A stretch of 60,438 nt of DNA from Sphingobacteriales bacterium. Its GTDB lineage: Bacteria; Bacteroidota; Bacteroidia; Sphingobacteriales; Sphingobacteriaceae. Of this stretch, positions 1 through 60,438 are shown in pieces. The notes below the pieces were generated by a model. That model did not search any database. It saw only the letters and a program-made list of their open reading frames with translations, and had not been told where the DNA came from. Within the stretch, counting starts at the first letter, position 1. The number at the start of each line of letters is the position of its first letter. The stretch spans positions 1 to 60,438 of the forward strand of contig JANXOD010000023.1 of the NCBI GenBank assembly GCA_025353765.1, read 5' to 3'. Made by a program: the position numbers and the translations under genes.

Positions 1-1
1 T

Positions 2-115
2 GTGTTAGGGATTGTAGGGGAAATCCTTTTTGCCTTTCTCAGTAAAAAGATTGTAGCGGGAAAGCCGGCCCTTGCGAATCTTGGGAAACGCCCTAATTCT
101 TTTACTTATACTTAA
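2..115 (+). CDS. C-terminal end of an unidentified membrane protein (5' partial)
   Basis: An open frame enters from the left edge and runs 37 codons to a TAA at 113-115. The visible peptide starts with a hydrophobic stretch (VLGIVGEILFAFLS) followed by a basic tail (KKIVAGKPALANLGKRPN), as expected for the last transmembrane helix and cytoplasmic tail of an integral membrane protein. Its stop overlaps by three bases the stop of the convergent CoA-binding gene, which fits tightly packed convergent genes. Too little is present to name the family. The alternative, that it is a chance open frame, is possible because it is so short. Confidence 0.4.
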   Translation: MLGIVGEILFAFLSKKIVAGKPALANLGKRPNSFTYT

Positions 116-471
116 TATTGACCCGTAGATAATAATACTAATGTGCAGGCTTCTATAGTATCTATTCCGTTCTCTTTGGCTAATAATTCTAGTTCCGGGT
201 TTTCTGCACCGGGATTGAAAATAATGCGTTTAGGTTTTGTTTTAAGAATATAGTCATAATATTCGGATTGGTTTTGAGGGCCCAGGTATAAAGTAATGGT
301 ATCTATATCTGTAAGGGTTTCGGCTGCTTTTTGTATGGGTACACCTGCTGCTTCACCTGACTTAATGCCTATGTTTATAATTTTATGCCCATTGGCTACC
401 AAACGCTTGGCCGCCAGATTAGCATAACGTGAGGGGTTGCTTGTAGCTCCTAATATAAGTGTGGTTTTCAT
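112..471 (-). CDS. CoA-binding (Rossmann-fold) domain protein
   Basis: A 119-residue protein of the small stand-alone CoA-binding family (YccU-like, CoA_binding_2). Seen: a Rossmann-type start (TLILGATSNPSRYANLAAKRL, residues about 4-24), a central beta-alpha repeat with I-N-I-G, and a family-typical P-G-A-E-N-P-E-L (about 87-94) before the last helix. Length equals that of the family. Proteins of this type are cytoplasmic and bind CoA or a related nucleotide; their physiological role is not established. It lies 13 bp downstream of the FAD oxidoreductase on the same strand, so the two probably form an operon. Confidence 0.8.
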   Translation of the reverse strand: MKTTLILGATSNPSRYANLAAKRLVANGHKIINIGIKSGEAAGVPIQKAAETLTDIDTITLYLGPQNQSEYYDYILKTKPKRIIFNPGAENPELELLAKENGIDTIEACTLVLLSTGQY

Positions 472-484
472 ATATGCCTCTAAA

Positions 485-2029
485 TTATTTCATCTTAAAT
501 ACTGCATCTGCACAATTCATTCCATCTATTGCGGCAGAAACTATGCCACCGGCGTATCCCGCTCCTTCTCCGCAAGGGAATAAACCTTTTAATTGAGGAT
601 GCTGGAGAGTTTCCCGATCTCGTGGAATTCTTACCGGAGATGATGTTCTGGATTCTACTCCCACTAAAATAGCTTCATTTGTATAATATCCTTTCATCTT
701 TTTCCCAAACGCAGGTAAAGCTTTTTGTAAGCGTTGATGAATAAAATTTGGCAGAATGGATTTGAGATTTGCACTTTTAGTACCGGGCAGGTAAGAATTA
801 ATGGGTAGATCTATTGAAAGCTTATTATCCACAAAATCAACCATGCGCTGTGCTGGTGCCACTAATTGTCCTCCTCCGGCATGATATGCTAATTTTTCTA
901 TTTGAGACTGGAAGTTTAATAATTTAAACGGGTCTTCGTTTGAACCTTCTACATCATCCATATTAACCTGCACAACAGTTCCAGAATTAGCATAAGGATT
1001 ATTTCTTTTAGATGGAGACCAACCATTTACAGCTATTTCATCAAAGTCTGTAGAACAGGGTGCTATTATCCCGCCAGGGCACATACAAAACGAGAATACT
1101 CCACGGTCATCTATCTGCTCAACCAAATTATAATACGAGGGCGGCAAATATTTATCTCTAATAGCGCAATGATATTGTGCCTGGTCTATTATTTCCTGCG
1201 GGTGTTCAATACGCACACCTAATGCGAAGGGTTTAGCTTCTATGGCAATTTTCAATCTATATAAAATATGATAAATATCTCTGGCAGAATGGCCTGTAGC
1301 CAGAATTAGAGAATCAGAAAAATGTTTCTGATCTCCAGCTATTACACCTTTAATCTTTCCTGAGTCAATTATTAAATCTGTTATTTTGCAATCGAAATAA
1401 ACTTCACCTCCCGCATTTAAAATACTATTACGTATTGAAGTAATAATTTGAGGCAGTTTATTTGTACCGATGTGTGGACGGGCATCTATTAAAATATCTT
1501 CTGTTGCACCATGTGCTACAAATGTTTTTAATACATATTGAATATCTCCACGCTTATTGGACCGGGTATATAATTTACCATCAGAATACGTTCCTGCTCC
1601 TCCTTCACCAAAACAATAATTTGATTCGGGATTAACTATTCCTTCTTTATTAATGATTGCAAGATCTCTGCGACGTTGTTTGACGTCTTTCCCTCTTTCG
1701 AGAATGATAGGTTTCAAACCTAACTCAATACACCTGAGTGCTGCAAATAATCCGGCAGGACCGGCACCTATTATTAAAACTGACTCTTTGTCATTAACGT
1801 TTGGATAGTTAACGGTAAAAATTTCAGGTAAGGGTTGCTCATCAATATAAACTTTTACTTTTATCCGAAATACAATTTGGCGGCTACGTGCATCAATGGA
1901 TCGTTTAAGTATATGAACATGAGTAATATGTTCAATGCTAATTTTCAAAGTTTTGGATGCTTTATTTCGAACAACAGTTTCATCTGATGCTTCTTCGGGA
2001 GTAAGTACCAATTCTATTTCTGTAATCAT
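485..2029 (-). CDS. NAD(P)/FAD-dependent oxidoreductase (COG2509-type)
   Basis: A 514-residue flavoprotein. The FAD-binding dinucleotide motif G-A-G-P-A-G is at residues 88-93 and is followed by an E-R-G acidic strand end near 110. An N-terminal extension of about 80 residues precedes the FAD domain, as is usual for this family of predicted FAD-dependent dehydrogenases. A second nucleotide-side motif (I-L-A-T-G-H-S-A-R-D) lies near the middle, and the C-terminal G-E-G-A-G-Y-A-G-G-I-V-S-A-A-I-D-G contacts FAD in relatives. Substrate unknown; cytosolic. It is first in a two-gene leftward operon with the CoA-binding protein. A TAnnTTTG match sits upstream on the minus strand. Confidence 0.85.
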   Translation of the reverse strand: MITEIELVLTPEEASDETVVRNKASKTLKISIEHITHVHILKRSIDARSRQIVFRIKVKVYIDEQPLPEIFTVNYPNVNDKESVLIIGAGPAGLFAALRCIELGLKPIILERGKDVKQRRRDLAIINKEGIVNPESNYCFGEGGAGTYSDGKLYTRSNKRGDIQYVLKTFVAHGATEDILIDARPHIGTNKLPQIITSIRNSILNAGGEVYFDCKITDLIIDSGKIKGVIAGDQKHFSDSLILATGHSARDIYHILYRLKIAIEAKPFALGVRIEHPQEIIDQAQYHCAIRDKYLPPSYYNLVEQIDDRGVFSFCMCPGGIIAPCSTDFDEIAVNGWSPSKRNNPYANSGTVVQVNMDDVEGSNEDPFKLLNFQSQIEKLAYHAGGGQLVAPAQRMVDFVDNKLSIDLPINSYLPGTKSANLKSILPNFIHQRLQKALPAFGKKMKGYYTNEAILVGVESRTSSPVRIPRDRETLQHPQLKGLFPCGEGAGYAGGIVSAAIDGMNCADAVFKMK

Positions 2030-2061
2030 GATTTTTGCAGGGTTTTTATCCCTGAATGTTA

Positions 2062-2069
2062 CAAATATA
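2062..2069 (-). promoter_or_regulatory. Bacteroidota -7 element for the FAD oxidoreductase operon
   Basis: On the minus strand this reads TATATTTG, matching TAnnTTTG. It lies 33 bp upstream of the oxidoreductase start codon. No clear -33 TTG was found at the usual spacing. Confidence 0.4.
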
Positions 2070-2148
2070 TGGATTTAAAAAGCGGAGCATGTAACAAAGG
2101 CATGAAATTTGAATCCTAAATTGTAAATTAGAAAAAAGTAAATTTTCA

Positions 2149-2730
2149 ATGATGAGAAAAATATTATATAGCGTAATTGGTTTTTTTGCAGTGCTTTCGT
2201 TAAGTTCTTGCGGATACAACAGCATGGTAAAGTTGGATGAACAGGTGCAATCGCAATGGGCGCAGGTTGAAAACGTATATCAACGCAGAGCGGATCTAAT
2301 ACCTAATTTAGTAGCATCTGTAAAAGGTGCAGCAAATTTTGAACAAACTACTTTAACTAAAGTTATTGAAGCCCGTGCAAAAGCAACATCTGTGCAAGTG
2401 GATCCTACTAAATTAACTCCTGAGTCTATTGCTAAATTTCAAGCTGTACAAGGTGAATTAGGGTCTGCTTTGGGGAAATTACTTGTCGTATCAGAAAAAT
2501 ATCCTGAACTAAAAGCAAATCAAAATTTTTTAGAACTTCAATCTCAACTGGAAGGTACAGAAAATCGGATCACAGTTGAACGAATGAAATTCAATCAGGT
2601 AACACAAGAATACAACTCCAAAATTCGCACTTTCCCTAATAACTTAACTGCAGGAATGTTTGGGTTCCAGAAAAAAGGGTATTTTAAAGCCGAAGCCGGA
2701 TCCAATAAAGCACCTAAAGTACAGTTCTAA
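2149..2730 (+). CDS. lemA: LemA family lipoprotein
   Basis: A 193-residue LemA protein. The N-terminus is a lipoprotein signal (hydrophobic segment, then L-S-S-C-G with the lipobox Cys at about residue 21). The family core follows: Q-S-Q-W-A-Q-V-E-N-V-Y-Q-R-R-A-D-L-I-P-N-L-V (about 35-56), later E-N-R-I-T-V-E-R and a C-terminal F-P-N-N-L. LemA proteins are helical, membrane-associated proteins of unclear function. Two TPM-domain genes follow at once on the same strand, the common lemA-TPM arrangement of Bacteroidota. The start is the first ATG of ATGATG, with the second a possible alternative. Confidence 0.92.
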   Translation: MMRKILYSVIGFFAVLSLSSCGYNSMVKLDEQVQSQWAQVENVYQRRADLIPNLVASVKGAANFEQTTLTKVIEARAKATSVQVDPTKLTPESIAKFQAVQGELGSALGKLLVVSEKYPELKANQNFLELQSQLEGTENRITVERMKFNQVTQEYNSKIRTFPNNLTAGMFGFQKKGYFKAEAGSNKAPKVQF

Positions 2731-2753
2731 AATGAGTGATTATATTTTAATTA

Positions 2754-3194
2754 ATGATAATGGGAGTATTTAGTAAGGATGAGCAATTAGATATTCGTGA
2801 GGCTATTGAAGCAGCCGAACATGCTACATCTGGTGAAATACGGGTTTGCATTGAGAAAAATTGCAGTGATCCTGTATTAGACAGAGCCGCCAATTATTTT
2901 AAAAAACTGGGGATGGATAAAACTGCTTTGCGGAATGGTGTTCTGATTTATCTGGCCACTCAGAGTCGACAGTTTGCAATTATTGGTGATGCAGGTATTA
3001 ATAAAGTTGTGACTGAAGATTTTTGGGACAGTGCAAAAGAAGCCATGTTGGCTCATTTTAAAAAGAATCATTTAAGGGAAGGAATTATTACCGGAATCCA
3101 TCTTGCGGGCGAGCAGTTAAAAACATATTTCCCTTATCTCAATGACGACAAAAATGAACTTTCTAATGATATCTCTTTTATGAATGGTAAATAA
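2754..3194 (+). CDS. TPM domain protein without signal peptide
   Basis: A 146-residue protein of the TPM (TLP18.3/Psb32/MOLO-1) family. Seen: T-S-G-E-I-R-V-C-I-E near residues 25-34, N-G-V-L-I-Y-L-A-T near 61-69, F-A-I-I-G-D-A-G-I-N-K near 74-84, then a terminal helix with the glycine-rich turn replaced by E-G-I-I-T-G-I. It has no signal peptide, so it is probably cytosolic or peripheral. Its stop directly abuts the next TPM gene, which implies co-transcription with lemA. The third codon (ATG at 2760) may be the real start. Molecular function is unknown; plant homologues are linked to phosphatase or photosystem repair activity. Confidence 0.85.
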   Translation: MIMGVFSKDEQLDIREAIEAAEHATSGEIRVCIEKNCSDPVLDRAANYFKKLGMDKTALRNGVLIYLATQSRQFAIIGDAGINKVVTEDFWDSAKEAMLAHFKKNHLREGIITGIHLAGEQLKTYFPYLNDDKNELSNDISFMNGK

Positions 3195-3992
3195 ATGATG
3201 TATAAATTACTCAATACCGGAAATCTTTCCATGAATTTTAAGCAGTTTTTACTAAGTATTTTCCTTTTAACTTTCTCTTTTGCTTCATTTTCTCAAAATA
3301 TTCCTGAAAAACCAAATAAACTCATTAACGATTATACTAACACACTTTCTGTTGATGAAATTAATCGTTTAGAGCAAAAACTGGTTGCATTTAATGATTC
3401 TACATCTACGCAAATTGCTGTGGTATTAGTAAAGTCTTTAGAGGGCTATGAAATTTCAGATTATTCAGTCAAGCTTTATGAGAAATGGGGTATTGGAGGA
3501 GCAAAGAAGAATAATGGAGTATTGCTACTGGCATCATTAGGAGATCGTAAAATCTTTATAACAACAGGCTATGGTGTTGAAGGCGTTTTACCGGATGCTA
3601 TTGCAAAACGCATTATTGAAAATGAAATTACTCCTAATTTTAAATCGGGTAATTACTTTGAGGGTTTAGATGCCGGAACGAACGCCATAATATCTTATAC
3701 CAAAGGAGAATATAAATCAGACACTAAAGGAGACAGCGGGATTGGAGGATTTTGGACTTCTATACTAACTTTCTGGATTCTTTTCTTCATTTTCATCATC
3801 GTTATCGTTCTACTTAGTATATTCGGAAAAGGAGGTGGTGGAAACAGAGTTATTGGCAGTCGTGGTATAGGCAGCACTTTCGGAGGATTTGGTGGTTTTG
3901 ATAGTGGTGGATTTAGTGGCGGCGGCGGAGGCGGGTTTAGTGGATTTGGAGGCGGTTCTACTGGTGGGGGTGGTGCAGGAGGAAGTTGGTGA
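3195..3992 (+). CDS. TPM domain membrane protein with Gly-rich tail
   Basis: A 265-residue protein with a signal peptide (best start is Met13 at 3231, followed by NFKQFLLSIFLLTFSFASFSQ), a TPM domain with L-V-A-F-N-D-S-T-S-T-Q-I-A-V-V-L-V and G-V-L-L-L-A-S, a transmembrane helix near residues 187-210 (long run of I, F, V, L), and a tail almost entirely of G, S, F and W. This TPM-TM-Gly-rich layout is typical of secreted or periplasmic YgcG-like proteins. It starts directly after the previous stop and ends the lemA-TPM-TPM set. A convergent terminator follows at 4054-4087. Confidence 0.88.
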   Translation: MMYKLLNTGNLSMNFKQFLLSIFLLTFSFASFSQNIPEKPNKLINDYTNTLSVDEINRLEQKLVAFNDSTSTQIAVVLVKSLEGYEISDYSVKLYEKWGIGGAKKNNGVLLLASLGDRKIFITTGYGVEGVLPDAIAKRIIENEITPNFKSGNYFEGLDAGTNAIISYTKGEYKSDTKGDSGIGGFWTSILTFWILFFIFIIVIVLLSIFGKGGGGNRVIGSRGIGSTFGGFGGFDSGGFSGGGGGGFSGFGGGSTGGGGAGGSW

Positions 3993-4053
3993 TTTATATT
4001 TTTCCAATTAAAATCCCATCTTGAGATTTTAAATTTAAAACATAAATTAATTA

Positions 4054-4087
4054 AAAATCCCATTATGCAAGAGCATAATGGGATTTT
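4054..4087. terminator. Bidirectional terminator between TPM gene and dnaA
   Basis: A perfect 15-bp stem (left arm 4054-4068, AAAATCCCATTATGC; right arm 4073-4087) with a 4-nt loop AAGA. The stem has A-rich and T-rich ends, so it can act as a rho-independent terminator in both directions. It lies between the convergent TPM gene and dnaA. Confidence 0.85.
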
Positions 4088-4104
4088 AATATGGAGAAAT
4101 AGTA

Positions 4105-5532
4105 CTAACTCATTTTCAATTTCTTCTGGATATCTGCAACATAGCCCTTAAATTTTTTGTCGGTATCAATTAAATCATCTACAGTTTGACAGGCGTATAT
4201 TACAGTAGAGTGGTCCCGGCCGCCAAAGAAAGCCCCAATAGATTTTAACGATGTTTTGGTATGCATTTTAGCTAAATACATGGAAATTTGACGTGTTTGT
4301 ACGATTTCACGTTTGCGGGTTTTTGATTTTACCATTTCAACAGGCACTTCAAAATACTCGCATACCAGTTTCTGGATATATTCTATGGATATTTCTTTTG
4401 AAGAATTCTTAATGAAGTTCTTCAGCATCGATTTAGCTAAATTCAGATCAATTTCTTTTTTATTTAAAGTGGACTGAGCTAATAAAGAAACCATAGCTCC
4501 TTCCAGTTCACGTACGTTATTATCAATATTATGGGCTACATATTCTATTACTTCGGCAGGAAGCTCAATACCATCACTATAAATTTTCTTTTTTAAGATA
4601 GCCATACGGGTTTCCAAATCCGGGATTTGGAGATCGGCTGATAAACCCCATTTAAATCTGGAAAGAAGGCGTTCTTCTAAGCCCGAAAGATCTTTTGGTG
4701 ACTTATCTGAAGTAACGATCAGTTGCTTACCGGATTGATGTAAGTGATTAAAAATATGAAAGAAAATATCCTGTGTTTTTTCTTTTCCCGCAAAATTGTG
4801 CACATCATCCATAATGAGCACGTCCATTGCCTGGTAAAAATTCACAAAATCATTAATGTTATTATTTTTTAAAGCATCTACAAATTGCTGGGTAAATTTT
4901 TCACAAGACACATACAGAACTAATTTATCTGTTAGTGTACGTTTGATTTCGTTACCAATAGCCTGCGCCAGATGAGTTTTACCTAACCCTACTCCTCCAT
5001 AAATCATTAACGGGTTAAATGAAGTACCGCCGGGCTTACCTGCTACAGCATAGCCTGCTGAACGTGCTAAACGATTACAATCCCCCTCAATAAAATTTTC
5101 AAATGTATAATTTTGGTTTAATTGAGGATCAACCTGTAATTTTTTTAAACCCGGTATTACAAAAGGGTTTTTAATGTCTTTATTTAAAGCAACAGGCATA
5201 GGTATGGATTGATTTTTACCTTCTGCTCCATTGCCGTTAGATGGCATATTGGTAGTATAGGGTTTGTTGTTAGAAGATTTTTCAACTACAATGTTGTATT
5301 CTAAGCGACCCTCCTCTCCTAATTGCTTTTTTACAGTTTTACGAAGCAGTCCCACATAATGCTCCTCCAACCATTCATAAAAAAATAAACTTGGAACTTG
5401 TATGGTCAATACATTGTCTTCCAAACGCAAGGCTTTTATCGGCTCAAACCAAGTTTTAAAACTTTGCGCCGGGATGTTGTCCTTTATAATTTGGAGACAG
5501 ATATTCCATACATTTGTACAAGTTTTTTCCAT
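4105..5532 (-). CDS. dnaA: Chromosomal replication initiator DnaA
   Basis: A 475-residue AAA+ protein. Domain I (residues 1-80, with W9, S24-F25-K26-T27-W28-F29-P31) mediates oligomerisation. A variable linker follows (85-125). Domain III contains Walker A G-G-V-G-L-G-K-T (179-186), Walker B V-L-I-M-D-D-V-H (238-245), sensor I I-V-T-S-D and the S-R-F arginine-finger segment near 291. Domain IV carries the helix-turn-helix signature F-G-G-R-D-H-S-T-V-I-Y-A near residue 440. It initiates replication by binding DnaA boxes. No cluster of DnaA boxes lies in the about 100 bp upstream, so oriC is probably elsewhere. The neighbours are not the dnaN/recF of the classical replication cluster. Confidence 0.98.
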   Translation of the reverse strand: MEKTCTNVWNICLQIIKDNIPAQSFKTWFEPIKALRLEDNVLTIQVPSLFFYEWLEEHYVGLLRKTVKKQLGEEGRLEYNIVVEKSSNNKPYTTNMPSNGNGAEGKNQSIPMPVALNKDIKNPFVIPGLKKLQVDPQLNQNYTFENFIEGDCNRLARSAGYAVAGKPGGTSFNPLMIYGGVGLGKTHLAQAIGNEIKRTLTDKLVLYVSCEKFTQQFVDALKNNNINDFVNFYQAMDVLIMDDVHNFAGKEKTQDIFFHIFNHLHQSGKQLIVTSDKSPKDLSGLEERLLSRFKWGLSADLQIPDLETRMAILKKKIYSDGIELPAEVIEYVAHNIDNNVRELEGAMVSLLAQSTLNKKEIDLNLAKSMLKNFIKNSSKEISIEYIQKLVCEYFEVPVEMVKSKTRKREIVQTRQISMYLAKMHTKTSLKSIGAFFGGRDHSTVIYACQTVDDLIDTDKKFKGYVADIQKKLKMS

Positions 5533-5629
5533 ATAATTTTACTAAAAATCTGATTTCCAAGCGATGATGTGAGAAATGTTAATGACACTTTGGAACATCG
5601 AATATTCGAAAAAAAATCTATTAAAAAAA

Positions 5630-6580
5630 CTAAATTTTGAAAATAGTGTTAACTTCTTGCACGACAGAAGAATAAGTTATTTTTTTGCTGCCGGAATGCT
5701 CAAATATAAAATTAATTTCACCTAAGTTAATACCGGCAAATCCTACTTGGTTTATCAACGTTTCCTTGCCTTTTAAATTACTTATCGACTCTGGTTTTTC
5801 AAGAAAAGTATGGGTGTGCCCGCCAATAATTAAATCAATATAATTTGTGTTTTGAGCCAATACTATATCCGAAACTTTTTTGTCGTTATATTTAAATCCC
5901 AGATGTGAAAGACAGATAACCAGATCGCACTTCATTTCATTTTTTAATAGATTTTCCATCTCTAAGGCCTTCGCTATTGGATCCAGATATATAGTATTTC
6001 CATATTGTTGTTTATTAACAAGCCCCGTAAGCTCTATCCCTAATCCAAATACACCAATTTTTAAAGCACCTTTCTTGAAAATTTTATATGATTGCGTCTT
6101 CCCATTAAGTATCGTGTCTGAAAAATCATAATTCGCATTTAAAATAGGGAAATTGGCATGAGGAAGTTGTTTATGAAACCCTTCTATCCCATTATCAAAA
6201 TCATGATTACCCATAATACTGGCATCATAACCCATCATGCTCATCATTTTCAACTCCAGTTCTCCTCCATAAAAGTTGAAATAAGGTGTTCCCTGAAATA
6301 TATCTCCTGCATCTAACAACAATACATTTTTTTCTTCCCGCCTGATTTTCTTAATTAATGCCGCACGGGCAGCAACTCCCCCCAATCCCTGATATTTTGA
6401 GCCATCCATAGGAAATGGATCAATTCTGCTATGCACATCATTGGTATGAAGAATGGTAAGTTTTACCAGATCATCTTTAGCATAAACACTATCCGATTTA
6501 ATACCAAGTGCTAATAAAGCAGCTCCCGCAGCAGTATTTCTAAGAAATTTTCTTCTATTCAACTGTGATTCTGCCATCAT
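5630..6580 (-). CDS. Metallophosphatase, 5'-nucleotidase N-terminal half, Tat-exported
   Basis: A 316-residue calcineurin-like phosphoesterase corresponding to the catalytic domain of UshA-type 5'-nucleotidases. A twin-arginine signal is visible (N-R-R-K-F-L at residues 8-13, then A-G-A-A-L-L-A-L-G). Metal-binding motifs: H-T-N-D-V-H (45-50), D-A-G-D-I-F-Q-G-T, M-G-N-H-D-F-D-N-G, and G-G-H-T-H-T near residue 255. The C-terminal substrate-specificity domain is missing here and is encoded by the overlapping upstream gene (26-bp overlap). The two products probably act together on periplasmic nucleotides. Family assignment is firm; exact substrate is inferred. Confidence 0.9.
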   Translation of the reverse strand: MMAESQLNRRKFLRNTAAGAALLALGIKSDSVYAKDDLVKLTILHTNDVHSRIDPFPMDGSKYQGLGGVAARAALIKKIRREEKNVLLLDAGDIFQGTPYFNFYGGELELKMMSMMGYDASIMGNHDFDNGIEGFHKQLPHANFPILNANYDFSDTILNGKTQSYKIFKKGALKIGVFGLGIELTGLVNKQQYGNTIYLDPIAKALEMENLLKNEMKCDLVICLSHLGFKYNDKKVSDIVLAQNTNYIDLIIGGHTHTFLEKPESISNLKGKETLINQVGFAGINLGEINFIFEHSGSKKITYSSVVQEVNTIFKI

Positions 6581-7304
6581 TTTGTGGGTTTATAATTTTT
6601 CCGGCCTTAGTTTGTTGCTGTAGATAGTTGAGCATCGCATCTCTTAACTTTACATTATATTCTTTTCTATCTCTTGCTTTTGCAAAAATTATACCTCCAT
6701 CTCCCCCATTAGCCATATAATCGGAAGTAAGCAATATGTATTCTTTTTGAAGATCAAAGGGTTGGTCATTAATTTTGATATCAATAGCTTTTTTATCTTT
6801 TATTTTAAATGTAGCACCAGAAATGGGATCACCGCCATCTTCTGCAATATAATCGAAGAAACTTTGCATGTCCGATCCACTAAATTTAACTGTAGTGAAA
6901 ATATTTTCAAAAGGCATCAATTCATAAACTTTATACAGGGGAATATTGCCCTTAGGCAGCGAAATACGCAAACCTCCATAATTTGTATAAGCAACATCGA
7001 AAGAAATATTTTTCAATTTACCCGTGTCATACATCGCATCCGCCATTAAATTATTTAGGGGTCCTTCCGGTCGGCCTTTTACAATTTCTATGGCAGAAAC
7101 AGCTATTATATCATTCATCTGTGAATCCAGATGCATTTTATAGGGCTTGTAATAGGCCAGAATTGCAGAGTCTTTCGGTTGATCTTGAGTAATTGGCAAT
7201 AACGCCTTTTCAGAACTGGCAAGTTGTAATTTGGGGCTACAAGCAGTTGCAAAAAGCAAAGAAAAAAGAGCAAAGGGCTTTAAAGCAGATGAGGTATGAT
7301 GCAT
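6555..7304 (-). CDS. 5'-nucleotidase C-terminal domain lipoprotein
   Basis: A 249-residue protein that matches only the C-terminal substrate-binding domain of 5'-nucleotidases. It has its own lipoprotein signal (hydrophobic F-A-L-F-S-L-L-F-A-T-A-C, Cys near residue 22). Family signatures: E-G-P-L-N-N-L-M-A-D-A-M near 80-91, Y-T-N-Y-G-G-L-R near 105-112, P-F-E-N near 130-133, and S-D-Y-M-A-N-G-G-D-G near 193-202. It precedes and overlaps the metallophosphatase gene, so domain order along the operon is C-half then N-half, the reverse of the fused enzyme. Its separate signal shows the split is a real two-gene arrangement, not a frameshift. Confidence 0.9.
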   Translation of the reverse strand: MHHTSSALKPFALFSLLFATACSPKLQLASSEKALLPITQDQPKDSAILAYYKPYKMHLDSQMNDIIAVSAIEIVKGRPEGPLNNLMADAMYDTGKLKNISFDVAYTNYGGLRISLPKGNIPLYKVYELMPFENIFTTVKFSGSDMQSFFDYIAEDGGDPISGATFKIKDKKAIDIKINDQPFDLQKEYILLTSDYMANGGDGGIIFAKARDRKEYNVKLRDAMLNYLQQQTKAGKIINPQNDGRITVE

Positions 7305-7350
7305 AGTTTTTTATATTTTTATTCAATAAATATAATTTAATCATTCTTTA

Positions 7351-8895
7351 CTAATATTCGCCAAATTCATTTCTAAGCGTATCTGCAATTTCACCTAAAG
7401 TTGCATAAGCTTCAACGGCAGTTAAAATATAAGGCATCGTATTGCTCCCATCTTTAGCGGATAAAGCTAATTGTTTTAAAGCCTTATAAACTACATTAGT
7501 ATCACGTTCAGATTTAAGTTTACTAAGCTTATCCATTTGCAATTTACGAATTGAATCATCTACACGAAAAACCTCTAATTGCAGTTCATTATTATCAACA
7601 AATTTATTTACGCCCACTAATATGCGTTCGCTGTTTTCTAAATCAGTTTGATATTCGTAAGCGGCATTGCTGATTTCATTCTGGATATATCCGGTTTCAA
7701 TAGCATTAACCGATCCGCCCATAGCATCAATAGTATCTATATATTTCCATGCGGCAGCTTCAATTTCATCAGTTAAAGATTCAACGAAATAAGATCCTGC
7801 CAAAGGATCAACAGTATCGCATACTCCACTTTCAAAAGCAATGATCTGTTGTGTGCGCAGGGCGATTTTAGCGGAAGCTTCGGTAGGTAATGACAAAGCC
7901 TCATCATAACCATTAGTATGCAAAGATTGTGTTCCACCCAGAACAGCTGCCAGAGCCTGATTGGTAACGCGAATCACATTATTTAAGGGTTGCTGTGCAG
8001 TTAGTGTTGAGCCACCGGTTTGTGTATGGAAACGAAGTTTTTGAGCCCCAGGATCTGTTGCACCTAATTCTTTAGTTATATTGGCCCACATACGTCTCGC
8101 TGCTCTGAACTTAGCAATCTCTTCAAAGAAATTATTATGACAATTGAAAAAGAAGGATAATCGTTTTGCGAATATATTGATATCTAAACCTTTCGCTATT
8201 GCAGCCTGAAGATATGTTTTACCATTTGCCAATGTAAATGCCAATTCCTGCACCGCTGTTGAACCTGCTTCGCGAATGTGGTAACCGGAAATAGATATAG
8301 TATTCCATTTAGGCACTTCCCTGCTGCAATATTCAAATACATCCGTAATTAAACGCATAGAGGGCTTGGGAGGATAAATATAGGTCCCTCTTGCTGCGTA
8401 TTCCTTTAATATATCGTTCTGTATGGTTCCTGAAATTTGCTTTAAATCTGCGCCCTGTTTTTTAGCTACCGCGATGTACATGGCCAGCAATATAGGCGCT
8501 GTCGCATTTATGGTCATAGAACTGGTTACTTTTTGGAGATCAATCCCATCAAAAAGTATTTCCATATCCTTTAAAGAATCAATAGCTACTCCAACCTTCC
8601 CTACTTCACCTTCAGACATATCATGATCTGAATCATAACCTATTTGTGTAGGAAGATCAAAAGCTACAGATAATCCCATGGTGCCTTGTGCAAGCAGGTA
8701 ATGATATCGCTTGTTTGATTCCTCAGCGGTAGAAAAACCTGCATATTGTCGCATTGTCCACATCCGGCCACGGTACATATCTTTTTGAATGCCTCGTGTA
8801 AAAGGAAAATCACCAGGAAGTTCTAATTGTTTTGGCTCGGTATAAACTTCTTTAATTTTTATACCAGATGTGGTCGTAAATTTCTTCTCACTCAT
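7351..8895 (-). CDS. Methylmalonyl-CoA mutase-type catalytic subunit lacking the B12 domain
   Basis: A 514-residue protein covering only the substrate-binding TIM barrel of the acyl-CoA mutases. Seen: [16 protein letters not shown] (40-55), [17 protein letters not shown], and S-G-Y-H-I-R-E-A-G. The Tyr of D-M-Y and the Arg of P-S-M-R correspond to the residues (Y89, R207 of Propionibacterium MutB) that select methylmalonyl-CoA over isobutyryl-CoA, so methylmalonyl-CoA/succinyl-CoA interconversion is the likely reaction. There is no C-terminal DxHxxG cobalamin-binding domain, so a separately encoded B12-binding subunit must exist outside this window. It lies 7 bp downstream of an uncharacterised membrane protein gene, probably co-transcribed. 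Confidence 0.88.
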
Positions 8896-8902
8896 GCTCT
8901 TT

Positions 8903-9436
8903 CTAAAATAATTGCTGAATATCCCGTTTTACAATGGTTAATGCTGTATCATAAGGATTATCTGTTTCCAAATTTGCCAAATGCATTAGAATGGATTTAC
9001 TCACATCAACCGCCGAGGCATTTTCCGGTAAAGCATTTGTAGCCATGTTAACCATACTAATGGTATCTTCTTTTATTTTTTTAACCACAGTCCAGGCAGT
9101 ATTGCTTACATATATTTGTTGGGAAATATTATGCTGATATTCTGCCCGTATATCTGATAAAATCATATGCTGCATTTCACGGGCACTCATTCCTGACACA
9201 TGCAACCTGACGAGCATATTAGAGGGATTAATGCGCTCCAGAAAAAGAACAATGCGTTCATATGCCTGTAGTCTGAAGGGCAATACATGAGCTAAACCGG
9301 CTTTTTTAAATTCTATAGATTTTATATCTAACCTTTCTTTCAGGTAAGTATGCACAAAAAACCATCCCACAAAAAATATAATCACACCCGATATAGTGTA
9401 TTTTAAAATTTCTAAAATATACGATAACTCATTCAT
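8903..9436 (-). CDS. Uncharacterised single-span membrane protein upstream of the mutase
   Basis: A 177-residue protein not assigned to a function. One transmembrane helix is visible near the N-terminus (residues about 12-28, [16 protein letters not shown]). A soluble mostly helical region follows, with the basic start Y-L-K-E-R-L, the motif [17 protein letters not shown] near 53-69, and L-R-V/L-H-type segments. It resembles conserved hypothetical proteins of Bacteroidota found beside acyl-CoA mutase genes. It is followed 7 bp later by the mutase on the same strand, so they likely share a transcript. Whether it interacts with the mutase is unknown. Confidence 0.7.
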
Positions 9437-9501
9437 AAATTGATAATTGTTAGTAGATGGTCACAAACCCTGTGAATTACACAAAAGTGAGCAATTTCAT
9501 G

Positions 9502-9509
9502 TATATTTG
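9502..9509 (+). promoter_or_regulatory. Bacteroidota -7 element for the IscA-type gene
   Basis: TATATTTG matches TAnnTTTG exactly and lies 20 bp before the ATG at 9530. No convincing -33 TTG is present at the right distance. Confidence 0.45.
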
Positions 9510-9529
9510 AATCATCATTTTTAATTATT

Positions 9530-9883
9530 ATGAATACAGATTTTGCTACTTCTACGGCCCCGGTTACCTTAACCGAAGGAGCTAAAAAGGAAATAAAAAA
9601 ATTGATATCACAACAGGAACTTGCTGAAGATTATGGCTTGCGCCTGGGAGTAGAAGGTGGCGGATGTGCCGGCATGAATTATATTTTAGGTTTCGATCAG
9701 AAAAAAGAAGGTGACCAGGAATATGTAATTGATGATATTAAAGTGTACATGCATAAAGCACATGGCTTGTATTTAGTAGGTATGGAAGTTGATTTCCAGG
9801 ATGGCTTAAATGCCCGTGGATTTACATTCAGTAATCCGAATGCAAGTAGCACCTGTGGTTGCGGTACTTCTTTTTCGGTTTAA
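9530..9883 (+). CDS. A-type iron-sulfur cluster carrier (IscA/ErpA/HesB family)
   Basis: A 117-residue HesB/IscA-fold protein. The three cluster-ligating cysteines are present: Cys46 in G-G-G-C-A-G-M-N-Y, and Cys109 and Cys111 in T-C-G-C-G-T-S-F at the C-terminus. Length and spacing match the family. Such proteins transfer Fe-S clusters from the scaffold to client enzymes in the cytosol. No suf or isc genes adjoin it in the window, so which system it serves cannot be told. It is monocistronic: a -7 element lies upstream and a convergent gene ends 7 bp after its stop. Confidence 0.93.
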   Translation: MNTDFATSTAPVTLTEGAKKEIKKLISQQELAEDYGLRLGVEGGGCAGMNYILGFDQKKEGDQEYVIDDIKVYMHKAHGLYLVGMEVDFQDGLNARGFTFSNPNASSTCGCGTSFSV

Positions 9884-9889
9884 CCTTCT

Positions 9890-11023
9890 TTAAAATTTGA
9901 ATACGGGCCCAAAATTCATATAATCTGCCTGAGCAGAGTGCAGATACGTTTTGGCCTGTATGCCTATATTTGGCGTTATAGCATAGGTTATCCCGCTTAT
10001 CCAATACCATTTTATATTTTTATAATAGCTGTTATAATATATATACTTACCTAGTTGGGCATTAACTATAAATTTCCACATGGTTACATCCCCACCTATA
10101 CTTACTCCCGTTCTCCAATGATCGTACGAAGTGCCATAATACTGAAAAGTTCCTAAATTATTTTGAGGGTTATACACTGAATAATAGTAGACCGCATCTA
10201 ATCCTGCTTTAGCAGTAATGAAATTATTTATGTGATAATTATATCCTGTATAAATACCACTTTTAAATAAACCGCTATGTTCCTGATAAACCCCTCGCCT
10301 TCCCACACCAAAACCAAACTCTATGGAGTTTTTTGGGAGCTGCATAAATTCGCTTTTATGTTTTCCAGATTCCGATGAAGCCCTGTCTATCCTTAAACCT
10401 GTAAAGATATTAAGGCTGTTAATACCGCTGTTAGGTATATTAAATCCGCTGTTTGAATAATGCAAAAAGCCTGCACCTGCCAGCAGGGTAATATTTGATT
10501 TTAAAGGCACTTGAATAGAAAGATCGGCTTTTAGAGTTTGATTTAAGTGGCTGCCTATAAATCGGTTCTTAAAATCTGTAAAATACGTTTTAGTAAGATA
10601 AGAAATACCAATTGCAGGAGTAAAATTAACGGAGGCATTGCCAATTTTAAGAAGTTGAAATTCAACTTGTCCAGCTAAACCATATGCTTGTCCGAATGCA
10701 TTTATAGAAGTATCCTGATGGCCTTTTAAATAATTCAGATCTCTGATAATCAAACTTATTCCACAGGTTTTAGCATGAGAAATTTTAATCCAATTATCTT
10801 TATTATTGCTTATATTCTTAAGATATGAAAAGTCTAATCCATATAATTTATCCTGTAAAAATCCGTCTTTATCTCCTAATGCATGCGCCCCTAATACTGC
10901 TTTAAATTCAAATGAATGACTATTATTTACTTCTTGGGCTTCTGAAGGAAATGAAATCGCATTTGCAAACAATATTGTACAAATTTTAAATCTCGTAATA
11001 GTCTTAATATTCATGCAAATCAA
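9890..11023 (-). CDS. Acyloxyacyl hydrolase / PagL-like lipid A deacylase
   Basis: A 377-residue predicted outer-membrane beta-barrel with an N-terminal signal (cleavage probably after S-E-A-Q near residue 30). The PagL-type catalytic signature H-Y-S-N-S-G is at residues 188-193 and is followed by I-P-N-S-G-I-N-S, as in lipid A 3-O-deacylases (His and Ser of H-x-S-N are the catalytic pair). It is about twice as long as proteobacterial PagL, with an N-terminal barrel-like extension common in Bacteroidota homologues. The likely role is removal of an acyl chain from lipid A in the outer leaflet. The substrate position is inferred from the family. Confidence 0.78.
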   Translation of the reverse strand: MICMNIKTITRFKICTILFANAISFPSEAQEVNNSHSFEFKAVLGAHALGDKDGFLQDKLYGLDFSYLKNISNNKDNWIKISHAKTCGISLIIRDLNYLKGHQDTSINAFGQAYGLAGQVEFQLLKIGNASVNFTPAIGISYLTKTYFTDFKNRFIGSHLNQTLKADLSIQVPLKSNITLLAGAGFLHYSNSGFNIPNSGINSLNIFTGLRIDRASSESGKHKSEFMQLPKNSIEFGFGVGRRGVYQEHSGLFKSGIYTGYNYHINNFITAKAGLDAVYYYSVYNPQNNLGTFQYYGTSYDHWRTGVSIGGDVTMWKFIVNAQLGKYIYYNSYYKNIKWYWISGITYAITPNIGIQAKTYLHSAQADYMNFGPVFKF

Positions 11024-11154
11024 TTACATATTTTTATGACGATAAAATACAATAATACAATGTATAACCGATATTAAGTTTCTATTGAAATAAATTTGTT
11101 TGTAACATTGTACAGAGTCCTGCTGTCAAACAAAAAGGATTTTATATTTAGACT

Positions 11155-12399
11155 ATGGCAACAACAATGAGTTATTCTGAAAATGTAAAGGTGGCTTTGC
11201 AATCTGTAAAAAGCAATAAGCTCCGTACATTTTTAACAGCCATCATCATTGCTATTGGTTTAATGGCCTTGGTTGGGATTTTAACTTCTATTGATGCCAT
11301 TGAAGGATCATTAAATAATACGTTCTCCAGTATGGGTGCTAACTCATTCACTATACGAAATCGGGGTATTGGTATTCGCATTGGCGGAAGCGGGCAAAAG
11401 CCTAAGCGTTTTAAGCCTATTTCTTATCAGGAGGCATTAGAGTTTAAAAATACTTTTACTTTTCCTGCCATCGTATCTGTAAATACATTTGCCTCCTTCG
11501 CAGGAACTGTAAAATATGGTAATGAAAAAACAAACCCTAATATTTCAGTTTTAGGAGCAGATGAAAATTATTTATTGACAGGAGGTTATAAGCTTGCTTT
11601 GGGACGTAATTTTTCTCAGGCAGAATTAGAGTATGGCACCAATGTAGTTATTATTGGCGATGAGATTAAAACCCGCTTATTTAAAATGCAAGATCCAACA
11701 AATCAACTGATTTTGGTGGGAAGCAATAAATTTAAAGTGATTGGTGTTTTTGCACCCAAAGGATCAAGCATGGGTTTTGGTGGTGATAAAGTTTGCGTAA
11801 TTCCCTTATTGAAGGCTAAACAGATCATGACTATTCAAAATCCATCTTATACCATTTCGGTGATGTCTAATGATCCAGCACAAATGGAATTTGCCATTGG
11901 CGAAGCTACGGGTGTTTTTAGAAACATTAGAAGTTTAAATGCCGGAGATGACAATAATTTTGAGATCACCAAAAGTGATGCCATTGCTCAAACCCTGGTT
12001 GATAATTTAAAATTTGTTCGAATTGGCGGTATTGCTATCGGAGCTATTACTTTAATTGGTGCAGCCATCGCCTTAATGAATATCATGATTGTCTCCGTAA
12101 CCGAACGTACCCGCGAAATTGGAATCAGGAAAGCCATTGGAGCCACTCCTCAAGTAATTAGAAGACAGTTTTTAATAGAAGCGACTGTTATTTGTTTAAT
12201 GGGGGGAGTTACTGGTGTATTTTTGGGAATTCTTATTGGCAACCTATTATCTATAGTTATGGGTGGATCTTTTATTATGCCTTGGGCCTGGACTATTTTA
12301 GGCCTAGCTCTCTGTGTTGGTGTAGGCCTTTTATCCGGCTTTTATCCGGCACTTAAAGCATCTAAACTTGATCCGGTAGAGTCATTGAGATATGAGTAA
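11155..12399 (+). CDS. MacB/FtsX-type ABC transporter permease
   Basis: A 414-residue permease. Helix 1 lies at about residues 25-45 (TFLTAIIIAIGLMALVGIL), preceded by the family motif S-N-K-L-R-T. A large extracytoplasmic MacB-like periplasmic core domain follows (about 50-275). Three C-terminal helices make up the FtsX domain, with V-T-E-R-T-R-E-I-G-I-R-K-A-I-G-A (about 315-330) as the coupling segment and the ending P-A-L-K-A-S-K-L-D-P-V-E-S-L-R-Y-E. It needs an ATPase partner, which is not next to it here. A near -7 element (TATATTTA) lies just before the start. Substrate unknown. Confidence 0.9.
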   Translation: MATTMSYSENVKVALQSVKSNKLRTFLTAIIIAIGLMALVGILTSIDAIEGSLNNTFSSMGANSFTIRNRGIGIRIGGSGQKPKRFKPISYQEALEFKNTFTFPAIVSVNTFASFAGTVKYGNEKTNPNISVLGADENYLLTGGYKLALGRNFSQAELEYGTNVVIIGDEIKTRLFKMQDPTNQLILVGSNKFKVIGVFAPKGSSMGFGGDKVCVIPLLKAKQIMTIQNPSYTISVMSNDPAQMEFAIGEATGVFRNIRSLNAGDDNNFEITKSDAIAQTLVDNLKFVRIGGIAIGAITLIGAAIALMNIMIVSVTERTREIGIRKAIGATPQVIRRQFLIEATVICLMGGVTGVFLGILIGNLLSIVMGGSFIMPWAWTILGLALCVGVGLLSGFYPALKASKLDPVESLRYE

Positions 12400-12406
12400 T
12401 TTTTAT

Positions 12407-13144
12407 TTATAACAGTTCGTTCTGCAACTGATAATCTGTTAATAGTTTACGTACATAAGGCAAATGTAGCGACTGTTTTAAAGCATCCGCATGCCTTAAA
12501 TGATGCATATCACTGGCTATAAATTCAATCATCATATTATCTACCAATTCTTCAGCAATTTTCTGGGAAGCCTTTCCATAATATCCTGTTAAAGAAATGG
12601 TATTTAATTGAAAATAACATCCCGTTTCTTTTATCTTACGATAGTTTTCTATGGACCCAAAGAGGTATGGATAACGTTCTGGATGAGCGAGAAGTGGCTT
12701 ATAACCTTTATCTTTTATTTTATTGATAATATCATCAAGGTTTTTTGGATAATTAATGTACGACAGTTCAAACAACAGAAAACCGTCGCCCATGGTTAAC
12801 AGATTGCCCTTTTCAAGCTTATTCCCAAATGTTTCATCCAGATAGTATTCAGCAGCAGCTTCTATATGAATATCTATATTCTGCTTAACTAATTCTTCTC
12901 TTAAAAGGGCTAAACCAGCAACTATTGTTTCGGGCGTATTCCGATAATAATCGGCCATAATATGTGGCGTAGTAATTATTTTGCGAAAGCCTAAATCCAT
13001 CATCTGCCGAACTAAAACGATAGATTCCTGTACACTTTGGGCACCATCATCTATTCCAGGAATGATATGGGAATGAAGATCTACTCCAAGTTTAGAAAAA
13101 TCAATTCCGGGTTCTTTTGGTTTTGATTTAAATATATTGAACAT
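12407..13144 (-). CDS. CpsB/YwqE-type tyrosine phosphatase (PHP family)
   Basis: A 245-residue PHP-domain phosphoesterase. Metal ligands: D-L-H-S-H-I-I-P-G-I-D-D-G-A (22-35), T-T-P-H-I near 59-63, E-A-A-A-E-Y-Y near 98-104, L-L-A-H-P-E-R-Y near 155-162, and S-D-M-H-H near 215-219. Such manganese-dependent phosphatases dephosphorylate the tyrosine kinase that controls polysaccharide polymerisation and export. The kinase is not in the window. Its start overlaps the rmlB stop by one base, so it is translated with the nucleotide-sugar operon, which fits a role in capsule or exopolysaccharide control. Confidence 0.9.
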   Translation of the reverse strand: MFNIFKSKPKEPGIDFSKLGVDLHSHIIPGIDDGAQSVQESIVLVRQMMDLGFRKIITTPHIMADYYRNTPETIVAGLALLREELVKQNIDIHIEAAAEYYLDETFGNKLEKGNLLTMGDGFLLFELSYINYPKNLDDIINKIKDKGYKPLLAHPERYPYLFGSIENYRKIKETGCYFQLNTISLTGYYGKASQKIAEELVDNMMIEFIASDMHHLRHADALKQSLHLPYVRKLLTDYQLQNELL

Positions 13145-14238
13145 TAGCGATCTGTATATTGTGCCTGATAATAAGATTGATAGCTACCGGAGGTAACACT
13201 ATATAGCCATTCATCATTAGATAAATACCATTCTACTGTTTTTTCCAACCCTTCTTCAAATTGTAAACTTGGGGCCCAGCCTAACTCATTTTGAAGCTTG
13301 GTAGAGTCTATTGCATAACGCAGATCATGACCTGCACGATCTGTTACAAAGGTTATCAGTTTTTGGGAAGTGCCGGCATCATGCCCCAGCTTCTTATCCA
13401 TAATTTTACAAAGTAAATGAATAAGGTCAATATTTTTCCACTCGTTATGGCCACCCACATTATAAGTTGAACTGGATTTAGCTTGATGGAAAATTACATC
13501 AATAGCACGAGCATGGTCTTCCACCCAAAGCCAATCGCGAATATTTTCACCTTTCCCGTAAACCGGGATAGGATTATTGTTTTTAATGTTATTAATGGCC
13601 AAAGGAATTAACTTTTCCGGAAAATGATATGATCCATAATTATTAGAACAGTTTGATATCACTGTATTCAGACCATAAGTATCCTGATAAGCTCTTACAA
13701 AATGATCTGAACTTGCTTTTGATGCAGAATAAGGGCTGTGAGGATCATAAGCGGTTTTTTCTGTAAACATTCCTTCTTCGCCCAAAGTGCCATAAACTTC
13801 ATCTGTGGAAACATGGTAGAAACGGTTATTTACTAGATTATCTTTCCAATATTTTTTAGCAGCATTCAATAGATTTACTGTTCCCATAACATTGGTCATT
13901 ACAAAATCTAGCGGACTAGTAATGGAACGATCTACATGTGATTCTGCTGCCAAATGAATTACTGCATCGAATTTTTCCTGGGCAAAAAACTCATCAATAA
14001 AAGCGGCATCTACAATATCACCTTTTACAAAGCGATAATTTGATTCATTTTCAACATCCTTTAAATTTAGCAGATTTCCGGCATAAGTCAATTTATCCAA
14101 GTTTACAATTTGGTAATCCGGATAATTGCTTACAAACCGCCTTACTACATGCGAACCTATAAATCCGGCCCCGCCGGTGATGAGTATTTTTTTCAATCTT
14201 AATATAGATTTGAGATGTGAGACCTTACAATCTCGCAT
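13144..14238 (-). CDS. rmlB: dTDP-glucose 4,6-dehydratase
   Basis: A 364-residue extended SDR enzyme that makes dTDP-4-keto-6-deoxyglucose, the precursor of dTDP-rhamnose and other deoxysugars. Seen: G-G-A-G-F-I-G-S-H (NAD-binding), A-E-S-H-V-D-R-S, S-T-D-E-V-Y-G-T-L-G (catalytic Asp-Glu), and Y-S-A-S-K-A-S (Tyr-x-x-x-Lys). The ATG at 14238 adds an N-terminal extension not normal for the family. The natural start is probably the TTG at 14194-14196 (reading LKKILITGG). The extension is encoded by low-complexity repeat DNA. rmlA, C and D are not present here. The galE stop lies 5 bp upstream of the long start. Confidence 0.93.
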   Translation of the reverse strand: MRDCKVSHLKSILRLKKILITGGAGFIGSHVVRRFVSNYPDYQIVNLDKLTYAGNLLNLKDVENESNYRFVKGDIVDAAFIDEFFAQEKFDAVIHLAAESHVDRSITSPLDFVMTNVMGTVNLLNAAKKYWKDNLVNNRFYHVSTDEVYGTLGEEGMFTEKTAYDPHSPYSASKASSDHFVRAYQDTYGLNTVISNCSNNYGSYHFPEKLIPLAINNIKNNNPIPVYGKGENIRDWLWVEDHARAIDVIFHQAKSSSTYNVGGHNEWKNIDLIHLLCKIMDKKLGHDAGTSQKLITFVTDRAGHDLRYAIDSTKLQNELGWAPSLQFEEGLEKTVEWYLSNDEWLYSVTSGSYQSYYQAQYTDR

Positions 14239-14243
14239 CTAAT
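14205..14243. repeat. Low-complexity 'atttgagatgtgag'-type repeat at the rmlB start
   Basis: A short GAGAT/CTCGCATCT-rich stretch (gatttgagatgtgagacc then aatctcgcatct) between galE and the conserved part of rmlB. It resembles the GAGATTTG/GAGATG block found at 38967-39010. It supplies the ATG and about ten codons of the over-long rmlB frame, which argues that the true start lies downstream. Confidence 0.4.
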
Positions 14244-15269
14244 TTACAATGAATTTTTCTGAATATATTTTTCCCATGCCCAGGCAGAGCTCGTCATTTC
14301 GTTAAGCCCTAATTCTGCTTTCCAGCCTAATTCTTTTTCTGCTTTTGATACATCACCGTAAATTTTCTCTATATCGCCTTCTCTTCGCGGTCCTATACGA
14401 TAATTCAGTTTTACACCACTTACGTTTTCAAAAGCCTGGATCACTTCTAAAACTGAACTTCCCCGGCCTGTGCCAATGTTATAAACGGAATATTGCTGTG
14501 AATAGATTTTATTTTCTAATAATTTTAAAGCTGCCACATGTGCTTTGGCTAGGTCTATTACATGAATATAATCCCTGATACAACTTCCATCGGGTGTGTT
14601 ATAATCATTGCCGTGAACTACAATTTCTCCCCGCTTTCCAATAGCAGACTGAGTTATAAAAGGCACTAAATTTTGGGGAACGCCTATAGGTAATTCACCA
14701 ATTAAAGCAGATGAATGGGCACCAACAGGATTAAAATATCTTAATGAAATAGCCTTTAAATTCTTATTTACAGACGCAACTTCCTGTAAAATTTTTTCAG
14801 AAACCTGTTTGGTATTTCCGTAAGGCGATTCTGCTTTTTTTACCCGAGCATCTTCTGTCACAGGCAATTTATCCGGCTGACCGTAAACTGTACAACTGGA
14901 TGAGAAAACAAAATTAACCTTACGGGATGTAAAGGCTTCGAGTAAATTGATAAGAGAATAAAAATTATTTCGATAATATTTTAAGGGCTTTTCAACAGAC
15001 TCTCCCACTGCTTTATACGCTGCGAAATGAATCACACCTTCAATATCGGGGTGCTGATGTATAAATTCAAGTGTTGCTTTTTCATCACACAAATCAAAAT
15101 CAAAAAATTCCGGACGAATACGAGTTATCTTTTCAATCTGATCCAAAATTTTAATGGATGAGTTGGAGAAGTTATCTATAATTACGGGTTTATACCCGGC
15201 GTTAACTAACTCTACTACCGTATGTGAACCAATATATCCGGTACCGCCGGTAATTAAAATCTTCTTCAT
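14244..15269 (-). CDS. galE: UDP-glucose 4-epimerase
   Basis: A 341-residue extended SDR enzyme interconverting UDP-glucose and UDP-galactose. Motifs: G-G-T-G-Y-I-G-S-H (7-15), V-I-D-N-F-S-N-S (NAD ribose binding), H-F-A-A-Y-K-A-V-G-E-S, S-S-S-C-T-V-Y-G, Y-G-N-T-K (the Tyr-x-x-x-Lys pair), and the substrate-side R-Y-F-N-P-V-G-A-H. Length is normal. It sits in a leftward run of nucleotide-sugar enzyme genes, so it probably supplies UDP-galactose for surface glycans. The start context is MKKILITGGTGYIG, which needs no correction. Confidence 0.96.
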   Translation of the reverse strand: MKKILITGGTGYIGSHTVVELVNAGYKPVIIDNFSNSSIKILDQIEKITRIRPEFFDFDLCDEKATLEFIHQHPDIEGVIHFAAYKAVGESVEKPLKYYRNNFYSLINLLEAFTSRKVNFVFSSSCTVYGQPDKLPVTEDARVKKAESPYGNTKQVSEKILQEVASVNKNLKAISLRYFNPVGAHSSALIGELPIGVPQNLVPFITQSAIGKRGEIVVHGNDYNTPDGSCIRDYIHVIDLAKAHVAALKLLENKIYSQQYSVYNIGTGRGSSVLEVIQAFENVSGVKLNYRIGPRREGDIEKIYGDVSKAEKELGWKAELGLNEMTSSAWAWEKYIQKNSL

Positions 15270-15287
15270 ATTATAACCTGTGTAGTA

Positions 15288-16373
15288 TCAAACTAAATGA
15301 GGTTTGTACCATATTTTTTTATCTGCATTAAACTCTTCAATTATTTTAGTATAAATCCTCAAATCATCAAAAGGTTTTTTAATATATACCGGGCTAAGTA
15401 CAGAACGGGCTAAAGGTATGTCAAATATACCTTCAGGATCTATAATTGCTATGTACATATATTTTTTATTAAATGATAAAAAAAGGGGCCGTTGTAGGCG
15501 TTCCTGCCATTCGGAGATTCTTTCCATAAATGTTGGCGTTAAAATATAACGGGCTTCGACCTGATCTGAACTGTAAACTGTAAATTTTTTATTAAAATCT
15601 GTATCTATAAGATCAACCACATTTTTTTCCTCGTCGTTTAGTCTTTGAAATATTTTATTGATAAACGGAATTTTTTGCTCCCAGGTGTTTGGCAAGACTA
15701 ATGTCCAGCTGGAAAGAGGCCTGTACAAATCAAGCTTGATAATTAATCCTTTAAATTCCTGGTCATACAGATTATTAGTGGGAGATAAAGATTTTAGAGA
15801 GCTGCGGAAAAAATTTATAACAATAAATACAAAACCAATTATAGGCACATTTAAGAATCGATTATATTTATTGGTTATCACATTTACATCCCATAATTCG
15901 CACTTAATTCCATCAATTTCTCCGCAAATAGTACCTTCGCTTAGGGTAAATAATGGCGCATTGTTTTCATTTTTAAAAAAACCAGTATCTGTCAACTCTT
16001 CGTTCGAAATCATTTTTTCAATAACATTAAACTCCGGGCAAACTGCTTTAGTTATTACACTGAATATTTTCTGCTGTGTATTTGAAATTACATCATACAA
16101 TTTACGGGCGTAAAGCCGACTTAAGATATAGGTGAATATTAAAATGACAGATAAAAAGAAAAGGGGGCTCATTAATCCAAGCATATTGGGTGGCATTTTA
16201 TCCTGAGGCCAATAACTAACAATGAATTGAATTGCAATGGGATAAACCACAGAAAGAGGCAATACTATCACCATACATGCTGCGGCAAGTTTCTTAAAAA
16301 ACAAATAAGAAATTCTTACTTTTTCTATTTGTTTAAGCTGTGGGGTTAATTGCTGATAAAGTTGGTCAATCAT
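15288..16373 (-). CDS. DUF3137 membrane protein, copy A
   Basis: A 361-residue protein with two transmembrane helices near the N-terminus (about 30-53 and 68-86) and a large cytoplasmic-looking domain containing the DUF3137 signature F-T-V-Y-S-S-D-Q-V-E-A-R-Y-I-L-T-P (about 264-280). It is paralogous to the next gene: both begin Q-L-Y-Q-Q-L-x-P-x-L-K, share the long segment FNKKFTVYSSDQVEARYIL, and end in D-K-K-I-W-Y-K-P-H-L. Function unknown. In many genomes DUF3137 genes neighbour lemA; here a lemA lies 13 kb away. Its place among sugar-nucleotide genes suggests a cell-envelope role, as an inference only. Confidence 0.8.
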   Translation of the reverse strand: MIDQLYQQLTPQLKQIEKVRISYLFFKKLAAACMVIVLPLSVVYPIAIQFIVSYWPQDKMPPNMLGLMSPLFFLSVILIFTYILSRLYARKLYDVISNTQQKIFSVITKAVCPEFNVIEKMISNEELTDTGFFKNENNAPLFTLSEGTICGEIDGIKCELWDVNVITNKYNRFLNVPIIGFVFIVINFFRSSLKSLSPTNNLYDQEFKGLIIKLDLYRPLSSWTLVLPNTWEQKIPFINKIFQRLNDEEKNVVDLIDTDFNKKFTVYSSDQVEARYILTPTFMERISEWQERLQRPLFLSFNKKYMYIAIIDPEGIFDIPLARSVLSPVYIKKPFDDLRIYTKIIEEFNADKKIWYKPHLV

Positions 16374-16407
16374 AATTAGATGTAATTATATTATAATGAT
16401 CATAGCA

Positions 16408-17511
16408 TTAAGTTAGATGAGGCTTGTACCATATTTTTTTATCTGTATTAAATTCTTCAATCATTTTACTAAAAATTTTTAAATCATTAAAGGGCTTTTC
16501 AATATTTGCCGGATCAAGTGCAGAACGGCTTAAGGGTATTTCAAATATACCTTCATGATCTATAATTGCCATATACAGACATTGTTCATTAAAAGATAAA
16601 AAAAGAGGTCGTTTTAGTTCTTCCTGCCATTCCGAAATTTTTTCCATAAATGTTGGCGTTAAAATATACCGGGCTTCAACCTGATCGGAACTATAAACTG
16701 TAAATTTCTTATTAAAATTGGTATCTGTAAGATCAACCACATTTTTTTCTTCATTATTAAATGTTTGCAGGGTCCTATTAGCAAATGAAAATTTTTGCTC
16801 CCAGCTATTTTGCAAAACTAATGTTCGGCCAGAAAGTGACTTGGGAAATTCAAGCTTTATAATCAATCCTTTAAATCCTTGGTCATACAAATCATTTTTA
16901 AAAAAAATTTTAAAATAACTAATAAAGAGATAAAATGTACTGAATAGGATTCCAAGTATCGGTATCATCATGAGCCGATAATATTTATTAGTAATAACAC
17001 TTACATCCCAAAGCTCAAAATTTAATTCATTTATTTCTCCATAAATAGTTCCTTTGCTTAAAGTAGTTAAAGGTGCATTGTTCTGCTCATTAAAAAAACC
17101 GGTATTTAAGATTTGTTGATTACTAATAATTTTTTTAATGACCCTGAGGCCTATACTTAACGAACCCGTGATAGAATTAAATATGCGTTGTTGTATATTA
17201 GATAGTATGCCAAAAAATATACCTGTAAAAAGCATACTCAAGGAGCCTGTAAAAAATAAAATCTTAGAAAAGCTGATTCTGTGTGAGTTATTTCTATTGA
17301 ACCACATAGTCCATTTTCCTATATTCATTGTTAATTGTTCAATAGGCTGGAGGCTAAAAAATAGATAAACAAAAATGAGATATATAAAAGAGAGCAATAT
17401 AAGTATCATACATGTTGCTCCCAGATTTTTAAAAAATAAATAAGGGATTCTTATTCTATTTAGTTTTTTAAGTTCAGGGAGTAATTGCTGATAAAGTTGT
17501 TCGGGTATCAA
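16408..17511 (-). CDS. DUF3137 membrane protein, copy B
   Basis: A 367-residue tandem paralogue of the preceding DUF3137 protein, 34 bp upstream on the same strand. It has the same two N-terminal helices (about 30-52 and 83-102), the same DUF3137 core with F-T-V-Y-S-S-D-Q-V-E-A-R-Y near residue 270, and the same terminal K-I-W-Y-K-P-H-L. The membrane region and the middle are more diverged than the core, so the duplication is not recent. It lies between copy A and the UDP-xylose synthase gene with ordinary spacing, and is probably co-transcribed with them. Biochemical role unknown. Confidence 0.8.
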   Translation of the reverse strand: MIPEQLYQQLLPELKKLNRIRIPYLFFKNLGATCMILILLSFIYLIFVYLFFSLQPIEQLTMNIGKWTMWFNRNNSHRISFSKILFFTGSLSMLFTGIFFGILSNIQQRIFNSITGSLSIGLRVIKKIISNQQILNTGFFNEQNNAPLTTLSKGTIYGEINELNFELWDVSVITNKYYRLMMIPILGILFSTFYLFISYFKIFFKNDLYDQGFKGLIIKLEFPKSLSGRTLVLQNSWEQKFSFANRTLQTFNNEEKNVVDLTDTNFNKKFTVYSSDQVEARYILTPTFMEKISEWQEELKRPLFLSFNEQCLYMAIIDHEGIFEIPLSRSALDPANIEKPFNDLKIFSKMIEEFNTDKKIWYKPHLT

Positions 17512-17558
17512 AATTTATTCTTTACAATAAAAATTATAATTAACCCATTAAATCAACA

Positions 17559-18542
17559 TTATTTGTTGTTATAATAAGTAAAATCTTTGTGCTTTATTTC
17601 GTGCTCGGATAAAGATTTAAAATACTCGTAGGTAATTTTCAAACCTTCAGCTCTATTTACTTTAGGCTCCCAACCTAAAATAGCCTTTGCCTTTATAATA
17701 TCCGGGCGACGTTGTTTGGGATCATCTGTTGGTAATTCATTATAAACTACTTTCTGCTTTGCTCCCGTCAATTTAATGATTTCCTCACAAAATTCTTTTA
17801 TAGTTATCTCATCCGGATTTCCAATGTTCATGGGCTGAACATAATCTGAAAACAACAGACGATAAATTCCTTCAACCAGATCATCTACATAACAAAAAGA
17901 ACGTGTTTGTGAACCATCGCCAAAAATAGTGAGATCTTCTCCACGTAATGCCTGACCAATAAAAGCTGGTAAAACACGGCCATCATTCAAACGCATTCGC
18001 GGACCATAGGTGTTAAAAATTCGTACAATTCTAGTTTCTAATCCGTGAAAAGTATGATAAGCCATTGTTATAGCTTCCTGAAAACGTTTCGCTTCGTCAT
18101 ATACTCCACGCGGGCCAACCGGATTTACATTTCCCCAATATTCTTCGGGCTGCGGATTAACGGTTGGATCGCCATAAACTTCGGAAGTGGAAGCAATAAG
18201 TAAACGAGATTTTTTAGAACGGGCTAAACCAAGCAGGTTATGAATACCTAATGATCCCACTTTTAAGGTTTGGATGGGAATCTTTAAATAATCTATCGGA
18301 CTTGCAGGTGAGGCAAAATGTAAAATATAATCCAGATTGCCAGCTACATACACAAATTTCGAAACATCATGATTGTAAAATTCAAAGTTTTCCAATTTAA
18401 AAAGATGCTCAATATTTCTAAGATCACCCGTAATCAGGTTATCCATCCCAATCACCTGAAAATCTTCTTTTATAAAGCGATCGCACAAATGCGAACCTAA
18501 AAATCCGGCTGCACCGGTAATTAAAATGCGTTTTCGTGCCAT
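17559..18542 (-). CDS. UDP-glucuronate decarboxylase (UDP-xylose synthase)
   Basis: A 327-residue extended SDR enzyme. Seen: G-A-A-G-F-L-G-S-H (7-15), [34 protein letters not shown] (Tyr-x-x-x-Lys), [10 protein letters not shown], and [15 protein letters not shown]. The S-P-A-S-P and Y-D-E-A-K-R-F motifs are diagnostic of UXS. It converts UDP-glucuronate to UDP-xylose. Its gene overlaps by one base the UDP-glucose dehydrogenase that makes its substrate, so the two steps are translationally coupled. Confidence 0.94.
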
Positions 18543-19861
18543 TATTGACTTATTATTTTCCTGCCAATACTATTATAATAATATCCGCAATCGATCATTT
18601 TTTGCAGATCATATAAATTACGGCCATCGAAAATAACTTTTTGCTTCATTAATTTTTCTATCTGATCAAAATCCGGCGTTCTGAATACGGACCATTCTGT
18701 AACGATCAGCAATGCATCCGCATCCTGCAACGCATCATATTGATTGGCTGCAAAAGTGATTGTATCTCCTAGCAAAGCCTTTACATTATTCATCGCTTCC
18801 GGATCAAATGCGGTAACGATGGCACCATCTTTCAGCAATTCTTCAATGATATATAATGCCGGCGCTTCGCGGATATCGTCTGTTTCGGGTTTAAATGCCA
18901 GGCCCCATAAAGCGAATTTCTTTCCCTTTAAATCGCCTTTATAATATTTGCGCATTTTTTCAACCAATACCTTTTTTTGGATCTCATTCACTTCCATTAC
19001 AGAATTTAGTATTTTAAAATCATATTGGTTTTCTTTGGCGGATTGGGCTAATGCCTGTACATCTTTTGGGAAACAACTTCCTCCATAACCAACACCCGGA
19101 AAAAGGAAACGTTTGCCGATACGTTCATCAGAACCAATTCCACGGCGAACAGCGTCTACATCAGCGCCAACTAATTCGCATAAATTGGCGATTTCATTCA
19201 TGAAGGTAATTTTTGTAGCCAGAAAAGAATTGGCTGCATATTTTGTCAGTTCCGAAGACCGTTCATCCATAAAAATAATCGGATTACCCTGACGAACATA
19301 AGGCCCATATAATTCGGCCATTAATTTTTGTGCCCGTTCGCTTGAAGTTCCAACTACCACTCTGTCTGGTTTCATAAAATCCTCCACGGCAACACCTTCA
19401 CGCAAAAACTCGGGATTAGAAACTACGTCAACCGTTACACCTAAATTCAAATGTTGCCTGAATACTTCTTTTACCTTATCTGCTGTACCTACCGGGACGG
19501 TAGATTTGGTTACTATCACTTTATAATCTGTTATGATTTTAGCAATATCCTTAGCCGCACCTAAAACATAGCTTAAATCAGCTGCTCCATCACCATTAGG
19601 CGGAGTAGGCAAAGCAAGAAAAATAATTTTTGCATCATTTACAGCCTGTTCCAAATTACTGGTAAATTTCAGCCTACGCTGTTCAATATTACGATGAAAT
19701 AATAGATCTAATCCAGGCTCATAAATGGGCAATTGGCCATTAAGCATCATTTTTACTTTTTCTTCATTGATATCAACACAGGTAACCATATTACCAGTTT
19801 CAGCAAGGCAAGTTCCGGTTACTAAACCAACGTACCCGGTGCCAACTACAGCTATTTTCAT
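18542..19861 (-). CDS. ugd: UDP-glucose 6-dehydrogenase
   Basis: A 439-residue enzyme oxidising UDP-glucose to UDP-glucuronate with two NAD+. Seen: [10 protein letters not shown] (7-16), E-P-G-L-D at 49-53, S-T-V-P-V-G-T near 121-127, S-N-P-E-F-L-R-E-G near 148-156, and the catalytic cysteine in [10 protein letters not shown] near 258-267. Length is standard. It heads the leftward cluster ugd, uxs, DUF3137 pair, galE, rmlB, cpsB-like, which together would supply UDP-GlcA, UDP-Xyl, UDP-Gal and a dTDP-deoxysugar precursor. No glycosyltransferase is included in the window. Confidence 0.97.
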
Positions 19862-20010
19862 TAGAATAATTTATTTTTAAATGGGAATGAAGCTTCTCGA
19901 GCCATATTTATTTCATTTTTCTGAACAGCGCTCATCGAGGTTTCATTCAGAGAGAAATTCTATTTTAAAAGATTTAATTAACTTCGGCGAAGATAAGAAT
20001 TATATTCAAA

Positions 20011-21318
20011 ATGCTTTTTTTGTACAATTTTGGCATACAACTTTATACTCTGGCAATTCGCCTGGCAGCTTTAAAAAACAAGAAGGCTGCACTTTGGATT
20101 GATGGGAGAAAAGATCTGCTTAAAGGTATTGAAAAAGAGGTGGATCCCAACATACAATATACCTGGTTTCATTTTGCATCGCTTGGTGAATTTGAGCAGG
20201 GAAGACCAGTATTAGAGCAATTAAAATCAAAAGAACCTGAAATTCATATCTTAATTACTTTTTTTTCTCCTTCGGGCTATGAGATTAGAAAAAATTATGA
20301 ATTGGCAGATCATGTTTTTTACCTGCCTGTTGATACTGCAAAAAATGCATCTGAATTTATTCGTCTCATTAATCCTAAGCTGGCAGTCTTCACTAAATAT
20401 GAATACTGGTATCACTATTTTAATGAACTGAATAACCAAAAAGTACCGCTTTATGTGATTTCCGGGATTTTTAGAAAAGAACAAATTTTCTTTAAATGGT
20501 ATGGGACTTTGCATCGTCAAATGCTCGGCTGGGTATCTTACTTTTTTGTTCAAAATGAAGAAAGCAAACTTCTCCTAAATGCCTTGGGAATTAAAAAGGT
20601 AAAAGTTAGCAGAGATACACGGTTTGATAGAGTATCACAAAATGCACAACATTCAAAAGAGCTTACTCCAATAGCTAATTTTTGCAGAACTGATAAAGTT
20701 TTTATTGCCGGAAGTACCTGGCCTGAAGATGAAAAGCTTATTGCTGAACTTACAAAAGAGTACAAAGATTGGAAGTTCATCATCGCACCGCATGAAATTA
20801 CTGAAGCTAAACTGCTTGCTTTAGAAAAATTATTGGATGGAAAATCGATTCGTTATTCAGAATATAGTCGGGAAGAGAAGTCCGGAAGTTCGAAAGAAGA
20901 AAAGTCTGAAAGTTTGGAAGTGGAAAATCAATCTCAATACGCAATACTCAATACGCAATACACAATACTCATTATAGACAATATCGGGATGCTTTCCTCA
21001 CTTTATAAATACGGGCATATAGCATACATTGGTGGAGGTTTTGGAACAGGAATTCATAATACGTTAGAAGCGGCGGCATTTGGAATACCTGTAATTTTTG
21101 GCCCTAATTATCATAAATTTAAAGAGGCCACTGATTTGTTAAAACTTGGAGGAGGATTTTCTGTACAAAAATATATAGAATTGAATGCAGTAATGCAGAA
21201 GTTTCAAGATGATAGATTATGTAATTCTGTCGGTGAGATTGCGGCTAAATATGTGAAGAGCCATCAGGGAGCTACAGAAATTATTCTGAACTATATATTG
21301 AATTCGTCTCCGTGTTAA
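20011..21318 (+). CDS. waaA: 3-deoxy-D-manno-octulosonic acid (Kdo) transferase
   Basis: A 435-residue GT-B glycosyltransferase (GT30) that adds Kdo to the lipid A precursor on the cytoplasmic face of the inner membrane. Seen: hydrophobic N-terminus, F-H-F-A-S-L-G-E-F-E-Q-G-R-P (53-66) with the catalytic Glu, P-V-D-T near 106-109, T-K-Y-E-Y-W near 128-133, G-S-T-W-P-E-D-E (234-241), A-P-H-E-I near 259-263, and G-G-G-F-G-T-G-I-H-N-T-L-E-A-A near 341-355. Between the two halves of the C-domain, residues about 286-319 are a low-complexity insert (E/K/S-rich, then Q/Y/I/L-rich) encoded by repeat DNA. The frame stays open through it. Confidence 0.95.
   Translation: MLFLYNFGIQLYTLAIRLAALKNKKAALWIDGRKDLLKGIEKEVDPNIQYTWFHFASLGEFEQGRPVLEQLKSKEPEIHILITFFSPSGYEIRKNYELADHVFYLPVDTAKNASEFIRLINPKLAVFTKYEYWYHYFNELNNQKVPLYVISGIFRKEQIFFKWYGTLHRQMLGWVSYFFVQNEESKLLLNALGIKKVKVSRDTRFDRVSQNAQHSKELTPIANFCRTDKVFIAGSTWPEDEKLIAELTKEYKDWKFIIAPHEITEAKLLALEKLLDGKSIRYSEYSREEKSGSSKEEKSESLEVENQSQYAILNTQYTILIIDNIGMLSSLYKYGHIAYIGGGFGTGIHNTLEAAAFGIPVIFGPNYHKFKEATDLLKLGGGFSVQKYIELNAVMQKFQDDRLCNSVGEIAAKYVKSHQGATEIILNYILNSSPC
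20877..20975 (+). repeat. Composite low-complexity repeat inside waaA
   Basis: Two blocks lie in frame. The first (20877-20922) is made of degenerate 'aagtccgg/aagtctgaaag' units. The second (20929-20975) is made of degenerate 7-8-bp 'caatacg/caatact' units. Read on the opposite strand they are GTATTGAGTATTG units followed by GACTTTC-type units. This is the same pair in the same relative order as in the intergenic repeat at 38967-39110. They encode the extra residues about 289-319 of WaaA. Confidence 0.6.
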
Positions 21319-21825
21319 TTATTTCTTCGCCCGGTCTTGTGCATCACTAAGTACAGTGCTTATTTCTTTAGCCACTTGTGCTGCAGCATCTCTCAATTTT
21401 AAATTGCCATTATAATCTGCATCAAAGAGTACATGTTTACTTTTATGCTGGTAATTAAATTCGATATAATAATGTGGAGAATTTAAATGGCGGTTAGGGT
21501 TTCCCGCACCGGAAAGTTCATCAGGGAAATTCCAGAAACCTTGTTCTGCCGCTTTACGATGCAAGTACAATAAATCGTCTTTACTAAGTTTAATATTTGT
21601 TTTAATCAGTGAATCACGCTCATTAACATACTGGAAATTGCCTGTTTTGGAATAGTATTGATTAATTAGGCTATCTCCTAAACCATATTTAAACGTAATT
21701 GACTTGAATTCTGAAAATTTATAGGGCGCATTTTTAATCATAATGCTATAATAATACACGCAATACAAAAGAAATGGTGTTACAATACAAATGATTAAAA
21801 ATATTTTTTTACCTCTTTGACTCAT
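21319..21825 (-). CDS. Hypothetical protein with N-terminal membrane anchor
   Basis: A 168-residue protein I do not recognise. One hydrophobic helix is visible near the N-terminus (residues about 8-27, IFLIICIVTPFLLYCVYYYS) preceded by a basic start (M-S-Q-R-G-K-K), so it is probably anchored in the inner membrane with the rest outside the cytoplasm. The body has a helical segment K-L-S-K-D-D-L-L-Y-L-H-R-K-A-A-E-Q-G-F-W-N-F and ends with a lysine-rich tail. It is convergent with waaA (stops abut) and lies just downstream of the symporter gene on the same strand (53 bp gap). Confidence 0.65.
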   Translation of the reverse strand: MSQRGKKIFLIICIVTPFLLYCVYYYSIMIKNAPYKFSEFKSITFKYGLGDSLINQYYSKTGNFQYVNERDSLIKTNIKLSKDDLLYLHRKAAEQGFWNFPDELSGAGNPNRHLNSPHYYIEFNYQHKSKHVLFDADYNGNLKLRDAAAQVAKEISTVLSDAQDRAKK

Positions 21826-21878
21826 AATTCTATTTTAATTGATGAATTAAGTATTTTAATCTTGAACAAAAAATCATT

Positions 21879-23270
21879 CTACCCTTCATTCTTTATTTCT
21901 CCCTCTAGCTCACCTTCCCATTTACTTACGACGGCTGTTGCAATACTATTACCCACTACATTTGTAGCAGAACGACCCATATCTAATAATGGATCTATAC
22001 CGATAAGCAAAGCTAAACCTGCTTCGGGAATATTAAATGTAGCTATGGTTCCGGCTATTACAACCAATGATGCTCTTGGAACACCGGCAATTCCTTTGCT
22101 GGTAAGCATAAGAACCAACAACATGGATATTTGTTGGGTAAACGATAAATGAATGCCATACGATTGAGCAATAAATAAGGATGCAAACGTCATATACATC
22201 ATTGATCCATCTAAATTGAACGAATATCCTAATGGAAGCACAAAACTCACAATTTTATTTTTGCAACCAAAACGTTCTAATTGAAGCATAGTTTTAGGAT
22301 ATGCTGCTTCACTGCTTGCCGTACTAAATGCCAACAAAATAGGTTCTTTCAGGCTGCTTATTAAACGTAAAATCCTCCCTTTCAAGATTAAGAAACCGAT
22401 AAAAATAAGCACCAGCCAAAGTACCAGTAAACCCGAATAAAATTCGCCAATAAAAATTGCATAGGTTGATAAAATGCTTAATCCCTGTTTAGCAACAATT
22501 GCTGTCATTGCACCAAAAACAGCAAAAGGAGCAAAATTCATCACGTAAGAAGTGATCTTTAATATTACATGTGCAAAAGCATCCATCGCTTTTATGACTA
22601 TATGGCCTTTCTCTCCTATTGCTGCTGTAGCAACACCAAAAAATAAGGAGAATACGACAATCTGCAAAATTTCATTTGTAGCCATTGCTTCTGCAAAACT
22701 TTTTGGGAATACATGCGCTATAAAATCCCGTAAGGTTAATGCCGTTTTTTGTATACCGGTGCTTAGATGACTATCCGGCAAAGGTAAATTCATAGCTTCG
22801 CCCGGTTTAAATAAATTGACCAATATCATTCCTAATATTAGTGAAAGTAGGCTGGCACTTAAAAACCAAAGCATCGTTTTTCCCCCAATCCGTCCAACAG
22901 CTTTAATATCCCCTACTTTAGCAACTCCAACTACCAGGGTTGTAAAAACGAGGGGAGCTACAATCATTTTTATTAAACGAAGAAAGATATCACTTAATAG
23001 GGTTAAAGGCTCCAGCTCTTTTTCACGTATAGTATCATTTTCTTTACGGATCTTTAATTGATCGTCACGTTGTACTTTTAAGGCCAGATACTGTGCGCTG
23101 GTTGTATCACTAATGGTAGTAAGCTGAGCAGAAATATTTTTAGCCTGGGTATCAGACTTAATAATTTGTTCATTATATTGATTAATCCATTTATAATTGA
23201 GAAGGTATCCGACCGCAATTCCGAGTATTAGTGCAATGAAAATATATAGAGTTAGTTTACTTTTAGCCAT
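21879..23270 (-). CDS. Dicarboxylate/amino acid:cation symporter (DAACS family)
   Basis: A 463-residue transporter of the GltP/DctA (Glt) family with about eight membrane helices plus hairpin loops. Signatures: S-T-A-S-S-E-A-A-Y-P-K-T-M in HP1 (around residue 322), the conserved TM7 motif as S-F-N-L-D-G-S-M-M-Y in place of the usual N-M-D-G-T, and I-A-G-V-P-R-A-S-L-V-V in HP2. The N-terminal loop after helix 1 is longer than usual, with a charged segment (K-V-Q-R-D-D-Q-L-K-I-R-K-E-N-D-T near 65-80). It imports C4-dicarboxylates or acidic/neutral amino acids using Na+ or H+. The substrate cannot be set from sequence. Confidence 0.92.
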   Translation of the reverse strand: MAKSKLTLYIFIALILGIAVGYLLNYKWINQYNEQIIKSDTQAKNISAQLTTISDTTSAQYLALKVQRDDQLKIRKENDTIREKELEPLTLLSDIFLRLIKMIVAPLVFTTLVVGVAKVGDIKAVGRIGGKTMLWFLSASLLSLILGMILVNLFKPGEAMNLPLPDSHLSTGIQKTALTLRDFIAHVFPKSFAEAMATNEILQIVVFSLFFGVATAAIGEKGHIVIKAMDAFAHVILKITSYVMNFAPFAVFGAMTAIVAKQGLSILSTYAIFIGEFYSGLLVLWLVLIFIGFLILKGRILRLISSLKEPILLAFSTASSEAAYPKTMLQLERFGCKNKIVSFVLPLGYSFNLDGSMMYMTFASLFIAQSYGIHLSFTQQISMLLVLMLTSKGIAGVPRASLVVIAGTIATFNIPEAGLALLIGIDPLLDMGRSATNVVGNSIATAVVSKWEGELEGEIKNEG

Positions 23271-23368
23271 GCGATAAGTTTGAGGTGGGTAAAACTACAA
23301 TAAATTCAATAATTAGATTAGTTTCCTTGGAGAACAGATTATAAATTTTTACAAAACGAAGCTGCGGA

Positions 23369-23896
23369 ATGCAAACTACAACTCTATTGCAACAAAAAAA
23401 AGAATTAGCAAAGCTGGAGAAAAAAGATCTCGTTGATTTATGTATCCGGCTTGCTAAATACAAAAAGGAGAATAAAGAATTACTCAATTATCTCCTTTAT
23501 GATGCTTATGATCCGCTTCAATATGCAGAACAGGTTAAATTTTTTTTAGAAATTGAGTTTAGCGCATTGCAAAAAAATTATTATTACAGCACTAAAAGTT
23601 TAAGAAAAATACTGAGGCAAATCATAAAAAACATAAAATATACGGGCTCAAAACAGGTTGAAATAGAATTGCTCATTTGGTTTTGTACTAACTTTTTGAA
23701 CTTTGCAGATACACGGACATCTCACAAGCCTTTACAAGGCATTTTAACCCGCCAACTGGATAAGATCATTAAACTAATACCCAAATTACACGAAGATCTG
23801 CAATTCGATTATCAAACAGAATTTGATAAATTGATTGCTCATGCAGATAAAAAAGTGAGTTGGTTAAATAAAAGCTCATATATTACATCTTCATAG
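23369..23896 (+). CDS. Hypothetical helical protein
   Basis: A 175-residue, strongly helical, lysine-rich soluble protein that I cannot assign. It begins with a coiled-coil-like segment (K-K-E-L-A-K-L-E-K-K-D-L-V-D-L) followed by K-Y-K-K-E-N-K-E-L-L-N-Y-L-L, a layout seen in small uncharacterised Bacteroidota proteins. No signal peptide, membrane helix or catalytic motif is visible. It is divergent from the symporter gene (98 bp between starts), and the sigma factor gene follows 47 bp after its stop. Confidence 0.65.
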   Translation: MQTTTLLQQKKELAKLEKKDLVDLCIRLAKYKKENKELLNYLLYDAYDPLQYAEQVKFFLEIEFSALQKNYYYSTKSLRKILRQIIKNIKYTGSKQVEIELLIWFCTNFLNFADTRTSHKPLQGILTRQLDKIIKLIPKLHEDLQFDYQTEFDKLIAHADKKVSWLNKSSYITSS

Positions 23897-23943
23897 TGTA
23901 ACAAGTGTTTTCAAATATCATCTAAAACCTGTAAACCATACTG

Positions 23944-24438
23944 GTGAATAAAGAAGTACTCTTCAAAGAAATTTTTCAGGCCAACTCAAAGAAAATATAC
24001 CATTTGTGTTATGGCTATACCGGTGATGATGAATCTGCCAATGATTTGATGCAGGAAACTTTTATGAAGGTTTGGCAAAACCTGGATAAATTTCGCAATC
24101 AGGCTTTAATTTCTACCTGGATATATCGGATTGCCGTAAATACCTGTTTATCTTATTTACGTGTAGAAAAGCGACAGGCCAAGGATGAATTAACGGATAC
24201 GATTATTGAAACTAAAAGCGAAGAAGTATCTGAGAAAAATGAACAAATAGATCAGCTCTATAAATGCATTTCGCATTTAGAAGAAAATGAACGCATTATT
24301 ATTACGATGGTATTAGATGAAGTACCATATCCGGAAATAGCTGAAATCTCGGGTATTTCTGATGGGAATTTAAGAGTGAAGATTCATCGTATTAAACAAA
24401 AACTGACTGAATTATATAACCAGCATGAAAGATTTTGA
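23944..24438 (+). CDS. ECF-type RNA polymerase sigma factor
   Basis: A 164-residue sigma-70 family protein with only regions 2 and 4. Region 2 shows D-D-E-S-A-N-D-L-M-Q-E-T-F-M-K-V-W-Q-N-L (about 27-46) and F-R-N-Q-A-L-I-S-T-W-I-Y-R-I-A-V-N (about 50-66). Region 4 is at about 112-160 with D-E-V-P-Y-P-E-I-A-E-I-S-G-I-S and a K-I-H-R-I-K-Q-K-L recognition-helix end. The start is GTG at 23944. The next gene overlaps by 14 bp and encodes a membrane protein, the typical arrangement of an ECF sigma factor with its anti-sigma factor. Target promoters are unknown. Confidence 0.92.
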   Translation: MNKEVLFKEIFQANSKKIYHLCYGYTGDDESANDLMQETFMKVWQNLDKFRNQALISTWIYRIAVNTCLSYLRVEKRQAKDELTDTIIETKSEEVSEKNEQIDQLYKCISHLEENERIIITMVLDEVPYPEIAEISGISDGNLRVKIHRIKQKLTELYNQHERF

Positions 24439-25036
24439 AGCACTGAAAAATATCTGGCACGACCAGGTAGCACTGCCGAAAGTCAGTCACGAAGATGTAT
24501 TAAAAAAAGTTCGCAAAACTAAACAAGGTCTTGCTGCAAAGCTATTGCGTGAAATGCTGGGTATGGTGGCGGCCACTATTGGGCTAATCTACGTTTGGAT
24601 TAATAACCCGTTCAAATTATGGACTACACACCTGGCGATGATTATTTTTATAGCTTGTTGCCTGTATTATATTTTTGTTCTGATCAGAGATTATCGTAAA
24701 ATAAGTGATAACACCTTGCTTCTTAATAAACCCGAAGAATACATCAACTATCTCAAAAAATACAAACACGACCGTTATATTTTTAACACCCGGAAATATC
24801 GCATATACTCCCTTTTCTTTAGCCTGGGATTTGTATTATATTTTATTGAGGTTTCTTTTCTGGCATCACTTTGGGTAACCATTCTGGGCATTACTTTTAC
24901 AGTAGCCTGGTTGCTGTTTAGTTATTTTATTTTGATGCGAAATTACATCCGTAAAGAAGAAGCCAAACTGGAAGACATGATTGAGAATTTAGAACGCCTG
25001 CATAAACAATTCGAAAATACGGATCAGGAAGAATAG
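24425..25036 (+). CDS. Multi-span membrane protein, probable anti-sigma factor
   Basis: A 203-residue protein overlapping the sigma gene by 14 bp. The N-terminal 40 residues are soluble and helical (F-E-A-L-K-N-I-W-H-D-Q, then a basic stretch). Four membrane helices follow at about 44-60, 68-87, 124-143 and 148-168, and a charged C-terminal helix (K-E-E-A-K-L-E-D-M-I-E-N-L-E-R-L) closes it. No zinc-finger HxxxCxxC anti-sigma motif is present. Overlap with the sigma gene, a cytoplasmic N-domain and membrane location support an anti-sigma role. This rests on context rather than family signature. Confidence 0.72.
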   Translation: MKDFEALKNIWHDQVALPKVSHEDVLKKVRKTKQGLAAKLLREMLGMVAATIGLIYVWINNPFKLWTTHLAMIIFIACCLYYIFVLIRDYRKISDNTLLLNKPEEYINYLKKYKHDRYIFNTRKYRIYSLFFSLGFVLYFIEVSFLASLWVTILGITFTVAWLLFSYFILMRNYIRKEEAKLEDMIENLERLHKQFENTDQEE

Positions 25037-25042
25037 TGTTTA

Positions 25043-25669
25043 TTATTTGTCCTTTTTAGAGGTATCTTTTATTTCCTTGGCACTGATGCTATTATTACCT
25101 AAATGATATTCGATGATTCTCTTTCCTTCCGCTGATTTATTATCTGACTCTGCATCATTAAATATTGGAAACTCCCGCATCAGCTTTCCATCCTTTACGT
25201 AAATAGAATCTTTGCCTTTGTAGCCTTTTTTCATGGAGTCATTTAAATCCGGAAAGTGGATTTGTTGTGAATTACCATCACCACCAAATTCATATACATA
25301 CATATTTACATGAGAATCTTTGCCTTGAGCCTGGATAAAAAGCTCCGGATTTCCATCTGAATCCATATCCATATTCCATACATCTACAATTCTTCCATTT
25401 AATTCTCCTGATGTAGATTTATATTTCAAATGTGTTGAATCTGATCTTAATATGAGATAAGCGCCTGTAGAATCTGAACCTCTTCCCCAACTAAGTACAT
25501 CCAAAGTTAAGCCAGGCTTCACCTCTATAGCTTTATGAAAACGGAAGGGCTCTGTTAACTTTTGTTTATTTACAGACGGAATGTTAGTATATCCCTGCTT
25601 TTTATCATCATTTGAGCATGAACTTATCAGAACTACTGTTAATAGGGAAAATAACTTTATTGTATTCAT
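25043..25669 (-). CDS. Lipoprotein with a calcium-type DxDxDG motif
   Basis: A 208-residue lipoprotein: signal peptide with lipobox L-I-S-S-C-S (Cys near residue 18). A motif M-D-M-D-S-D-G-N-P-E-L-F-I near 98-110 resembles the Ca-binding loop of FG-GAP/VCBS or PliI-like lysozyme inhibitor proteins. The C-terminal tail is lysine-rich (D-T-S-K-K-D-K). The fold resembles small periplasmic PliI-type proteins, but I would not claim inhibitor activity. It lies downstream of the GH20 hexosaminidase gene on the same strand (18 bp gap), so the two probably share a transcript. Confidence 0.7.
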   Translation of the reverse strand: MNTIKLFSLLTVVLISSCSNDDKKQGYTNIPSVNKQKLTEPFRFHKAIEVKPGLTLDVLSWGRGSDSTGAYLILRSDSTHLKYKSTSGELNGRIVDVWNMDMDSDGNPELFIQAQGKDSHVNMYVYEFGGDGNSQQIHFPDLNDSMKKGYKGKDSIYVKDGKLMREFPIFNDAESDNKSAEGKRIIEYHLGNNSISAKEIKDTSKKDK

Positions 25670-25687
25670 ACAAAATCGTTCTCTTAA

Positions 25688-27991
25688 TTAATGAAATAAT
25701 AAATCAGCAGGTATTTCAGACTTAACCTTGCCAGGTTCTGTCATATACACTTTCAAATCAGAACTACCACCTCCCTGAAAATAACGAACCTGGATTTTAT
25801 GATATCCTTTTAGTAAATTAATTCCTGAAGTTAATGCAAAAGATGCATGTTTGCTATCATTATCTACTATTATCTGTCCGTCTATCAGTACTTGCGAGCC
25901 ATCATCAGATGAAGAAGTAAATGTATAAATCCCATCCTGCAAAGCATTTAGGTAACCATTAAAAATTAATCCGTAAGCACGCACTTTATTTTTAAATTTA
26001 CTTAAGTTCAAAGCAGAGGTAATTCCTTTTTCAGTAGCTTTTAAGGTATCAATCTGTGCAGTAAGTTCAAAATTACCGGGCACAAAATAATAGTTTAAAC
26101 CTGTTTGAGTTGCTGCTGTATTTACTGATGCTAAAGGAGCCAAATTATTTAAAATAGTTGTTGTTACAGCACTTTGTTTGCCGTGTGGTGTAATTACAAT
26201 CGTTTTTAATATACGTTTCTCATCATTTGGGACAGTGATTTGAAGGGGATTTTCATACACCAGATCTGTTTCTCCGGGAGTATATCCATCAATTGTATAA
26301 TAAATTTTAGCTCCTGTAACAGATGGTTTAACCGGGATCAGGAATTGCGAACCCATCAACGTAGTATCTTTTACTCCAATCGCAGTAGGAACCCGATAAA
26401 CTGTGCCGGTTTGATCTAGTTTTGCCAAATGTTGTGCTACCCGTTCTTCCGAGAAATTCAAATAATTTTTACGGTCTGGCTGTGTCCATGCAATTTCTGA
26501 TAAAGCATATATACGCGGCAAAATCATATATTCTACCTTTGCAGGAGTGGCCATATACTCTGTCCATACGTTAGCCTGTACACCAATAATTCTTTTTTGC
26601 TGTTCTAAGTTTAAGGATGCGGGAGTGGGATCATAAGAATAAACTTCCTGCAACGTAGTATTACCGCCAATAGATAAAGGTTCCTGATCTGCTTTGCCCT
26701 GAAGATGATCAAAATAAACTATATCGCCGGGAGTCATCACTACATCATGGTTTTGTTTTGCTGCCGTTATGCCTCCTTCTGTTCCTCTCCAACTCATTAC
26801 TGTTGCGTTTGGTGCTAATCCGCCTTCCAGTATTTCATCCCAACCAATAATCTGGCGACCTTTTGAATTTACAAACTTCTCTATACGCTGAATGAAATAG
26901 CTTTGCAATTCATGTTCATCTTTCAGGTGATTATCTTTTATACGTTTTTGACAATATTTACATAGTTTCCAGCGGCTTTTAGGAGATTCATCACCACCGA
27001 TGTGTATATATTTACCCGGAAACAAGGCCATAACCTCTGTTAATACATCTTCTAAAAAATTAAAGGTATTGTCTTTACCGGCACAATATACATCCTCACT
27101 GATACCCCATTTCTCCAATACTTTGAACTGACCGAAGTCATCACCACAAGCCAGTTCGGGATAAGCTGCTAAAGCTGCCAGCGAATGACCGGGCATTTCA
27201 ATTTCCGGAATGATGTTTATAAACTTTGAACTAGCATAAGCCACCACTTCTTTAATTTCATCCTGAGTATAAAAACCGCCATATCGTGTTCCATCAAACC
27301 ATTGCGGAAAACGATCATGATAATTACCTACTAAGGTTTGATTGCGGTAGCCGCCTATTTGAGTAAGTTTCGGATACTTTTTAATTTCAATTCGCCAGCC
27401 CTGGTCTTCTGTTAAATGCCAATGGAATGTGTTTAATTTATACTGAGCTAAAAGATCTATATACTTTTTGATGAATGAAACCGGAAATAGGTGCCGGCCA
27501 ACATCCAGATGCATACCACGATACTTGTAACGGGGCTCATCGGTTATTTCTGCACATGTGATTTTATATGTTGCAGCTTTTTCTATGGGTAATAACTGCA
27601 TTAAGGTTTGCAGCGCATAAAATAGGCCCGGGCCTTTGCCCGATACATCTATTTGTTTGGAATTAATATTTAATGAATAACCTTCTGTATTATTGCCGTT
27701 ATAAGCGGATGAGGAAAAATGAATAATACTTTCCGGAGCTTTAATAAAGTTTTTAGCCAGAGGGAGATCCAGGTAATAGTTCTCCTTCAAAAAATCATGA
27801 AATAGTTTTGCTATGCCATAATCATCTGCTGTTTCAAATAAAATAGCCGTTTCTCCGCTTAAAACAAATTGGCCATTGGTAATTTTAACTGATAAAGGTG
27901 CAGGTATAATGCCCAGATTAGGGTCACTAGTTTGGGCGATGCTTATAGAGCTTAATAGAAAGAAAGCCGCAACAAAAAAAAGTTGTTTCAT
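25688..27991 (-). CDS. GH20 beta-N-acetylhexosaminidase
   Basis: A 767-residue secreted glycosidase. Signal peptide 1-19 (ending S-I-S-I-A-Q). GH20b N-domain 25-150. GH20 TIM barrel from Y-R-G-M-H-L-D-V-G-R-H (157-167) through H-W-H-L-T-E-D-Q-G-W-R (190-200), with the catalytic Asp-Glu pair in I-G-G-D-E (D334, E335). Next come a chitobiase-type C-domain (I-Y-Y-T-I-D-G-Y-T-P) and a C-terminal PA14-like sugar-binding domain (D-G-I-Y-T-F-T-S-S-S-D-D-G-S-Q-V-L-I-D-G). It removes terminal GlcNAc/GalNAc from glycans outside the cytoplasm. A TAnnTTTG element lies just upstream. Confidence 0.95.
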   Translation of the reverse strand: MKQLFFVAAFFLLSSISIAQTSDPNLGIIPAPLSVKITNGQFVLSGETAILFETADDYGIAKLFHDFLKENYYLDLPLAKNFIKAPESIIHFSSSAYNGNNTEGYSLNINSKQIDVSGKGPGLFYALQTLMQLLPIEKAATYKITCAEITDEPRYKYRGMHLDVGRHLFPVSFIKKYIDLLAQYKLNTFHWHLTEDQGWRIEIKKYPKLTQIGGYRNQTLVGNYHDRFPQWFDGTRYGGFYTQDEIKEVVAYASSKFINIIPEIEMPGHSLAALAAYPELACGDDFGQFKVLEKWGISEDVYCAGKDNTFNFLEDVLTEVMALFPGKYIHIGGDESPKSRWKLCKYCQKRIKDNHLKDEHELQSYFIQRIEKFVNSKGRQIIGWDEILEGGLAPNATVMSWRGTEGGITAAKQNHDVVMTPGDIVYFDHLQGKADQEPLSIGGNTTLQEVYSYDPTPASLNLEQQKRIIGVQANVWTEYMATPAKVEYMILPRIYALSEIAWTQPDRKNYLNFSEERVAQHLAKLDQTGTVYRVPTAIGVKDTTLMGSQFLIPVKPSVTGAKIYYTIDGYTPGETDLVYENPLQITVPNDEKRILKTIVITPHGKQSAVTTTILNNLAPLASVNTAATQTGLNYYFVPGNFELTAQIDTLKATEKGITSALNLSKFKNKVRAYGLIFNGYLNALQDGIYTFTSSSDDGSQVLIDGQIIVDNDSKHASFALTSGINLLKGYHKIQVRYFQGGGSSDLKVYMTEPGKVKSEIPADLLFH

Positions 27992-28010
27992 ATATACGAA
28001 TTCGATATTT

Positions 28011-28018
28011 CAAATCTA
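28011..28018 (-). promoter_or_regulatory. Bacteroidota -7 element for the GH20 gene
   Basis: On the minus strand this reads TAGATTTG, matching TAnnTTTG, 20 bp upstream of the hexosaminidase start codon. Confidence 0.42.
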
Positions 28019-28104
28019 AAGAAAATAACGAGTTGTTATATAGGGTTGACTAATGCTTTATGAAATTGGAATTTTATATTTTGATTACAAATGCTCTACA
28101 AAAT

Positions 28105-28132
28105 AAAAAAACCGGCTGATGGGCCGGTTTTT
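28105..28132 (-). terminator. Rho-independent terminator after the Ig-repeat lipoprotein gene
   Basis: A GC-rich stem ACCGGC/GCCGGT (28111-28116 with 28123-28128) and loop TGATGG, extended by A and T runs on either side. It lies 39 bp after the stop of the leftward Ig-repeat gene and gives a U-run on the minus strand. Confidence 0.8.
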
Positions 28133-28170
28133 ATAATAATTGTATGCATTTCCAATTAAACAGAAATATA

Positions 28171-29751
28171 TTAGAAAGCCCTAATAGGGCGGGCCTTCGC
28201 TGTGCCAGTCTTAGGAACCGTATATGATAAAGAACCATTGTTAGATCCAAGAATCCATGCGCTATTATAGTCATTGCTATCTTCTGTAGAACTCCAATAA
28301 AATAAATTAGGAGGTAATCCTCCGATTAAATTCTGTTTACTGAACAATGTTTCTAACTGATTCTTTGATGGCAGAAACCAATCTGTAAAACCTCCTCCAG
28401 TATAGTATTTGCAAGTACTTGCAGCATAAGCAGCCTGTCCATATAAAGCCACTAGTTTATTTGTATTGAAGGAACCATCTGTAAGACTTACCGCACCAGT
28501 TGGAAAGTTTATGGAAGCCCATTTTACTTCACCTATATTAGGAGCATCCACAGGGGCAGCTATTAGGCCATGTGTTCCCGTATTATCTACATAAAAAACA
28601 GTACCTCCTGCATAAGCTGTGCCTTCAACAATTTTAATGATTAAATTAGCAGATATAGATCCTGTAGTAAAACTACCTGTAGCACCTTGAGTTGCTTTAA
28701 TGGTTGTGGTACCAAGCCCTTTAATGGTTACTGTATAACCAGTAACACTAGCAACAGCAGAATTGCTACTTGTAAATGTAAAAGGACCAGAACTATTGCT
28801 CTGTGGATCTGATAAAAAAAATGATGCATCTCCTAAATTATGTGATGCTACTATAAAATTAGTAATGGTTGGGGTTCCCACTGTGATTACTAAATTAGCA
28901 GTTACAAATCCCGTGGTAAAATTAGCTGTAGCAGCCTGAGTGGCTTTAATAGTTGAAGTACCAACTTTTAAAATAGTTACTTTATTAGTAGCACTAATAC
29001 TAGCTACTGTTGGATCACTACTTGTATAAGTAAAAGCACCATTACTATTGCTTGAAGGATCTGATAAAGTAAACGGTACATCTCCATATTTATGCGCTGC
29101 TATCGTAAAATTGGTAATTGTTGGAGTTCCAATTGCAATTACTAAATCAGCAGTTACAGATCCAGCCGTGTAATTGCCATTAGCAGCTTGAAGTGCTGTG
29201 ATGGTTGTTGTACCAACTCCTGTAATGGTTACTTGTGTACCTGTAATAGTAGCTACTGATTGATCACTACTAAGGTAAGCAAAGGAACCAGCACTGTTAC
29301 TCGTAGGAGCTACTAAATTGAATTTAGTACCAACTGTTTTAGTTACAGGAGCAACTGTAAAACCAGTAATTGATGGAGCTACTAAGCCGGGCGGTATAGC
29401 AGTAACATTTAAAGCAGCAGTTTTAGACCCTGATGAAAAATTACCATCAGCAGCTTGAGTTGCTGTAATAGTTGTAGTACCAACTGCAAGAATGTTTACT
29501 TTAGTACCACTAATTGTAGCGACCGCTACATTACTACTGATATAACTAAAAGCACCTTTACTATCACTTGTTGGTGAGGATAAATCAAACGAACCATCGT
29601 TTACAATATGTGTCGGAATAGTAAAGTCACCAATATTTGGCGTTTTTAATACTGCTGATAGATTTATAGATTTTTTCTTACAAGAAAGAGTAAGAGATGT
29701 GATTGAAAATAACATTATAATAATTAATGGGGGGGCAAATAGTTTTTTCAT
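28171..29751 (-). CDS. Lipoprotein with four Ig-like repeats and a DUF1566 domain
   Basis: A 526-residue surface protein. Lipoprotein signal with S-L-T-L-S-C at 19-24. Four tandem repeats of about 83 residues follow (about 37-372), each with a P-x-I-x-x-F start, S-N-S-x-G-x-F-x-Y-x-S-S, V-A-x-I/V-x-G and G-T-T-T-I-x-A-x-Q-A, resembling bacterial Ig-like (Big_2-type) modules. The C-terminal DUF1566 (Lcl) domain contains W-F-L-P-S-K-N-Q-L near 458-466, Y-W-S-S-T-E near 485-490 and R-P-I-R-A-F at the end. Adhesion or surface display is likely. The repeat copies are similar at DNA level, so copy number could vary. Confidence 0.85.
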   Translation of the reverse strand: MKKLFAPPLIIIMLFSITSLTLSCKKKSINLSAVLKTPNIGDFTIPTHIVNDGSFDLSSPTSDSKGAFSYISSNVAVATISGTKVNILAVGTTTITATQAADGNFSSGSKTAALNVTAIPPGLVAPSITGFTVAPVTKTVGTKFNLVAPTSNSAGSFAYLSSDQSVATITGTQVTITGVGTTTITALQAANGNYTAGSVTADLVIAIGTPTITNFTIAAHKYGDVPFTLSDPSSNSNGAFTYTSSDPTVASISATNKVTILKVGTSTIKATQAATANFTTGFVTANLVITVGTPTITNFIVASHNLGDASFFLSDPQSNSSGPFTFTSSNSAVASVTGYTVTIKGLGTTTIKATQGATGSFTTGSISANLIIKIVEGTAYAGGTVFYVDNTGTHGLIAAPVDAPNIGEVKWASINFPTGAVSLTDGSFNTNKLVALYGQAAYAASTCKYYTGGGFTDWFLPSKNQLETLFSKQNLIGGLPPNLFYWSSTEDSNDYNSAWILGSNNGSLSYTVPKTGTAKARPIRAF

Positions 29752-29780
29752 GATGATAAATTTTAAGGTTAAATAAAAGT

Positions 29781-29788
29781 CAAAGATA
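29781..29788 (-). promoter_or_regulatory. Bacteroidota -7 element for the Ig-repeat lipoprotein gene
   Basis: On the minus strand it reads TATCTTTG (TAnnTTTG), 30 bp upstream of the start codon. No -33 TTG at the expected spacing. Confidence 0.42.
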
Positions 29789-29862
29789 CTATAAACTATA
29801 TATTCTTTCTTTTATTATCAATAAAATTACATCACCTAATAATAAATTTATTTTTTCTTTCA

Positions 29863-30816
29863 TTAATGTATTTCATGCTCCTTAGCCGCCAAATAACGTT
29901 CTGCTTCCAGTGCCGCGATACAACCCGTTCCGGCTGCAGTTACAGCCTGGCGCCATAGTTTGTCCTGTGCATCGCCGCAGGCAAAAACACCTTCAATATT
30001 AGTTTTAGTACTATTTGGCTGAGTGATTAAGTATCCGGTTTCATCCATGGTTAACCAATTTTTAAATAGTTCTGTGTTTGGATGATGGCCAATGGCTACA
30101 AAAAAACCTGTTACATCAATTGTTTTTTCTTCTTTGGTCTTATTATTTAGAACCCGTATTCCGGTTACCACCTTTCCATCACCCAAAATTTCTTTTGTTT
30201 CGGAATGGTAATGAATTTGAATATTTGGCGTATTTAATACGCGGTGTTGCATGGCTTTAGAGGCACGAAATTCATCCCGACGAACAAGCATGTGGACCTT
30301 TTTGCAAAGCTTTGCCAAGTAAGTCGCTTCTTCTGCAGCCGTATCGCCTGCTCCTACAATGGCTACATCCTGGCCTTTGAAAAAGAACCCATCGCAAACG
30401 GCACAGGCAGAAACGCCAAAGCCATTGTATTTTTGCTCGCTATCTAAGCCTAACCATTTAGCAGATGCCCCGGTAGCTATAATTACTGTATCGGCAGTTA
30501 CTGTTTTAATTTCGTCAATAACTACTTTATGTGGCATGCTTGAAAAATCTACTGAAGTAACATAACCAAAACGAATATCTGTATCAAAACGCTCGGCTTG
30601 TTTTCTGAAATCTTCCATCATTTCCGGTCCCATAATTCCTTTGGGATAGCCAGGAAAATTTTCTACATCGGTAGTTTGGGTTAATTGTCCGCCCGGAACA
30701 ATTCCGGTATATAAAACGGGTTTCAAATCAGCACGGGCAGCATAAATAGCAGCGGTATATCCGGCAGGACCGGAACCTATGATAAGGCATTGAATGTGTT
30801 CAGTTTCTTGTGGCAT
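29863..30816 (-). CDS. trxB: Thioredoxin-disulfide reductase
   Basis: A 317-residue FAD/NADPH enzyme that reduces thioredoxin. FAD motif G-S-G-P-A-G (14-19); redox-active Cys138-Ala-Val-Cys141 followed by D-G-F-F-F; NADPH motif G-A-G-D-T-A-A-E-E (155-163); H-R-R-x-R-A-type segment as V-R-R-D-E-F-R-A-S; and C-terminal G-V-F-A-C-G-D-A-Q-D-K-L-W-R-Q-A-V-T-A-A-G-T-G-C. Length is normal. A -7 element is directly upstream, so transcription starts very close to the ATG. Confidence 0.97.
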   Translation of the reverse strand: MPQETEHIQCLIIGSGPAGYTAAIYAARADLKPVLYTGIVPGGQLTQTTDVENFPGYPKGIMGPEMMEDFRKQAERFDTDIRFGYVTSVDFSSMPHKVVIDEIKTVTADTVIIATGASAKWLGLDSEQKYNGFGVSACAVCDGFFFKGQDVAIVGAGDTAAEEATYLAKLCKKVHMLVRRDEFRASKAMQHRVLNTPNIQIHYHSETKEILGDGKVVTGIRVLNNKTKEEKTIDVTGFFVAIGHHPNTELFKNWLTMDETGYLITQPNSTKTNIEGVFACGDAQDKLWRQAVTAAGTGCIAALEAERYLAAKEHEIH

Positions 30817-31044
30817 GTTGTTGAATTGTGGTGCAAAATTACTATTTAAACAGGTATGGCTATATAGCTTTAATGTAATAATTTGCTGGTGGAATGTACT
30901 TTTATATTGTCTAGATGCTTTACCACCTCCGTCTTGTTCCGCTTCGCTTCACAATCCACCTCCGCCAGCGGAGGACAGGCTCGGGTTGTTAGGCTTGTGC
31001 CCTTTCGTCATTCTTCCTCAAGGTGACGTGGTGGTATCATAGCC
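30817..31044. other. Gene-free stretch with degenerate GC-rich repeat remnants
   Basis: No convincing gene is seen. Besides the trxB promoter, it holds a GC-rich segment (30920-31040) with a 7-bp inverted repeat CCTCCGC/GCGGAGG at 30959-30974. Short stretches (GACGGAGGTGGTAAAGC on the minus strand) resemble the unit of the adjoining 42-bp minisatellite. A phrase like 'cgtcattcttcctcaaggtgacg' resembles extragenic repeats I recall from other Bacteroidota genomes; that recollection is not checked. Confidence 0.5.
30834..30841 (-). promoter_or_regulatory. Bacteroidota -7 element for trxB
   Basis: On the minus strand it reads TAATTTTG (TAnnTTTG). It lies 18 bp upstream of the trxB ATG, giving a predicted leader of about ten bases. 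Confidence 0.42.
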
Positions 31045-31267
31045 GCCAAAGGGAATTTTGCCTCCGCCATCGCCAGCTTTATCAGTGCCAACGGGAGTTT
31101 TACCTCCGCCATCGCTAGCTTTATCAGTGCCAACGGGAGTTTTGCCTCCGCCATCGCTAGTTTTGTCAGCGCCAACAGGAATTTTACCTCCGCCATCGCT
31201 AGTTTTGTCGGCGCCAACGGGAGTTTTGCCTCCGCCATCGCTAGTTTTGCCAGTGCCAACAGGAATT
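31045..31267. repeat. 42-bp minisatellite, five full units plus a partial
   Basis: Units start at 31045, 31087, 31129, 31171 and 31213, each 42 bp, with a partial sixth from 31255. All contain CCTCCGCCATCGC followed by AG-C/T-TTT. On the minus strand one frame repeats D-K-A-S-D-G-G-G-K-T-P-V-G-T and another repeats K-L-A-M-A-E-A-K-L-P-L-A-L. The first is in frame with the end of the acyl-CoA carboxylase gene but separated from it by two TAA stops. There is no usable start codon for a separate gene in that frame. Confidence 0.9.
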
Positions 31268-31275
31268 ACATCTTA

Positions 31276-32904
31276 TTATGTCTGTAATATTCCAACATTA
31301 AATTGTTTTTCAATTGGCGATTGGTTGGCGGCTTCAATTCCCATAGAAATAACTTTACGGGTTTCCAGCGGATCGATAATACCATCGACCCAAAGCCGGG
31401 ATGCAGCATAATATGGAGTGGTTTGACTATTATAACGATCTGTGATCTCCTTTAATAATTCGTCTTCTTTTTCTTTGGTGATGGTTTCTCCTTTTGCTTT
31501 AAGAGATGCTTCTTGTATTTGCAATAGCACTTTTGCAGCTTGTGAACCGCCCATAACTGCTATTTTGGCTGATGGCCAAGCATAAATTAAACGCGGATCA
31601 TATGCTTTACCGCACATAGCATAATTACCTGCTCCATAAGAATTACCAATCACAATGGTAAATTTTGGAACAACGGAATTTGAAACGGCGTTCACCATTT
31701 TAGCTCCGTCTTTAATAATTCCACCCTGTTCAGAACGGCTACCTACCATGAAGCCTGTTACATCCTGCAAAAAAACCAAGGGAATTTTCTTTTGATTACA
31801 GTTCATGATAAAACGGGTTGATTTATCGGCAGAATCAGAATAAATCACTCCGCCAAACTGCATTTCGCCTTTTTTACTTTTAACGACCTTACGTTGATTA
31901 GCCACAATGCCTACAGCCCAACCATCAATACGACCTAAGCCGCAAATGATACTTTGCCCATAGAGTTTTTTGTATTCTTCAAATTCAGAATTATCCACCA
32001 GTCGATGAATAATATCCAACATATCATAGGGTTTTTCGCGATTTTCTGGTAATAAACCGTAGATCTCCTGTTCCTCTTTTTTAGGTTTAATTGGTTTTAT
32101 ACGATCAAATCCTGCATTTTTAGGAGCACCGATCATGCTCATTATGTTTCGAATGGAATCCAGGCAAGCCTGATCGTTTGGATGTTTATAATCTGTTACT
32201 CCTGATATTTCGCAATGTGTAGTAGCCCCTCCTAAGGTTTCGTTATCAATATCTTCTCCTATGGCCGATTTTACCAGATAACTTCCCGCAAGGAAAACAG
32301 AACCTGTACCATCTACAATCATGGCTTCATCGCTCATAATTGGCAAATATGCTCCACCAGCTACGCATGAACCCATAATGGCAGAAATTTGTACAATACC
32401 GCTGCTGCTCATAAGGGCATTATTTCGGAAAATTCGTCCGAAATGTTCTTTATCCGGAAAAATTTCGTCCTGCATGGGTAAAAACACACCGGCAGAATCT
32501 ACCAGGTAAATAACAGGCAAACGGTTTTCCATAGCGATTTCCTGGGCACGCAGATTTTTCTTGGCTGTCATAGGAAACCATGCGCCTGCTTTAACAGTTG
32601 CATCATTTGCCACAATCATACATTGCCTGCCAGATACGTAACCAATACCTGTAACTACGCCTGCCGAAGGGCAACCGCCAACTTCTTTGTACATATCTTC
32701 GGCAACAAAAGCACCTATTTCTAACCAGGGAGTATCTTTATCAAGAAGGTAAGCCACCCGTTCGCGGGCTAAAAGTTTTCCTTTTTCTTTTTGTTTAGCT
32801 GCTGCTTTTTCGCCACCACCTGCATAAATCTTTTTTAAGCGGGTTTTAACATCATACAACAACTGCTTATTAATATCTTCGTTTTTATTGAATTCCAAAT
32901 TCAT
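31276..32904 (-). CDS. Acyl-CoA carboxylase beta (carboxyltransferase) subunit
   Basis: A 542-residue biotin-dependent carboxyltransferase with the two crotonase-like halves. Seen: L-L-A-R-E-R-V-A-Y-L-L-D, F-P-D-K-E-H-F-G-R-I-F (near 149-159), M-G-S-C-V-A-G-G-A-Y-L-P near 176-187, G-F-M-V-G-S-R-S-E-Q-G-G-I-I near 386-399, and G-N-S-Y-G-A-G-N-Y-A-M-C-G near 423-435. The F-P-D-K-E-H-F-G-R-I-F segment resembles methylcrotonyl-CoA carboxylase more than propionyl-CoA carboxylase, but the substrate stays open. The biotin-carrying alpha subunit is not nearby. A propionyl role would feed the mutase at 7.4-8.9 kb. The stop is doubled (TAA TAA). Confidence 0.93.
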   Translation of the reverse strand: MNLEFNKNEDINKQLLYDVKTRLKKIYAGGGEKAAAKQKEKGKLLARERVAYLLDKDTPWLEIGAFVAEDMYKEVGGCPSAGVVTGIGYVSGRQCMIVANDATVKAGAWFPMTAKKNLRAQEIAMENRLPVIYLVDSAGVFLPMQDEIFPDKEHFGRIFRNNALMSSSGIVQISAIMGSCVAGGAYLPIMSDEAMIVDGTGSVFLAGSYLVKSAIGEDIDNETLGGATTHCEISGVTDYKHPNDQACLDSIRNIMSMIGAPKNAGFDRIKPIKPKKEEQEIYGLLPENREKPYDMLDIIHRLVDNSEFEEYKKLYGQSIICGLGRIDGWAVGIVANQRKVVKSKKGEMQFGGVIYSDSADKSTRFIMNCNQKKIPLVFLQDVTGFMVGSRSEQGGIIKDGAKMVNAVSNSVVPKFTIVIGNSYGAGNYAMCGKAYDPRLIYAWPSAKIAVMGGSQAAKVLLQIQEASLKAKGETITKEKEDELLKEITDRYNSQTTPYYAASRLWVDGIIDPLETRKVISMGIEAANQSPIEKQFNVGILQT

Positions 32905-32970
32905 GGGAGCAAGTTAACAGTTAATGTTAAAAGCTAAAAGCCTTAATTGAACTGTATTTGAAGAAAATAA

Positions 32971-34005
32971 TTAATATAGATTTAAAGCAGAAATTTGCCC
33001 TTTATTACCTGTGAGCAATACCCAGTTGCCTTTTTTCGCCTTCCTGACAGAATTAAATCCAGTTTTAGAGAAATTTTGCCAAGTTAAACCACCATCTTGT
33101 GAAGTATCGGTTCCAGAAGTTCCGGTTGCGATGACTATTTTTTCGGAAATATATTCTACTGCAGACCGGTAACCGAATGTTGTGTTTGTTGGTTTAAGCC
33201 AGGTTTTACCACCATCATTAGTGAATAATAAATTATTATTCCGTAAGGTATCTTTTAAATAATCGCCGCCGACAACAATACCATTTTGATTGGTACTAAA
33301 GGCTAAAGAAAAAGGGCCGGTAGAATTTTGTCCCTGGATAATAGGACATGGAAATGCTTGCCAGGTTTTTGCAAAATCATCCGAATAAAAAATTCGTGAT
33401 TGGGTTCCACCTGTAGCAATCCATATTTTACCACCGGGGCGGCATCGTATTGCAGTGCCACTTGCAGCAAAACTGGCTTCTCCTTCTGTTAATTTAATAT
33501 TCAAATTATCACTGATATTTTCCCAAGTATTGCCACCATCTTTGGTTTTAAGCAATTGCATTTTACCGTTTATTGGATCGCCATAAATTATTCCCTGTTT
33601 ATTACTCCAAAAATCCATCCCATCTAAAAAAATATCGGGAGAATTATTACGATAAACTTCCTTCCAATTGATCCCGCCATTGGTAGTAAGCAGAATTACA
33701 GCCGGTGAACCTGCACTTACAGTTAGTGCTTTTTTAGCAGAAAAGGCTTCAATATCTCTAAAATCGAGCTTCTCATATCCTTCTAATTGTTTCCAAGCCC
33801 AGGTTTTACCCGCATCACGAGTATGCGCAATCCAGCCATTGCTACCGCTTATCCATGCAACGGAATTGTTTACTACAGATAAGCCGCGTATGCTGGTAGT
33901 TTTACCGGATTGAAGTGGAATTAGAGTTTGGGATGAACCGGACTTGAAAAGAAGAAGAGGAAATAATATTAAAAGTATGCTTCTCATTCGCGTACTCTTG
34001 TCCAT
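32971..34005 (-). CDS. Secreted YCF48/BNR-type beta-propeller protein
   Basis: A 344-residue exported protein: signal peptide to about residue 25, then repeated blades with the G-G-x-x-W pattern (R-D-A-G-K-T-W-A-W, T-N-G-G-I-N-W, K-D-G-G-N-T-W, N-D-G-G-K-T-W, Q-D-G-G-L-T-W). These are the Asp-box signatures of sialidase-like or YCF48-type propellers. No sialidase catalytic residues are apparent, so an assembly, scaffold or binding role is more likely than hydrolysis. It overlaps the upstream DUF2147 gene by 22 bp, which implies translational coupling. Confidence 0.82.
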   Translation of the reverse strand: MDKSTRMRSILLILFPLLLFKSGSSQTLIPLQSGKTTSIRGLSVVNNSVAWISGSNGWIAHTRDAGKTWAWKQLEGYEKLDFRDIEAFSAKKALTVSAGSPAVILLTTNGGINWKEVYRNNSPDIFLDGMDFWSNKQGIIYGDPINGKMQLLKTKDGGNTWENISDNLNIKLTEGEASFAASGTAIRCRPGGKIWIATGGTQSRIFYSDDFAKTWQAFPCPIIQGQNSTGPFSLAFSTNQNGIVVGGDYLKDTLRNNNLLFTNDGGKTWLKPTNTTFGYRSAVEYISEKIVIATGTSGTDTSQDGGLTWQNFSKTGFNSVRKAKKGNWVLLTGNKGQISALNLY

Positions 34006-34424
34006 GTTTCTGTTCTTCCTAATAGCGAAATACCCACATATCCTCTTATATCCAGTTTATCACTGCTAATCATACTCATTTTACAGCTATAGGTCTTACC
34101 AGTTTTAGGATCATATATGGAACCGTCTTCCCAAATACCATCACCTTCATAAGTAAAGTCCTTTAATAGTTCTAAGCCCAATAATGGCCTACTTTTAAAA
34201 GATGAATTAGGGTTTTTATTATCCAGCTTCACATTACCTTTTTCATCGTCCGGTTTTTTCAGCCAAATCAATTTACCAAAATAATGCTCACCTTTTTTGT
34301 AAATCAATATTTGGCCCTCTCCGCTGGCATTTAACCATTTACCTAGTATGGCATCTTTATTCTGTGCCAAAGTAGAAAACGCAAATGATACTATTAAAAA
34401 CAAACTAACTGTTTTCTTTTTCAT
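33984..34424 (-). CDS. DUF2147 periplasmic protein
   Basis: A 146-residue exported protein with a short signal peptide (K-K-K-T-V-S-L-F-L-I-V-S-F-A-F-S-T-L-A-Q). The DUF2147 core shows I-L-G-K-W-L-N near 26-32, W-E-D-G-S-I-Y-D-P-K-T-G-K-T-Y near 97-111 and a final R-G-Y-V-G-I-S-L-L-G-R-T-E-T-W, as in most members of this lipocalin-like family. Function is unknown. It is the first gene of a pair with the propeller protein, sharing 22 bp. No clear promoter was picked out. Confidence 0.88.
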   Translation of the reverse strand: MKKKTVSLFLIVSFAFSTLAQNKDAILGKWLNASGEGQILIYKKGEHYFGKLIWLKKPDDEKGNVKLDNKNPNSSFKSRPLLGLELLKDFTYEGDGIWEDGSIYDPKTGKTYSCKMSMISSDKLDIRGYVGISLLGRTETWTRVRE

Positions 34425-34536
34425 AACATCTTATCTATCATATACTGTACCAAGCTTAAATTTATCAGATAAAAAGCTAAACGCAAAATAACTTGGGAAT
34501 TTACCTTGAGTAACGCTTATTTCCGGGTTAAGATTT

Positions 34537-34544
34537 TATATTTG
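34537..34544 (+). promoter_or_regulatory. Bacteroidota -7 element for tRNA-Leu
   Basis: TATATTTG matches TAnnTTTG and lies 13 bp upstream of the mature tRNA 5' end, placing the transcription start a few bases before the tRNA. Confidence 0.5.
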
Positions 34545-34557
34545 CATCTTATTTAAA

Positions 34558-34641
34558 GCCCGGGTGGCGAAATTGGCAGACGCACCACTTTGAGGGGGTG
34601 GCGTTCGAAAGGACGTGGCAGTTCGAATCTGCTCCCGGGCA
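34558..34641 (+). tRNA. tRNA-Leu (anticodon GAG)
   Basis: An 84-nt class II tRNA. The acceptor stem GCCCGGG pairs with CCCGGGC at the 3' end, with discriminator A at 34641. The anticodon stem CCACT/GGTGG (one T-G wobble) closes the seven-base loop TTGAGGG with anticodon GAG. A long variable arm GCGTTCGAAAGGACGTG follows, then the T-arm GTTCGAATC. The 3' CCA is not encoded, as is usual in this phylum. A -7 element precedes it and an MBL hydrolase gene ends just after it on the other strand. Confidence 0.95.
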
Positions 34642-34643
34642 CT

Positions 34644-35405
34644 TTAAAGAGTTAGTTCCAACCCATCAAAAGCTAACTCTATTCCCGGTGGTAAAAGTTT
34701 AGAAGTGTCAGAATGAGTTCCCATTCGGTGACTTAAATGTGTCAAATAAGTTTTCTCGGCGCCTATTTCTTGGGCAAATGCAATGGCCTCATCTAAGGTA
34801 AAATGTGAAATATGATTTTCTTTTTGAAGTGCATTAATAACTAAAATTTTAGAGCCTTTAATTTTCGATTTTTCTTCTTTAGATACTATTTTAGCATCTG
34901 TAATATAGGTAAAGTCGCCAATACGAAATCCAAAAACAGGCAATTTGAAATGCATAACTTCTATAGGTAAAAAACCTATATCAGCTACTTTAAATGCCTG
35001 ATTAATTATTTCATGCATTTTAATTAAAGGCACACCCGGATATTTATTAGATGAAAAAATATAGGAAAACTCACGTTTTAATGCTTCTTGCACCCGTTGA
35101 TGAGCATATATATCAATTTCAGTTTGTTGTTTATAATTAAAAGCCCGTACATCATCCAAACCAGCTACATGATCTTTATGTTCATGAGTAAATACGATAG
35201 CATCCAGATGCTTTACTCCTGCCCTTAACATTTGATATCTAAAATCAGGGCCGGAATCGATCACAATTGCTTTTCCCGCTTCTTCAATCAAAACGGAAAC
35301 CCGCAAACGTTTATCACGGGTATCTATTGAAGAGCATACCTCGCAATCGCAAGCAATAACTGGCACTCCCTGTGATGTTCCCGTACCTAAAAATGCGATC
35401 TTCAA
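34644..35405 (-). CDS. MBL-fold metallo-hydrolase (PhnP-like)
   Basis: A 253-residue metallo-beta-lactamase-fold hydrolase. The N-terminal G-T-G-T-S-Q-G-V-P-V-I-A-C-D-C-E-V-C (7-24) carries the Cys pair typical of PhnP-like phosphodiesterases. The metal site is T-H-E-H-K-D-H (73-79), and T-H-L-S-H-R-M-G-T-H lies near the C-terminus. PhnP cleaves cyclic ribose phosphates; homologues outside phosphonate operons may act on other cyclic phosphodiesters. There are no phn genes here. Cytosolic. It overlaps the preceding small gene by 4 bp. Confidence 0.87.
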   Translation of the reverse strand: MKIAFLGTGTSQGVPVIACDCEVCSSIDTRDKRLRVSVLIEEAGKAIVIDSGPDFRYQMLRAGVKHLDAIVFTHEHKDHVAGLDDVRAFNYKQQTEIDIYAHQRVQEALKREFSYIFSSNKYPGVPLIKMHEIINQAFKVADIGFLPIEVMHFKLPVFGFRIGDFTYITDAKIVSKEEKSKIKGSKILVINALQKENHISHFTLDEAIAFAQEIGAEKTYLTHLSHRMGTHSDTSKLLPPGIELAFDGLELTL

Positions 35406-35677
35406 AGTTTTAATTTGGTTTGTTTCAAGGTATAAAAAAAGGCTTTTTGTTTTTCATCCAATAATGAATCATCTGTGTCCAAATTTTGGATAATCCCGGC
35501 TAATGCCATGATCTTATTTTCAAGATTAGAATATTTATTGACTACAATTATGTTAGTGCTCTCAAACTTACAGGCCCCCGTTTTAAAGGTCCCTTTTTCA
35601 TAGCGAACTTTATAACTTAAAGATTTAAGCATTAATTCCAGTTTTTCAAGCGTATGCTGTGTAAAAGAAAGAGTCAT
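35402..35677 (-). CDS. Small conserved hypothetical protein
   Basis: A 91-residue soluble protein of unknown function, coupled to the MBL hydrolase by a 4-bp overlap. It starts with a helix (H-T-L-E-K-L-E-L-M-L-K-S-L-S-Y), followed by strands (V-R-Y-E-K-G-T-F-K-T-G-A-C-K) and I-I-V-V-N-K-Y, then a helix through D-E-K-Q-K-A-F-F-Y-T-L-K. The tight overlap with its partner and sensible composition support a real gene. No known motif is visible. Confidence 0.7.
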   Translation of the reverse strand: MTLSFTQHTLEKLELMLKSLSYKVRYEKGTFKTGACKFESTNIIVVNKYSNLENKIMALAGIIQNLDTDDSLLDEKQKAFFYTLKQTKLKL

Positions 35678-35690
35678 TTAATTCAAAAAT

Positions 35691-35732
35691 AATAAAAAAA
35701 GGGTTCAATACGGTTTAACGTACGAACCCTTT
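35691..35732 (-). terminator. Rho-independent terminator after lolA
   Basis: The stem AAAGGGTTC/GAACCCTTT (35698-35706 with 35724-35732) has an inner pairing TACG/CGTA. It is followed in the leftward direction by a run of seven T on the minus strand. It lies 19 bp past the lolA stop, so it ends the ftsK-lolA transcript before the small gene at 35677. Confidence 0.85.
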
Positions 35733-35750
35733 ATGATATATAATTAGGTT

Positions 35751-36401
35751 TTATCTCAAATCAACAAGTTCAACTCCGGGGTGTGTTTTAGTATCAAAGG
35801 CAAATGTTGACTCTGGCATTTTTACATTAGGAGTAAAGGTTTTAATGGTATACGTATACTTATTACCATTTTTATCGAAAATTACTGCATTTGCAATCTG
35901 CTTATTTAGTTTATCAATCTGCAAACGAATTTTAAAAAATGAACGCTTACTATCTGTTGGGCTTAGATCTATATTTTGGTAAACTCTACCATTCACTTTT
36001 GCATCTCCGGTGTACAAAGATTTAAATCCTTTTTCATAGATGGTGAATAATTTTGCAGGGTTTAATGCATCAGAACTATTATCTACCTGATTTAATTGAA
36101 CTTCTTTATCTGCTTTTAAATAAGTCCATTGATTCTTCCCATCACTAATTAATTCCTGACCTTTTAAAATAATTTTATACTTATTTACTTTAGAACGAAC
36201 ATATAATGTACCCAAGTAGGTTTCTTTTACTTTGGCTTGCGGGTTTTCAAGTGTGTAACTAAAATCTGTTTTTATGATATCATAAGTACGATACTTTTTA
36301 CTTACATCGGCTAATATTGTATTTGCTCTTACATCTGTTTGTGCCATTAAACTAATGGCTGATCCTAATACAATAAAAACACAACTCAAAATTTTTTTCA
36401 T
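35751..36401 (-). CDS. lolA: Outer-membrane lipoprotein carrier LolA-like protein
   Basis: A 216-residue periplasmic protein of the LolA/LolB fold with a signal peptide (F-I-V-L-G-S-A-I-S-L-M-A-Q, cleavage near residue 20). Family features: I-L-A-D-V-S-K-K-Y-R-T-Y-D-I-I-K-T-D-F near 29-47, Y-L-G-T-L-Y-V-R near 61-68, G-K-N-Q-W-T-Y near 87-93 and a late F-T-P-N-V-K-M-P-E-S-T-F-A-F-D. It would carry lipoproteins across the periplasm. The gene lies 11 bp downstream of ftsK, the common ftsK-lolA pair, and ends in a strong terminator. Confidence 0.9.
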   Translation of the reverse strand: MKKILSCVFIVLGSAISLMAQTDVRANTILADVSKKYRTYDIIKTDFSYTLENPQAKVKETYLGTLYVRSKVNKYKIILKGQELISDGKNQWTYLKADKEVQLNQVDNSSDALNPAKLFTIYEKGFKSLYTGDAKVNGRVYQNIDLSPTDSKRSFFKIRLQIDKLNKQIANAVIFDKNGNKYTYTIKTFTPNVKMPESTFAFDTKTHPGVELVDLR

Positions 36402-36412
36402 CTTTCTAATTT

Positions 36413-38920
36413 CTAATCTTTTTTGCCTAAAGTACTCAAGAATTGTTCCAAAGAGTATAGGTCGGGTATTAAAACTTCGCGGGCTTTGCTTCCTTCAAAA
36501 GGACCAACAATATGTGCAGCCTCTAATTGATCTATTATCCGGCCTGCACGATTATATCCTAATTTTAATTTACGCTGAATAAGTGATGTAGAACCTTGCT
36601 GATGCGTCACTATTAATTTTGCAGCCTCTTCAAAAAATTGATCACGGTCATCCGGATCAAATTCTTTCATGGATGATTCAGAGTTCTCATCAATATATTC
36701 CGGCAGCATAAAAGCTGATGCATATCCTCTTTGAGAGCCAATAAATTCAGAGATACGTTCTACCTCTGGGGTATCTACAAATGCACATTGTATCCTGATC
36801 AAATCACTTCCGGTTGATAAAAGCATATCTCCTCTTCCTATTAGCTGATCAGCACCCCCACTATCTAAAATTGTACGGGAATCTATTTTCGATAAAACCC
36901 TAAAGGCTAGCCTTGCCGGGAAATTGGCCTTAATTGTACCTGTAATAATATTTACCGATGGCCTTTGAGTAGCAATAACTAAATGAATTCCTACTGCACG
37001 AGCTAATTGTGCAATACGTGCTATCGGGGTTTCTACTTCTTTCCCTGCAGTCATCATTAAATCTGCAAATTCATCTATTATCAATACAATAAAGGGAAGA
37101 AAACGATGCCCATCATTGGGATTCAGTTTCCTGTTTACAAATTTTTGATTGTATTCTTTCAGGTTTCTAACCTGGCCATTCTTTAAAAGATCATAACGCT
37201 GATCCATTTCTATACACAAAGAGTTAAGCGTGGCAATTACTTTCTTAGTATCGGTAATAATAGCATCTTCTTCACCAGGTAATTTGGCTAGAAAATGTCG
37301 TTCAATTTTTCTGAATAATGTTAATTCTACTTTTTTAGGATCTACCAACACAAACTTCAATTGTGAAGGATGCATTTTATAAAGAAGAGATACCAAAATA
37401 GCATTTATACCAACGGATTTACCCTGTCCGGTAGCACCGGCCACCAATAAGTGTGGCATTTTAGAAAGATCGGCGATATAAACTTCATTAGAAATGGTTT
37501 TACCCAGAGCGATAGGCAAGTCCATGGTTGTATTTTGGAATTTCTCACTTGCCAAAACAGAACGCATAGAAACCATTTCTGGATGCTGGTTAGGTACTTC
37601 AATACCAATAGTCCCCTTACCTGGCATGGGTGCAATAATACGTATACCTAAAGCTGCTAAGCTTAGTGCAATATCATCTTCCAGGTTTTTTATTTTTGAT
37701 ATCCGCACACCCGGAGCAGGAATAATTTCATATAAGGTTACCGTTGGACCAATGGTTGCTTTAATTTTATCGATCTCAATATTATAATGATTGAGCGTTT
37801 CTACAATCTTATTCTTATTAGCTTCCAGTTCATCTGCATTAACTGAAATTTTATTCGAGCCGTAGTTTTCAAGCAGGTCTAAGGGCGGGCGTTGGTAATG
37901 TGACAAATCTAATGTTGGATCATACATTCCAAACTCTTCAACTAATTGGGATGCTTTCTTTTCCTCTTCAGATTTTTCAATGGTAAAACCCGGATCTGAT
38001 TTAATTTCATTAGCAACCATTTCGGCGGTTTCTAAGGTAATATTGCGGGATGGAAGTAAAACTACCGGCTCATGATCGGTTGCTGTTAAATTCTGCTTAA
38101 TCTTACTTCTATCATCTGCTTTTGTACGATTTAAATCAAATTCCACAGGTTCGTAGGTAATTTCATCTTCTAATTCAATATCCTTATCTTCAGAAGTTTC
38201 GAGTGGTATATAGTCAGAATCTTTCTTCCGTTGAGGCATTTTAAAATCTATATTGTAGGCAATGATAAGCACTGTTAGTCCGGCGAAAGCCAATAGGCCC
38301 GCGATACCAGCGTTTCCAATTTGAACCTGCAATAACCTGTTTGTCCAAAAGCCAAACTCCCCTTCTAAAAAGTGGGGATAATCAGAAATAAAGCCATGAA
38401 AAAATGCTAAGGTTATAGAAGTAAATATGAGTAGGAAAAAAGAGTAGCCTAAAGTTTTTGTAACGGATAAAACCCGGACTTTAAATAACATACGATAACC
38501 AATAATAAAAAAGATACCAATGAAAATAAAGGAAGCTACGCCAAACCATTCGTATATAAACTGATGAGATAATAATGCGCCAAATTTGCCCAGCCAATTT
38601 TCAACAACAGGTTGTTTTAAACCCGCCTCCATAAGCTCTTTCTGAGTTTTCCAAAGATTACTCCAACCTCCGTTAGAGTCCATGACATAGCTTTGATCAT
38701 CCTGCCAAGTAAATAGGTAAGATGTAAATGCAACTAAAAAATAAAGTGATACAATTAGAAAGAATAAGCCAATAATTTTAACCGGACGACCATCATTAAA
38801 TGTGAATTTTGGAAAGATCTCCGTTTTTTCTCTTGGAGTTCGTTCTTTAGGTGTGCTTTTATATTTAGGCTCTTCGCGGAAAGAGTTTGAACTTTTAAAT
38901 TGGTTTCCTCGTACGGGCAT
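36413..38920 (-). CDS. ftsK: DNA translocase FtsK
   Basis: An 835-residue FtsK/SpoIIIE protein. Membrane helices in the N-terminal quarter (about 48-70, 125-146, 158-176, 202-222). An acidic linker (about 235-330) is shorter than in E. coli. The motor has Walker A G-A-T-G-Q-G-K-S-V-G and Walker B I-V-L-I-I-D-E-F-A-D-L. A C-terminal winged-helix gamma domain carries L-I-Q-R-K-L-K-L-G-Y-N-R-A-G-R-I-I-D-Q-L-E, which reads KOPS-like sequences. It pumps chromosome DNA at the division septum. A -7 element is upstream and lolA follows. Confidence 0.97.
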   Translation of the reverse strand: MPVRGNQFKSSNSFREEPKYKSTPKERTPREKTEIFPKFTFNDGRPVKIIGLFFLIVSLYFLVAFTSYLFTWQDDQSYVMDSNGGWSNLWKTQKELMEAGLKQPVVENWLGKFGALLSHQFIYEWFGVASFIFIGIFFIIGYRMLFKVRVLSVTKTLGYSFFLLIFTSITLAFFHGFISDYPHFLEGEFGFWTNRLLQVQIGNAGIAGLLAFAGLTVLIIAYNIDFKMPQRKKDSDYIPLETSEDKDIELEDEITYEPVEFDLNRTKADDRSKIKQNLTATDHEPVVLLPSRNITLETAEMVANEIKSDPGFTIEKSEEEKKASQLVEEFGMYDPTLDLSHYQRPPLDLLENYGSNKISVNADELEANKNKIVETLNHYNIEIDKIKATIGPTVTLYEIIPAPGVRISKIKNLEDDIALSLAALGIRIIAPMPGKGTIGIEVPNQHPEMVSMRSVLASEKFQNTTMDLPIALGKTISNEVYIADLSKMPHLLVAGATGQGKSVGINAILVSLLYKMHPSQLKFVLVDPKKVELTLFRKIERHFLAKLPGEEDAIITDTKKVIATLNSLCIEMDQRYDLLKNGQVRNLKEYNQKFVNRKLNPNDGHRFLPFIVLIIDEFADLMMTAGKEVETPIARIAQLARAVGIHLVIATQRPSVNIITGTIKANFPARLAFRVLSKIDSRTILDSGGADQLIGRGDMLLSTGSDLIRIQCAFVDTPEVERISEFIGSQRGYASAFMLPEYIDENSESSMKEFDPDDRDQFFEEAAKLIVTHQQGSTSLIQRKLKLGYNRAGRIIDQLEAAHIVGPFEGSKAREVLIPDLYSLEQFLSTLGKKD

Positions 38921-38943
38921 TCGCTATTTCTGGTTTATGATCA

Positions 38944-38951
38944 CAAATATA
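38944..38951 (-). promoter_or_regulatory. Bacteroidota -7 element for ftsK-lolA
   Basis: On the minus strand it reads TATATTTG (TAnnTTTG), 24 bp upstream of the ftsK start codon. Confidence 0.45.
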
Positions 38952-38966
38952 ACGTTATAAATATTT

Positions 38967-39110
38967 ATTGAGATATGAGTATTGAGATTTGCGTATTGCA
39001 TATTGAGATGTAAAATGTGAAATTCGTACATTACATGTAATTTTTGCCAACTAGTAATTGCCAACTACTAACTGTCAACTGCCAGACTTTTCTGACTTTC
39101 GGACTTTTTT
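38967..39110. repeat. Composite intergenic low-complexity repeat (three blocks)
   Basis: Three adjacent blocks of degenerate short units: GAGTATTGAGATTTGCGTATTG-type (38967-39010), CCAACTA/TGCCAACT-type (39046-39083) and GACTTTCGGACTTT-type (39084-39110). It fills most of the ftsK-engB gap of 225 bp. The first and third blocks recur in the same order in the reverse orientation inside waaA. Confidence 0.6.
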
Positions 39111-39132
39111 AAAAACATTCCAATCAATATTC

Positions 39133-39140
39133 TAACTTTG
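39133..39140 (+). promoter_or_regulatory. Bacteroidota -7 element giving a near-leaderless engB mRNA
   Basis: TAACTTTG matches TAnnTTTG and ends only five bases before the engB ATG. Transcription would begin at or next to the start codon. Confidence 0.45.
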
Positions 39141-39145
39141 CGCCA

Positions 39146-39760
39146 ATGATCATCAAAAGCGCAGAATTTCAATGCAGTAATACCCGGACTGATAAATTGC
39201 CTCCACCAGTACTGCCTGAATATGCCTTTATTGGCCGTTCAAATGTAGGTAAATCATCCCTGATCAATATGCTGGTTCAGAAAAAGGGATTGGCAAAAAC
39301 ATCTCAAACTCCGGGTAAAACCCAGCTAATTAACCATTTTTTAATTAACGAAAACTGGCAACTGGTTGATTTACCCGGCTATGGTTATGCTAAAACATCA
39401 CGCAGTAACCGGCACGACTGGGAAAAATTTATCCGTTATTATCTGCGTAATCGTGAAAACCTGCAATGCGTTTTTGTTTTAATTGACAGTCGTTTAGAAC
39501 CACAGAAAATTGATATTGAGTTTTGTTCATGGCTTGGTGAAAACGGGCTGCCTTTTTTGCTTGTATTTACCAAAGCAGATAAACAATCCCGAATGAAATC
39601 TGATCAGAATGTAGCCAAATTTAGAAAGTCTCTTTTAGAAATTTTTGAAGAAGTTCCTCAGCATTTCATCACATCAGCAGAAACTCAGGATGGCCGGGAT
39701 GAGATCCTGGGATTTATACATGATCTCAACAAGAAATTTGTTATCTCTTCTCCCGATTAA
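39146..39760 (+). CDS. engB: Ribosome-biogenesis GTPase YihA/YsxC/EngB
   Basis: A 204-residue GTPase needed for assembly of the large ribosomal subunit. G1 G-R-S-N-V-G-K-S-S (30-38), the switch region with S-Q-T-P-G-K-T-Q, G3 D-L-P-G-Y-G-Y-A, G4 T-K-A-D, and G5-like T-S-A-E. Length is normal. It has its own -7 element almost touching the start codon and is followed 20 bp later by the prenyltransferase gene on the same strand. Confidence 0.96.
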   Translation: MIIKSAEFQCSNTRTDKLPPPVLPEYAFIGRSNVGKSSLINMLVQKKGLAKTSQTPGKTQLINHFLINENWQLVDLPGYGYAKTSRSNRHDWEKFIRYYLRNRENLQCVFVLIDSRLEPQKIDIEFCSWLGENGLPFLLVFTKADKQSRMKSDQNVAKFRKSLLEIFEEVPQHFITSAETQDGRDEILGFIHDLNKKFVISSPD

Positions 39761-39780
39761 ACTTTACTATCTTTTTTAAA

Positions 39781-40635
39781 ATGAAGAAATACTTTTCACT
39801 TGTCTTATTTGCTCATACTATTTTTGCAATGCCTTTCGCGTTCATCGGTTTCTTTTTAGCGATTACCACAACAAACCATGAATTTAGTTGGCTGAAATTA
39901 GTCTTAATGATATTATGTATGGTTTTTGCACGTAATGCAGCCATGGCATTTAACCGTTATTTAGATCGAAATATCGATGCGCAAAATCCAAGAACTTTAG
40001 TTCGTGATATGCCCACAGGCCGGATTTCAGCAAACGAGGCTCTCTTATTTACTATAACTAATTGTTTGTTGTTTATCGTGACAACACTCTTTATAAATCG
40101 CTTGTGTTTATATCTATCTCCTATTGCTCTGGCCGTGGTTTTAGGCTATAGTTATACTAAACGTTTCACGCCACTTTGCCATTTAGTATTAGGATTAGGT
40201 TTAGCACTTGCTCCTATTGGCGCTTACTTAGCTATAGCTGGAGAATTTGCCTTACTCCCCATCTTCTTTTCTTTAGCAGTTTTATGCTGGGTTAGTGGCT
40301 TTGATATTATTTACGCTTTACAGGATGAAGAATTTGACAAGCAAAACAAATTAAACTCGATACCAGCTTGGCTTGGGAAAAAGAAAGCATTACGTGTTTC
40401 CAGTTTTTTACATGTTTTAACGGTGCTTTTTGTGAGCTTACCATTATTTTTTACACCCCTTAGCTGGTTTTACATTGCCGGAATTTTATTCTTCATTATC
40501 TTGTTAGTCTACCAGCATCAATTAGTAAAACCAGACGATTTAAGTCGCGTTGATAGAGCCTTTTTTACAACCAATGGCATTGCATCCGTTGTTTTTGCCA
40601 CTTTCTTTTTATTGGATGTTTACTTACGAAAGTAG
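39781..40635 (+). CDS. UbiA-family prenyltransferase (MqnP-like, menaquinone pathway)
   Basis: A 284-residue integral membrane prenyltransferase with about eight helices. The first Asp-rich motif is N-R-Y-L-D-R-N-I-D (about 59-67) followed by N-P-R-T and M-P-T-G-R. The second is Y-A-L-Q-D-E-E-F-D (about 178-186). This pattern is shared by 4-hydroxybenzoate polyprenyltransferases and by MqnP of the futalosine menaquinone route. The latter is likelier here because most Bacteroidota make menaquinone rather than ubiquinone. No other quinone genes are in the window, so the assignment between the two is an inference. It follows engB closely and ends at a terminator. Confidence 0.88.
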   Translation: MKKYFSLVLFAHTIFAMPFAFIGFFLAITTTNHEFSWLKLVLMILCMVFARNAAMAFNRYLDRNIDAQNPRTLVRDMPTGRISANEALLFTITNCLLFIVTTLFINRLCLYLSPIALAVVLGYSYTKRFTPLCHLVLGLGLALAPIGAYLAIAGEFALLPIFFSLAVLCWVSGFDIIYALQDEEFDKQNKLNSIPAWLGKKKALRVSSFLHVLTVLFVSLPLFFTPLSWFYIAGILFFIILLVYQHQLVKPDDLSRVDRAFFTTNGIASVVFATFFLLDVYLRK

Positions 40636-40660
40636 GTTGTTTATATGAACTTCTGAATTT

Positions 40661-40693
40661 AAACCTCCAAAACTTTGAAATCCTGGAGGGTTT
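40661..40693. terminator. Bidirectional terminator between prenyltransferase and OmpA genes
   Basis: The stem AAACCTCCA/TGGAGGGTTT (one bulged G) with a 14-nt loop, flanked by A and T runs. It lies between two convergent stops. Confidence 0.7.
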
Positions 40694-40698
40694 AATTG

Positions 40699-42207
40699 TT
40701 ATTTACTTAAAATTTTAATTTCAGTACGTCTATTTTGCTGATGTTCTTCTTCAGTACAATCAATCCCGTTGGCACATTTGTTAATTAACTTGCTTTCTCC
40801 GTATCCTTTTGCAATTAATCGTTTTTCATCAATACCCTGAGAGATCAAATATTTAACAGCCGTGTCTGCCCTGCGTTGTGAGAGTTCCAAATTATAATCA
40901 TCACTTGATCTTGAATCGGTATGTGAGGATAATTCGATTTTTATGGTAGGGTTTTCTTTTAATACGCGGATTAAATTATCTAATACTAAAGCTGCGTCAG
41001 GGCGAATATCTGCTTTGTTTAAATCGTAATAGATATTTTTCAACTCCATAACACTTCCTACTTTTAATGATTTAATGCTTAACTCTAATTGCACATTAAA
41101 TGTTTTGCTTTTGCTTAACCCTTTAGTAGAAACCTTTACCATGTTAGACGGAAATCCATCCTTCATACCAACGATTGTATAATCTGTATTAGGTTCCAGT
41201 TTGTATGAAAAATCACCATTTTTGTCAGACTCCTCCGTTTTAATTTTGTCTTTATTTACATTGGTAAGTGTAGTTTTTACGTTTGCTGCTGCTGCTTCAG
41301 TGCCTTTAGTAACTGTTTTACCAATCAACATAAATTTAGGTTGTTCTGGTACTATAACTTTAGGTTGCCCTATCAGTAATTTAATACCCACACCAACATT
41401 AAAGGTTTTTACGGCAGTAGAAGAGTTTTTATTAATTTGATCGAAATGCCCTTTAATTCCACTCGCAGTATAAGGCGAGGTACTATTGGCTCTCAGTTCT
41501 TCATAAAAATTAAATTTAGAATCCTTACTACTTCCTAAACCGCTTAAGTAATCGGTTTGTAAAAACAAAGAAAGGGGTTTAGTTATCTTATAATTAAAGC
41601 GGGTTCCTAAAATGGCTACACCTGTAGTCGATTTATCTTTAACATTATTGGTATAAGAAACAGTAAATGCCCGGGGAACTTCATCGAATCCATCTGTTAA
41701 ATAATTGGGGAACGATTCAAACAATACACCAAATTTGGCATAGGCCTCAAATTCAAATTTATTTTTACCAGTTCTAAAAGTGGGCCCTACGGTTAAGGCA
41801 ATATTCTGAAATGAGAGTTTATTATTAAAATGGGTAGTAATAAAGGCATGTTTAGGCCCAACTAGTTTTTCATCAAATGCTTCTGTTTGATCTATGTCCG
41901 ATTTTTTTATTTTATTATTTAAATAGCGCAAGTCCATTCCAATTCCCCAATGGTCATATTTAAAATAGTTATCAAAACCAACTCCTGCTAAAGGACCTAT
42001 TTGAGCATGCCCGGGAAAATTAGCATACGTACTTAGCGGAATATTAGCCCCGGCATACAATAGAAATTGCTGGTTACTATCATATTTTTTAATAATTGCT
42101 TTTTGTTTAACAATTTTTTTTGACTTGCCTTTAACAGGATTTTTTGTCTGTGCAAACAGGCTATTAAACCCTAAAAGTATAATGATGATTGGTAATAGTT
42201 TTTTCAT
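40699..42207 (-). CDS. OmpA-family outer-membrane protein
   Basis: A 502-residue protein: signal peptide 1-20 (ending N-S-L-F-A-Q), a basic lysine-rich linker, an outer-membrane beta-barrel (about 45-285), a carboxypeptidase-regulatory-like domain (about 300-385) and a C-terminal OmpA peptidoglycan-binding domain. That domain shows N-I-Y-Y-D-L-N-K-A-D-I-R-P-D-A near 393-407, S-S-H-T-D-S-R near 429-435, N-L-E-L-S-Q-R-R-A near 441-449 and R-L-I-A-K-G-Y-G-E-S-K. The conserved Asp and Arg for diaminopimelate binding are present. It probably links the outer membrane to the cell wall. It is convergent with the prenyltransferase gene. Confidence 0.93.
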   Translation of the reverse strand: MKKLLPIIIILLGFNSLFAQTKNPVKGKSKKIVKQKAIIKKYDSNQQFLLYAGANIPLSTYANFPGHAQIGPLAGVGFDNYFKYDHWGIGMDLRYLNNKIKKSDIDQTEAFDEKLVGPKHAFITTHFNNKLSFQNIALTVGPTFRTGKNKFEFEAYAKFGVLFESFPNYLTDGFDEVPRAFTVSYTNNVKDKSTTGVAILGTRFNYKITKPLSLFLQTDYLSGLGSSKDSKFNFYEELRANSTSPYTASGIKGHFDQINKNSSTAVKTFNVGVGIKLLIGQPKVIVPEQPKFMLIGKTVTKGTEAAAANVKTTLTNVNKDKIKTEESDKNGDFSYKLEPNTDYTIVGMKDGFPSNMVKVSTKGLSKSKTFNVQLELSIKSLKVGSVMELKNIYYDLNKADIRPDAALVLDNLIRVLKENPTIKIELSSHTDSRSSDDYNLELSQRRADTAVKYLISQGIDEKRLIAKGYGESKLINKCANGIDCTEEEHQQNRRTEIKILSK

Positions 42208-42421
42208 TCACTTTTTATTTATCAATCGACAAATGTGAGATAAAAAATCTTGCTTTTTATCAATAATCTTATCTTTCATTATAAGTATTAAAATCGTTAC
42301 TAAAAATGTTCTACTAAAAAATAAAATTTCTTAAAAAGCTTATATTAAAAGGCTCTGAAATAAGTTTCAAACAAGAAAACAATTTGAATTTTAATAACTT
42401 CGTAGCCATAAAATCATCCAA

Positions 42422-44125
42422 ATGATATTAAAAAAACAACGAACATATATTCCTCAAAATTTGGATATAAATTGGGAGGCTCTGGAACCTATATTTATTG
42501 AATTACTAAATCGTGAGGTAAGCTCTACTGAAGAGCTTGAAAAATGGCTTCGAGACAGAAGTGAGTTAGAAGCAGCACTGGAAGAAGACTTCGCATGGCG
42601 ATACATTCGCATGACCTGCGATACAAGAGATGAAAAATTATTAGAGGATTTTCAGTTCTTCGCAACCGAAATTGAGCCTAAAATTGCACCCTTCAGCAAT
42701 GAACTAAACAAAAAATTTGTGAATAGTCCTTTTGCAGATGATTTAGATAAGGATAAATATTTCGTATACACTCGAGGTATTAAAAAAGCATTGGAGCTTT
42801 TTCGCGAAGAAAATATCCCATTACAAACCCAAATACAAGTTGAGCAGCAGCAATATCAGGCTATCACAGGTGCCATGTCGGTTACCATAAACGGACAGGA
42901 ATACACCCTTGAGCAAGCTTCTGTTTTCTTAAAAGATCTAAACAGAAATATTCGTCAGCAAGCCTGGGAAGCTATAACAGAACGCAGGTTGCAGGATAAA
43001 CAACAATTGGATGAGCTATTTAATAGTTTATTAAAGCTCCGTCATCAGGTGGCTTTAAACGCCGGGTTTGAAAATTTCCGTGATTATATGTTTCAGGCTT
43101 TAGGGCGTTTTGATTATACACCTCATGATTGTTATAAATTTCATGAGGCCATTGAACGCCAGATTGTCCCCATTTTACAGGAACAAGCCGAAAAACGTAA
43201 AGAAGCTTTAGGCTTAGAAATCTTAAAACCCTGGGATATGGAGGTAGATATTTCCGGGAAACCTGCTTTAAAACCTTTTCAAAACGGACAGGAATTGATT
43301 GATAAATCCATTAAATGTTTTCAAGGCTTAGACTCATATATTGGTCAGCGTTTAGAAATCATGAAAGCTAATGGTTTTTTTGATGTGGATAGCCGCAAAG
43401 GAAAAGCACCAGGAGGTTATAATTATCCTCTCGCAGAAACCGGGGCTCCTTTCATTTTCATGAACTCGGCCAATACCTTTCGGGATTTAACAACGATGGT
43501 GCATGAAGGTGGTCATGCTGTACATACGTTTATCACTGCCAATTTAGAACTAAATGATTTTAAACATCTTCCCTCAGAAGTTGCAGAACTGGCATCCATG
43601 AGCATGGAATTGATTTCGATGGATAAATGGGATGTGTTTTTTGATAATGAAGAAGATCTGAAACGGGCTAAACGTGACCAGTTGAAAGATGTATTAAAAA
43701 CTTTGCCATGGGTTGCTGTAATAGATCAGTTTCAGCATTGGATCTATACAAATCCCGAACATACAACTGAAGATCGCACCGAAGCATGGAAAAAGATTTT
43801 TGAACCCTTTGGTAATAATTTTACCGATTGGACAGATCATGATGATGCTTTAGGTAATTTATGGCAAAAGCAATTACATATTTTTGAGGTTCCTTTCTAT
43901 TATATCGAATATGGAATTGCCCAACTTGGGGCCATAGCCATATGGAAAAACTATAAAGAAAACCCGGAATTGGGCTTGCAAAAATATTTGGAGGCATTAA
44001 AATTAGGCTATACAAAAACCATTAGGGAAATTTATGAAACAGCCGGAATTGAATTTAATTTCGGTGCTGATTATGTAAAAGAACTGGCAGACTTTATTAA
44101 ACTGGAATTACATAAATTAGATTAA
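42422..44125 (+). CDS. M3-family oligoendopeptidase F-type peptidase
   Basis: A 567-residue cytosolic zinc peptidase. The active site is H-E-G-G-H at 361-365 (VHEGGHAVHTF), with the third ligand Glu in S-E-V-A-E-L-A-S-M-S-M-E about 25 residues later, as in M3B enzymes. The N-terminal helical lid (1-200) matches the pepF family, and there is no signal peptide. It degrades short peptides. The gene stands alone: 214 bp of gene-free DNA precede it and an LTA-synthase-like gene follows after 97 bp. Confidence 0.95.
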   Translation: MILKKQRTYIPQNLDINWEALEPIFIELLNREVSSTEELEKWLRDRSELEAALEEDFAWRYIRMTCDTRDEKLLEDFQFFATEIEPKIAPFSNELNKKFVNSPFADDLDKDKYFVYTRGIKKALELFREENIPLQTQIQVEQQQYQAITGAMSVTINGQEYTLEQASVFLKDLNRNIRQQAWEAITERRLQDKQQLDELFNSLLKLRHQVALNAGFENFRDYMFQALGRFDYTPHDCYKFHEAIERQIVPILQEQAEKRKEALGLEILKPWDMEVDISGKPALKPFQNGQELIDKSIKCFQGLDSYIGQRLEIMKANGFFDVDSRKGKAPGGYNYPLAETGAPFIFMNSANTFRDLTTMVHEGGHAVHTFITANLELNDFKHLPSEVAELASMSMELISMDKWDVFFDNEEDLKRAKRDQLKDVLKTLPWVAVIDQFQHWIYTNPEHTTEDRTEAWKKIFEPFGNNFTDWTDHDDALGNLWQKQLHIFEVPFYYIEYGIAQLGAIAIWKNYKENPELGLQKYLEALKLGYTKTIREIYETAGIEFNFGADYVKELADFIKLELHKLD

Positions 44126-44222
44126 ATAAAGCTTATTAAAAAGCCTATCTCATATAGATTTAGAGTTTTTTTATTATAAAAAACACCCCTGAAATTGTTA
44201 GAAAAAATAAAATCCCACTTAA

Positions 44223-46148
44223 ATGAGTTCTTTTAAAAAAAGCATTAAAACAGTGCTCAATCATCGCTTTGGGCCAGTTTTTTTAGTAACTATCTTAATT
44301 ATATTAATATCTTTCCTTACACGCATCGCATTATTAATCAAATCCGGAAGTTCTTTTGATTGGAGTGTGGGCAATATTATAGGTGTATTTGTAATAGGTT
44401 TGTTTTACGACCTTATAATGGCATCTTATTTTATTATTCCGTTGGTTATTTATATCTGGCTCATGCCTGATAAGATTTTTCGCAAACGCTGGCAACGGTT
44501 TTTACTCTACGGTTATTTTCTGATTATTATCTTTTTGCTGCTTTTTAATGCCGTATCAGAATGGTTTTTTTGGGATGAATTTTCAACACGTTATAATTTT
44601 ATTGCCGTAGATTATCTGATCTATACTACGGAAGTGGTTGGAAATATCTGGCAATCCTATCCTGTAGGTAAATTGCTAATTGCATTATTTATAATATCCA
44701 TCTTTCTCTTTTGGATAAGCCGGAAGTATATCAAAGCATCAACTGTTACGTCTTTACGATTTAAGCACCGTAGTCTTATTGCAGTAATCTTACTGGCCTT
44801 ACCTGTATTATCATTTATGGTAGTAAGTAATAAATTGAAAAACTTCAGCAATAATCAGTATGCTAATGAATTATCCGGAGATGGGCTTTATGATTTTGGC
44901 TCTGCTTTTATCAACAATGAACTTGATTACCCTACTTTTTATACTAAAATATCAGATGAGGAAGTAAATACTACTTTAAAAAAATTATTAAACACTAATA
45001 ACAGCACATTTAGTAATAAATCAGGCATAGAACGCCAAATAACTAATCATGGTGCAGAAAAACGAATGAATGTGGTGTTGATTAGCGTAGAAAGCTTAAG
45101 TGCCAATTTTTTAAGAGATTTTGGAAATAAAGATGGTCTTACCCCTAATTTAGATTCATTAGCCAATCATGGGATTTTATTTACAAACCTTTATGCTTCT
45201 GGTACACGTACTGTTCGCGGATTAGAAGCATTAGCCTTATCCATTCCGCCAACTCCTGGCCAATCCATTGTAAAGCGACCTGCTAATGAAAATTTATTCT
45301 CACTAGGAAGTGTGTTTCGTAGTAAAGGCTATAACACCAGCTACATTTACGGAGGTTATGGCTATTTTGATAATATGAGTTATTTCTTCGGCCATAATGG
45401 ATACGATGTAATAGATCGGGACGCCTTATCAAAGGAAGAAATACATTATGAAAATATTTGGGGAGTTGCAGATGAAGATCTTTTTACCCTATCGCTGCGG
45501 AAGTTAGATAATTATTATAAGAGCGGAAAACCCTTTTTCACTCAAATAATGACAGTCTCTAACCATCGTCCTTATACTTATCCGGAAGGACGAGTAAATA
45601 TACCATCCCATACAAACAGAGAGGGCGCTGTAAAATACACGGATTATGCTATTGGAAAATTTATTAAAGATGCCGGAAAAAAGCCCTGGTTTGATAATAC
45701 CATATTTGTAATAGTAGCAGACCATTGCGCATCCAGTGCCGGAAAAGTAGAATTACCTGTAGATAAATATCATATTCCTATGATTATTTATTCTCCTAAA
45801 AATATACAAGCCCAACATTTTAATCGTTTAACGGCACAAATAGATATTGCACCCACATTATTAGGGATGTTAAATTTTAGCTACAAAAGTAAATTCTTTG
45901 GATACGATATTTTCCGGTTAGAGCCCGGAAGAGAAAGGGCTTTCATTAGTACTTATCAGAGTTTAGGTTATATCCATAACGGCAAATTGCTTATTCTTGA
46001 ACCAAATCGGAAAGTGGAGCAGTTTACTCCGAATTTTAATACAGGTGAATCCAAACCAGAAAAAGTAGATCAAGAACTTTTAAAAGAAGCTATAGCTTAT
46101 TACCAGGGAGCATCCTATCTCTATAAAAATAGGTTGTATGGTAAATAA
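44223..46148 (+). CDS. LTA synthase-like membrane phosphoglycerol/phosphoethanolamine transferase
   Basis: A 641-residue protein with five N-terminal membrane helices (about 15-35, 48-75, 92-115, 145-162, 183-200) and an extracytoplasmic sulfatase-fold domain. Seen: V-L-I-S-V-E-S-L-S (metal-binding Glu), Y-A-S-G-T-R-T-V-R-G (nucleophilic Thr), F-F-T-Q-I-M-T-V-S-N-H-R-P, and V-I-V-A-D-H-C-A (the D-H metal pair). In Gram-negative Bacteroidota such enzymes modify membrane glycans or lipids rather than build lipoteichoic acid. The substrate is not deducible. Confidence 0.9.
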   Translation: MSSFKKSIKTVLNHRFGPVFLVTILIILISFLTRIALLIKSGSSFDWSVGNIIGVFVIGLFYDLIMASYFIIPLVIYIWLMPDKIFRKRWQRFLLYGYFLIIIFLLLFNAVSEWFFWDEFSTRYNFIAVDYLIYTTEVVGNIWQSYPVGKLLIALFIISIFLFWISRKYIKASTVTSLRFKHRSLIAVILLALPVLSFMVVSNKLKNFSNNQYANELSGDGLYDFGSAFINNELDYPTFYTKISDEEVNTTLKKLLNTNNSTFSNKSGIERQITNHGAEKRMNVVLISVESLSANFLRDFGNKDGLTPNLDSLANHGILFTNLYASGTRTVRGLEALALSIPPTPGQSIVKRPANENLFSLGSVFRSKGYNTSYIYGGYGYFDNMSYFFGHNGYDVIDRDALSKEEIHYENIWGVADEDLFTLSLRKLDNYYKSGKPFFTQIMTVSNHRPYTYPEGRVNIPSHTNREGAVKYTDYAIGKFIKDAGKKPWFDNTIFVIVADHCASSAGKVELPVDKYHIPMIIYSPKNIQAQHFNRLTAQIDIAPTLLGMLNFSYKSKFFGYDIFRLEPGRERAFISTYQSLGYIHNGKLLILEPNRKVEQFTPNFNTGESKPEKVDQELLKEAIAYYQGASYLYKNRLYGK

Positions 46149-46245
46149 AGCATTTGTTTCTTAACTAAAAATTAACAACTTTGGATTTGTATATTCTTAA
46201 ATCATCAAGATACTCTTAAACTTAAAGAAAACTTAACGCATAATT

Positions 46246-47949
46246 ATGTCAAATTTTTTACGCAAGAAATCTATCGTTCAAATTATGAGAGACCGTCAGG
46301 CAGGTTTTTCGGATGCAGAATCTGAAGCATCTGGCCTCAACCGGGTTTTAAAAGTTAAAGATCTTACTTTAATGGGAATTGCCGCCGTTATTGGAGCCGG
46401 AATTTTCTCTACCATTGGCAACGCTTCTTTTTTGGGCGGCCCAGGAGTGAGTCTTTTATTCGTTCTAACTGCAGTTACCTGTGGGTTTTCAGCCTTGTGT
46501 TATGCAGAATTTGCATCACGGATTCCCGTTTCGGGAAGTGCTTATACCTATGCTTATGCTTCATTTGGCGAATTAGTTGCCTGGATTATAGGATGGGATC
46601 TATTAATGGAATACGCCATTGGAAATATCGCGGTAGCCATATCCTGGAGTGAGTATTTTACCAATTTATTAGAGGGATTTAACATTCATATTCCGGCCTA
46701 TTTAACCATGGATTATCTTTCTGCTTACCGGGCAAATGCCGAGGTATTAGCTGCCGGAGGTAATTTAGGAGCACTTAGTGAAAAAGTGAAATTTGCTGCT
46801 CAGGCATGGTCAACTGCACCAAGTTTAGGAAGCATTAAATTCATTGCCGATATACCTGCTTTAGGAATAGTTTTTTTAATTACTTATCTGGTATACATTG
46901 GTATCCGGGAAACTAAAAAAGCAACTAATGCGATGGTTATATTAAAAGTGGCTGTAGTAATTGGTGTTATTGTACTCGGCTTTTTTTACATCACTCCTGC
47001 TAATTGGCATCCCTTTTTACCTAATGGTTTTGAAGGAATGATGAAAGGAGTTTCGGGTGTTTTCTTTGCTTATATTGGTTTTGATGCGATTTCAACAACA
47101 GCAGAAGAATGTGAAAATCCACAACGGGACTTACCGAAAGGAATGATCTATTCTCTCATTATTTGTACCATTTTATATATTTTGGTTGCTTTGGTTTTAA
47201 CCGGAATGGTAAGTTATAAAGAACTTCAGGTAGAAGACCCACTGGCTTTTGTATTCAAAAGAGTTGGACTGGAAAAAATAAGTTATGTGATCTCCATTAG
47301 TGCTGTAATTGCTACAGCCAGTGTTTTATTAATCTTTCAAATGGGACAGCCACGTATTTGGATGAGCATGAGTCGTGATGGTTTATTACCTAAAAAGTTT
47401 TCGAGCATACACCCTAAATATAAAACTCCCTGGTTTGCAACTATAGTAACTGGTATAGTAGTTGCTGTCCCGGCCTTGTTTATGAACCTTACAGAAGTTA
47501 CCGATTTAACTAGTATAGGAACCTTATTTGCTTTTGTACTGGTATGTGGCGGCGTTCTCCTGCTACCTAAAGAAGAAATTACAGATGAAAACCGCAAACA
47601 GTTCCGCATTCCTTATATTAATGCCAAGTATATTATACCAGTATTGTTCATTATTGGGATTATTGTTTTCCGAGATGGGATAACTAAACTCTTTAATTAT
47701 AATGGTGACTGGCATAGTTATAAAGATAAACTCCCCTACTTCCTGTTCATTATTGCCGCAGCAATCATGGCTGTAATATCCTTCACTAAGAATCTTTCAT
47801 TAATACCAGTTATGGGCCTTTTAAGCTGTCTGTATTTAATGACGGAATTAGGTTATACTAATTGGCTACGGTTTTTAATATGGCTTGTAATTGGCTTGGT
47901 TATCTACTTTACTTATGGGTACCATAAAAGCAAGCTAAATCAGGAATAA
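46246..47949 (+). CDS. APC-family amino acid permease (cationic amino acid transporter type)
   Basis: A 567-residue permease with about 14 helices. The first helix carries the APC signature I-G-A-G-I-F-S-T-I-G-N, and C-Y-A-E-F-A-S-R-I-P-V-S-G-S-A-Y-T-Y and G-F-D-A-I-S-T-T-A-E-E follow, as in the CAT/YfnA subfamily. A longer extracytoplasmic loop sits between helices 4 and 5 (about 155-205). It probably imports amino acids with protons; specificity unknown. A hairpin terminator follows the stop. Confidence 0.92.
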   Translation: MSNFLRKKSIVQIMRDRQAGFSDAESEASGLNRVLKVKDLTLMGIAAVIGAGIFSTIGNASFLGGPGVSLLFVLTAVTCGFSALCYAEFASRIPVSGSAYTYAYASFGELVAWIIGWDLLMEYAIGNIAVAISWSEYFTNLLEGFNIHIPAYLTMDYLSAYRANAEVLAAGGNLGALSEKVKFAAQAWSTAPSLGSIKFIADIPALGIVFLITYLVYIGIRETKKATNAMVILKVAVVIGVIVLGFFYITPANWHPFLPNGFEGMMKGVSGVFFAYIGFDAISTTAEECENPQRDLPKGMIYSLIICTILYILVALVLTGMVSYKELQVEDPLAFVFKRVGLEKISYVISISAVIATASVLLIFQMGQPRIWMSMSRDGLLPKKFSSIHPKYKTPWFATIVTGIVVAVPALFMNLTEVTDLTSIGTLFAFVLVCGGVLLLPKEEITDENRKQFRIPYINAKYIIPVLFIIGIIVFRDGITKLFNYNGDWHSYKDKLPYFLFIIAAAIMAVISFTKNLSLIPVMGLLSCLYLMTELGYTNWLRFLIWLVIGLVIYFTYGYHKSKLNQE

Positions 47950-47984
47950 ATATATAATTACATCTATATAAAGACTCATTTTAG

Positions 47985-48017
47985 AAGTCCCAGGTACATA
48001 AGTATCTGGGAACTTTT
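47985..48017 (+). terminator. Terminator after the amino acid permease gene
   Basis: The stem AAGTCCCAGGTAC pairs with GTATCTGGGAACTT (one bulged A and one G-T pair), loop ATAA, followed by TTTTA. It is 36 bp past the permease stop. Confidence 0.75.
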
Positions 48018-48226
48018 ATTTATAAACTGCCTGCTTATTCATTTGCAATAATTAATAAAGGGTACATATGTTATCCTGATATTAAAAAAACTCTACTTTA
48101 TTATCCTGCAATTGTTAAACTGGCATTAAAGTTGTCGATATCTTGCTCGTTCTAATCCTAATTTTTATTTATGGAACTCGTAACTTATACATTGCCAATA
48201 TCGTATAGATCTAAAAAATTACTGGT

Positions 48227-48448
48227 ATGAAAAAGCTATTTTTTATTTCTATTCTAATCTACTCGGGAGTTTTTTGCTTTTTGAATGAAACTTATTGGAA
48301 ACCAAATGATTCTGATAAATTAAAATCGGAGAGAGATATAAGGAATGTTATTAATGGTGCAGCAAGACAAAATCCAGTAGTTAAATTTAATACTATTGCA
48401 GATAAGAAGATTACAAACACATACGGCAATATACTTCCACTATATTGA
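48227..48448 (+). CDS. Small exported hypothetical protein
   Basis: A 73-residue protein with a clear signal or anchor segment (M-K-K-L-F-F-I-S-I-L-I-Y-S-G-V-F-C-F-L) and a polar tail rich in N, K and D. No family is recognised. It lies alone between the permease terminator and the kup terminator, preceded by about 200 bp in which I see no other gene. The K-K start followed by a hydrophobic core supports it as real, but its small size and lack of neighbours leave doubt. Confidence 0.5.
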   Translation: MKKLFFISILIYSGVFCFLNETYWKPNDSDKLKSERDIRNVINGAARQNPVVKFNTIADKKITNTYGNILPLY

Positions 48449-48523
48449 ATTTAATGTCTGATATCATAAAAATTCAATATGTAAATATTTTATATTACTT
48501 CAACTATAATAGATATAGTTTCA

Positions 48524-48554
48524 TAGAAAACCCTCTCTTCACAGAAGGTTTTTC
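48524..48554 (-). terminator. Probable terminator after kup
   Basis: An imperfect hairpin GAAAACC...GGTTTTTC with an inner CTTC/GAAG pairing, just past the kup stop on the minus strand. Confidence 0.55.
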
Positions 48555-48560
48555 CATTTA

Positions 48561-50528
48561 CTAACCAATCCGTTTGAGTTCATCCGGGCTTTGTGAAGAT
48601 ACAATAAGTGGTACACGTTCTATAGTTACAAAACTCACGTCCAATCCAAAACCCCGTTCCTCAGATAAACTACACTTTTTCAAAATAAAATAGTAATCCA
48701 TCACAAAGCTTTCTACAAAACTTAATACACTAGAACGTGATAACACTTTCTCTAATACAACGAATCTAAAGTCGCCTACAATTTTATGCTTATTTAATGA
48801 ATGGTATTTGCTTGTTATATCAACTTCACCACGTTTAACCAGATCTTCCACAACAGTTCTAAAAAAAACATTTATTTGCTGTTCAACCCTAAAGCCTAAT
48901 TTAAAATCAACGCGTATCAATTTATTGGGAATTAAAAAATCTACTTTATACTCTCTTGTATAGGGCTCATCCATTACATCTACGTGAACCAACCAATATA
49001 CATCAGCACGCTTTGGCTGCTTCTGCAAAATAGAGTACATGATTTTAGATTCAACTTCTGATTTGAAATTAGCACTGGTTAAATAAACTAATTGCGAAGC
49101 ATATTTAGGCACCGATTCATCATCACTTAACTCTTTAATGATTGGATAATAATCTTCAATTTCTACAAAACGAACAAAGCGATTTTTAATTCGTCTGGCT
49201 CTTGACCAAGCCCACATGACTGATAAAAATATAGAGGCCAAAGTTAAGGTAAACCAACCACCATGCATAAATTTAGCCATGTTTCCTGCCAGAAATCCAA
49301 GCTCAACAAAACCGTAAATAGTCAGGAAAATAACGATGATATAATTAGGCATTTTTATACGTTTCAAATAAACCGAGATAAGTATCGTAGTCATTAAAAA
49401 TGTAAGGTTAATAGCCAGGCCATAAGCACCCTCCATATTTTGAGATTCTTTAAATATCAGTACAACTACCACACAACCTAACCATAATATTGTATTTATG
49501 GATGGGACGTATAGCTGACCTTTTTGATTACTTGGATAATTAATTTTCACCTTTGGCCATAAATTTAATTTTACAGCTTCAGAAATTAATGTAAAGGAAC
49601 CGGATATAAGAGCCTGACTGGCAATAACAGCAGCAACAGTGGCAATACAGATACCAAATATCAGGAACCATTGAGGCATAAGACTGAAGAATGGATTTTC
49701 ACCACCTAAAGTAGTTCCCTGGTTATGCCATAACCAAACACCCTGGCCAAAGTAATTGAGCAACAGGCATGTTTTCACAAACATCCAGCTTATACGAATA
49801 TTAGAGCGTCCGCAATGTCCTAAATCTGAATATAAAGCTTCTGCCCCTGTTGTACAAAGGAATACAGCTCCCAGAATATATAAAGCATTCGGGTTGGTGG
49901 ACAACAGCAAATAGGCATAATAAGGATTAATAGCTTTAAGTATCTCAGGATACTGTAAAACATATACACCACCTAAAACGGCCATCATACCAAACCATAA
50001 AAACATTAATGGACCGAAAGCCCTTCCAACTAATGACGATCCAAATTGCTGTATTAGAAATAATAAAGAGATAATAGTAATAACAATAGGCACAGTATAC
50101 ATCGTTGGATAGAAGGTTCTTAATCCCTCTACTGCTGCAGAAACGGTAATGGGAGGAGTTATCATTCCATCAGCCAGTAAAGCCGAAGCTCCAATCATAG
50201 CCGGAAATACCAGCCACTTGGCCTTTCGTCTAACTAAAGAATATAAAGACAATATTCCGCCTTCACCTTTATTATCAGCACGCAGGGTAATTATTACGTA
50301 TTTCAGTGTGGTTAGGAGAGTTAACGTCCAAAATATACAGGAGAGACCCCCAAGTATAAGATCTGTAGTTATGATACGATCTCCGGCAATAGCTTTAAAA
50401 ACATATAGTGGCGATGTACCAATATCCCCATAAATAATTCCTAAACTGATTAGTAAGCCTGCGGCAGAGAGCTTATGAATGTTTTTTTGCTTTGACACTT
50501 TTGTTAAAATAAGGTCACAAAAGTACAT
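48561..50528 (-). CDS. kup: Potassium uptake protein Kup
   Basis: A 655-residue K+/H+ symporter of the KUP/HAK family: twelve helices in the first two thirds and a cytoplasmic C-domain. Signatures: G-I-I-Y-G-D-I-G-T-S-P-L-Y-V (about 31-44), R-A-D-N-K-G-E-G-G near 83-91, and L-A-D-G-M-I-T-P-P. The ATG at 50528 lies under the -7 element at 50518-50525, so the more likely start is the GTG at 50496-50498 (residue 11), giving V-S-K-Q-K-N-I-H-K-L. It imports potassium, especially at low external concentration. Confidence 0.95.
   Translation of the reverse strand: MYFCDLILTKVSKQKNIHKLSAAGLLISLGIIYGDIGTSPLYVFKAIAGDRIITTDLILGGLSCIFWTLTLLTTLKYVIITLRADNKGEGGILSLYSLVRRKAKWLVFPAMIGASALLADGMITPPITVSAAVEGLRTFYPTMYTVPIVITIISLLFLIQQFGSSLVGRAFGPLMFLWFGMMAVLGGVYVLQYPEILKAINPYYAYLLLSTNPNALYILGAVFLCTTGAEALYSDLGHCGRSNIRISWMFVKTCLLLNYFGQGVWLWHNQGTTLGGENPFFSLMPQWFLIFGICIATVAAVIASQALISGSFTLISEAVKLNLWPKVKINYPSNQKGQLYVPSINTILWLGCVVVVLIFKESQNMEGAYGLAINLTFLMTTILISVYLKRIKMPNYIIVIFLTIYGFVELGFLAGNMAKFMHGGWFTLTLASIFLSVMWAWSRARRIKNRFVRFVEIEDYYPIIKELSDDESVPKYASQLVYLTSANFKSEVESKIMYSILQKQPKRADVYWLVHVDVMDEPYTREYKVDFLIPNKLIRVDFKLGFRVEQQINVFFRTVVEDLVKRGEVDITSKYHSLNKHKIVGDFRFVVLEKVLSRSSVLSFVESFVMDYYFILKKCSLSEERGFGLDVSFVTIERVPLIVSSQSPDELKRIG
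50518..50525 (-). promoter_or_regulatory. Bacteroidota -7 element deciding the kup start
   Basis: On the minus strand it reads TACTTTTG (TAnnTTTG). It overlaps the first codons of the longest kup frame, so the mRNA would start after that ATG and translation at the downstream GTG. Confidence 0.42.
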
Positions 50529-50701
50529 CTTAAAAAGAATTTAACAATGGTTTAGATATCCTGCTTTATGCCTGAAAGCTATTCATTAGTCTAAATAAGC
50601 TTAATAGCCTGAATTTGAATTATTTAAATTTCAGATTTGTTAAAAAGTGTTAAAAACTTTAATCAGTATAAGTACGTATGAACTATTAATATAATTATTT
50701 C

Positions 50702-50709
50702 TATTTTTG
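50702..50709 (+). promoter_or_regulatory. Bacteroidota -7 element for the T9SS sorting-domain protein
   Basis: TATTTTTG matches TAnnTTTG and lies 34 bp upstream of the ATG at 50744. Confidence 0.42.
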
Positions 50710-50743
50710 TATAGCATCTACCAAATGATAAAAACAAAACAAT

Positions 50744-51292
50744 ATGATGAAAAAGTACCTACCTTATTTAAGCATTCTTATCCTATTTATCCTTCTGCTA
50801 GGAGGATATAATACAGCATATGCCAATCATTACGTATCTTCTTTAAAAGATAGTACTAAAACTAAAGTAAAAGGTATCGCTAAAATTAGTGATACACGCT
50901 CCAACAAACCTTCGTATATAAAAAAAGGAGTTAAAGTAAACTTTGTTCCATTCAATCCTAACGAAGATAGATTTGGAGGAAATTTCTTTGATATTTCGGC
51001 AAAAACTATCGTAATGCCTAATGACGATAAAGTGTTGAATAACGTCAAAGTATATCCTAATCCTGTTTCAGATTTATTAAATCTTACTTATCGTGTAAAC
51101 AAGGATGCCAACGTGACTATTAAGATTATGGATGTACTGGGAAATGAAATCGCAACCTTGCTATCTGAAAGAATAGCTGCCGGCGAACAAACCAGTTCAT
51201 TTAATATTGCATCACGTTTAAACAGCGGATTTTACTTTGTCCGTTTTAATGTGGGTAACGAAACGGTTATTAAACGAATATCGGTACTATAA
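50744..51292 (+). CDS. Small secreted protein with T9SS type A sorting domain
   Basis: A 182-residue protein made of a signal peptide (about 1-28), a short polar, probably disordered middle (about 29-100) and a C-terminal sorting domain of about 80 residues. That domain shows V-K-V-Y-P-N-P-V-S-D-L-L-N-L-T-Y (102-117), I-K-I-M-D-V-L-G-N-E-I, L-N-S-G-F-Y-F-V-R-F and a final V-I-K-R-I-S-V-L. This domain directs proteins through the type IX secretion system to the surface. There is almost no cargo domain. It is monocistronic with its own -7 element. Confidence 0.87.
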   Translation: MMKKYLPYLSILILFILLLGGYNTAYANHYVSSLKDSTKTKVKGIAKISDTRSNKPSYIKKGVKVNFVPFNPNEDRFGGNFFDISAKTIVMPNDDKVLNNVKVYPNPVSDLLNLTYRVNKDANVTIKIMDVLGNEIATLLSERIAAGEQTSSFNIASRLNSGFYFVRFNVGNETVIKRISVL

Positions 51293-51343
51293 TTCTACCT
51301 TATATCTTTTTGTTCCCTGCGCTTTGCTTGCTATATTAGCAGC

Positions 51344-51955
51344 ATGAAGATTATTGCTATTGGACGTAATTATGCCGAACATGCTAAAGAACTAAATAAT
51401 CCTGTACCTGCCGTTCCGGTCATATTTATGAAACCGGATACGGCATTGTTAAAAGACAATAAACCCTTTTATCATCCGGAGTTTTCAGCAGATATTCATC
51501 ATGAGATTGAAGTTGTTATAAAGATCTCTAAAGAAGGGAAACATATAGCAGAAAAATTTGCTTCTGCTTATTATGATGAAATTGGCATTGGAATAGATTT
51601 TACAGCCCGGGATATTCAGCAAAAGCATAAAGAAAAAGGCCTGCCCTGGGAACTGGCCAAATCATTTGACAATTCGGCTCCAGTAAGTAAATTCATTCCC
51701 AAAACACAATTTCCTGATCTATATAATATAGATTTCCATTTGGAAGTGAATGGGAAAACTGTCCAGCAGGGAAATACCAAAGACTTATTATTCTCCTTTG
51801 AACGCATCATTGTTTTCGTTTCGCAATATATCACACTTAAAAAAGGTGACCTTATATTTACAGGAACCCCGGCCGGAGTTGGGAAAGTGAATATAGGCGA
51901 TCATCTGGCAGGTTATTTGACAGGGGAGAAATTATTGGATTTTTATGTCCGGTAA
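51344..51955 (+). CDS. Fumarylacetoacetate hydrolase family protein
   Basis: A 203-residue FAH-fold hydrolase: I-G-R-N-Y-A-E-H-A-K-E (7-17), F-M-K-P-D-T-A near 27-33, H-H-E-I-E-V-V-I (metal-binding Glu pair) near 47-54, G-I-G-I-D-F-T-A-R-D near 75-84, and I-F-T-G-T-P-A-G-V-G near 169-178. Small FAH proteins act as acylpyruvases or oxaloacetate decarboxylases. A -33 TTTTTG with a 19-bp spacer and a TATATTAG element lie upstream. The next gene starts within or just after its end. Confidence 0.92.
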   Translation: MKIIAIGRNYAEHAKELNNPVPAVPVIFMKPDTALLKDNKPFYHPEFSADIHHEIEVVIKISKEGKHIAEKFASAYYDEIGIGIDFTARDIQQKHKEKGLPWELAKSFDNSAPVSKFIPKTQFPDLYNIDFHLEVNGKTVQQGNTKDLLFSFERIIVFVSQYITLKKGDLIFTGTPAGVGKVNIGDHLAGYLTGEKLLDFYVR

Positions 51956-53684
51956 AATTCTAAAATTAACCATGTACAAAGCCTTCCTATCCATTTTAGC
52001 ACTTTTTACTTTCACCAATGCTTTGGCGCAGGAAATGATCAGCGGCAAAACTTATCCCAAAGATTATTTCAGGCCGCCTTTAGATATAGCTCCGGCTTTG
52101 GCTGCTTCCTTTGGCGAGATCAGAAGTAATCACTTTCATTCCGGCTTAGATTTCAGGACCCTGCAACGTGAAGGTTTACCAGTTTACGCTCCTGCGGATG
52201 GTTATATTTCCAGGCTAAGAATACAAAGCGGTGGTGGTGGGAATGCACTATACATCACGCATCCCAATGGATTTAGTACAGTTTATATGCACTTGCAGCG
52301 CTACAGTCCACGCATCGCTCAAATTGTTAAAAATTACCAATATCGTATCCAGGCTTTTGAGGTAGATTTCCCTTTATTGCCCATAGAGATCCCAGTTAAA
52401 AAAGGCGAAATCATTGCCTGGTCGGGGAATAGTGGAAGTTCGGGCGGGCCTCATTTACATTTTGAAATCAGGGATACTAATACACAGGAAACCATAAATC
52501 CCCAGCTATTTGGTATTGCTGTGCCTGATAAAATAAAGCCTGTTATTAACGGAATGTATGTCTATCGTACCAACGGACAGCCATTTAGCGAAAAAACGCC
52601 TAAACAATATTACCAGGTTAGCGGCAATGAAGGCAATTATACATTAAACCAGTCGCCGGTAATTAATTTAAGCGGTGAAGTAGGTTTTGGAATCATCACT
52701 ACAGATAGGAACTCGGCTTCTGCTAATCAAAATGGGGTATATTCCATCGAATTACAATTAGATAATAAAACCATTTATTCCTCAGTATGGGAGCGTTTCT
52801 TTTTTGACCATTCCAAGGCCATCAATTCACACTTAGATTATCCTGCACTTTTAACATCCGGAAAAAATATCCAGAAAAGTTTTGTCGAACCCGGAAATCC
52901 GCTTAAGCTATATAAAAATCTGGTCAATGCAGGGCTGATAGACATTAAAGATGAACAGATCCATAACCTTCAATATACGGTGAAAGATGTAGCAGGCAAT
53001 GCCAGTTTTTTAAACTTTAAGATCAAATTTAACCCGCAAGCTGTACTTACCGTGAAAGAACCGGCGGGTATCCCCTTCCCGTATAATAAAGACAATGAAT
53101 TTAAAACAGATGAAGTAAAAGTATCTATCCCGAAAAGTAATTTATATAGCGATATTAAATTTGTTTATTCTGTTTCGGCCAAACCTTTAGGCGGATTCTC
53201 TGCTTTACATCATATACATACTACCCTAATCCCCATTCATAGTTCTTATAATTTATGGATAAAACCCAATGCCGATTTGCCCGCAACCCTCTTGTCTAAG
53301 GCTTTAATTATAGATAATCGCGGTGTATCACAGGGAGGAAGTTATGATAATGGATATATTAAAGCAGGTATACGTTCATTCGGGAGTTTTTATGTGGCCA
53401 TAGATACGGTTGCACCTAAAATTACTCCTGTAAATATCACAGAAGGTAAAAATATGGCAGGCTTATCTAAAATCATATTGAAAATATCAGATAACCTCTC
53501 AGGAATCAGGTCCTTTACCGGCACTATAGACGGACAATGGGTTTTGATGGAATTTGATCCTAAAACTGCTACCTTGTGGCATACATTTGATGAGCGGACT
53601 CCACCGGGAAAACACGTTTTTAACCTAATGGTAAGCGATATGAAATCAAATACGAAAACAGTTAACATCAATTTTTATAAATAG
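51945..53684 (+). CDS. M23-family secreted metallopeptidase
   Basis: A 579-residue exported peptidase. The true start is probably Met10 (51972), which begins the signal peptide MYKAFLSILALFTFTNALAQ. The M23 zinc site is H-S-G-L-D (65-69) and H-L-H (170-172, in G-G-P-H-L-H-F-E). The long C-terminal part (about 185-579) is beta-rich, with Ig-like segments such as I-S-D-N-L-S-G-I near 525-532. M23 enzymes cleave peptidoglycan peptides in the periplasm. It overlaps the FAH gene if the first ATG is used, and bcp follows 3 bp after its stop. Confidence 0.93.
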   Translation: MSGKILKLTMYKAFLSILALFTFTNALAQEMISGKTYPKDYFRPPLDIAPALAASFGEIRSNHFHSGLDFRTLQREGLPVYAPADGYISRLRIQSGGGGNALYITHPNGFSTVYMHLQRYSPRIAQIVKNYQYRIQAFEVDFPLLPIEIPVKKGEIIAWSGNSGSSGGPHLHFEIRDTNTQETINPQLFGIAVPDKIKPVINGMYVYRTNGQPFSEKTPKQYYQVSGNEGNYTLNQSPVINLSGEVGFGIITTDRNSASANQNGVYSIELQLDNKTIYSSVWERFFFDHSKAINSHLDYPALLTSGKNIQKSFVEPGNPLKLYKNLVNAGLIDIKDEQIHNLQYTVKDVAGNASFLNFKIKFNPQAVLTVKEPAGIPFPYNKDNEFKTDEVKVSIPKSNLYSDIKFVYSVSAKPLGGFSALHHIHTTLIPIHSSYNLWIKPNADLPATLLSKALIIDNRGVSQGGSYDNGYIKAGIRSFGSFYVAIDTVAPKITPVNITEGKNMAGLSKIILKISDNLSGIRSFTGTIDGQWVLMEFDPKTATLWHTFDERTPPGKHVFNLMVSDMKSNTKTVNINFYK

Positions 53685-53687
53685 GAT

Positions 53688-54146
53688 ATGGCAGAACTAA
53701 AAGAAGGTGATCAGGCTCCGGCATTCACCTCAAAAGATCAGAACGGAAACACGGTTTCTTTAAGTAATTACACGGGTAAGAATGTAATTCTATACTTCTA
53801 CCCTAAAGATGATACGCCCGGCTGTACGGCCGAAGCATGCAGTTTCAGGGATAATTACCAATCTCTTTTAAAGCATGGCTTCGAGGTGATCGGGGTAAGT
53901 ACTGATGATGAAAAATCACATCAAAAATTCGTGACTAAATACGAACTTCCTTTCACGCTGATATCAGACACAGATAAAAAAATTGTAGAAGCATACGGCG
54001 TTTGGGTTGAGAAAAACATGTATGGCAAAAAATATATGGGTACGGCACGTAAAACCTTTTTAATTGGTCCTGATGGAACCCTTAAAAAGATCATTGAAAA
54101 GGTAGATACCAAAAATTCTTCGCAACAGGTATTAGACCTGGTTTAA
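53688..54146 (+). CDS. bcp: Thioredoxin-dependent thiol peroxidase (peroxiredoxin Bcp)
   Basis: A 152-residue PrxQ/Bcp peroxiredoxin. Peroxidatic Cys46 in D-D-T-P-G-C-T-A-E-A-C (41-51) and resolving Cys51, with the E-A-C-S-F-R-D context of this class. G-V-S-T-D-D-E-K-S-H-Q-K-F follows. It reduces organic peroxides with thioredoxin. It is probably in an operon with the FAH and M23 genes. Its second part and downstream region are duplicated about 6 kb further on, at 59795-60295, where the copy is broken. Confidence 0.96.
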   Translation: MAELKEGDQAPAFTSKDQNGNTVSLSNYTGKNVILYFYPKDDTPGCTAEACSFRDNYQSLLKHGFEVIGVSTDDEKSHQKFVTKYELPFTLISDTDKKIVEAYGVWVEKNMYGKKYMGTARKTFLIGPDGTLKKIIEKVDTKNSSQQVLDLV

Positions 54147-54331
54147 TTGCTTAAAGCTTTTCCGGAGTTTTAGACTTTGGAAAAGCTTATTTCCTTCTCT
54201 TTACTTCGGGCAGTCCCGCTTTTTATTTCAAATCCTCATTTCGCTTTGCTGCATTGCGGGTTTTCCACGCCAATCGGGTTTAGGGTTTAACGGGCTCTGC
54301 TTCTAAATGTAAGAATCTAAATTAAGAAGAA
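53811..54331 (+). repeat. Left copy of a direct duplication of bcp 3' half and downstream DNA
   Basis: From codon 42 of bcp through its terminator and about 140 bp of gene-free DNA, this region is repeated in direct orientation at 59795-60295. Both copies share the terminator hairpin and the phrase CGGGTTTAGGGTTTAACGGG. In the copied coding part downstream of the frameshift the sequences differ at ten sites, all third codon positions. The non-coding part is more diverged. Confidence 0.9.
54154..54188 (+). terminator. Terminator of the FAH-M23-bcp transcript
   Basis: A perfect 10-bp stem AAGCTTTTCC/GGAAAAGCTT with a 15-nt loop, 8 bp after the bcp stop. The same hairpin is present in the duplicate copy at 60133-60167. 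Confidence 0.7.
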
Positions 54332-54437
54332 GATATCTGTATCAACGTTACATCTTTTACTCTTTCCCCGTCTTCATAACCTGCGTCCCCCTTATATTGG
54401 ATTGGTTTATTGCCTTAGGAATCTGTTCCGTCTCTAA
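54189..54437. other. Gene-free stretch in the left duplication copy
   Basis: No gene is seen. The segment up to about 54331 is shared with the right-hand copy. It contains a phrase (CCCGCTTTTT...TTTCGCTTTGCTGCATT...GGGTTTTCC) that looks like the extragenic repeats I recall from Bacteroidota, not verified. The rest up to the sorting-domain gene shows nothing recognisable. Confidence 0.4.
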
Positions 54438-54908
54438 TTATTCCTTCATTATAACAGAGATCTTTTTCATGTTATTATACTGTATTACACATCGGTAAAC
54501 TCCGGATTTGGTTTCCCCTCCTTTGTCATTCAGGCCATCCCAAATAGTACTCTGGCTGCCTCTGCAGCCTCCACCAGTTAAAGCTCTTACAAGTTGGCCA
54601 TTGATATCCATGATCTGAATATTCACCTGTTCATCTCCGGGGATACTGTAATTGATGCTGATTTCCTTATTGAATGGATTGGGATAGGCTGGGTACACTT
54701 CCAACCCTTCCCGCTTCAGTTCCTTACTCTTGGAACCATGCCTGATTATCTTCACAGCCGGAACTCCTTTCACATAGATCACATCCGGGCTGGCCGGTTT
54801 GCTCCGAACTTCGCTTTTATCTTTTTCTTCTCTGGTTTGAGCAGATACATAATTCAGGGTCAGTATCCCCAGTATTCCTAAAATTAAATACCTTTTTATA
54901 TGTTTCAT
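54438..54908 (-). CDS. Small T9SS sorting-domain protein
   Basis: A 156-residue exported protein: signal peptide to about residue 23 (I-L-T-L-N-Y-V-S-A-Q), a charged 45-residue segment, then a sorting or FlgD-like Ig domain with E-V-Y-P-A-Y-P-N-P-F-N-K-E-I-S-I-N-Y-S-I (about 71-90), I-Q-I-M-D-I-N-G-Q-L-V-R-A-L, W-D-G-L-N-D-K-G-G, S-G-V-Y-R-C and the terminal K-K-I-S-V-I-M. It is nearly a lone sorting domain. It lies 90 bp downstream of the 1538-residue protein on the same strand, which itself ends without such a domain, so the two may act together. Confidence 0.82.
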   Translation of the reverse strand: MKHIKRYLILGILGILTLNYVSAQTREEKDKSEVRSKPASPDVIYVKGVPAVKIIRHGSKSKELKREGLEVYPAYPNPFNKEISINYSIPGDEQVNIQIMDINGQLVRALTGGGCRGSQSTIWDGLNDKGGETKSGVYRCVIQYNNMKKISVIMKE

Positions 54909-54998
54909 GATTTTTCTTTTTTTGTCATTTTAAGTTAAAAACAGACTTTAAATAAGCCCTTAAAGGATTCCCCCATTTTTATATTCATTTTATTTATC

Positions 54999-57900
54999 TC
55001 ATGGAATCGTAATGGTAACAAATGTGGAGTGGAAAACTCCTGCGACGAGCGGAGTCTGCTGTGGAAGAGTAGTGCCATCCAGATCTATATTCACATTAGG
55101 AGTACAGGTTGCTGTACTTCCCGAACTCATGGACACCAATTCGAACAGATAATCACCCGGGGGCAAGTCTCCATTTACAATCCAGCCGATTACTGTGGTG
55201 TAGTCACCCCACACGATGTCCTCATCTACTGGCGCCTTAAAGCTTCCATTGTTATCATACCCCATCATATATGTATTAGTCACTAAAGACCCTATAGGAC
55301 CCTGTTCATTTTCATATATTAGCTTCCCTGTGGAAACCTGAGTGATTTGATATATATCATATCCCGCCCCTTGATAAGTACCACCATTACACTTCCAGGT
55401 AATGGTAATGGCATGGGTACCTGCCGGTGCAGGATCCGGATCGTCTTTTTTCTTATTGGGATCGGGTGGAGTATGAAAAAGACGCAGTTGGCCTTGTCCT
55501 TCCAATCCCGTACCCTCACGCCCTAAGGGAATAAATTGGGCATAATAATCATGATCCCAGAACAGGGTGCCGGGGATAGTGAACTCATACTGGCCCGAGG
55601 TTGCGGGAAAGGTTTGAAGTTCCCCTGTATGAGGCGGAATGATGAAGGGTACATTACCCGGGGTAAGAAACGTAGTGGGTTGACCCTGTAAACCCATGGT
55701 AAACTTAAAGCCACCCGGTGCAAACGGACAATCTACCCGATAGGTTACACTCTGATTAGTTACATCGGTCACTGAAATCACTTCATTTTCTTTGGGAGTA
55801 AGGATAGTAGCCATGCCCGGCAGCACATCATAAGAGGATCTGGCCGGTTCGCCCGGAAAATCCAGCAGGGCCTCTTTCTTGTAAGCCGTTACCTGCCATT
55901 CATAACCATCGGCACTACTGGCTAAATCTTTTAAAGGCAGAGTACTGGTACCGCTATATACCCGGTCGAAGCCCATGATCCCATTGCCCAGACTAACCAA
56001 AGCCGTCTTGTATACCACTTCTATCATGTCCGGAGCATCCGGATTCAGCGTTCCTCTATGCCCCAGGATGATTTTATAATAATCAGCACCAGGCACTTCC
56101 TGCCAGGAAAAATGAATCTGGGGTTGTAAAGCCGCTACGGAAGAAAATTCTCTCAATTTGGGTTTGGTGGATTTATAATCATATGTCAAGGAACGGACAT
56201 CACTGGTGCTGCCCTCATTTAATACAACCAGATCTTCATTGGTTAAGGGAGGACCTAAAGGAGTCACCCGCCAGAAATAGGTATTGTTCCCGTCAGGCGA
56301 AGGGCCCGGATTAAAAAGCTTTAGGGTACCATAATAATTGGGGTCTGATTCGGGAACCAGTTTGCTGAAATCAGTTTGATTCTTAGAGTACTCTACCCGA
56401 TAGCCATCGGCATTTACAGCTTCCTGCCATTTAGTGAAAAAAATGGGTGCAATTTCTATATTAGTATTGTAATGGAATAGATCTATTTTCTTTTTATTTT
56501 CTGGAAAAATCAAACTACTGGTCACCTCATCGGTCTTGAAATCCATGCGGGTGGCCAGACTAAAGGTCTTTTGCCCGAATACATCCTCCGGGCCCATGGC
56601 CCGTACCGCCCAGCCGTAATCTGTTTCGGGTTTCAGTACCAGGTAATCGGGCTTGGTGGTGGGGTTAAACTGCGTAGCTCCTGGTTTGGGGGCATAAGCA
56701 CGCTGAATAAAAGGCTCTTTCTCATCTTGATGAAAAATATTCAGAATATAATACTGGATCTCAGATCCGACCACATCGGCTTTGGTAGCCCAGTGAAAAG
56801 CGGGCCCCCAGGGATATGGAGTCTCGATTTGAGCTTTATCTATATCCCGTCCATCTGTGGTGAAGGAACGGACGTTCGTGCCCAGAGACAGTTGAAACTG
56901 CAATTCAGCACAATCTGTAGGGCTTAGACCAAAATGACACATATCAAAATCGGTAGTGCGTACTCTCCAGTAATATTTGGTACCTGTTTGCAGGTTCAGG
57001 GAGGAAACCCGCAGTGTGCGTACTCCATTATTATCTAATTGGGTATCCTTGTCACGGGTTAGATTTTTAATGGTATGGATTGGGAATTTGCCTTTGAAGG
57101 TTCCATCAACTGAGATATCCACTTCCCATCCTTTCTCAAAATCTGGATAAAGGATCTCTTTTTTCAAACCGATTGGACCATTTAATGGCCAGGGGTTGAT
57201 CTCTACTTCTTGATCTTTAGGGCTGGATGCCAGGAGTTCTTCCGGAGAAGGGCCCACACCGATGGCATAAAAAGCTTCCTGAACGGCATGTAATTCTGGA
57301 GGGGTTGTTGCAGCAGCCTCAGCGGCTTTACGCAAACTGAGGAAATCGGTCACTTCGCCCGGATTGGAATTCATCACGGCAGCCCAGAGTATCTCTTCAG
57401 CCTCTCCTTTACCAATGCTGGTTACGGAATACATCGGCCGGGACAGATCATTATCCAGATGGCCTGTTTTACCTTCGGATAAAATATAAAACCAGAAGTT
57501 CAATAAGCTGGCATTTGCTACTGGGTCAGCCGCTAATTCATCGTAAAGTTCACCCTTATAATAAATTGGCTGTTTCCTGGATTTGGGGTCTGAAAAACTG
57601 CGCAGGTAATCGTTCCCATTAAATAGATCTTCACCAATCGTCCAGACGGTAGGTTTACTCTGGGCAGTAAGCTCCTTGTTTTTTATTTGAAGTCCCAAAA
57701 TATCTCCGAGGCCTTTACAAATGATCTCGGCTTCGCTCGCCGGATCGGGTTTTAATTTAAGATAAGCTGCTGCATAGCCGATATTGGAACCCACCAGATC
57801 CATACTCACGGCCGGCCGGGGGTTACCAGGATCTCCGTCATAATCATAATAGAAGGCCAGATCATCAGGGTTAAAACCAGGTATTTTTACATCCTGCTGC

Positions 57901-59615
57901 AGGTAGGATTTGATGGGAAGCACTCCCTGACCGTCTATACCGATAAAGGTATGGTTAGCATATAGATAACGGGCCGTTTGCTCACTGGCAAAATGAACCG
58001 ATACTGCTGCTGCAGAGCGGGCTTTATCATTATATAAACTATATATTTGATTTTGATCAGCATCCATGGCCTTTTCTAGATCACCATCAGCATTGATATA
58101 TTGAGTTTCAATACCTGGCATTGTAGCGGTTGGGTCAGATTTTAACTCAGTAACAGGAAATGTAGCCTGGTCTCCTTTGATAGTACCTGTTAACTCCGTG
58201 CCATCAAAACCAACCGAATTATTGTACTGGCTTTTCCCGGACAAGCCACCTTTAGGTAAAGGATTTGTGGGGGCATCTTCATAGTTAGCTGGCCATAACC
58301 CAACTGCAAACAGTGCATTATGGATAGTTACATAACGTGAAGTCCCATATTTATATTCTTTTTTTGCTATACGTAAAGCGGACTCTGCCCACGTATCAAA
58401 GCCAGTAATTAAGGGTGCTTCGGTAGGATCTGTATAAACTTTAAAAAGAAACTTACTAGCTTCTTCTAAAGCGAAAAAAGGATCACTATCTAAAGGATTA
58501 ACTCGACTGTAAGGCCTAAGATCATTTTCATCAATATGCCCTGACCAACCATTAGCAGCTTTATAGAGCCAACTTAATATAACTGTTCCATTTAAATGGT
58601 TAATATATTTATACATCGAATTTGACAATATCTCATCATAAGAATTGGGATTATAATTTTTTCCCAAATAAGTAGCTGGAAAATTATTTCCTTTAAGATT
58701 AGAAAGAATAATATCCTTACCTGTTGCCTCTTCCGGATCATTTAATACCCATGTTATGGGCAGGTTATTGTCAAGTCTATAATAATTATCTGCTAGTAAT
58801 CCCATCTCATAAGCAAACCCTTCCTCTAATGCACCTATTTGTTGGTTTTGTAAAACACTTAAATTTTTAGAAGGCTTAAGAAAATAGGAGTTATTTAATA
58901 TGGCATGCCCCATTTCATGGCCCACTATTTCTAAACCTACATGTGGAATACCGTTATTTACCCCAAAACTAAATCGATTCAGTTTAGAATTATAAGAAGC
59001 AGCTCCAGGAAAATTTTGCCTAAGAAAGCCTACAATAGGCTTAGTATTAGTATTATCTATGCCAGTCCATGCATATAAATTTTTATTGACGTTCACAACG
59101 TATTGCATACCCCAAAAAACACTCACCGCCATTTCACTTGTAAAGGGAGCATTATTTTTAAAGCTAAATTTTGGATCTGTAGTGGATGACTGAAGAAGGG
59201 TATTGGTTATCAAAGGAAAAGGAAGATCAGGCTGGGGAAATGGTCCTATTTCATCCGTAAATATATTTACACCCAACGGTGAGGAAGGGTCTTCGGCTGT
59301 CACCAATATAGGTGGCTTTGCGTTGGGATCAAAAACAGGAGGAAGATAACTTCCGTTATATAATACAAGTGCATACTCCGGTGGAAATGGGGTGCCTGGA
59401 GGAATAAAATCATATTGATAGGCATCAAAGATTACATTCTTGATGTAATACCCATCTGCTCTAACATTAATAAGGTGAGGGTTATACATAGGGCCAAAGT
59501 CAGATAAAGAAATTTGGGCATATGCCTCTGTGTGAAGTAATAAAAAGGTGAATATCACCCAATTAATGAGAAACAGCTTTTTAATGCCTGTTGAGAAAGT
59601 AAATATTTTTATCAT
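54999..59615 (-). CDS. Giant secreted protein with two tandem thermolysin-like (M4) domains
   Basis: A 1538-residue protein: signal peptide (to about 34, ending T-E-A-Y-A-Q), first M4-like domain (about 150-440), second M4-like domain (about 535-790), then fibronectin-III/Ig-like modules (about 800-1420) and a terminal beta domain. Domain 1 keeps the catalytic set: G-H-E-M-G-H-A-I (H233, E234, H237), Glu in G-A-L-E-E-G-F (264/265), and H340 in Y-I-N-H-L-N-G. Domain 2 keeps the M4 scaffold (H-F-A-S-E-Q-T-A-R-Y-L, W-T-I-G-E-D-L-F, L-R-S-F-S-D-P, F-Y-I-L-S-E-G) but has S610, N611 and Y614 in place of H, E and H, and V699 in place of the late His. No T9SS sorting domain is seen at its end. Confidence 0.82.
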   Translation of the reverse strand: MIKIFTFSTGIKKLFLINWVIFTFLLLHTEAYAQISLSDFGPMYNPHLINVRADGYYIKNVIFDAYQYDFIPPGTPFPPEYALVLYNGSYLPPVFDPNAKPPILVTAEDPSSPLGVNIFTDEIGPFPQPDLPFPLITNTLLQSSTTDPKFSFKNNAPFTSEMAVSVFWGMQYVVNVNKNLYAWTGIDNTNTKPIVGFLRQNFPGAASYNSKLNRFSFGVNNGIPHVGLEIVGHEMGHAILNNSYFLKPSKNLSVLQNQQIGALEEGFAYEMGLLADNYYRLDNNLPITWVLNDPEEATGKDIILSNLKGNNFPATYLGKNYNPNSYDEILSNSMYKYINHLNGTVILSWLYKAANGWSGHIDENDLRPYSRVNPLDSDPFFALEEASKFLFKVYTDPTEAPLITGFDTWAESALRIAKKEYKYGTSRYVTIHNALFAVGLWPANYEDAPTNPLPKGGLSGKSQYNNSVGFDGTELTGTIKGDQATFPVTELKSDPTATMPGIETQYINADGDLEKAMDADQNQIYSLYNDKARSAAAVSVHFASEQTARYLYANHTFIGIDGQGVLPIKSYLQQDVKIPGFNPDDLAFYYDYDGDPGNPRPAVSMDLVGSNIGYAAAYLKLKPDPASEAEIICKGLGDILGLQIKNKELTAQSKPTVWTIGEDLFNGNDYLRSFSDPKSRKQPIYYKGELYDELAADPVANASLLNFWFYILSEGKTGHLDNDLSRPMYSVTSIGKGEAEEILWAAVMNSNPGEVTDFLSLRKAAEAAATTPPELHAVQEAFYAIGVGPSPEELLASSPKDQEVEINPWPLNGPIGLKKEILYPDFEKGWEVDISVDGTFKGKFPIHTIKNLTRDKDTQLDNNGVRTLRVSSLNLQTGTKYYWRVRTTDFDMCHFGLSPTDCAELQFQLSLGTNVRSFTTDGRDIDKAQIETPYPWGPAFHWATKADVVGSEIQYYILNIFHQDEKEPFIQRAYAPKPGATQFNPTTKPDYLVLKPETDYGWAVRAMGPEDVFGQKTFSLATRMDFKTDEVTSSLIFPENKKKIDLFHYNTNIEIAPIFFTKWQEAVNADGYRVEYSKNQTDFSKLVPESDPNYYGTLKLFNPGPSPDGNNTYFWRVTPLGPPLTNEDLVVLNEGSTSDVRSLTYDYKSTKPKLREFSSVAALQPQIHFSWQEVPGADYYKIILGHRGTLNPDAPDMIEVVYKTALVSLGNGIMGFDRVYSGTSTLPLKDLASSADGYEWQVTAYKKEALLDFPGEPARSSYDVLPGMATILTPKENEVISVTDVTNQSVTYRVDCPFAPGGFKFTMGLQGQPTTFLTPGNVPFIIPPHTGELQTFPATSGQYEFTIPGTLFWDHDYYAQFIPLGREGTGLEGQGQLRLFHTPPDPNKKKDDPDPAPAGTHAITITWKCNGGTYQGAGYDIYQITQVSTGKLIYENEQGPIGSLVTNTYMMGYDNNGSFKAPVDEDIVWGDYTTVIGWIVNGDLPPGDYLFELVSMSSGSTATCTPNVNIDLDGTTLPQQTPLVAGVFHSTFVTITIP

Positions 59616-59696
59616 ATTATTAATATTATAAGGAGTATGATATTATTAAGAAACAAAACTTTCATTTAAAATTAAGAATATATAATTTATCTTAAA

Positions 59697-59734
59697 TATC
59701 TCGAAATTAAATTGCTTTTATTGACTTCGAGATA
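59697..59734. promoter_or_regulatory. 9-bp perfect inverted repeat upstream of the giant protease-like gene
   Basis: TATCTCGAA (59697-59705) and TTCGAGATA (59726-59734) with a 20-bp spacer, 82 bp upstream of the start codon. It could be a protein-binding site or an mRNA 5' hairpin. No clear TAnnTTTG element lies next to it. It sits between the gene and the broken bcp copy. Confidence 0.4.
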
Positions 59735-59794
59735 AAATATTTTCTTTGTAACAATGTTTTTACAATGCTGGATGAGTAGGTTTACACAAATCCG

Positions 59795-60295
59795 GATACG
59801 CCCGGCTGTACGTACGAAACATGCAGTTTCAGGGATAATTATCAATCTCCTTTATGGCCTCGAGGTGATCGGGGTAAGCACTGATGATGAAAAATCACAT
59901 CAAAAATTCGTGACTAAGTACGAACTTCCCTTCACGCTGATATCAGACACAGATAAAAAAATTGTAGAAGCGTACGGTGTTTGGGTTGAAAAAAACATGT
60001 ATGGCAAAAAATATATGGGCACGGCACGTAAAACCTTCTTAATTGGCCCCGATGGAACCCTTAAAAAGATCATTGAAAAGGTAGATACCAAAAATTCTTC
60101 GCAACAGGTATTAGACCTGGTTTAATTGCTTAAAGCTTTTCCGGAGTTTTAGACTTTGGAAAAGCTTATTTCCTTCCTTTCTAATTTGGGTAGTCCCGCT
60201 TTTTGTTTCAAATCCTCATTCCGCTTTGCTGCACTCCGGGTTTTACACGCTAATCGGGTTTAGGGTTTAACGGGCTCTGCTTCTAAATTAAGAAG
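59795..60295 (+). pseudogene. bcp: 5'-truncated, frameshifted copy of bcp (right duplication copy)
   Basis: A copy of bcp starting at the codon for Asp42, with no sequence for residues 1-41. The peroxidatic motif P-G-C-T is kept, but two Ala of the following segment are changed to Tyr and Thr. A net 5-bp deletion just before the equivalent of E-V-I-G-V-S breaks the frame. From there to the stop at 60125 the encoded 87 residues are identical to the intact protein apart from the junction residue, despite ten nucleotide differences, all at third positions. The downstream terminator and gene-free DNA are also duplicated to about 60295. A 123-codon open frame from 59754 starts in unrelated upstream DNA and is not a functional peroxiredoxin. 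Confidence 0.88.
60133..60167 (+). terminator. Duplicated bcp terminator hairpin
   Basis: The same 10-bp stem AAGCTTTTCC/GGAAAAGCTT as at 54154-54188, 8 bp after the stop of the broken bcp copy. Confidence 0.6.
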
Positions 60296-60296
60296 T

Positions 60297-60438
60297 CATA
60301 CTTTTTATATCAAGCGCCATACTTTTTATATCAAGCGCCATACTTTTTATATCAAGCGCCATACTTTTTATATCAAGCGCCATACTTTTTATATCAAGCG
60401 CCATACTTTTTATATCAAGCGCCATACTTTTTATATCA
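60297..60438. repeat. 21-bp perfect tandem array running off the window end
   Basis: Six identical 21-bp units (each starts CATACTTTTTATATC and ends AAGCGC) at 60297, 60318, 60339, 60360, 60381 and 60402, plus 16 bases of a seventh at 60423-60438. There are no spacers. The period is a multiple of three. On the minus strand one frame is open and repeats M-A-L-D-I-K-S, ending M-T-S-stop at the left border. All three plus-strand frames are also open. The array begins directly after the duplicated bcp region. Confidence 0.95.

Follow-up and report, generated by a model that had tools for sequence, protein, structure and literature searches.

A startless second copy of the bcp 3' half beyond a protease cassette in a Sphingobacteriales genome probably reflects two alleles of one locus united in one chromosome

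Partial duplication of a target gene has been observed during conjugation in E. coli, where a PCR product indicating a partial lacZ duplication was obtained from 56 of 60 Lac- clones and the duplications measured 109-950 bp in the 14 clones that were sequenced. They are explained there by a single crossover with a circle from which a portion of the homology was missing, which was the commoner event in that experiment (PMC3240628). At the site of prophage e14 in E. coli K-12, the two icd alleles are given as differing by 12 changes, 10 of which are synonymous (PMC4759930). For the effector-immunity arrays of the type VI secretion system (T6SS) in Vibrio cholerae, sequential displacement via a homologous anchor has been proposed, and the same paper cites a like displacement idea for Rhs loci (PMC5361080). 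Merodiploids resulting from transformation are likewise known (PMC3784515).

Here, we describe an arrangement of this known kind, of which e14/icd and the single-crossover duplications are examples, in a Sphingobacteriales genome. The window, meaning the whole stretch of DNA that was analysed, is the complete contig C41 with a length of 60438 bp. An intact bcp gene is followed by a two-gene cassette (cassette A) and by a startless 3' end of a second bcp, hereafter bcp' (Table 1). As in the single-crossover duplications (PMC3240628), a partial duplication of the target gene flanks an insert, and the sizes match; however, that study concerned laboratory conjugation with a defined plasmid, whereas at bcp the end product alone is visible. 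The locus also resembles e14/icd in having the full gene on one side, a displaced 3' end on the other and differences that are nearly all synonymous. Yet e14 is a prophage whose excision was placed in 11-bp direct repeats (PMC4759930), whereas at bcp no integrase is seen, the repeat of ~500 bp reaches beyond the gene and the insert consists of two chromosomal genes. With the T6SS arrays, as described in PMC5361080, the model that we favour for bcp shares the insertion of a new module by means of an anchor, the old module being pushed downstream as a remnant. In contrast to those arrays, the anchor would be the end of a housekeeping gene, the modules are M4 protease genes with a type IX secretion system (T9SS) sorting-domain gene, the array has just two modules, inferred across a gap, and no toxin or immunity role is indicated. 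A literature search on displaced gene fragments yielded no paper, and one on the expansion of T9SS gene families returned nothing related, as judged by title and the start of the abstract. The mechanism is already known, and the setting alone is new.

Table 1 Coordinates of features at the bcp locus in the window
Feature	Position	Strand	Evidence or description
M23 peptidase gene, conserved upstream neighbour of bcp	51945..53684	+	Pfam M23
bcp, intact; thioredoxin-dependent peroxiredoxin, BCP/PrxQ type	53688..54146	+	AhpC-TSA 1.2e-44; NF006960
Left copy of the repeat	53811..54330	+	from bcp codon 42 through the stop codon, with terminator hairpin and intergenic repeat
Terminator-like hairpin 3' of bcp	54154..54188	+	16-pair stem; -20.3 kcal/mol; z -4.7 and -5.0
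One 21-bp unit of minisatellite type, 3' of the left copy	54340..54358	+	exact match to unit
Small gene with T9SS type A sorting domain	54438..54908	-	TIGR04183 3.1e-8, over cut-off
Large gene of cassette A, 1538 aa, M4 (thermolysin-like) metallopeptidase	54999..59615	-	PF01447, PF02868 over cut-off
AT-rich DNA upstream of the large gene, up to the joint with bcp codon 42	59616..59794		
Open frame of 123 codons, continuing across joint and deletion into the frame of bcp	59754..60125	+	ORF list; AhpC-TSA
Right copy of the repeat	59795..60294	+	startless bcp fragment, 5-bp deletion, terminator hairpin, intergenic repeat
21-bp tandem array at the contig end	60297..60438	+	6.8 copies, 100% identical

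The block of about 500 bp occurs twice in direct orientation, at 53811-54309 and 59795-60288, with a start-to-start spacing of 5979-5984 and 93.3% identity over 506 aligned columns. The 25 substitutions across 53811-54309 comprise 20 transitions and 5 transversions. Their spacing along the repeat is uneven (P 0.01 for the longest gap), with six in 53811-53882, ten in 53883-54071, none in 54072-54200 and nine in 54201-54309. The right copy has a 5-bp deletion opposite 53870-53874, and small alignment gaps of one to two bases lie at 54198-54201 and at 54309. The longest stretch common to both copies, 126 identical bp at 54072-54197, could in principle allow RecA to excise the ~6-kb cassette. At the joint (59793-59795), DNA upstream of the large cassette gene is fused to bcp codon 42, and no similarity was found between the DNA left of 59795 and the DNA left of 53811. 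A partial copy of the target gene stands in direct orientation on the far side of the insert, whose other side was joined without long homology.

The protein encoded by the intact bcp scored 167.4 bits against the NCBIfam model NF006960 (curated cut-off 140). Codon comparison of the two copies over 87 codons (53883-54143) revealed ten differences, every one of them at a third position and synonymous. These represent 10 of 55.3 silent sites in the last 87 codons (pS 0.18, dS about 0.21), and the chance that all ten changes would be silent is 1.7e-5 if only transitions are considered and 2.3e-6 with a kappa of 4. Across the whole coding overlap there are 11 silent and 5 amino-acid-changing bases. 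All five of the latter fall in the first 72 bp (A48Y, A50T, L60P, F65L), together with one silent change and the 5-bp deletion. Three of the replacements (A48Y, in which two neighbouring bases changed, A50T and L60P) and the silent change in Y57 lie between the joint and the deletion; F65L follows six bases past the deletion, and from codon 66 the differences are purely synonymous. The density of nonsynonymous bases near the joint (5 in 57 sites) differs from that in the remainder (0 in 206; Fisher 0.0004), as does the type of change between the first part and the last 87 codons (Fisher 0.0014), both tests counting bases of which two changed ones are adjacent. The right-copy residues at codons 48 and 50 occur in none of 43 aligned rows from relatives and that at codon 65 in 1 of the 43, a comparison in which codon 60 was left out, genome G015 was entered twice and the two underlying collections may overlap.

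Even decay of a dead copy was considered and rejected, as the density in the first part predicts ~18 amino-acid changes in the rest and none was seen. The ten silent changes out of ten and the identical terminator hairpin indicate that both copies were functional during divergence. Divergence is present both at silent sites (10 of 55) and in the distal noncoding DNA (9 of 109). This supports divergence between two functional alleles, as opposed to divergence of a gene from a decaying copy. When we attempted to polarise the ten silent sites, relatives varied at every one of them, and the majority base sided with the left copy at some sites and with the right copy at others, so that no direction follows.

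An earlier note on this DNA had described a direct ~0.5-kb duplication of the bcp 3' half bracketing the cassette, a right copy lacking its start and having a net 5-bp deletion, ten third-position synonymous differences in 87 codons, and divergence of the two copies while both were under selection as proteins; the alignment and the chance calculation bear this out. Its statement that only synonymous changes lie past the frameshift holds from codon 66 but is broken at codon 65, and the alignment that it had proposed as a check revealed no nonsynonymous difference in the last 87 codons but five such bases beside the joint. The homology that it had put at ~140 bp beyond the stop does run past the terminator, but its length is about 165-170 bp.

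The hairpin 3' of bcp recurs with identical sequence at 60133-60167 in the right copy, and the stretch 54147-54200 contains one single-base gap and no substitution. The intergenic repeat 3' of bcp has a 79%-identical piece on contig C24. In the whole window, two matches to the 21-bp unit with at most three mismatches were found against 0.09 expected, the one after the left copy being exact; considering how few were expected, the homology of the copies probably continues into the minisatellite unit. Apart from the bcp block, the 21-bp array was the only repeat reported in 52000-60438. The right copy begins 644 bp before the contig end, and C41 stops ~150 bp past it. Since the contig ends inside the 21-bp array, the DNA beyond the right copy is absent from the assembly. 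Outside C41, the unit (at most two mismatches) was found only on C37 (array at 1664-1870) and C35 (single unit at 19204), on neither of them at the contig end, and variants of it form arrays at C27:166083-166186 and C20:264253-264314. On C37, an open frame runs through this dispersed minisatellite, which there gives a repeat of seven residues (MALDIKS). Further repeats were noticed elsewhere: a 0.7-kb direct duplication with 76% identity in the window (15283-15988 and 16403-17105), tandem repeats of about 252 bp and 42 bp (window 28642-29612 and 31045-31267), and, at locus L125 on C35, two ~3-kb stretches that are 71% identical to each other (10826-13850 and 14411-17482), the first lying largely in an 872-codon frame that by eye resembles an outer-membrane receptor.

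The small cassette gene has 156 codons and encodes a protein with a T9SS sorting signal; its N-terminus resembles a signal peptide by eye. The large protein scored 34.9 bits against PF01447 (cut-off 22.4), contains an HEMGH motif, a long C-terminal part and, by eye, a signal peptide, and probably acts as a secreted zinc protease. Within the 2.83-Mb genome, its family occupies 13 loci, on C41, C16, C13 (three), C33, C38 (two), C20 (two), C28, C6 and C37, with a remnant on C24 as the fourteenth. HExxH was present in 12 of the 13 other family frames longer than 250 aa, the exception being a C-terminal piece on C23, which may belong to a family locus cut by a contig end. As the motif is present in all 12 loci besides C41, these represent separate N-terminal halves. 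Elsewhere in the genome there are 13 more matches to the small gene, some of which comprise just the sorting domain of longer frames, and 7 of the 13 adjoin the C23 piece or a locus of the large gene. N-terminal parts of family genes are cut off by seven contig ends (C13:1, C33:1, C38:1, C38:60023, C20:1, C37:258621 and C24:1), of which five fall within residues 957-972 of the large protein in the window. Near these ends, short stretches are near-identical between some copies (for example 134 bp at 97% for C38/C37), and the matching C-terminal halves are mostly absent from the assembly.

Among relatives, none of 19 same-genus and none of 5 same-family genomes yielded a member, whereas weak matches (28-33%) came from 3 of 16 same-class genomes. 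In a larger draw from the taxonomic family (399 genomes with the window's own, two candidates scored per genome), it occurred in 5 of the 398 other genomes at 28-34% identity. No stretch in viral contigs matched six exact peptide patterns from the cassette. By these comparisons, the M4-protease cassette family appears peculiar to the lineage and less ordinary than the repeat arrangement. Both flanks were available at five further family loci (C16, C20:239777, C28, C6 and C13:30021), and none of these has a bracketing repeat of at least 60 bp (E 1e-8), the remaining loci being at or near contig ends; such repeats are therefore not the general route by which the family spread.

To place the locus in its genomic context, we compared bcp loci from 20 of 24 genus and family relatives, leaving out G013 and G014 (distant matches only) as well as G022 and G023 (63-64% proteins). 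An M23 peptidase gene lies upstream of bcp at all 20 loci, within ~70 bp at 19 of them and ~660 bp off at L097. Downstream of bcp, a transketolase gene was found at 15 loci and a PD40/OmpA gene at two (G015 and G012), with neither of them within the flank (up to 1.5 kb) at the remaining three. The gene order in G015 and G012 is bcp, PD40, PorP/SprF, ..., transketolase. In the window's genome, PD40, PorP/SprF and transketolase genes stand colinear with these at the left end of C24. Before PD40, C24 begins with a frameshifted relative of the cassette protease, referred to here as the cassette B remnant. Large protein A and this remnant share 39% identity over 198 residues and are barely alignable as DNA, and the upstream regions of the two large genes have only short AT-rich matches in common. 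We infer the order M23 - bcp - cassette A - bcp' - array - gap - cassette B remnant - PD40, in which the junction rests on synteny because the gap between C41 and C24 is unassembled. In this order, the right copy would probably face PD40, PorP/SprF and transketolase, the ancestral neighbours. Two possible links between C41 and C24 failed: no contig starts with the 21-bp array, C35 and C37 holding the unit internally only, and of contigs that might supply missing C-terminal halves only C23 starts with such a piece, which is assignable to no locus. Sorting-domain matches also occur near contig ends of C42, C35 and C27. In the relative G005, a tyrosine integrase gene directly follows bcp (L190, G005:C37, 7254-8375), so that the 3' side of bcp may be a recurrent insertion point.

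The earlier note had reasoned that the same arrangement in relatives would speak against a recent import. Among the matches listed for 40 relatives, there was no high-identity partial second bcp, and none of the 24 genus and family genomes contained the cassette protein. Its suggestion that a bcp allele matching the right copy might be found elsewhere failed: there was none in 399 genomes, the window's own included, and the nearest bcp outside the window's genome was 78% identical. These genomes were drawn evenly from the larger family, one per species, with two candidates scored in each; several distant genomes gave two bcp matches, of which the second was left out, and genomes very close to the window's own may be absent from the set. 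Neither a second strain of the species nor a donor allele was found in this set with its one genome per species.

Together, we consider it probable that bcp and bcp' are two alleles of one locus from diverged strains, united in one chromosome by one-sided recombination. Incoming DNA from a related strain would pair with the resident chromosome through homology on one side, where the bcp repeat, or else DNA to its left, may have served as the anchor. The opposite side would join without homology, fusing the DNA upstream of large gene A to codon 42 of the second bcp. The product would be an intact bcp, cassette A and a startless bcp' 3' end with its own downstream region, that is, the minisatellite, the cassette B remnant and PD40. 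Alternatively, a circular molecule missing some of bcp could have been integrated by one crossover, giving the same structure; the linear route and the truncated circle yield the same end product. The two strains would have carried different cassettes (A and B) at the place between bcp and PD40. A and B are far more diverged from each other than bcp is from bcp', which argues that they did not arise with the bcp repeat.

The earlier note had taken the right copy to be an import from a related strain. Recombination between related strains fits our results, but as the right copy probably lies towards the ancestral neighbours, it could just as well be the resident gene end, displaced when the left copy was imported; the import may be the left side (bcp and cassette A) or, equally, the right side (bcp' and cassette B). 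Several observations weigh against the union of two alleles, namely the lack of a second strain or donor allele in the comparison set, the synteny-based link across the gap between C41 and C24, the uneven substitutions along the repeat, and the amino-acid cluster beside the joint, which the model explains only if mutagenic joining or retention of a product from the 123-codon frame is added. The linear route faces the further objection that true homology-facilitated illegitimate events were rare in the conjugation experiment and were predicted to give a deletion and not a duplication (PMC3240628); compared with ordinary homologous recombination, their frequency is put lower by several orders of magnitude (PMC5361080).

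A wider proposal, that the bcp-PD40 interval is a stacking site for lineage-specific, rapidly diversifying secreted M4 metalloproteases, seems to us doubtful. Strains would in that case swap cassettes by anchoring on the bcp 3' end, and each illegitimate event would leave a displaced bcp end as a scar tallying past imports. Such scars may be likened to the orphan immunity genes in T6SS arrays.

The cluster of amino-acid changes beside the joint raises the question of whether bcp' is instead an ancient duplicate of local origin whose product has been kept. In that case, the genome would have duplicated its own bcp 3' half in the distant past, and the frame of 123 codons would be translated and selected, so that the out-of-frame stretch beside the joint drifts and the part in the bcp frame stays under protein selection. 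Such a history accounts for the clean 87 codons as well as the upstream cluster and the 5-bp deletion, and the frame is indeed open through the joint. However, the match of its product to the AhpC-TSA profile is limited to positions 59-123, and the fragment does not have the CTAEAC segment with its two cysteines in the bcp frame. Protein selection also leaves the identical terminator unexplained, a sigma-70 consensus scan was near chance (22 versus 18.0 in shuffles), and no like high-identity partial frame was present among the matches listed for 40 relatives. We regard this explanation as unlikely.

Considering that the right copy starts so close to the contig end and that many contigs of the genome end in family genes, the bcp end of a second strain could have been joined onto the end of C41 during assembly or binning. 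This, too, appears improbable, as completeness is 99.79 and contamination 0. No repeat in 52000-60438 spans the joint, and no overlap that could mislead an assembler was therefore seen in that region, although one could be missing from the assembly.

An even less likely origin is site-specific integration of the e14/icd type, by which an element supplied its own bcp 3' end and displaced the old one, its integrase having since been lost or lying within the gap. The mostly synonymous differences between the e14/icd alleles (PMC4759930) and the integrase gene directly after bcp in G005 are in line with it. No integrase was found, however, among the open reading frames of 48.0-60.4 kb or of C24:1-14 kb, and the four PF00589 matches of the genome sit on C6, C38, C29 and C37. 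Furthermore, the repeat passes the gene end, the terminator and the intergenic repeat towards the minisatellite, and the visible insert consists of two genes of a dispersed chromosomal family. Finally, a plain tandem duplication that spans bcp codon 42 up to and including the large gene, with divergence afterwards, would account for a pair of bcp ends and a pair of family members in direct order (one of the latter across the gap) and for a joint linking the large gene's upstream region to bcp, but it is highly improbable and was rejected in its simple form because the duplicated parts are unequally diverged (93% DNA identity for bcp and bcp' versus 39% protein identity over 198 residues for large A and B).

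If two alleles were indeed united here, the locus would be a readable scar of gene exchange in a lineage of Bacteroidota, in which the silent differences date the split of the alleles independently of the event that joined them. Should further strains confirm this, an expanded family of secreted proteases can add a member beside an old one without replacing it.
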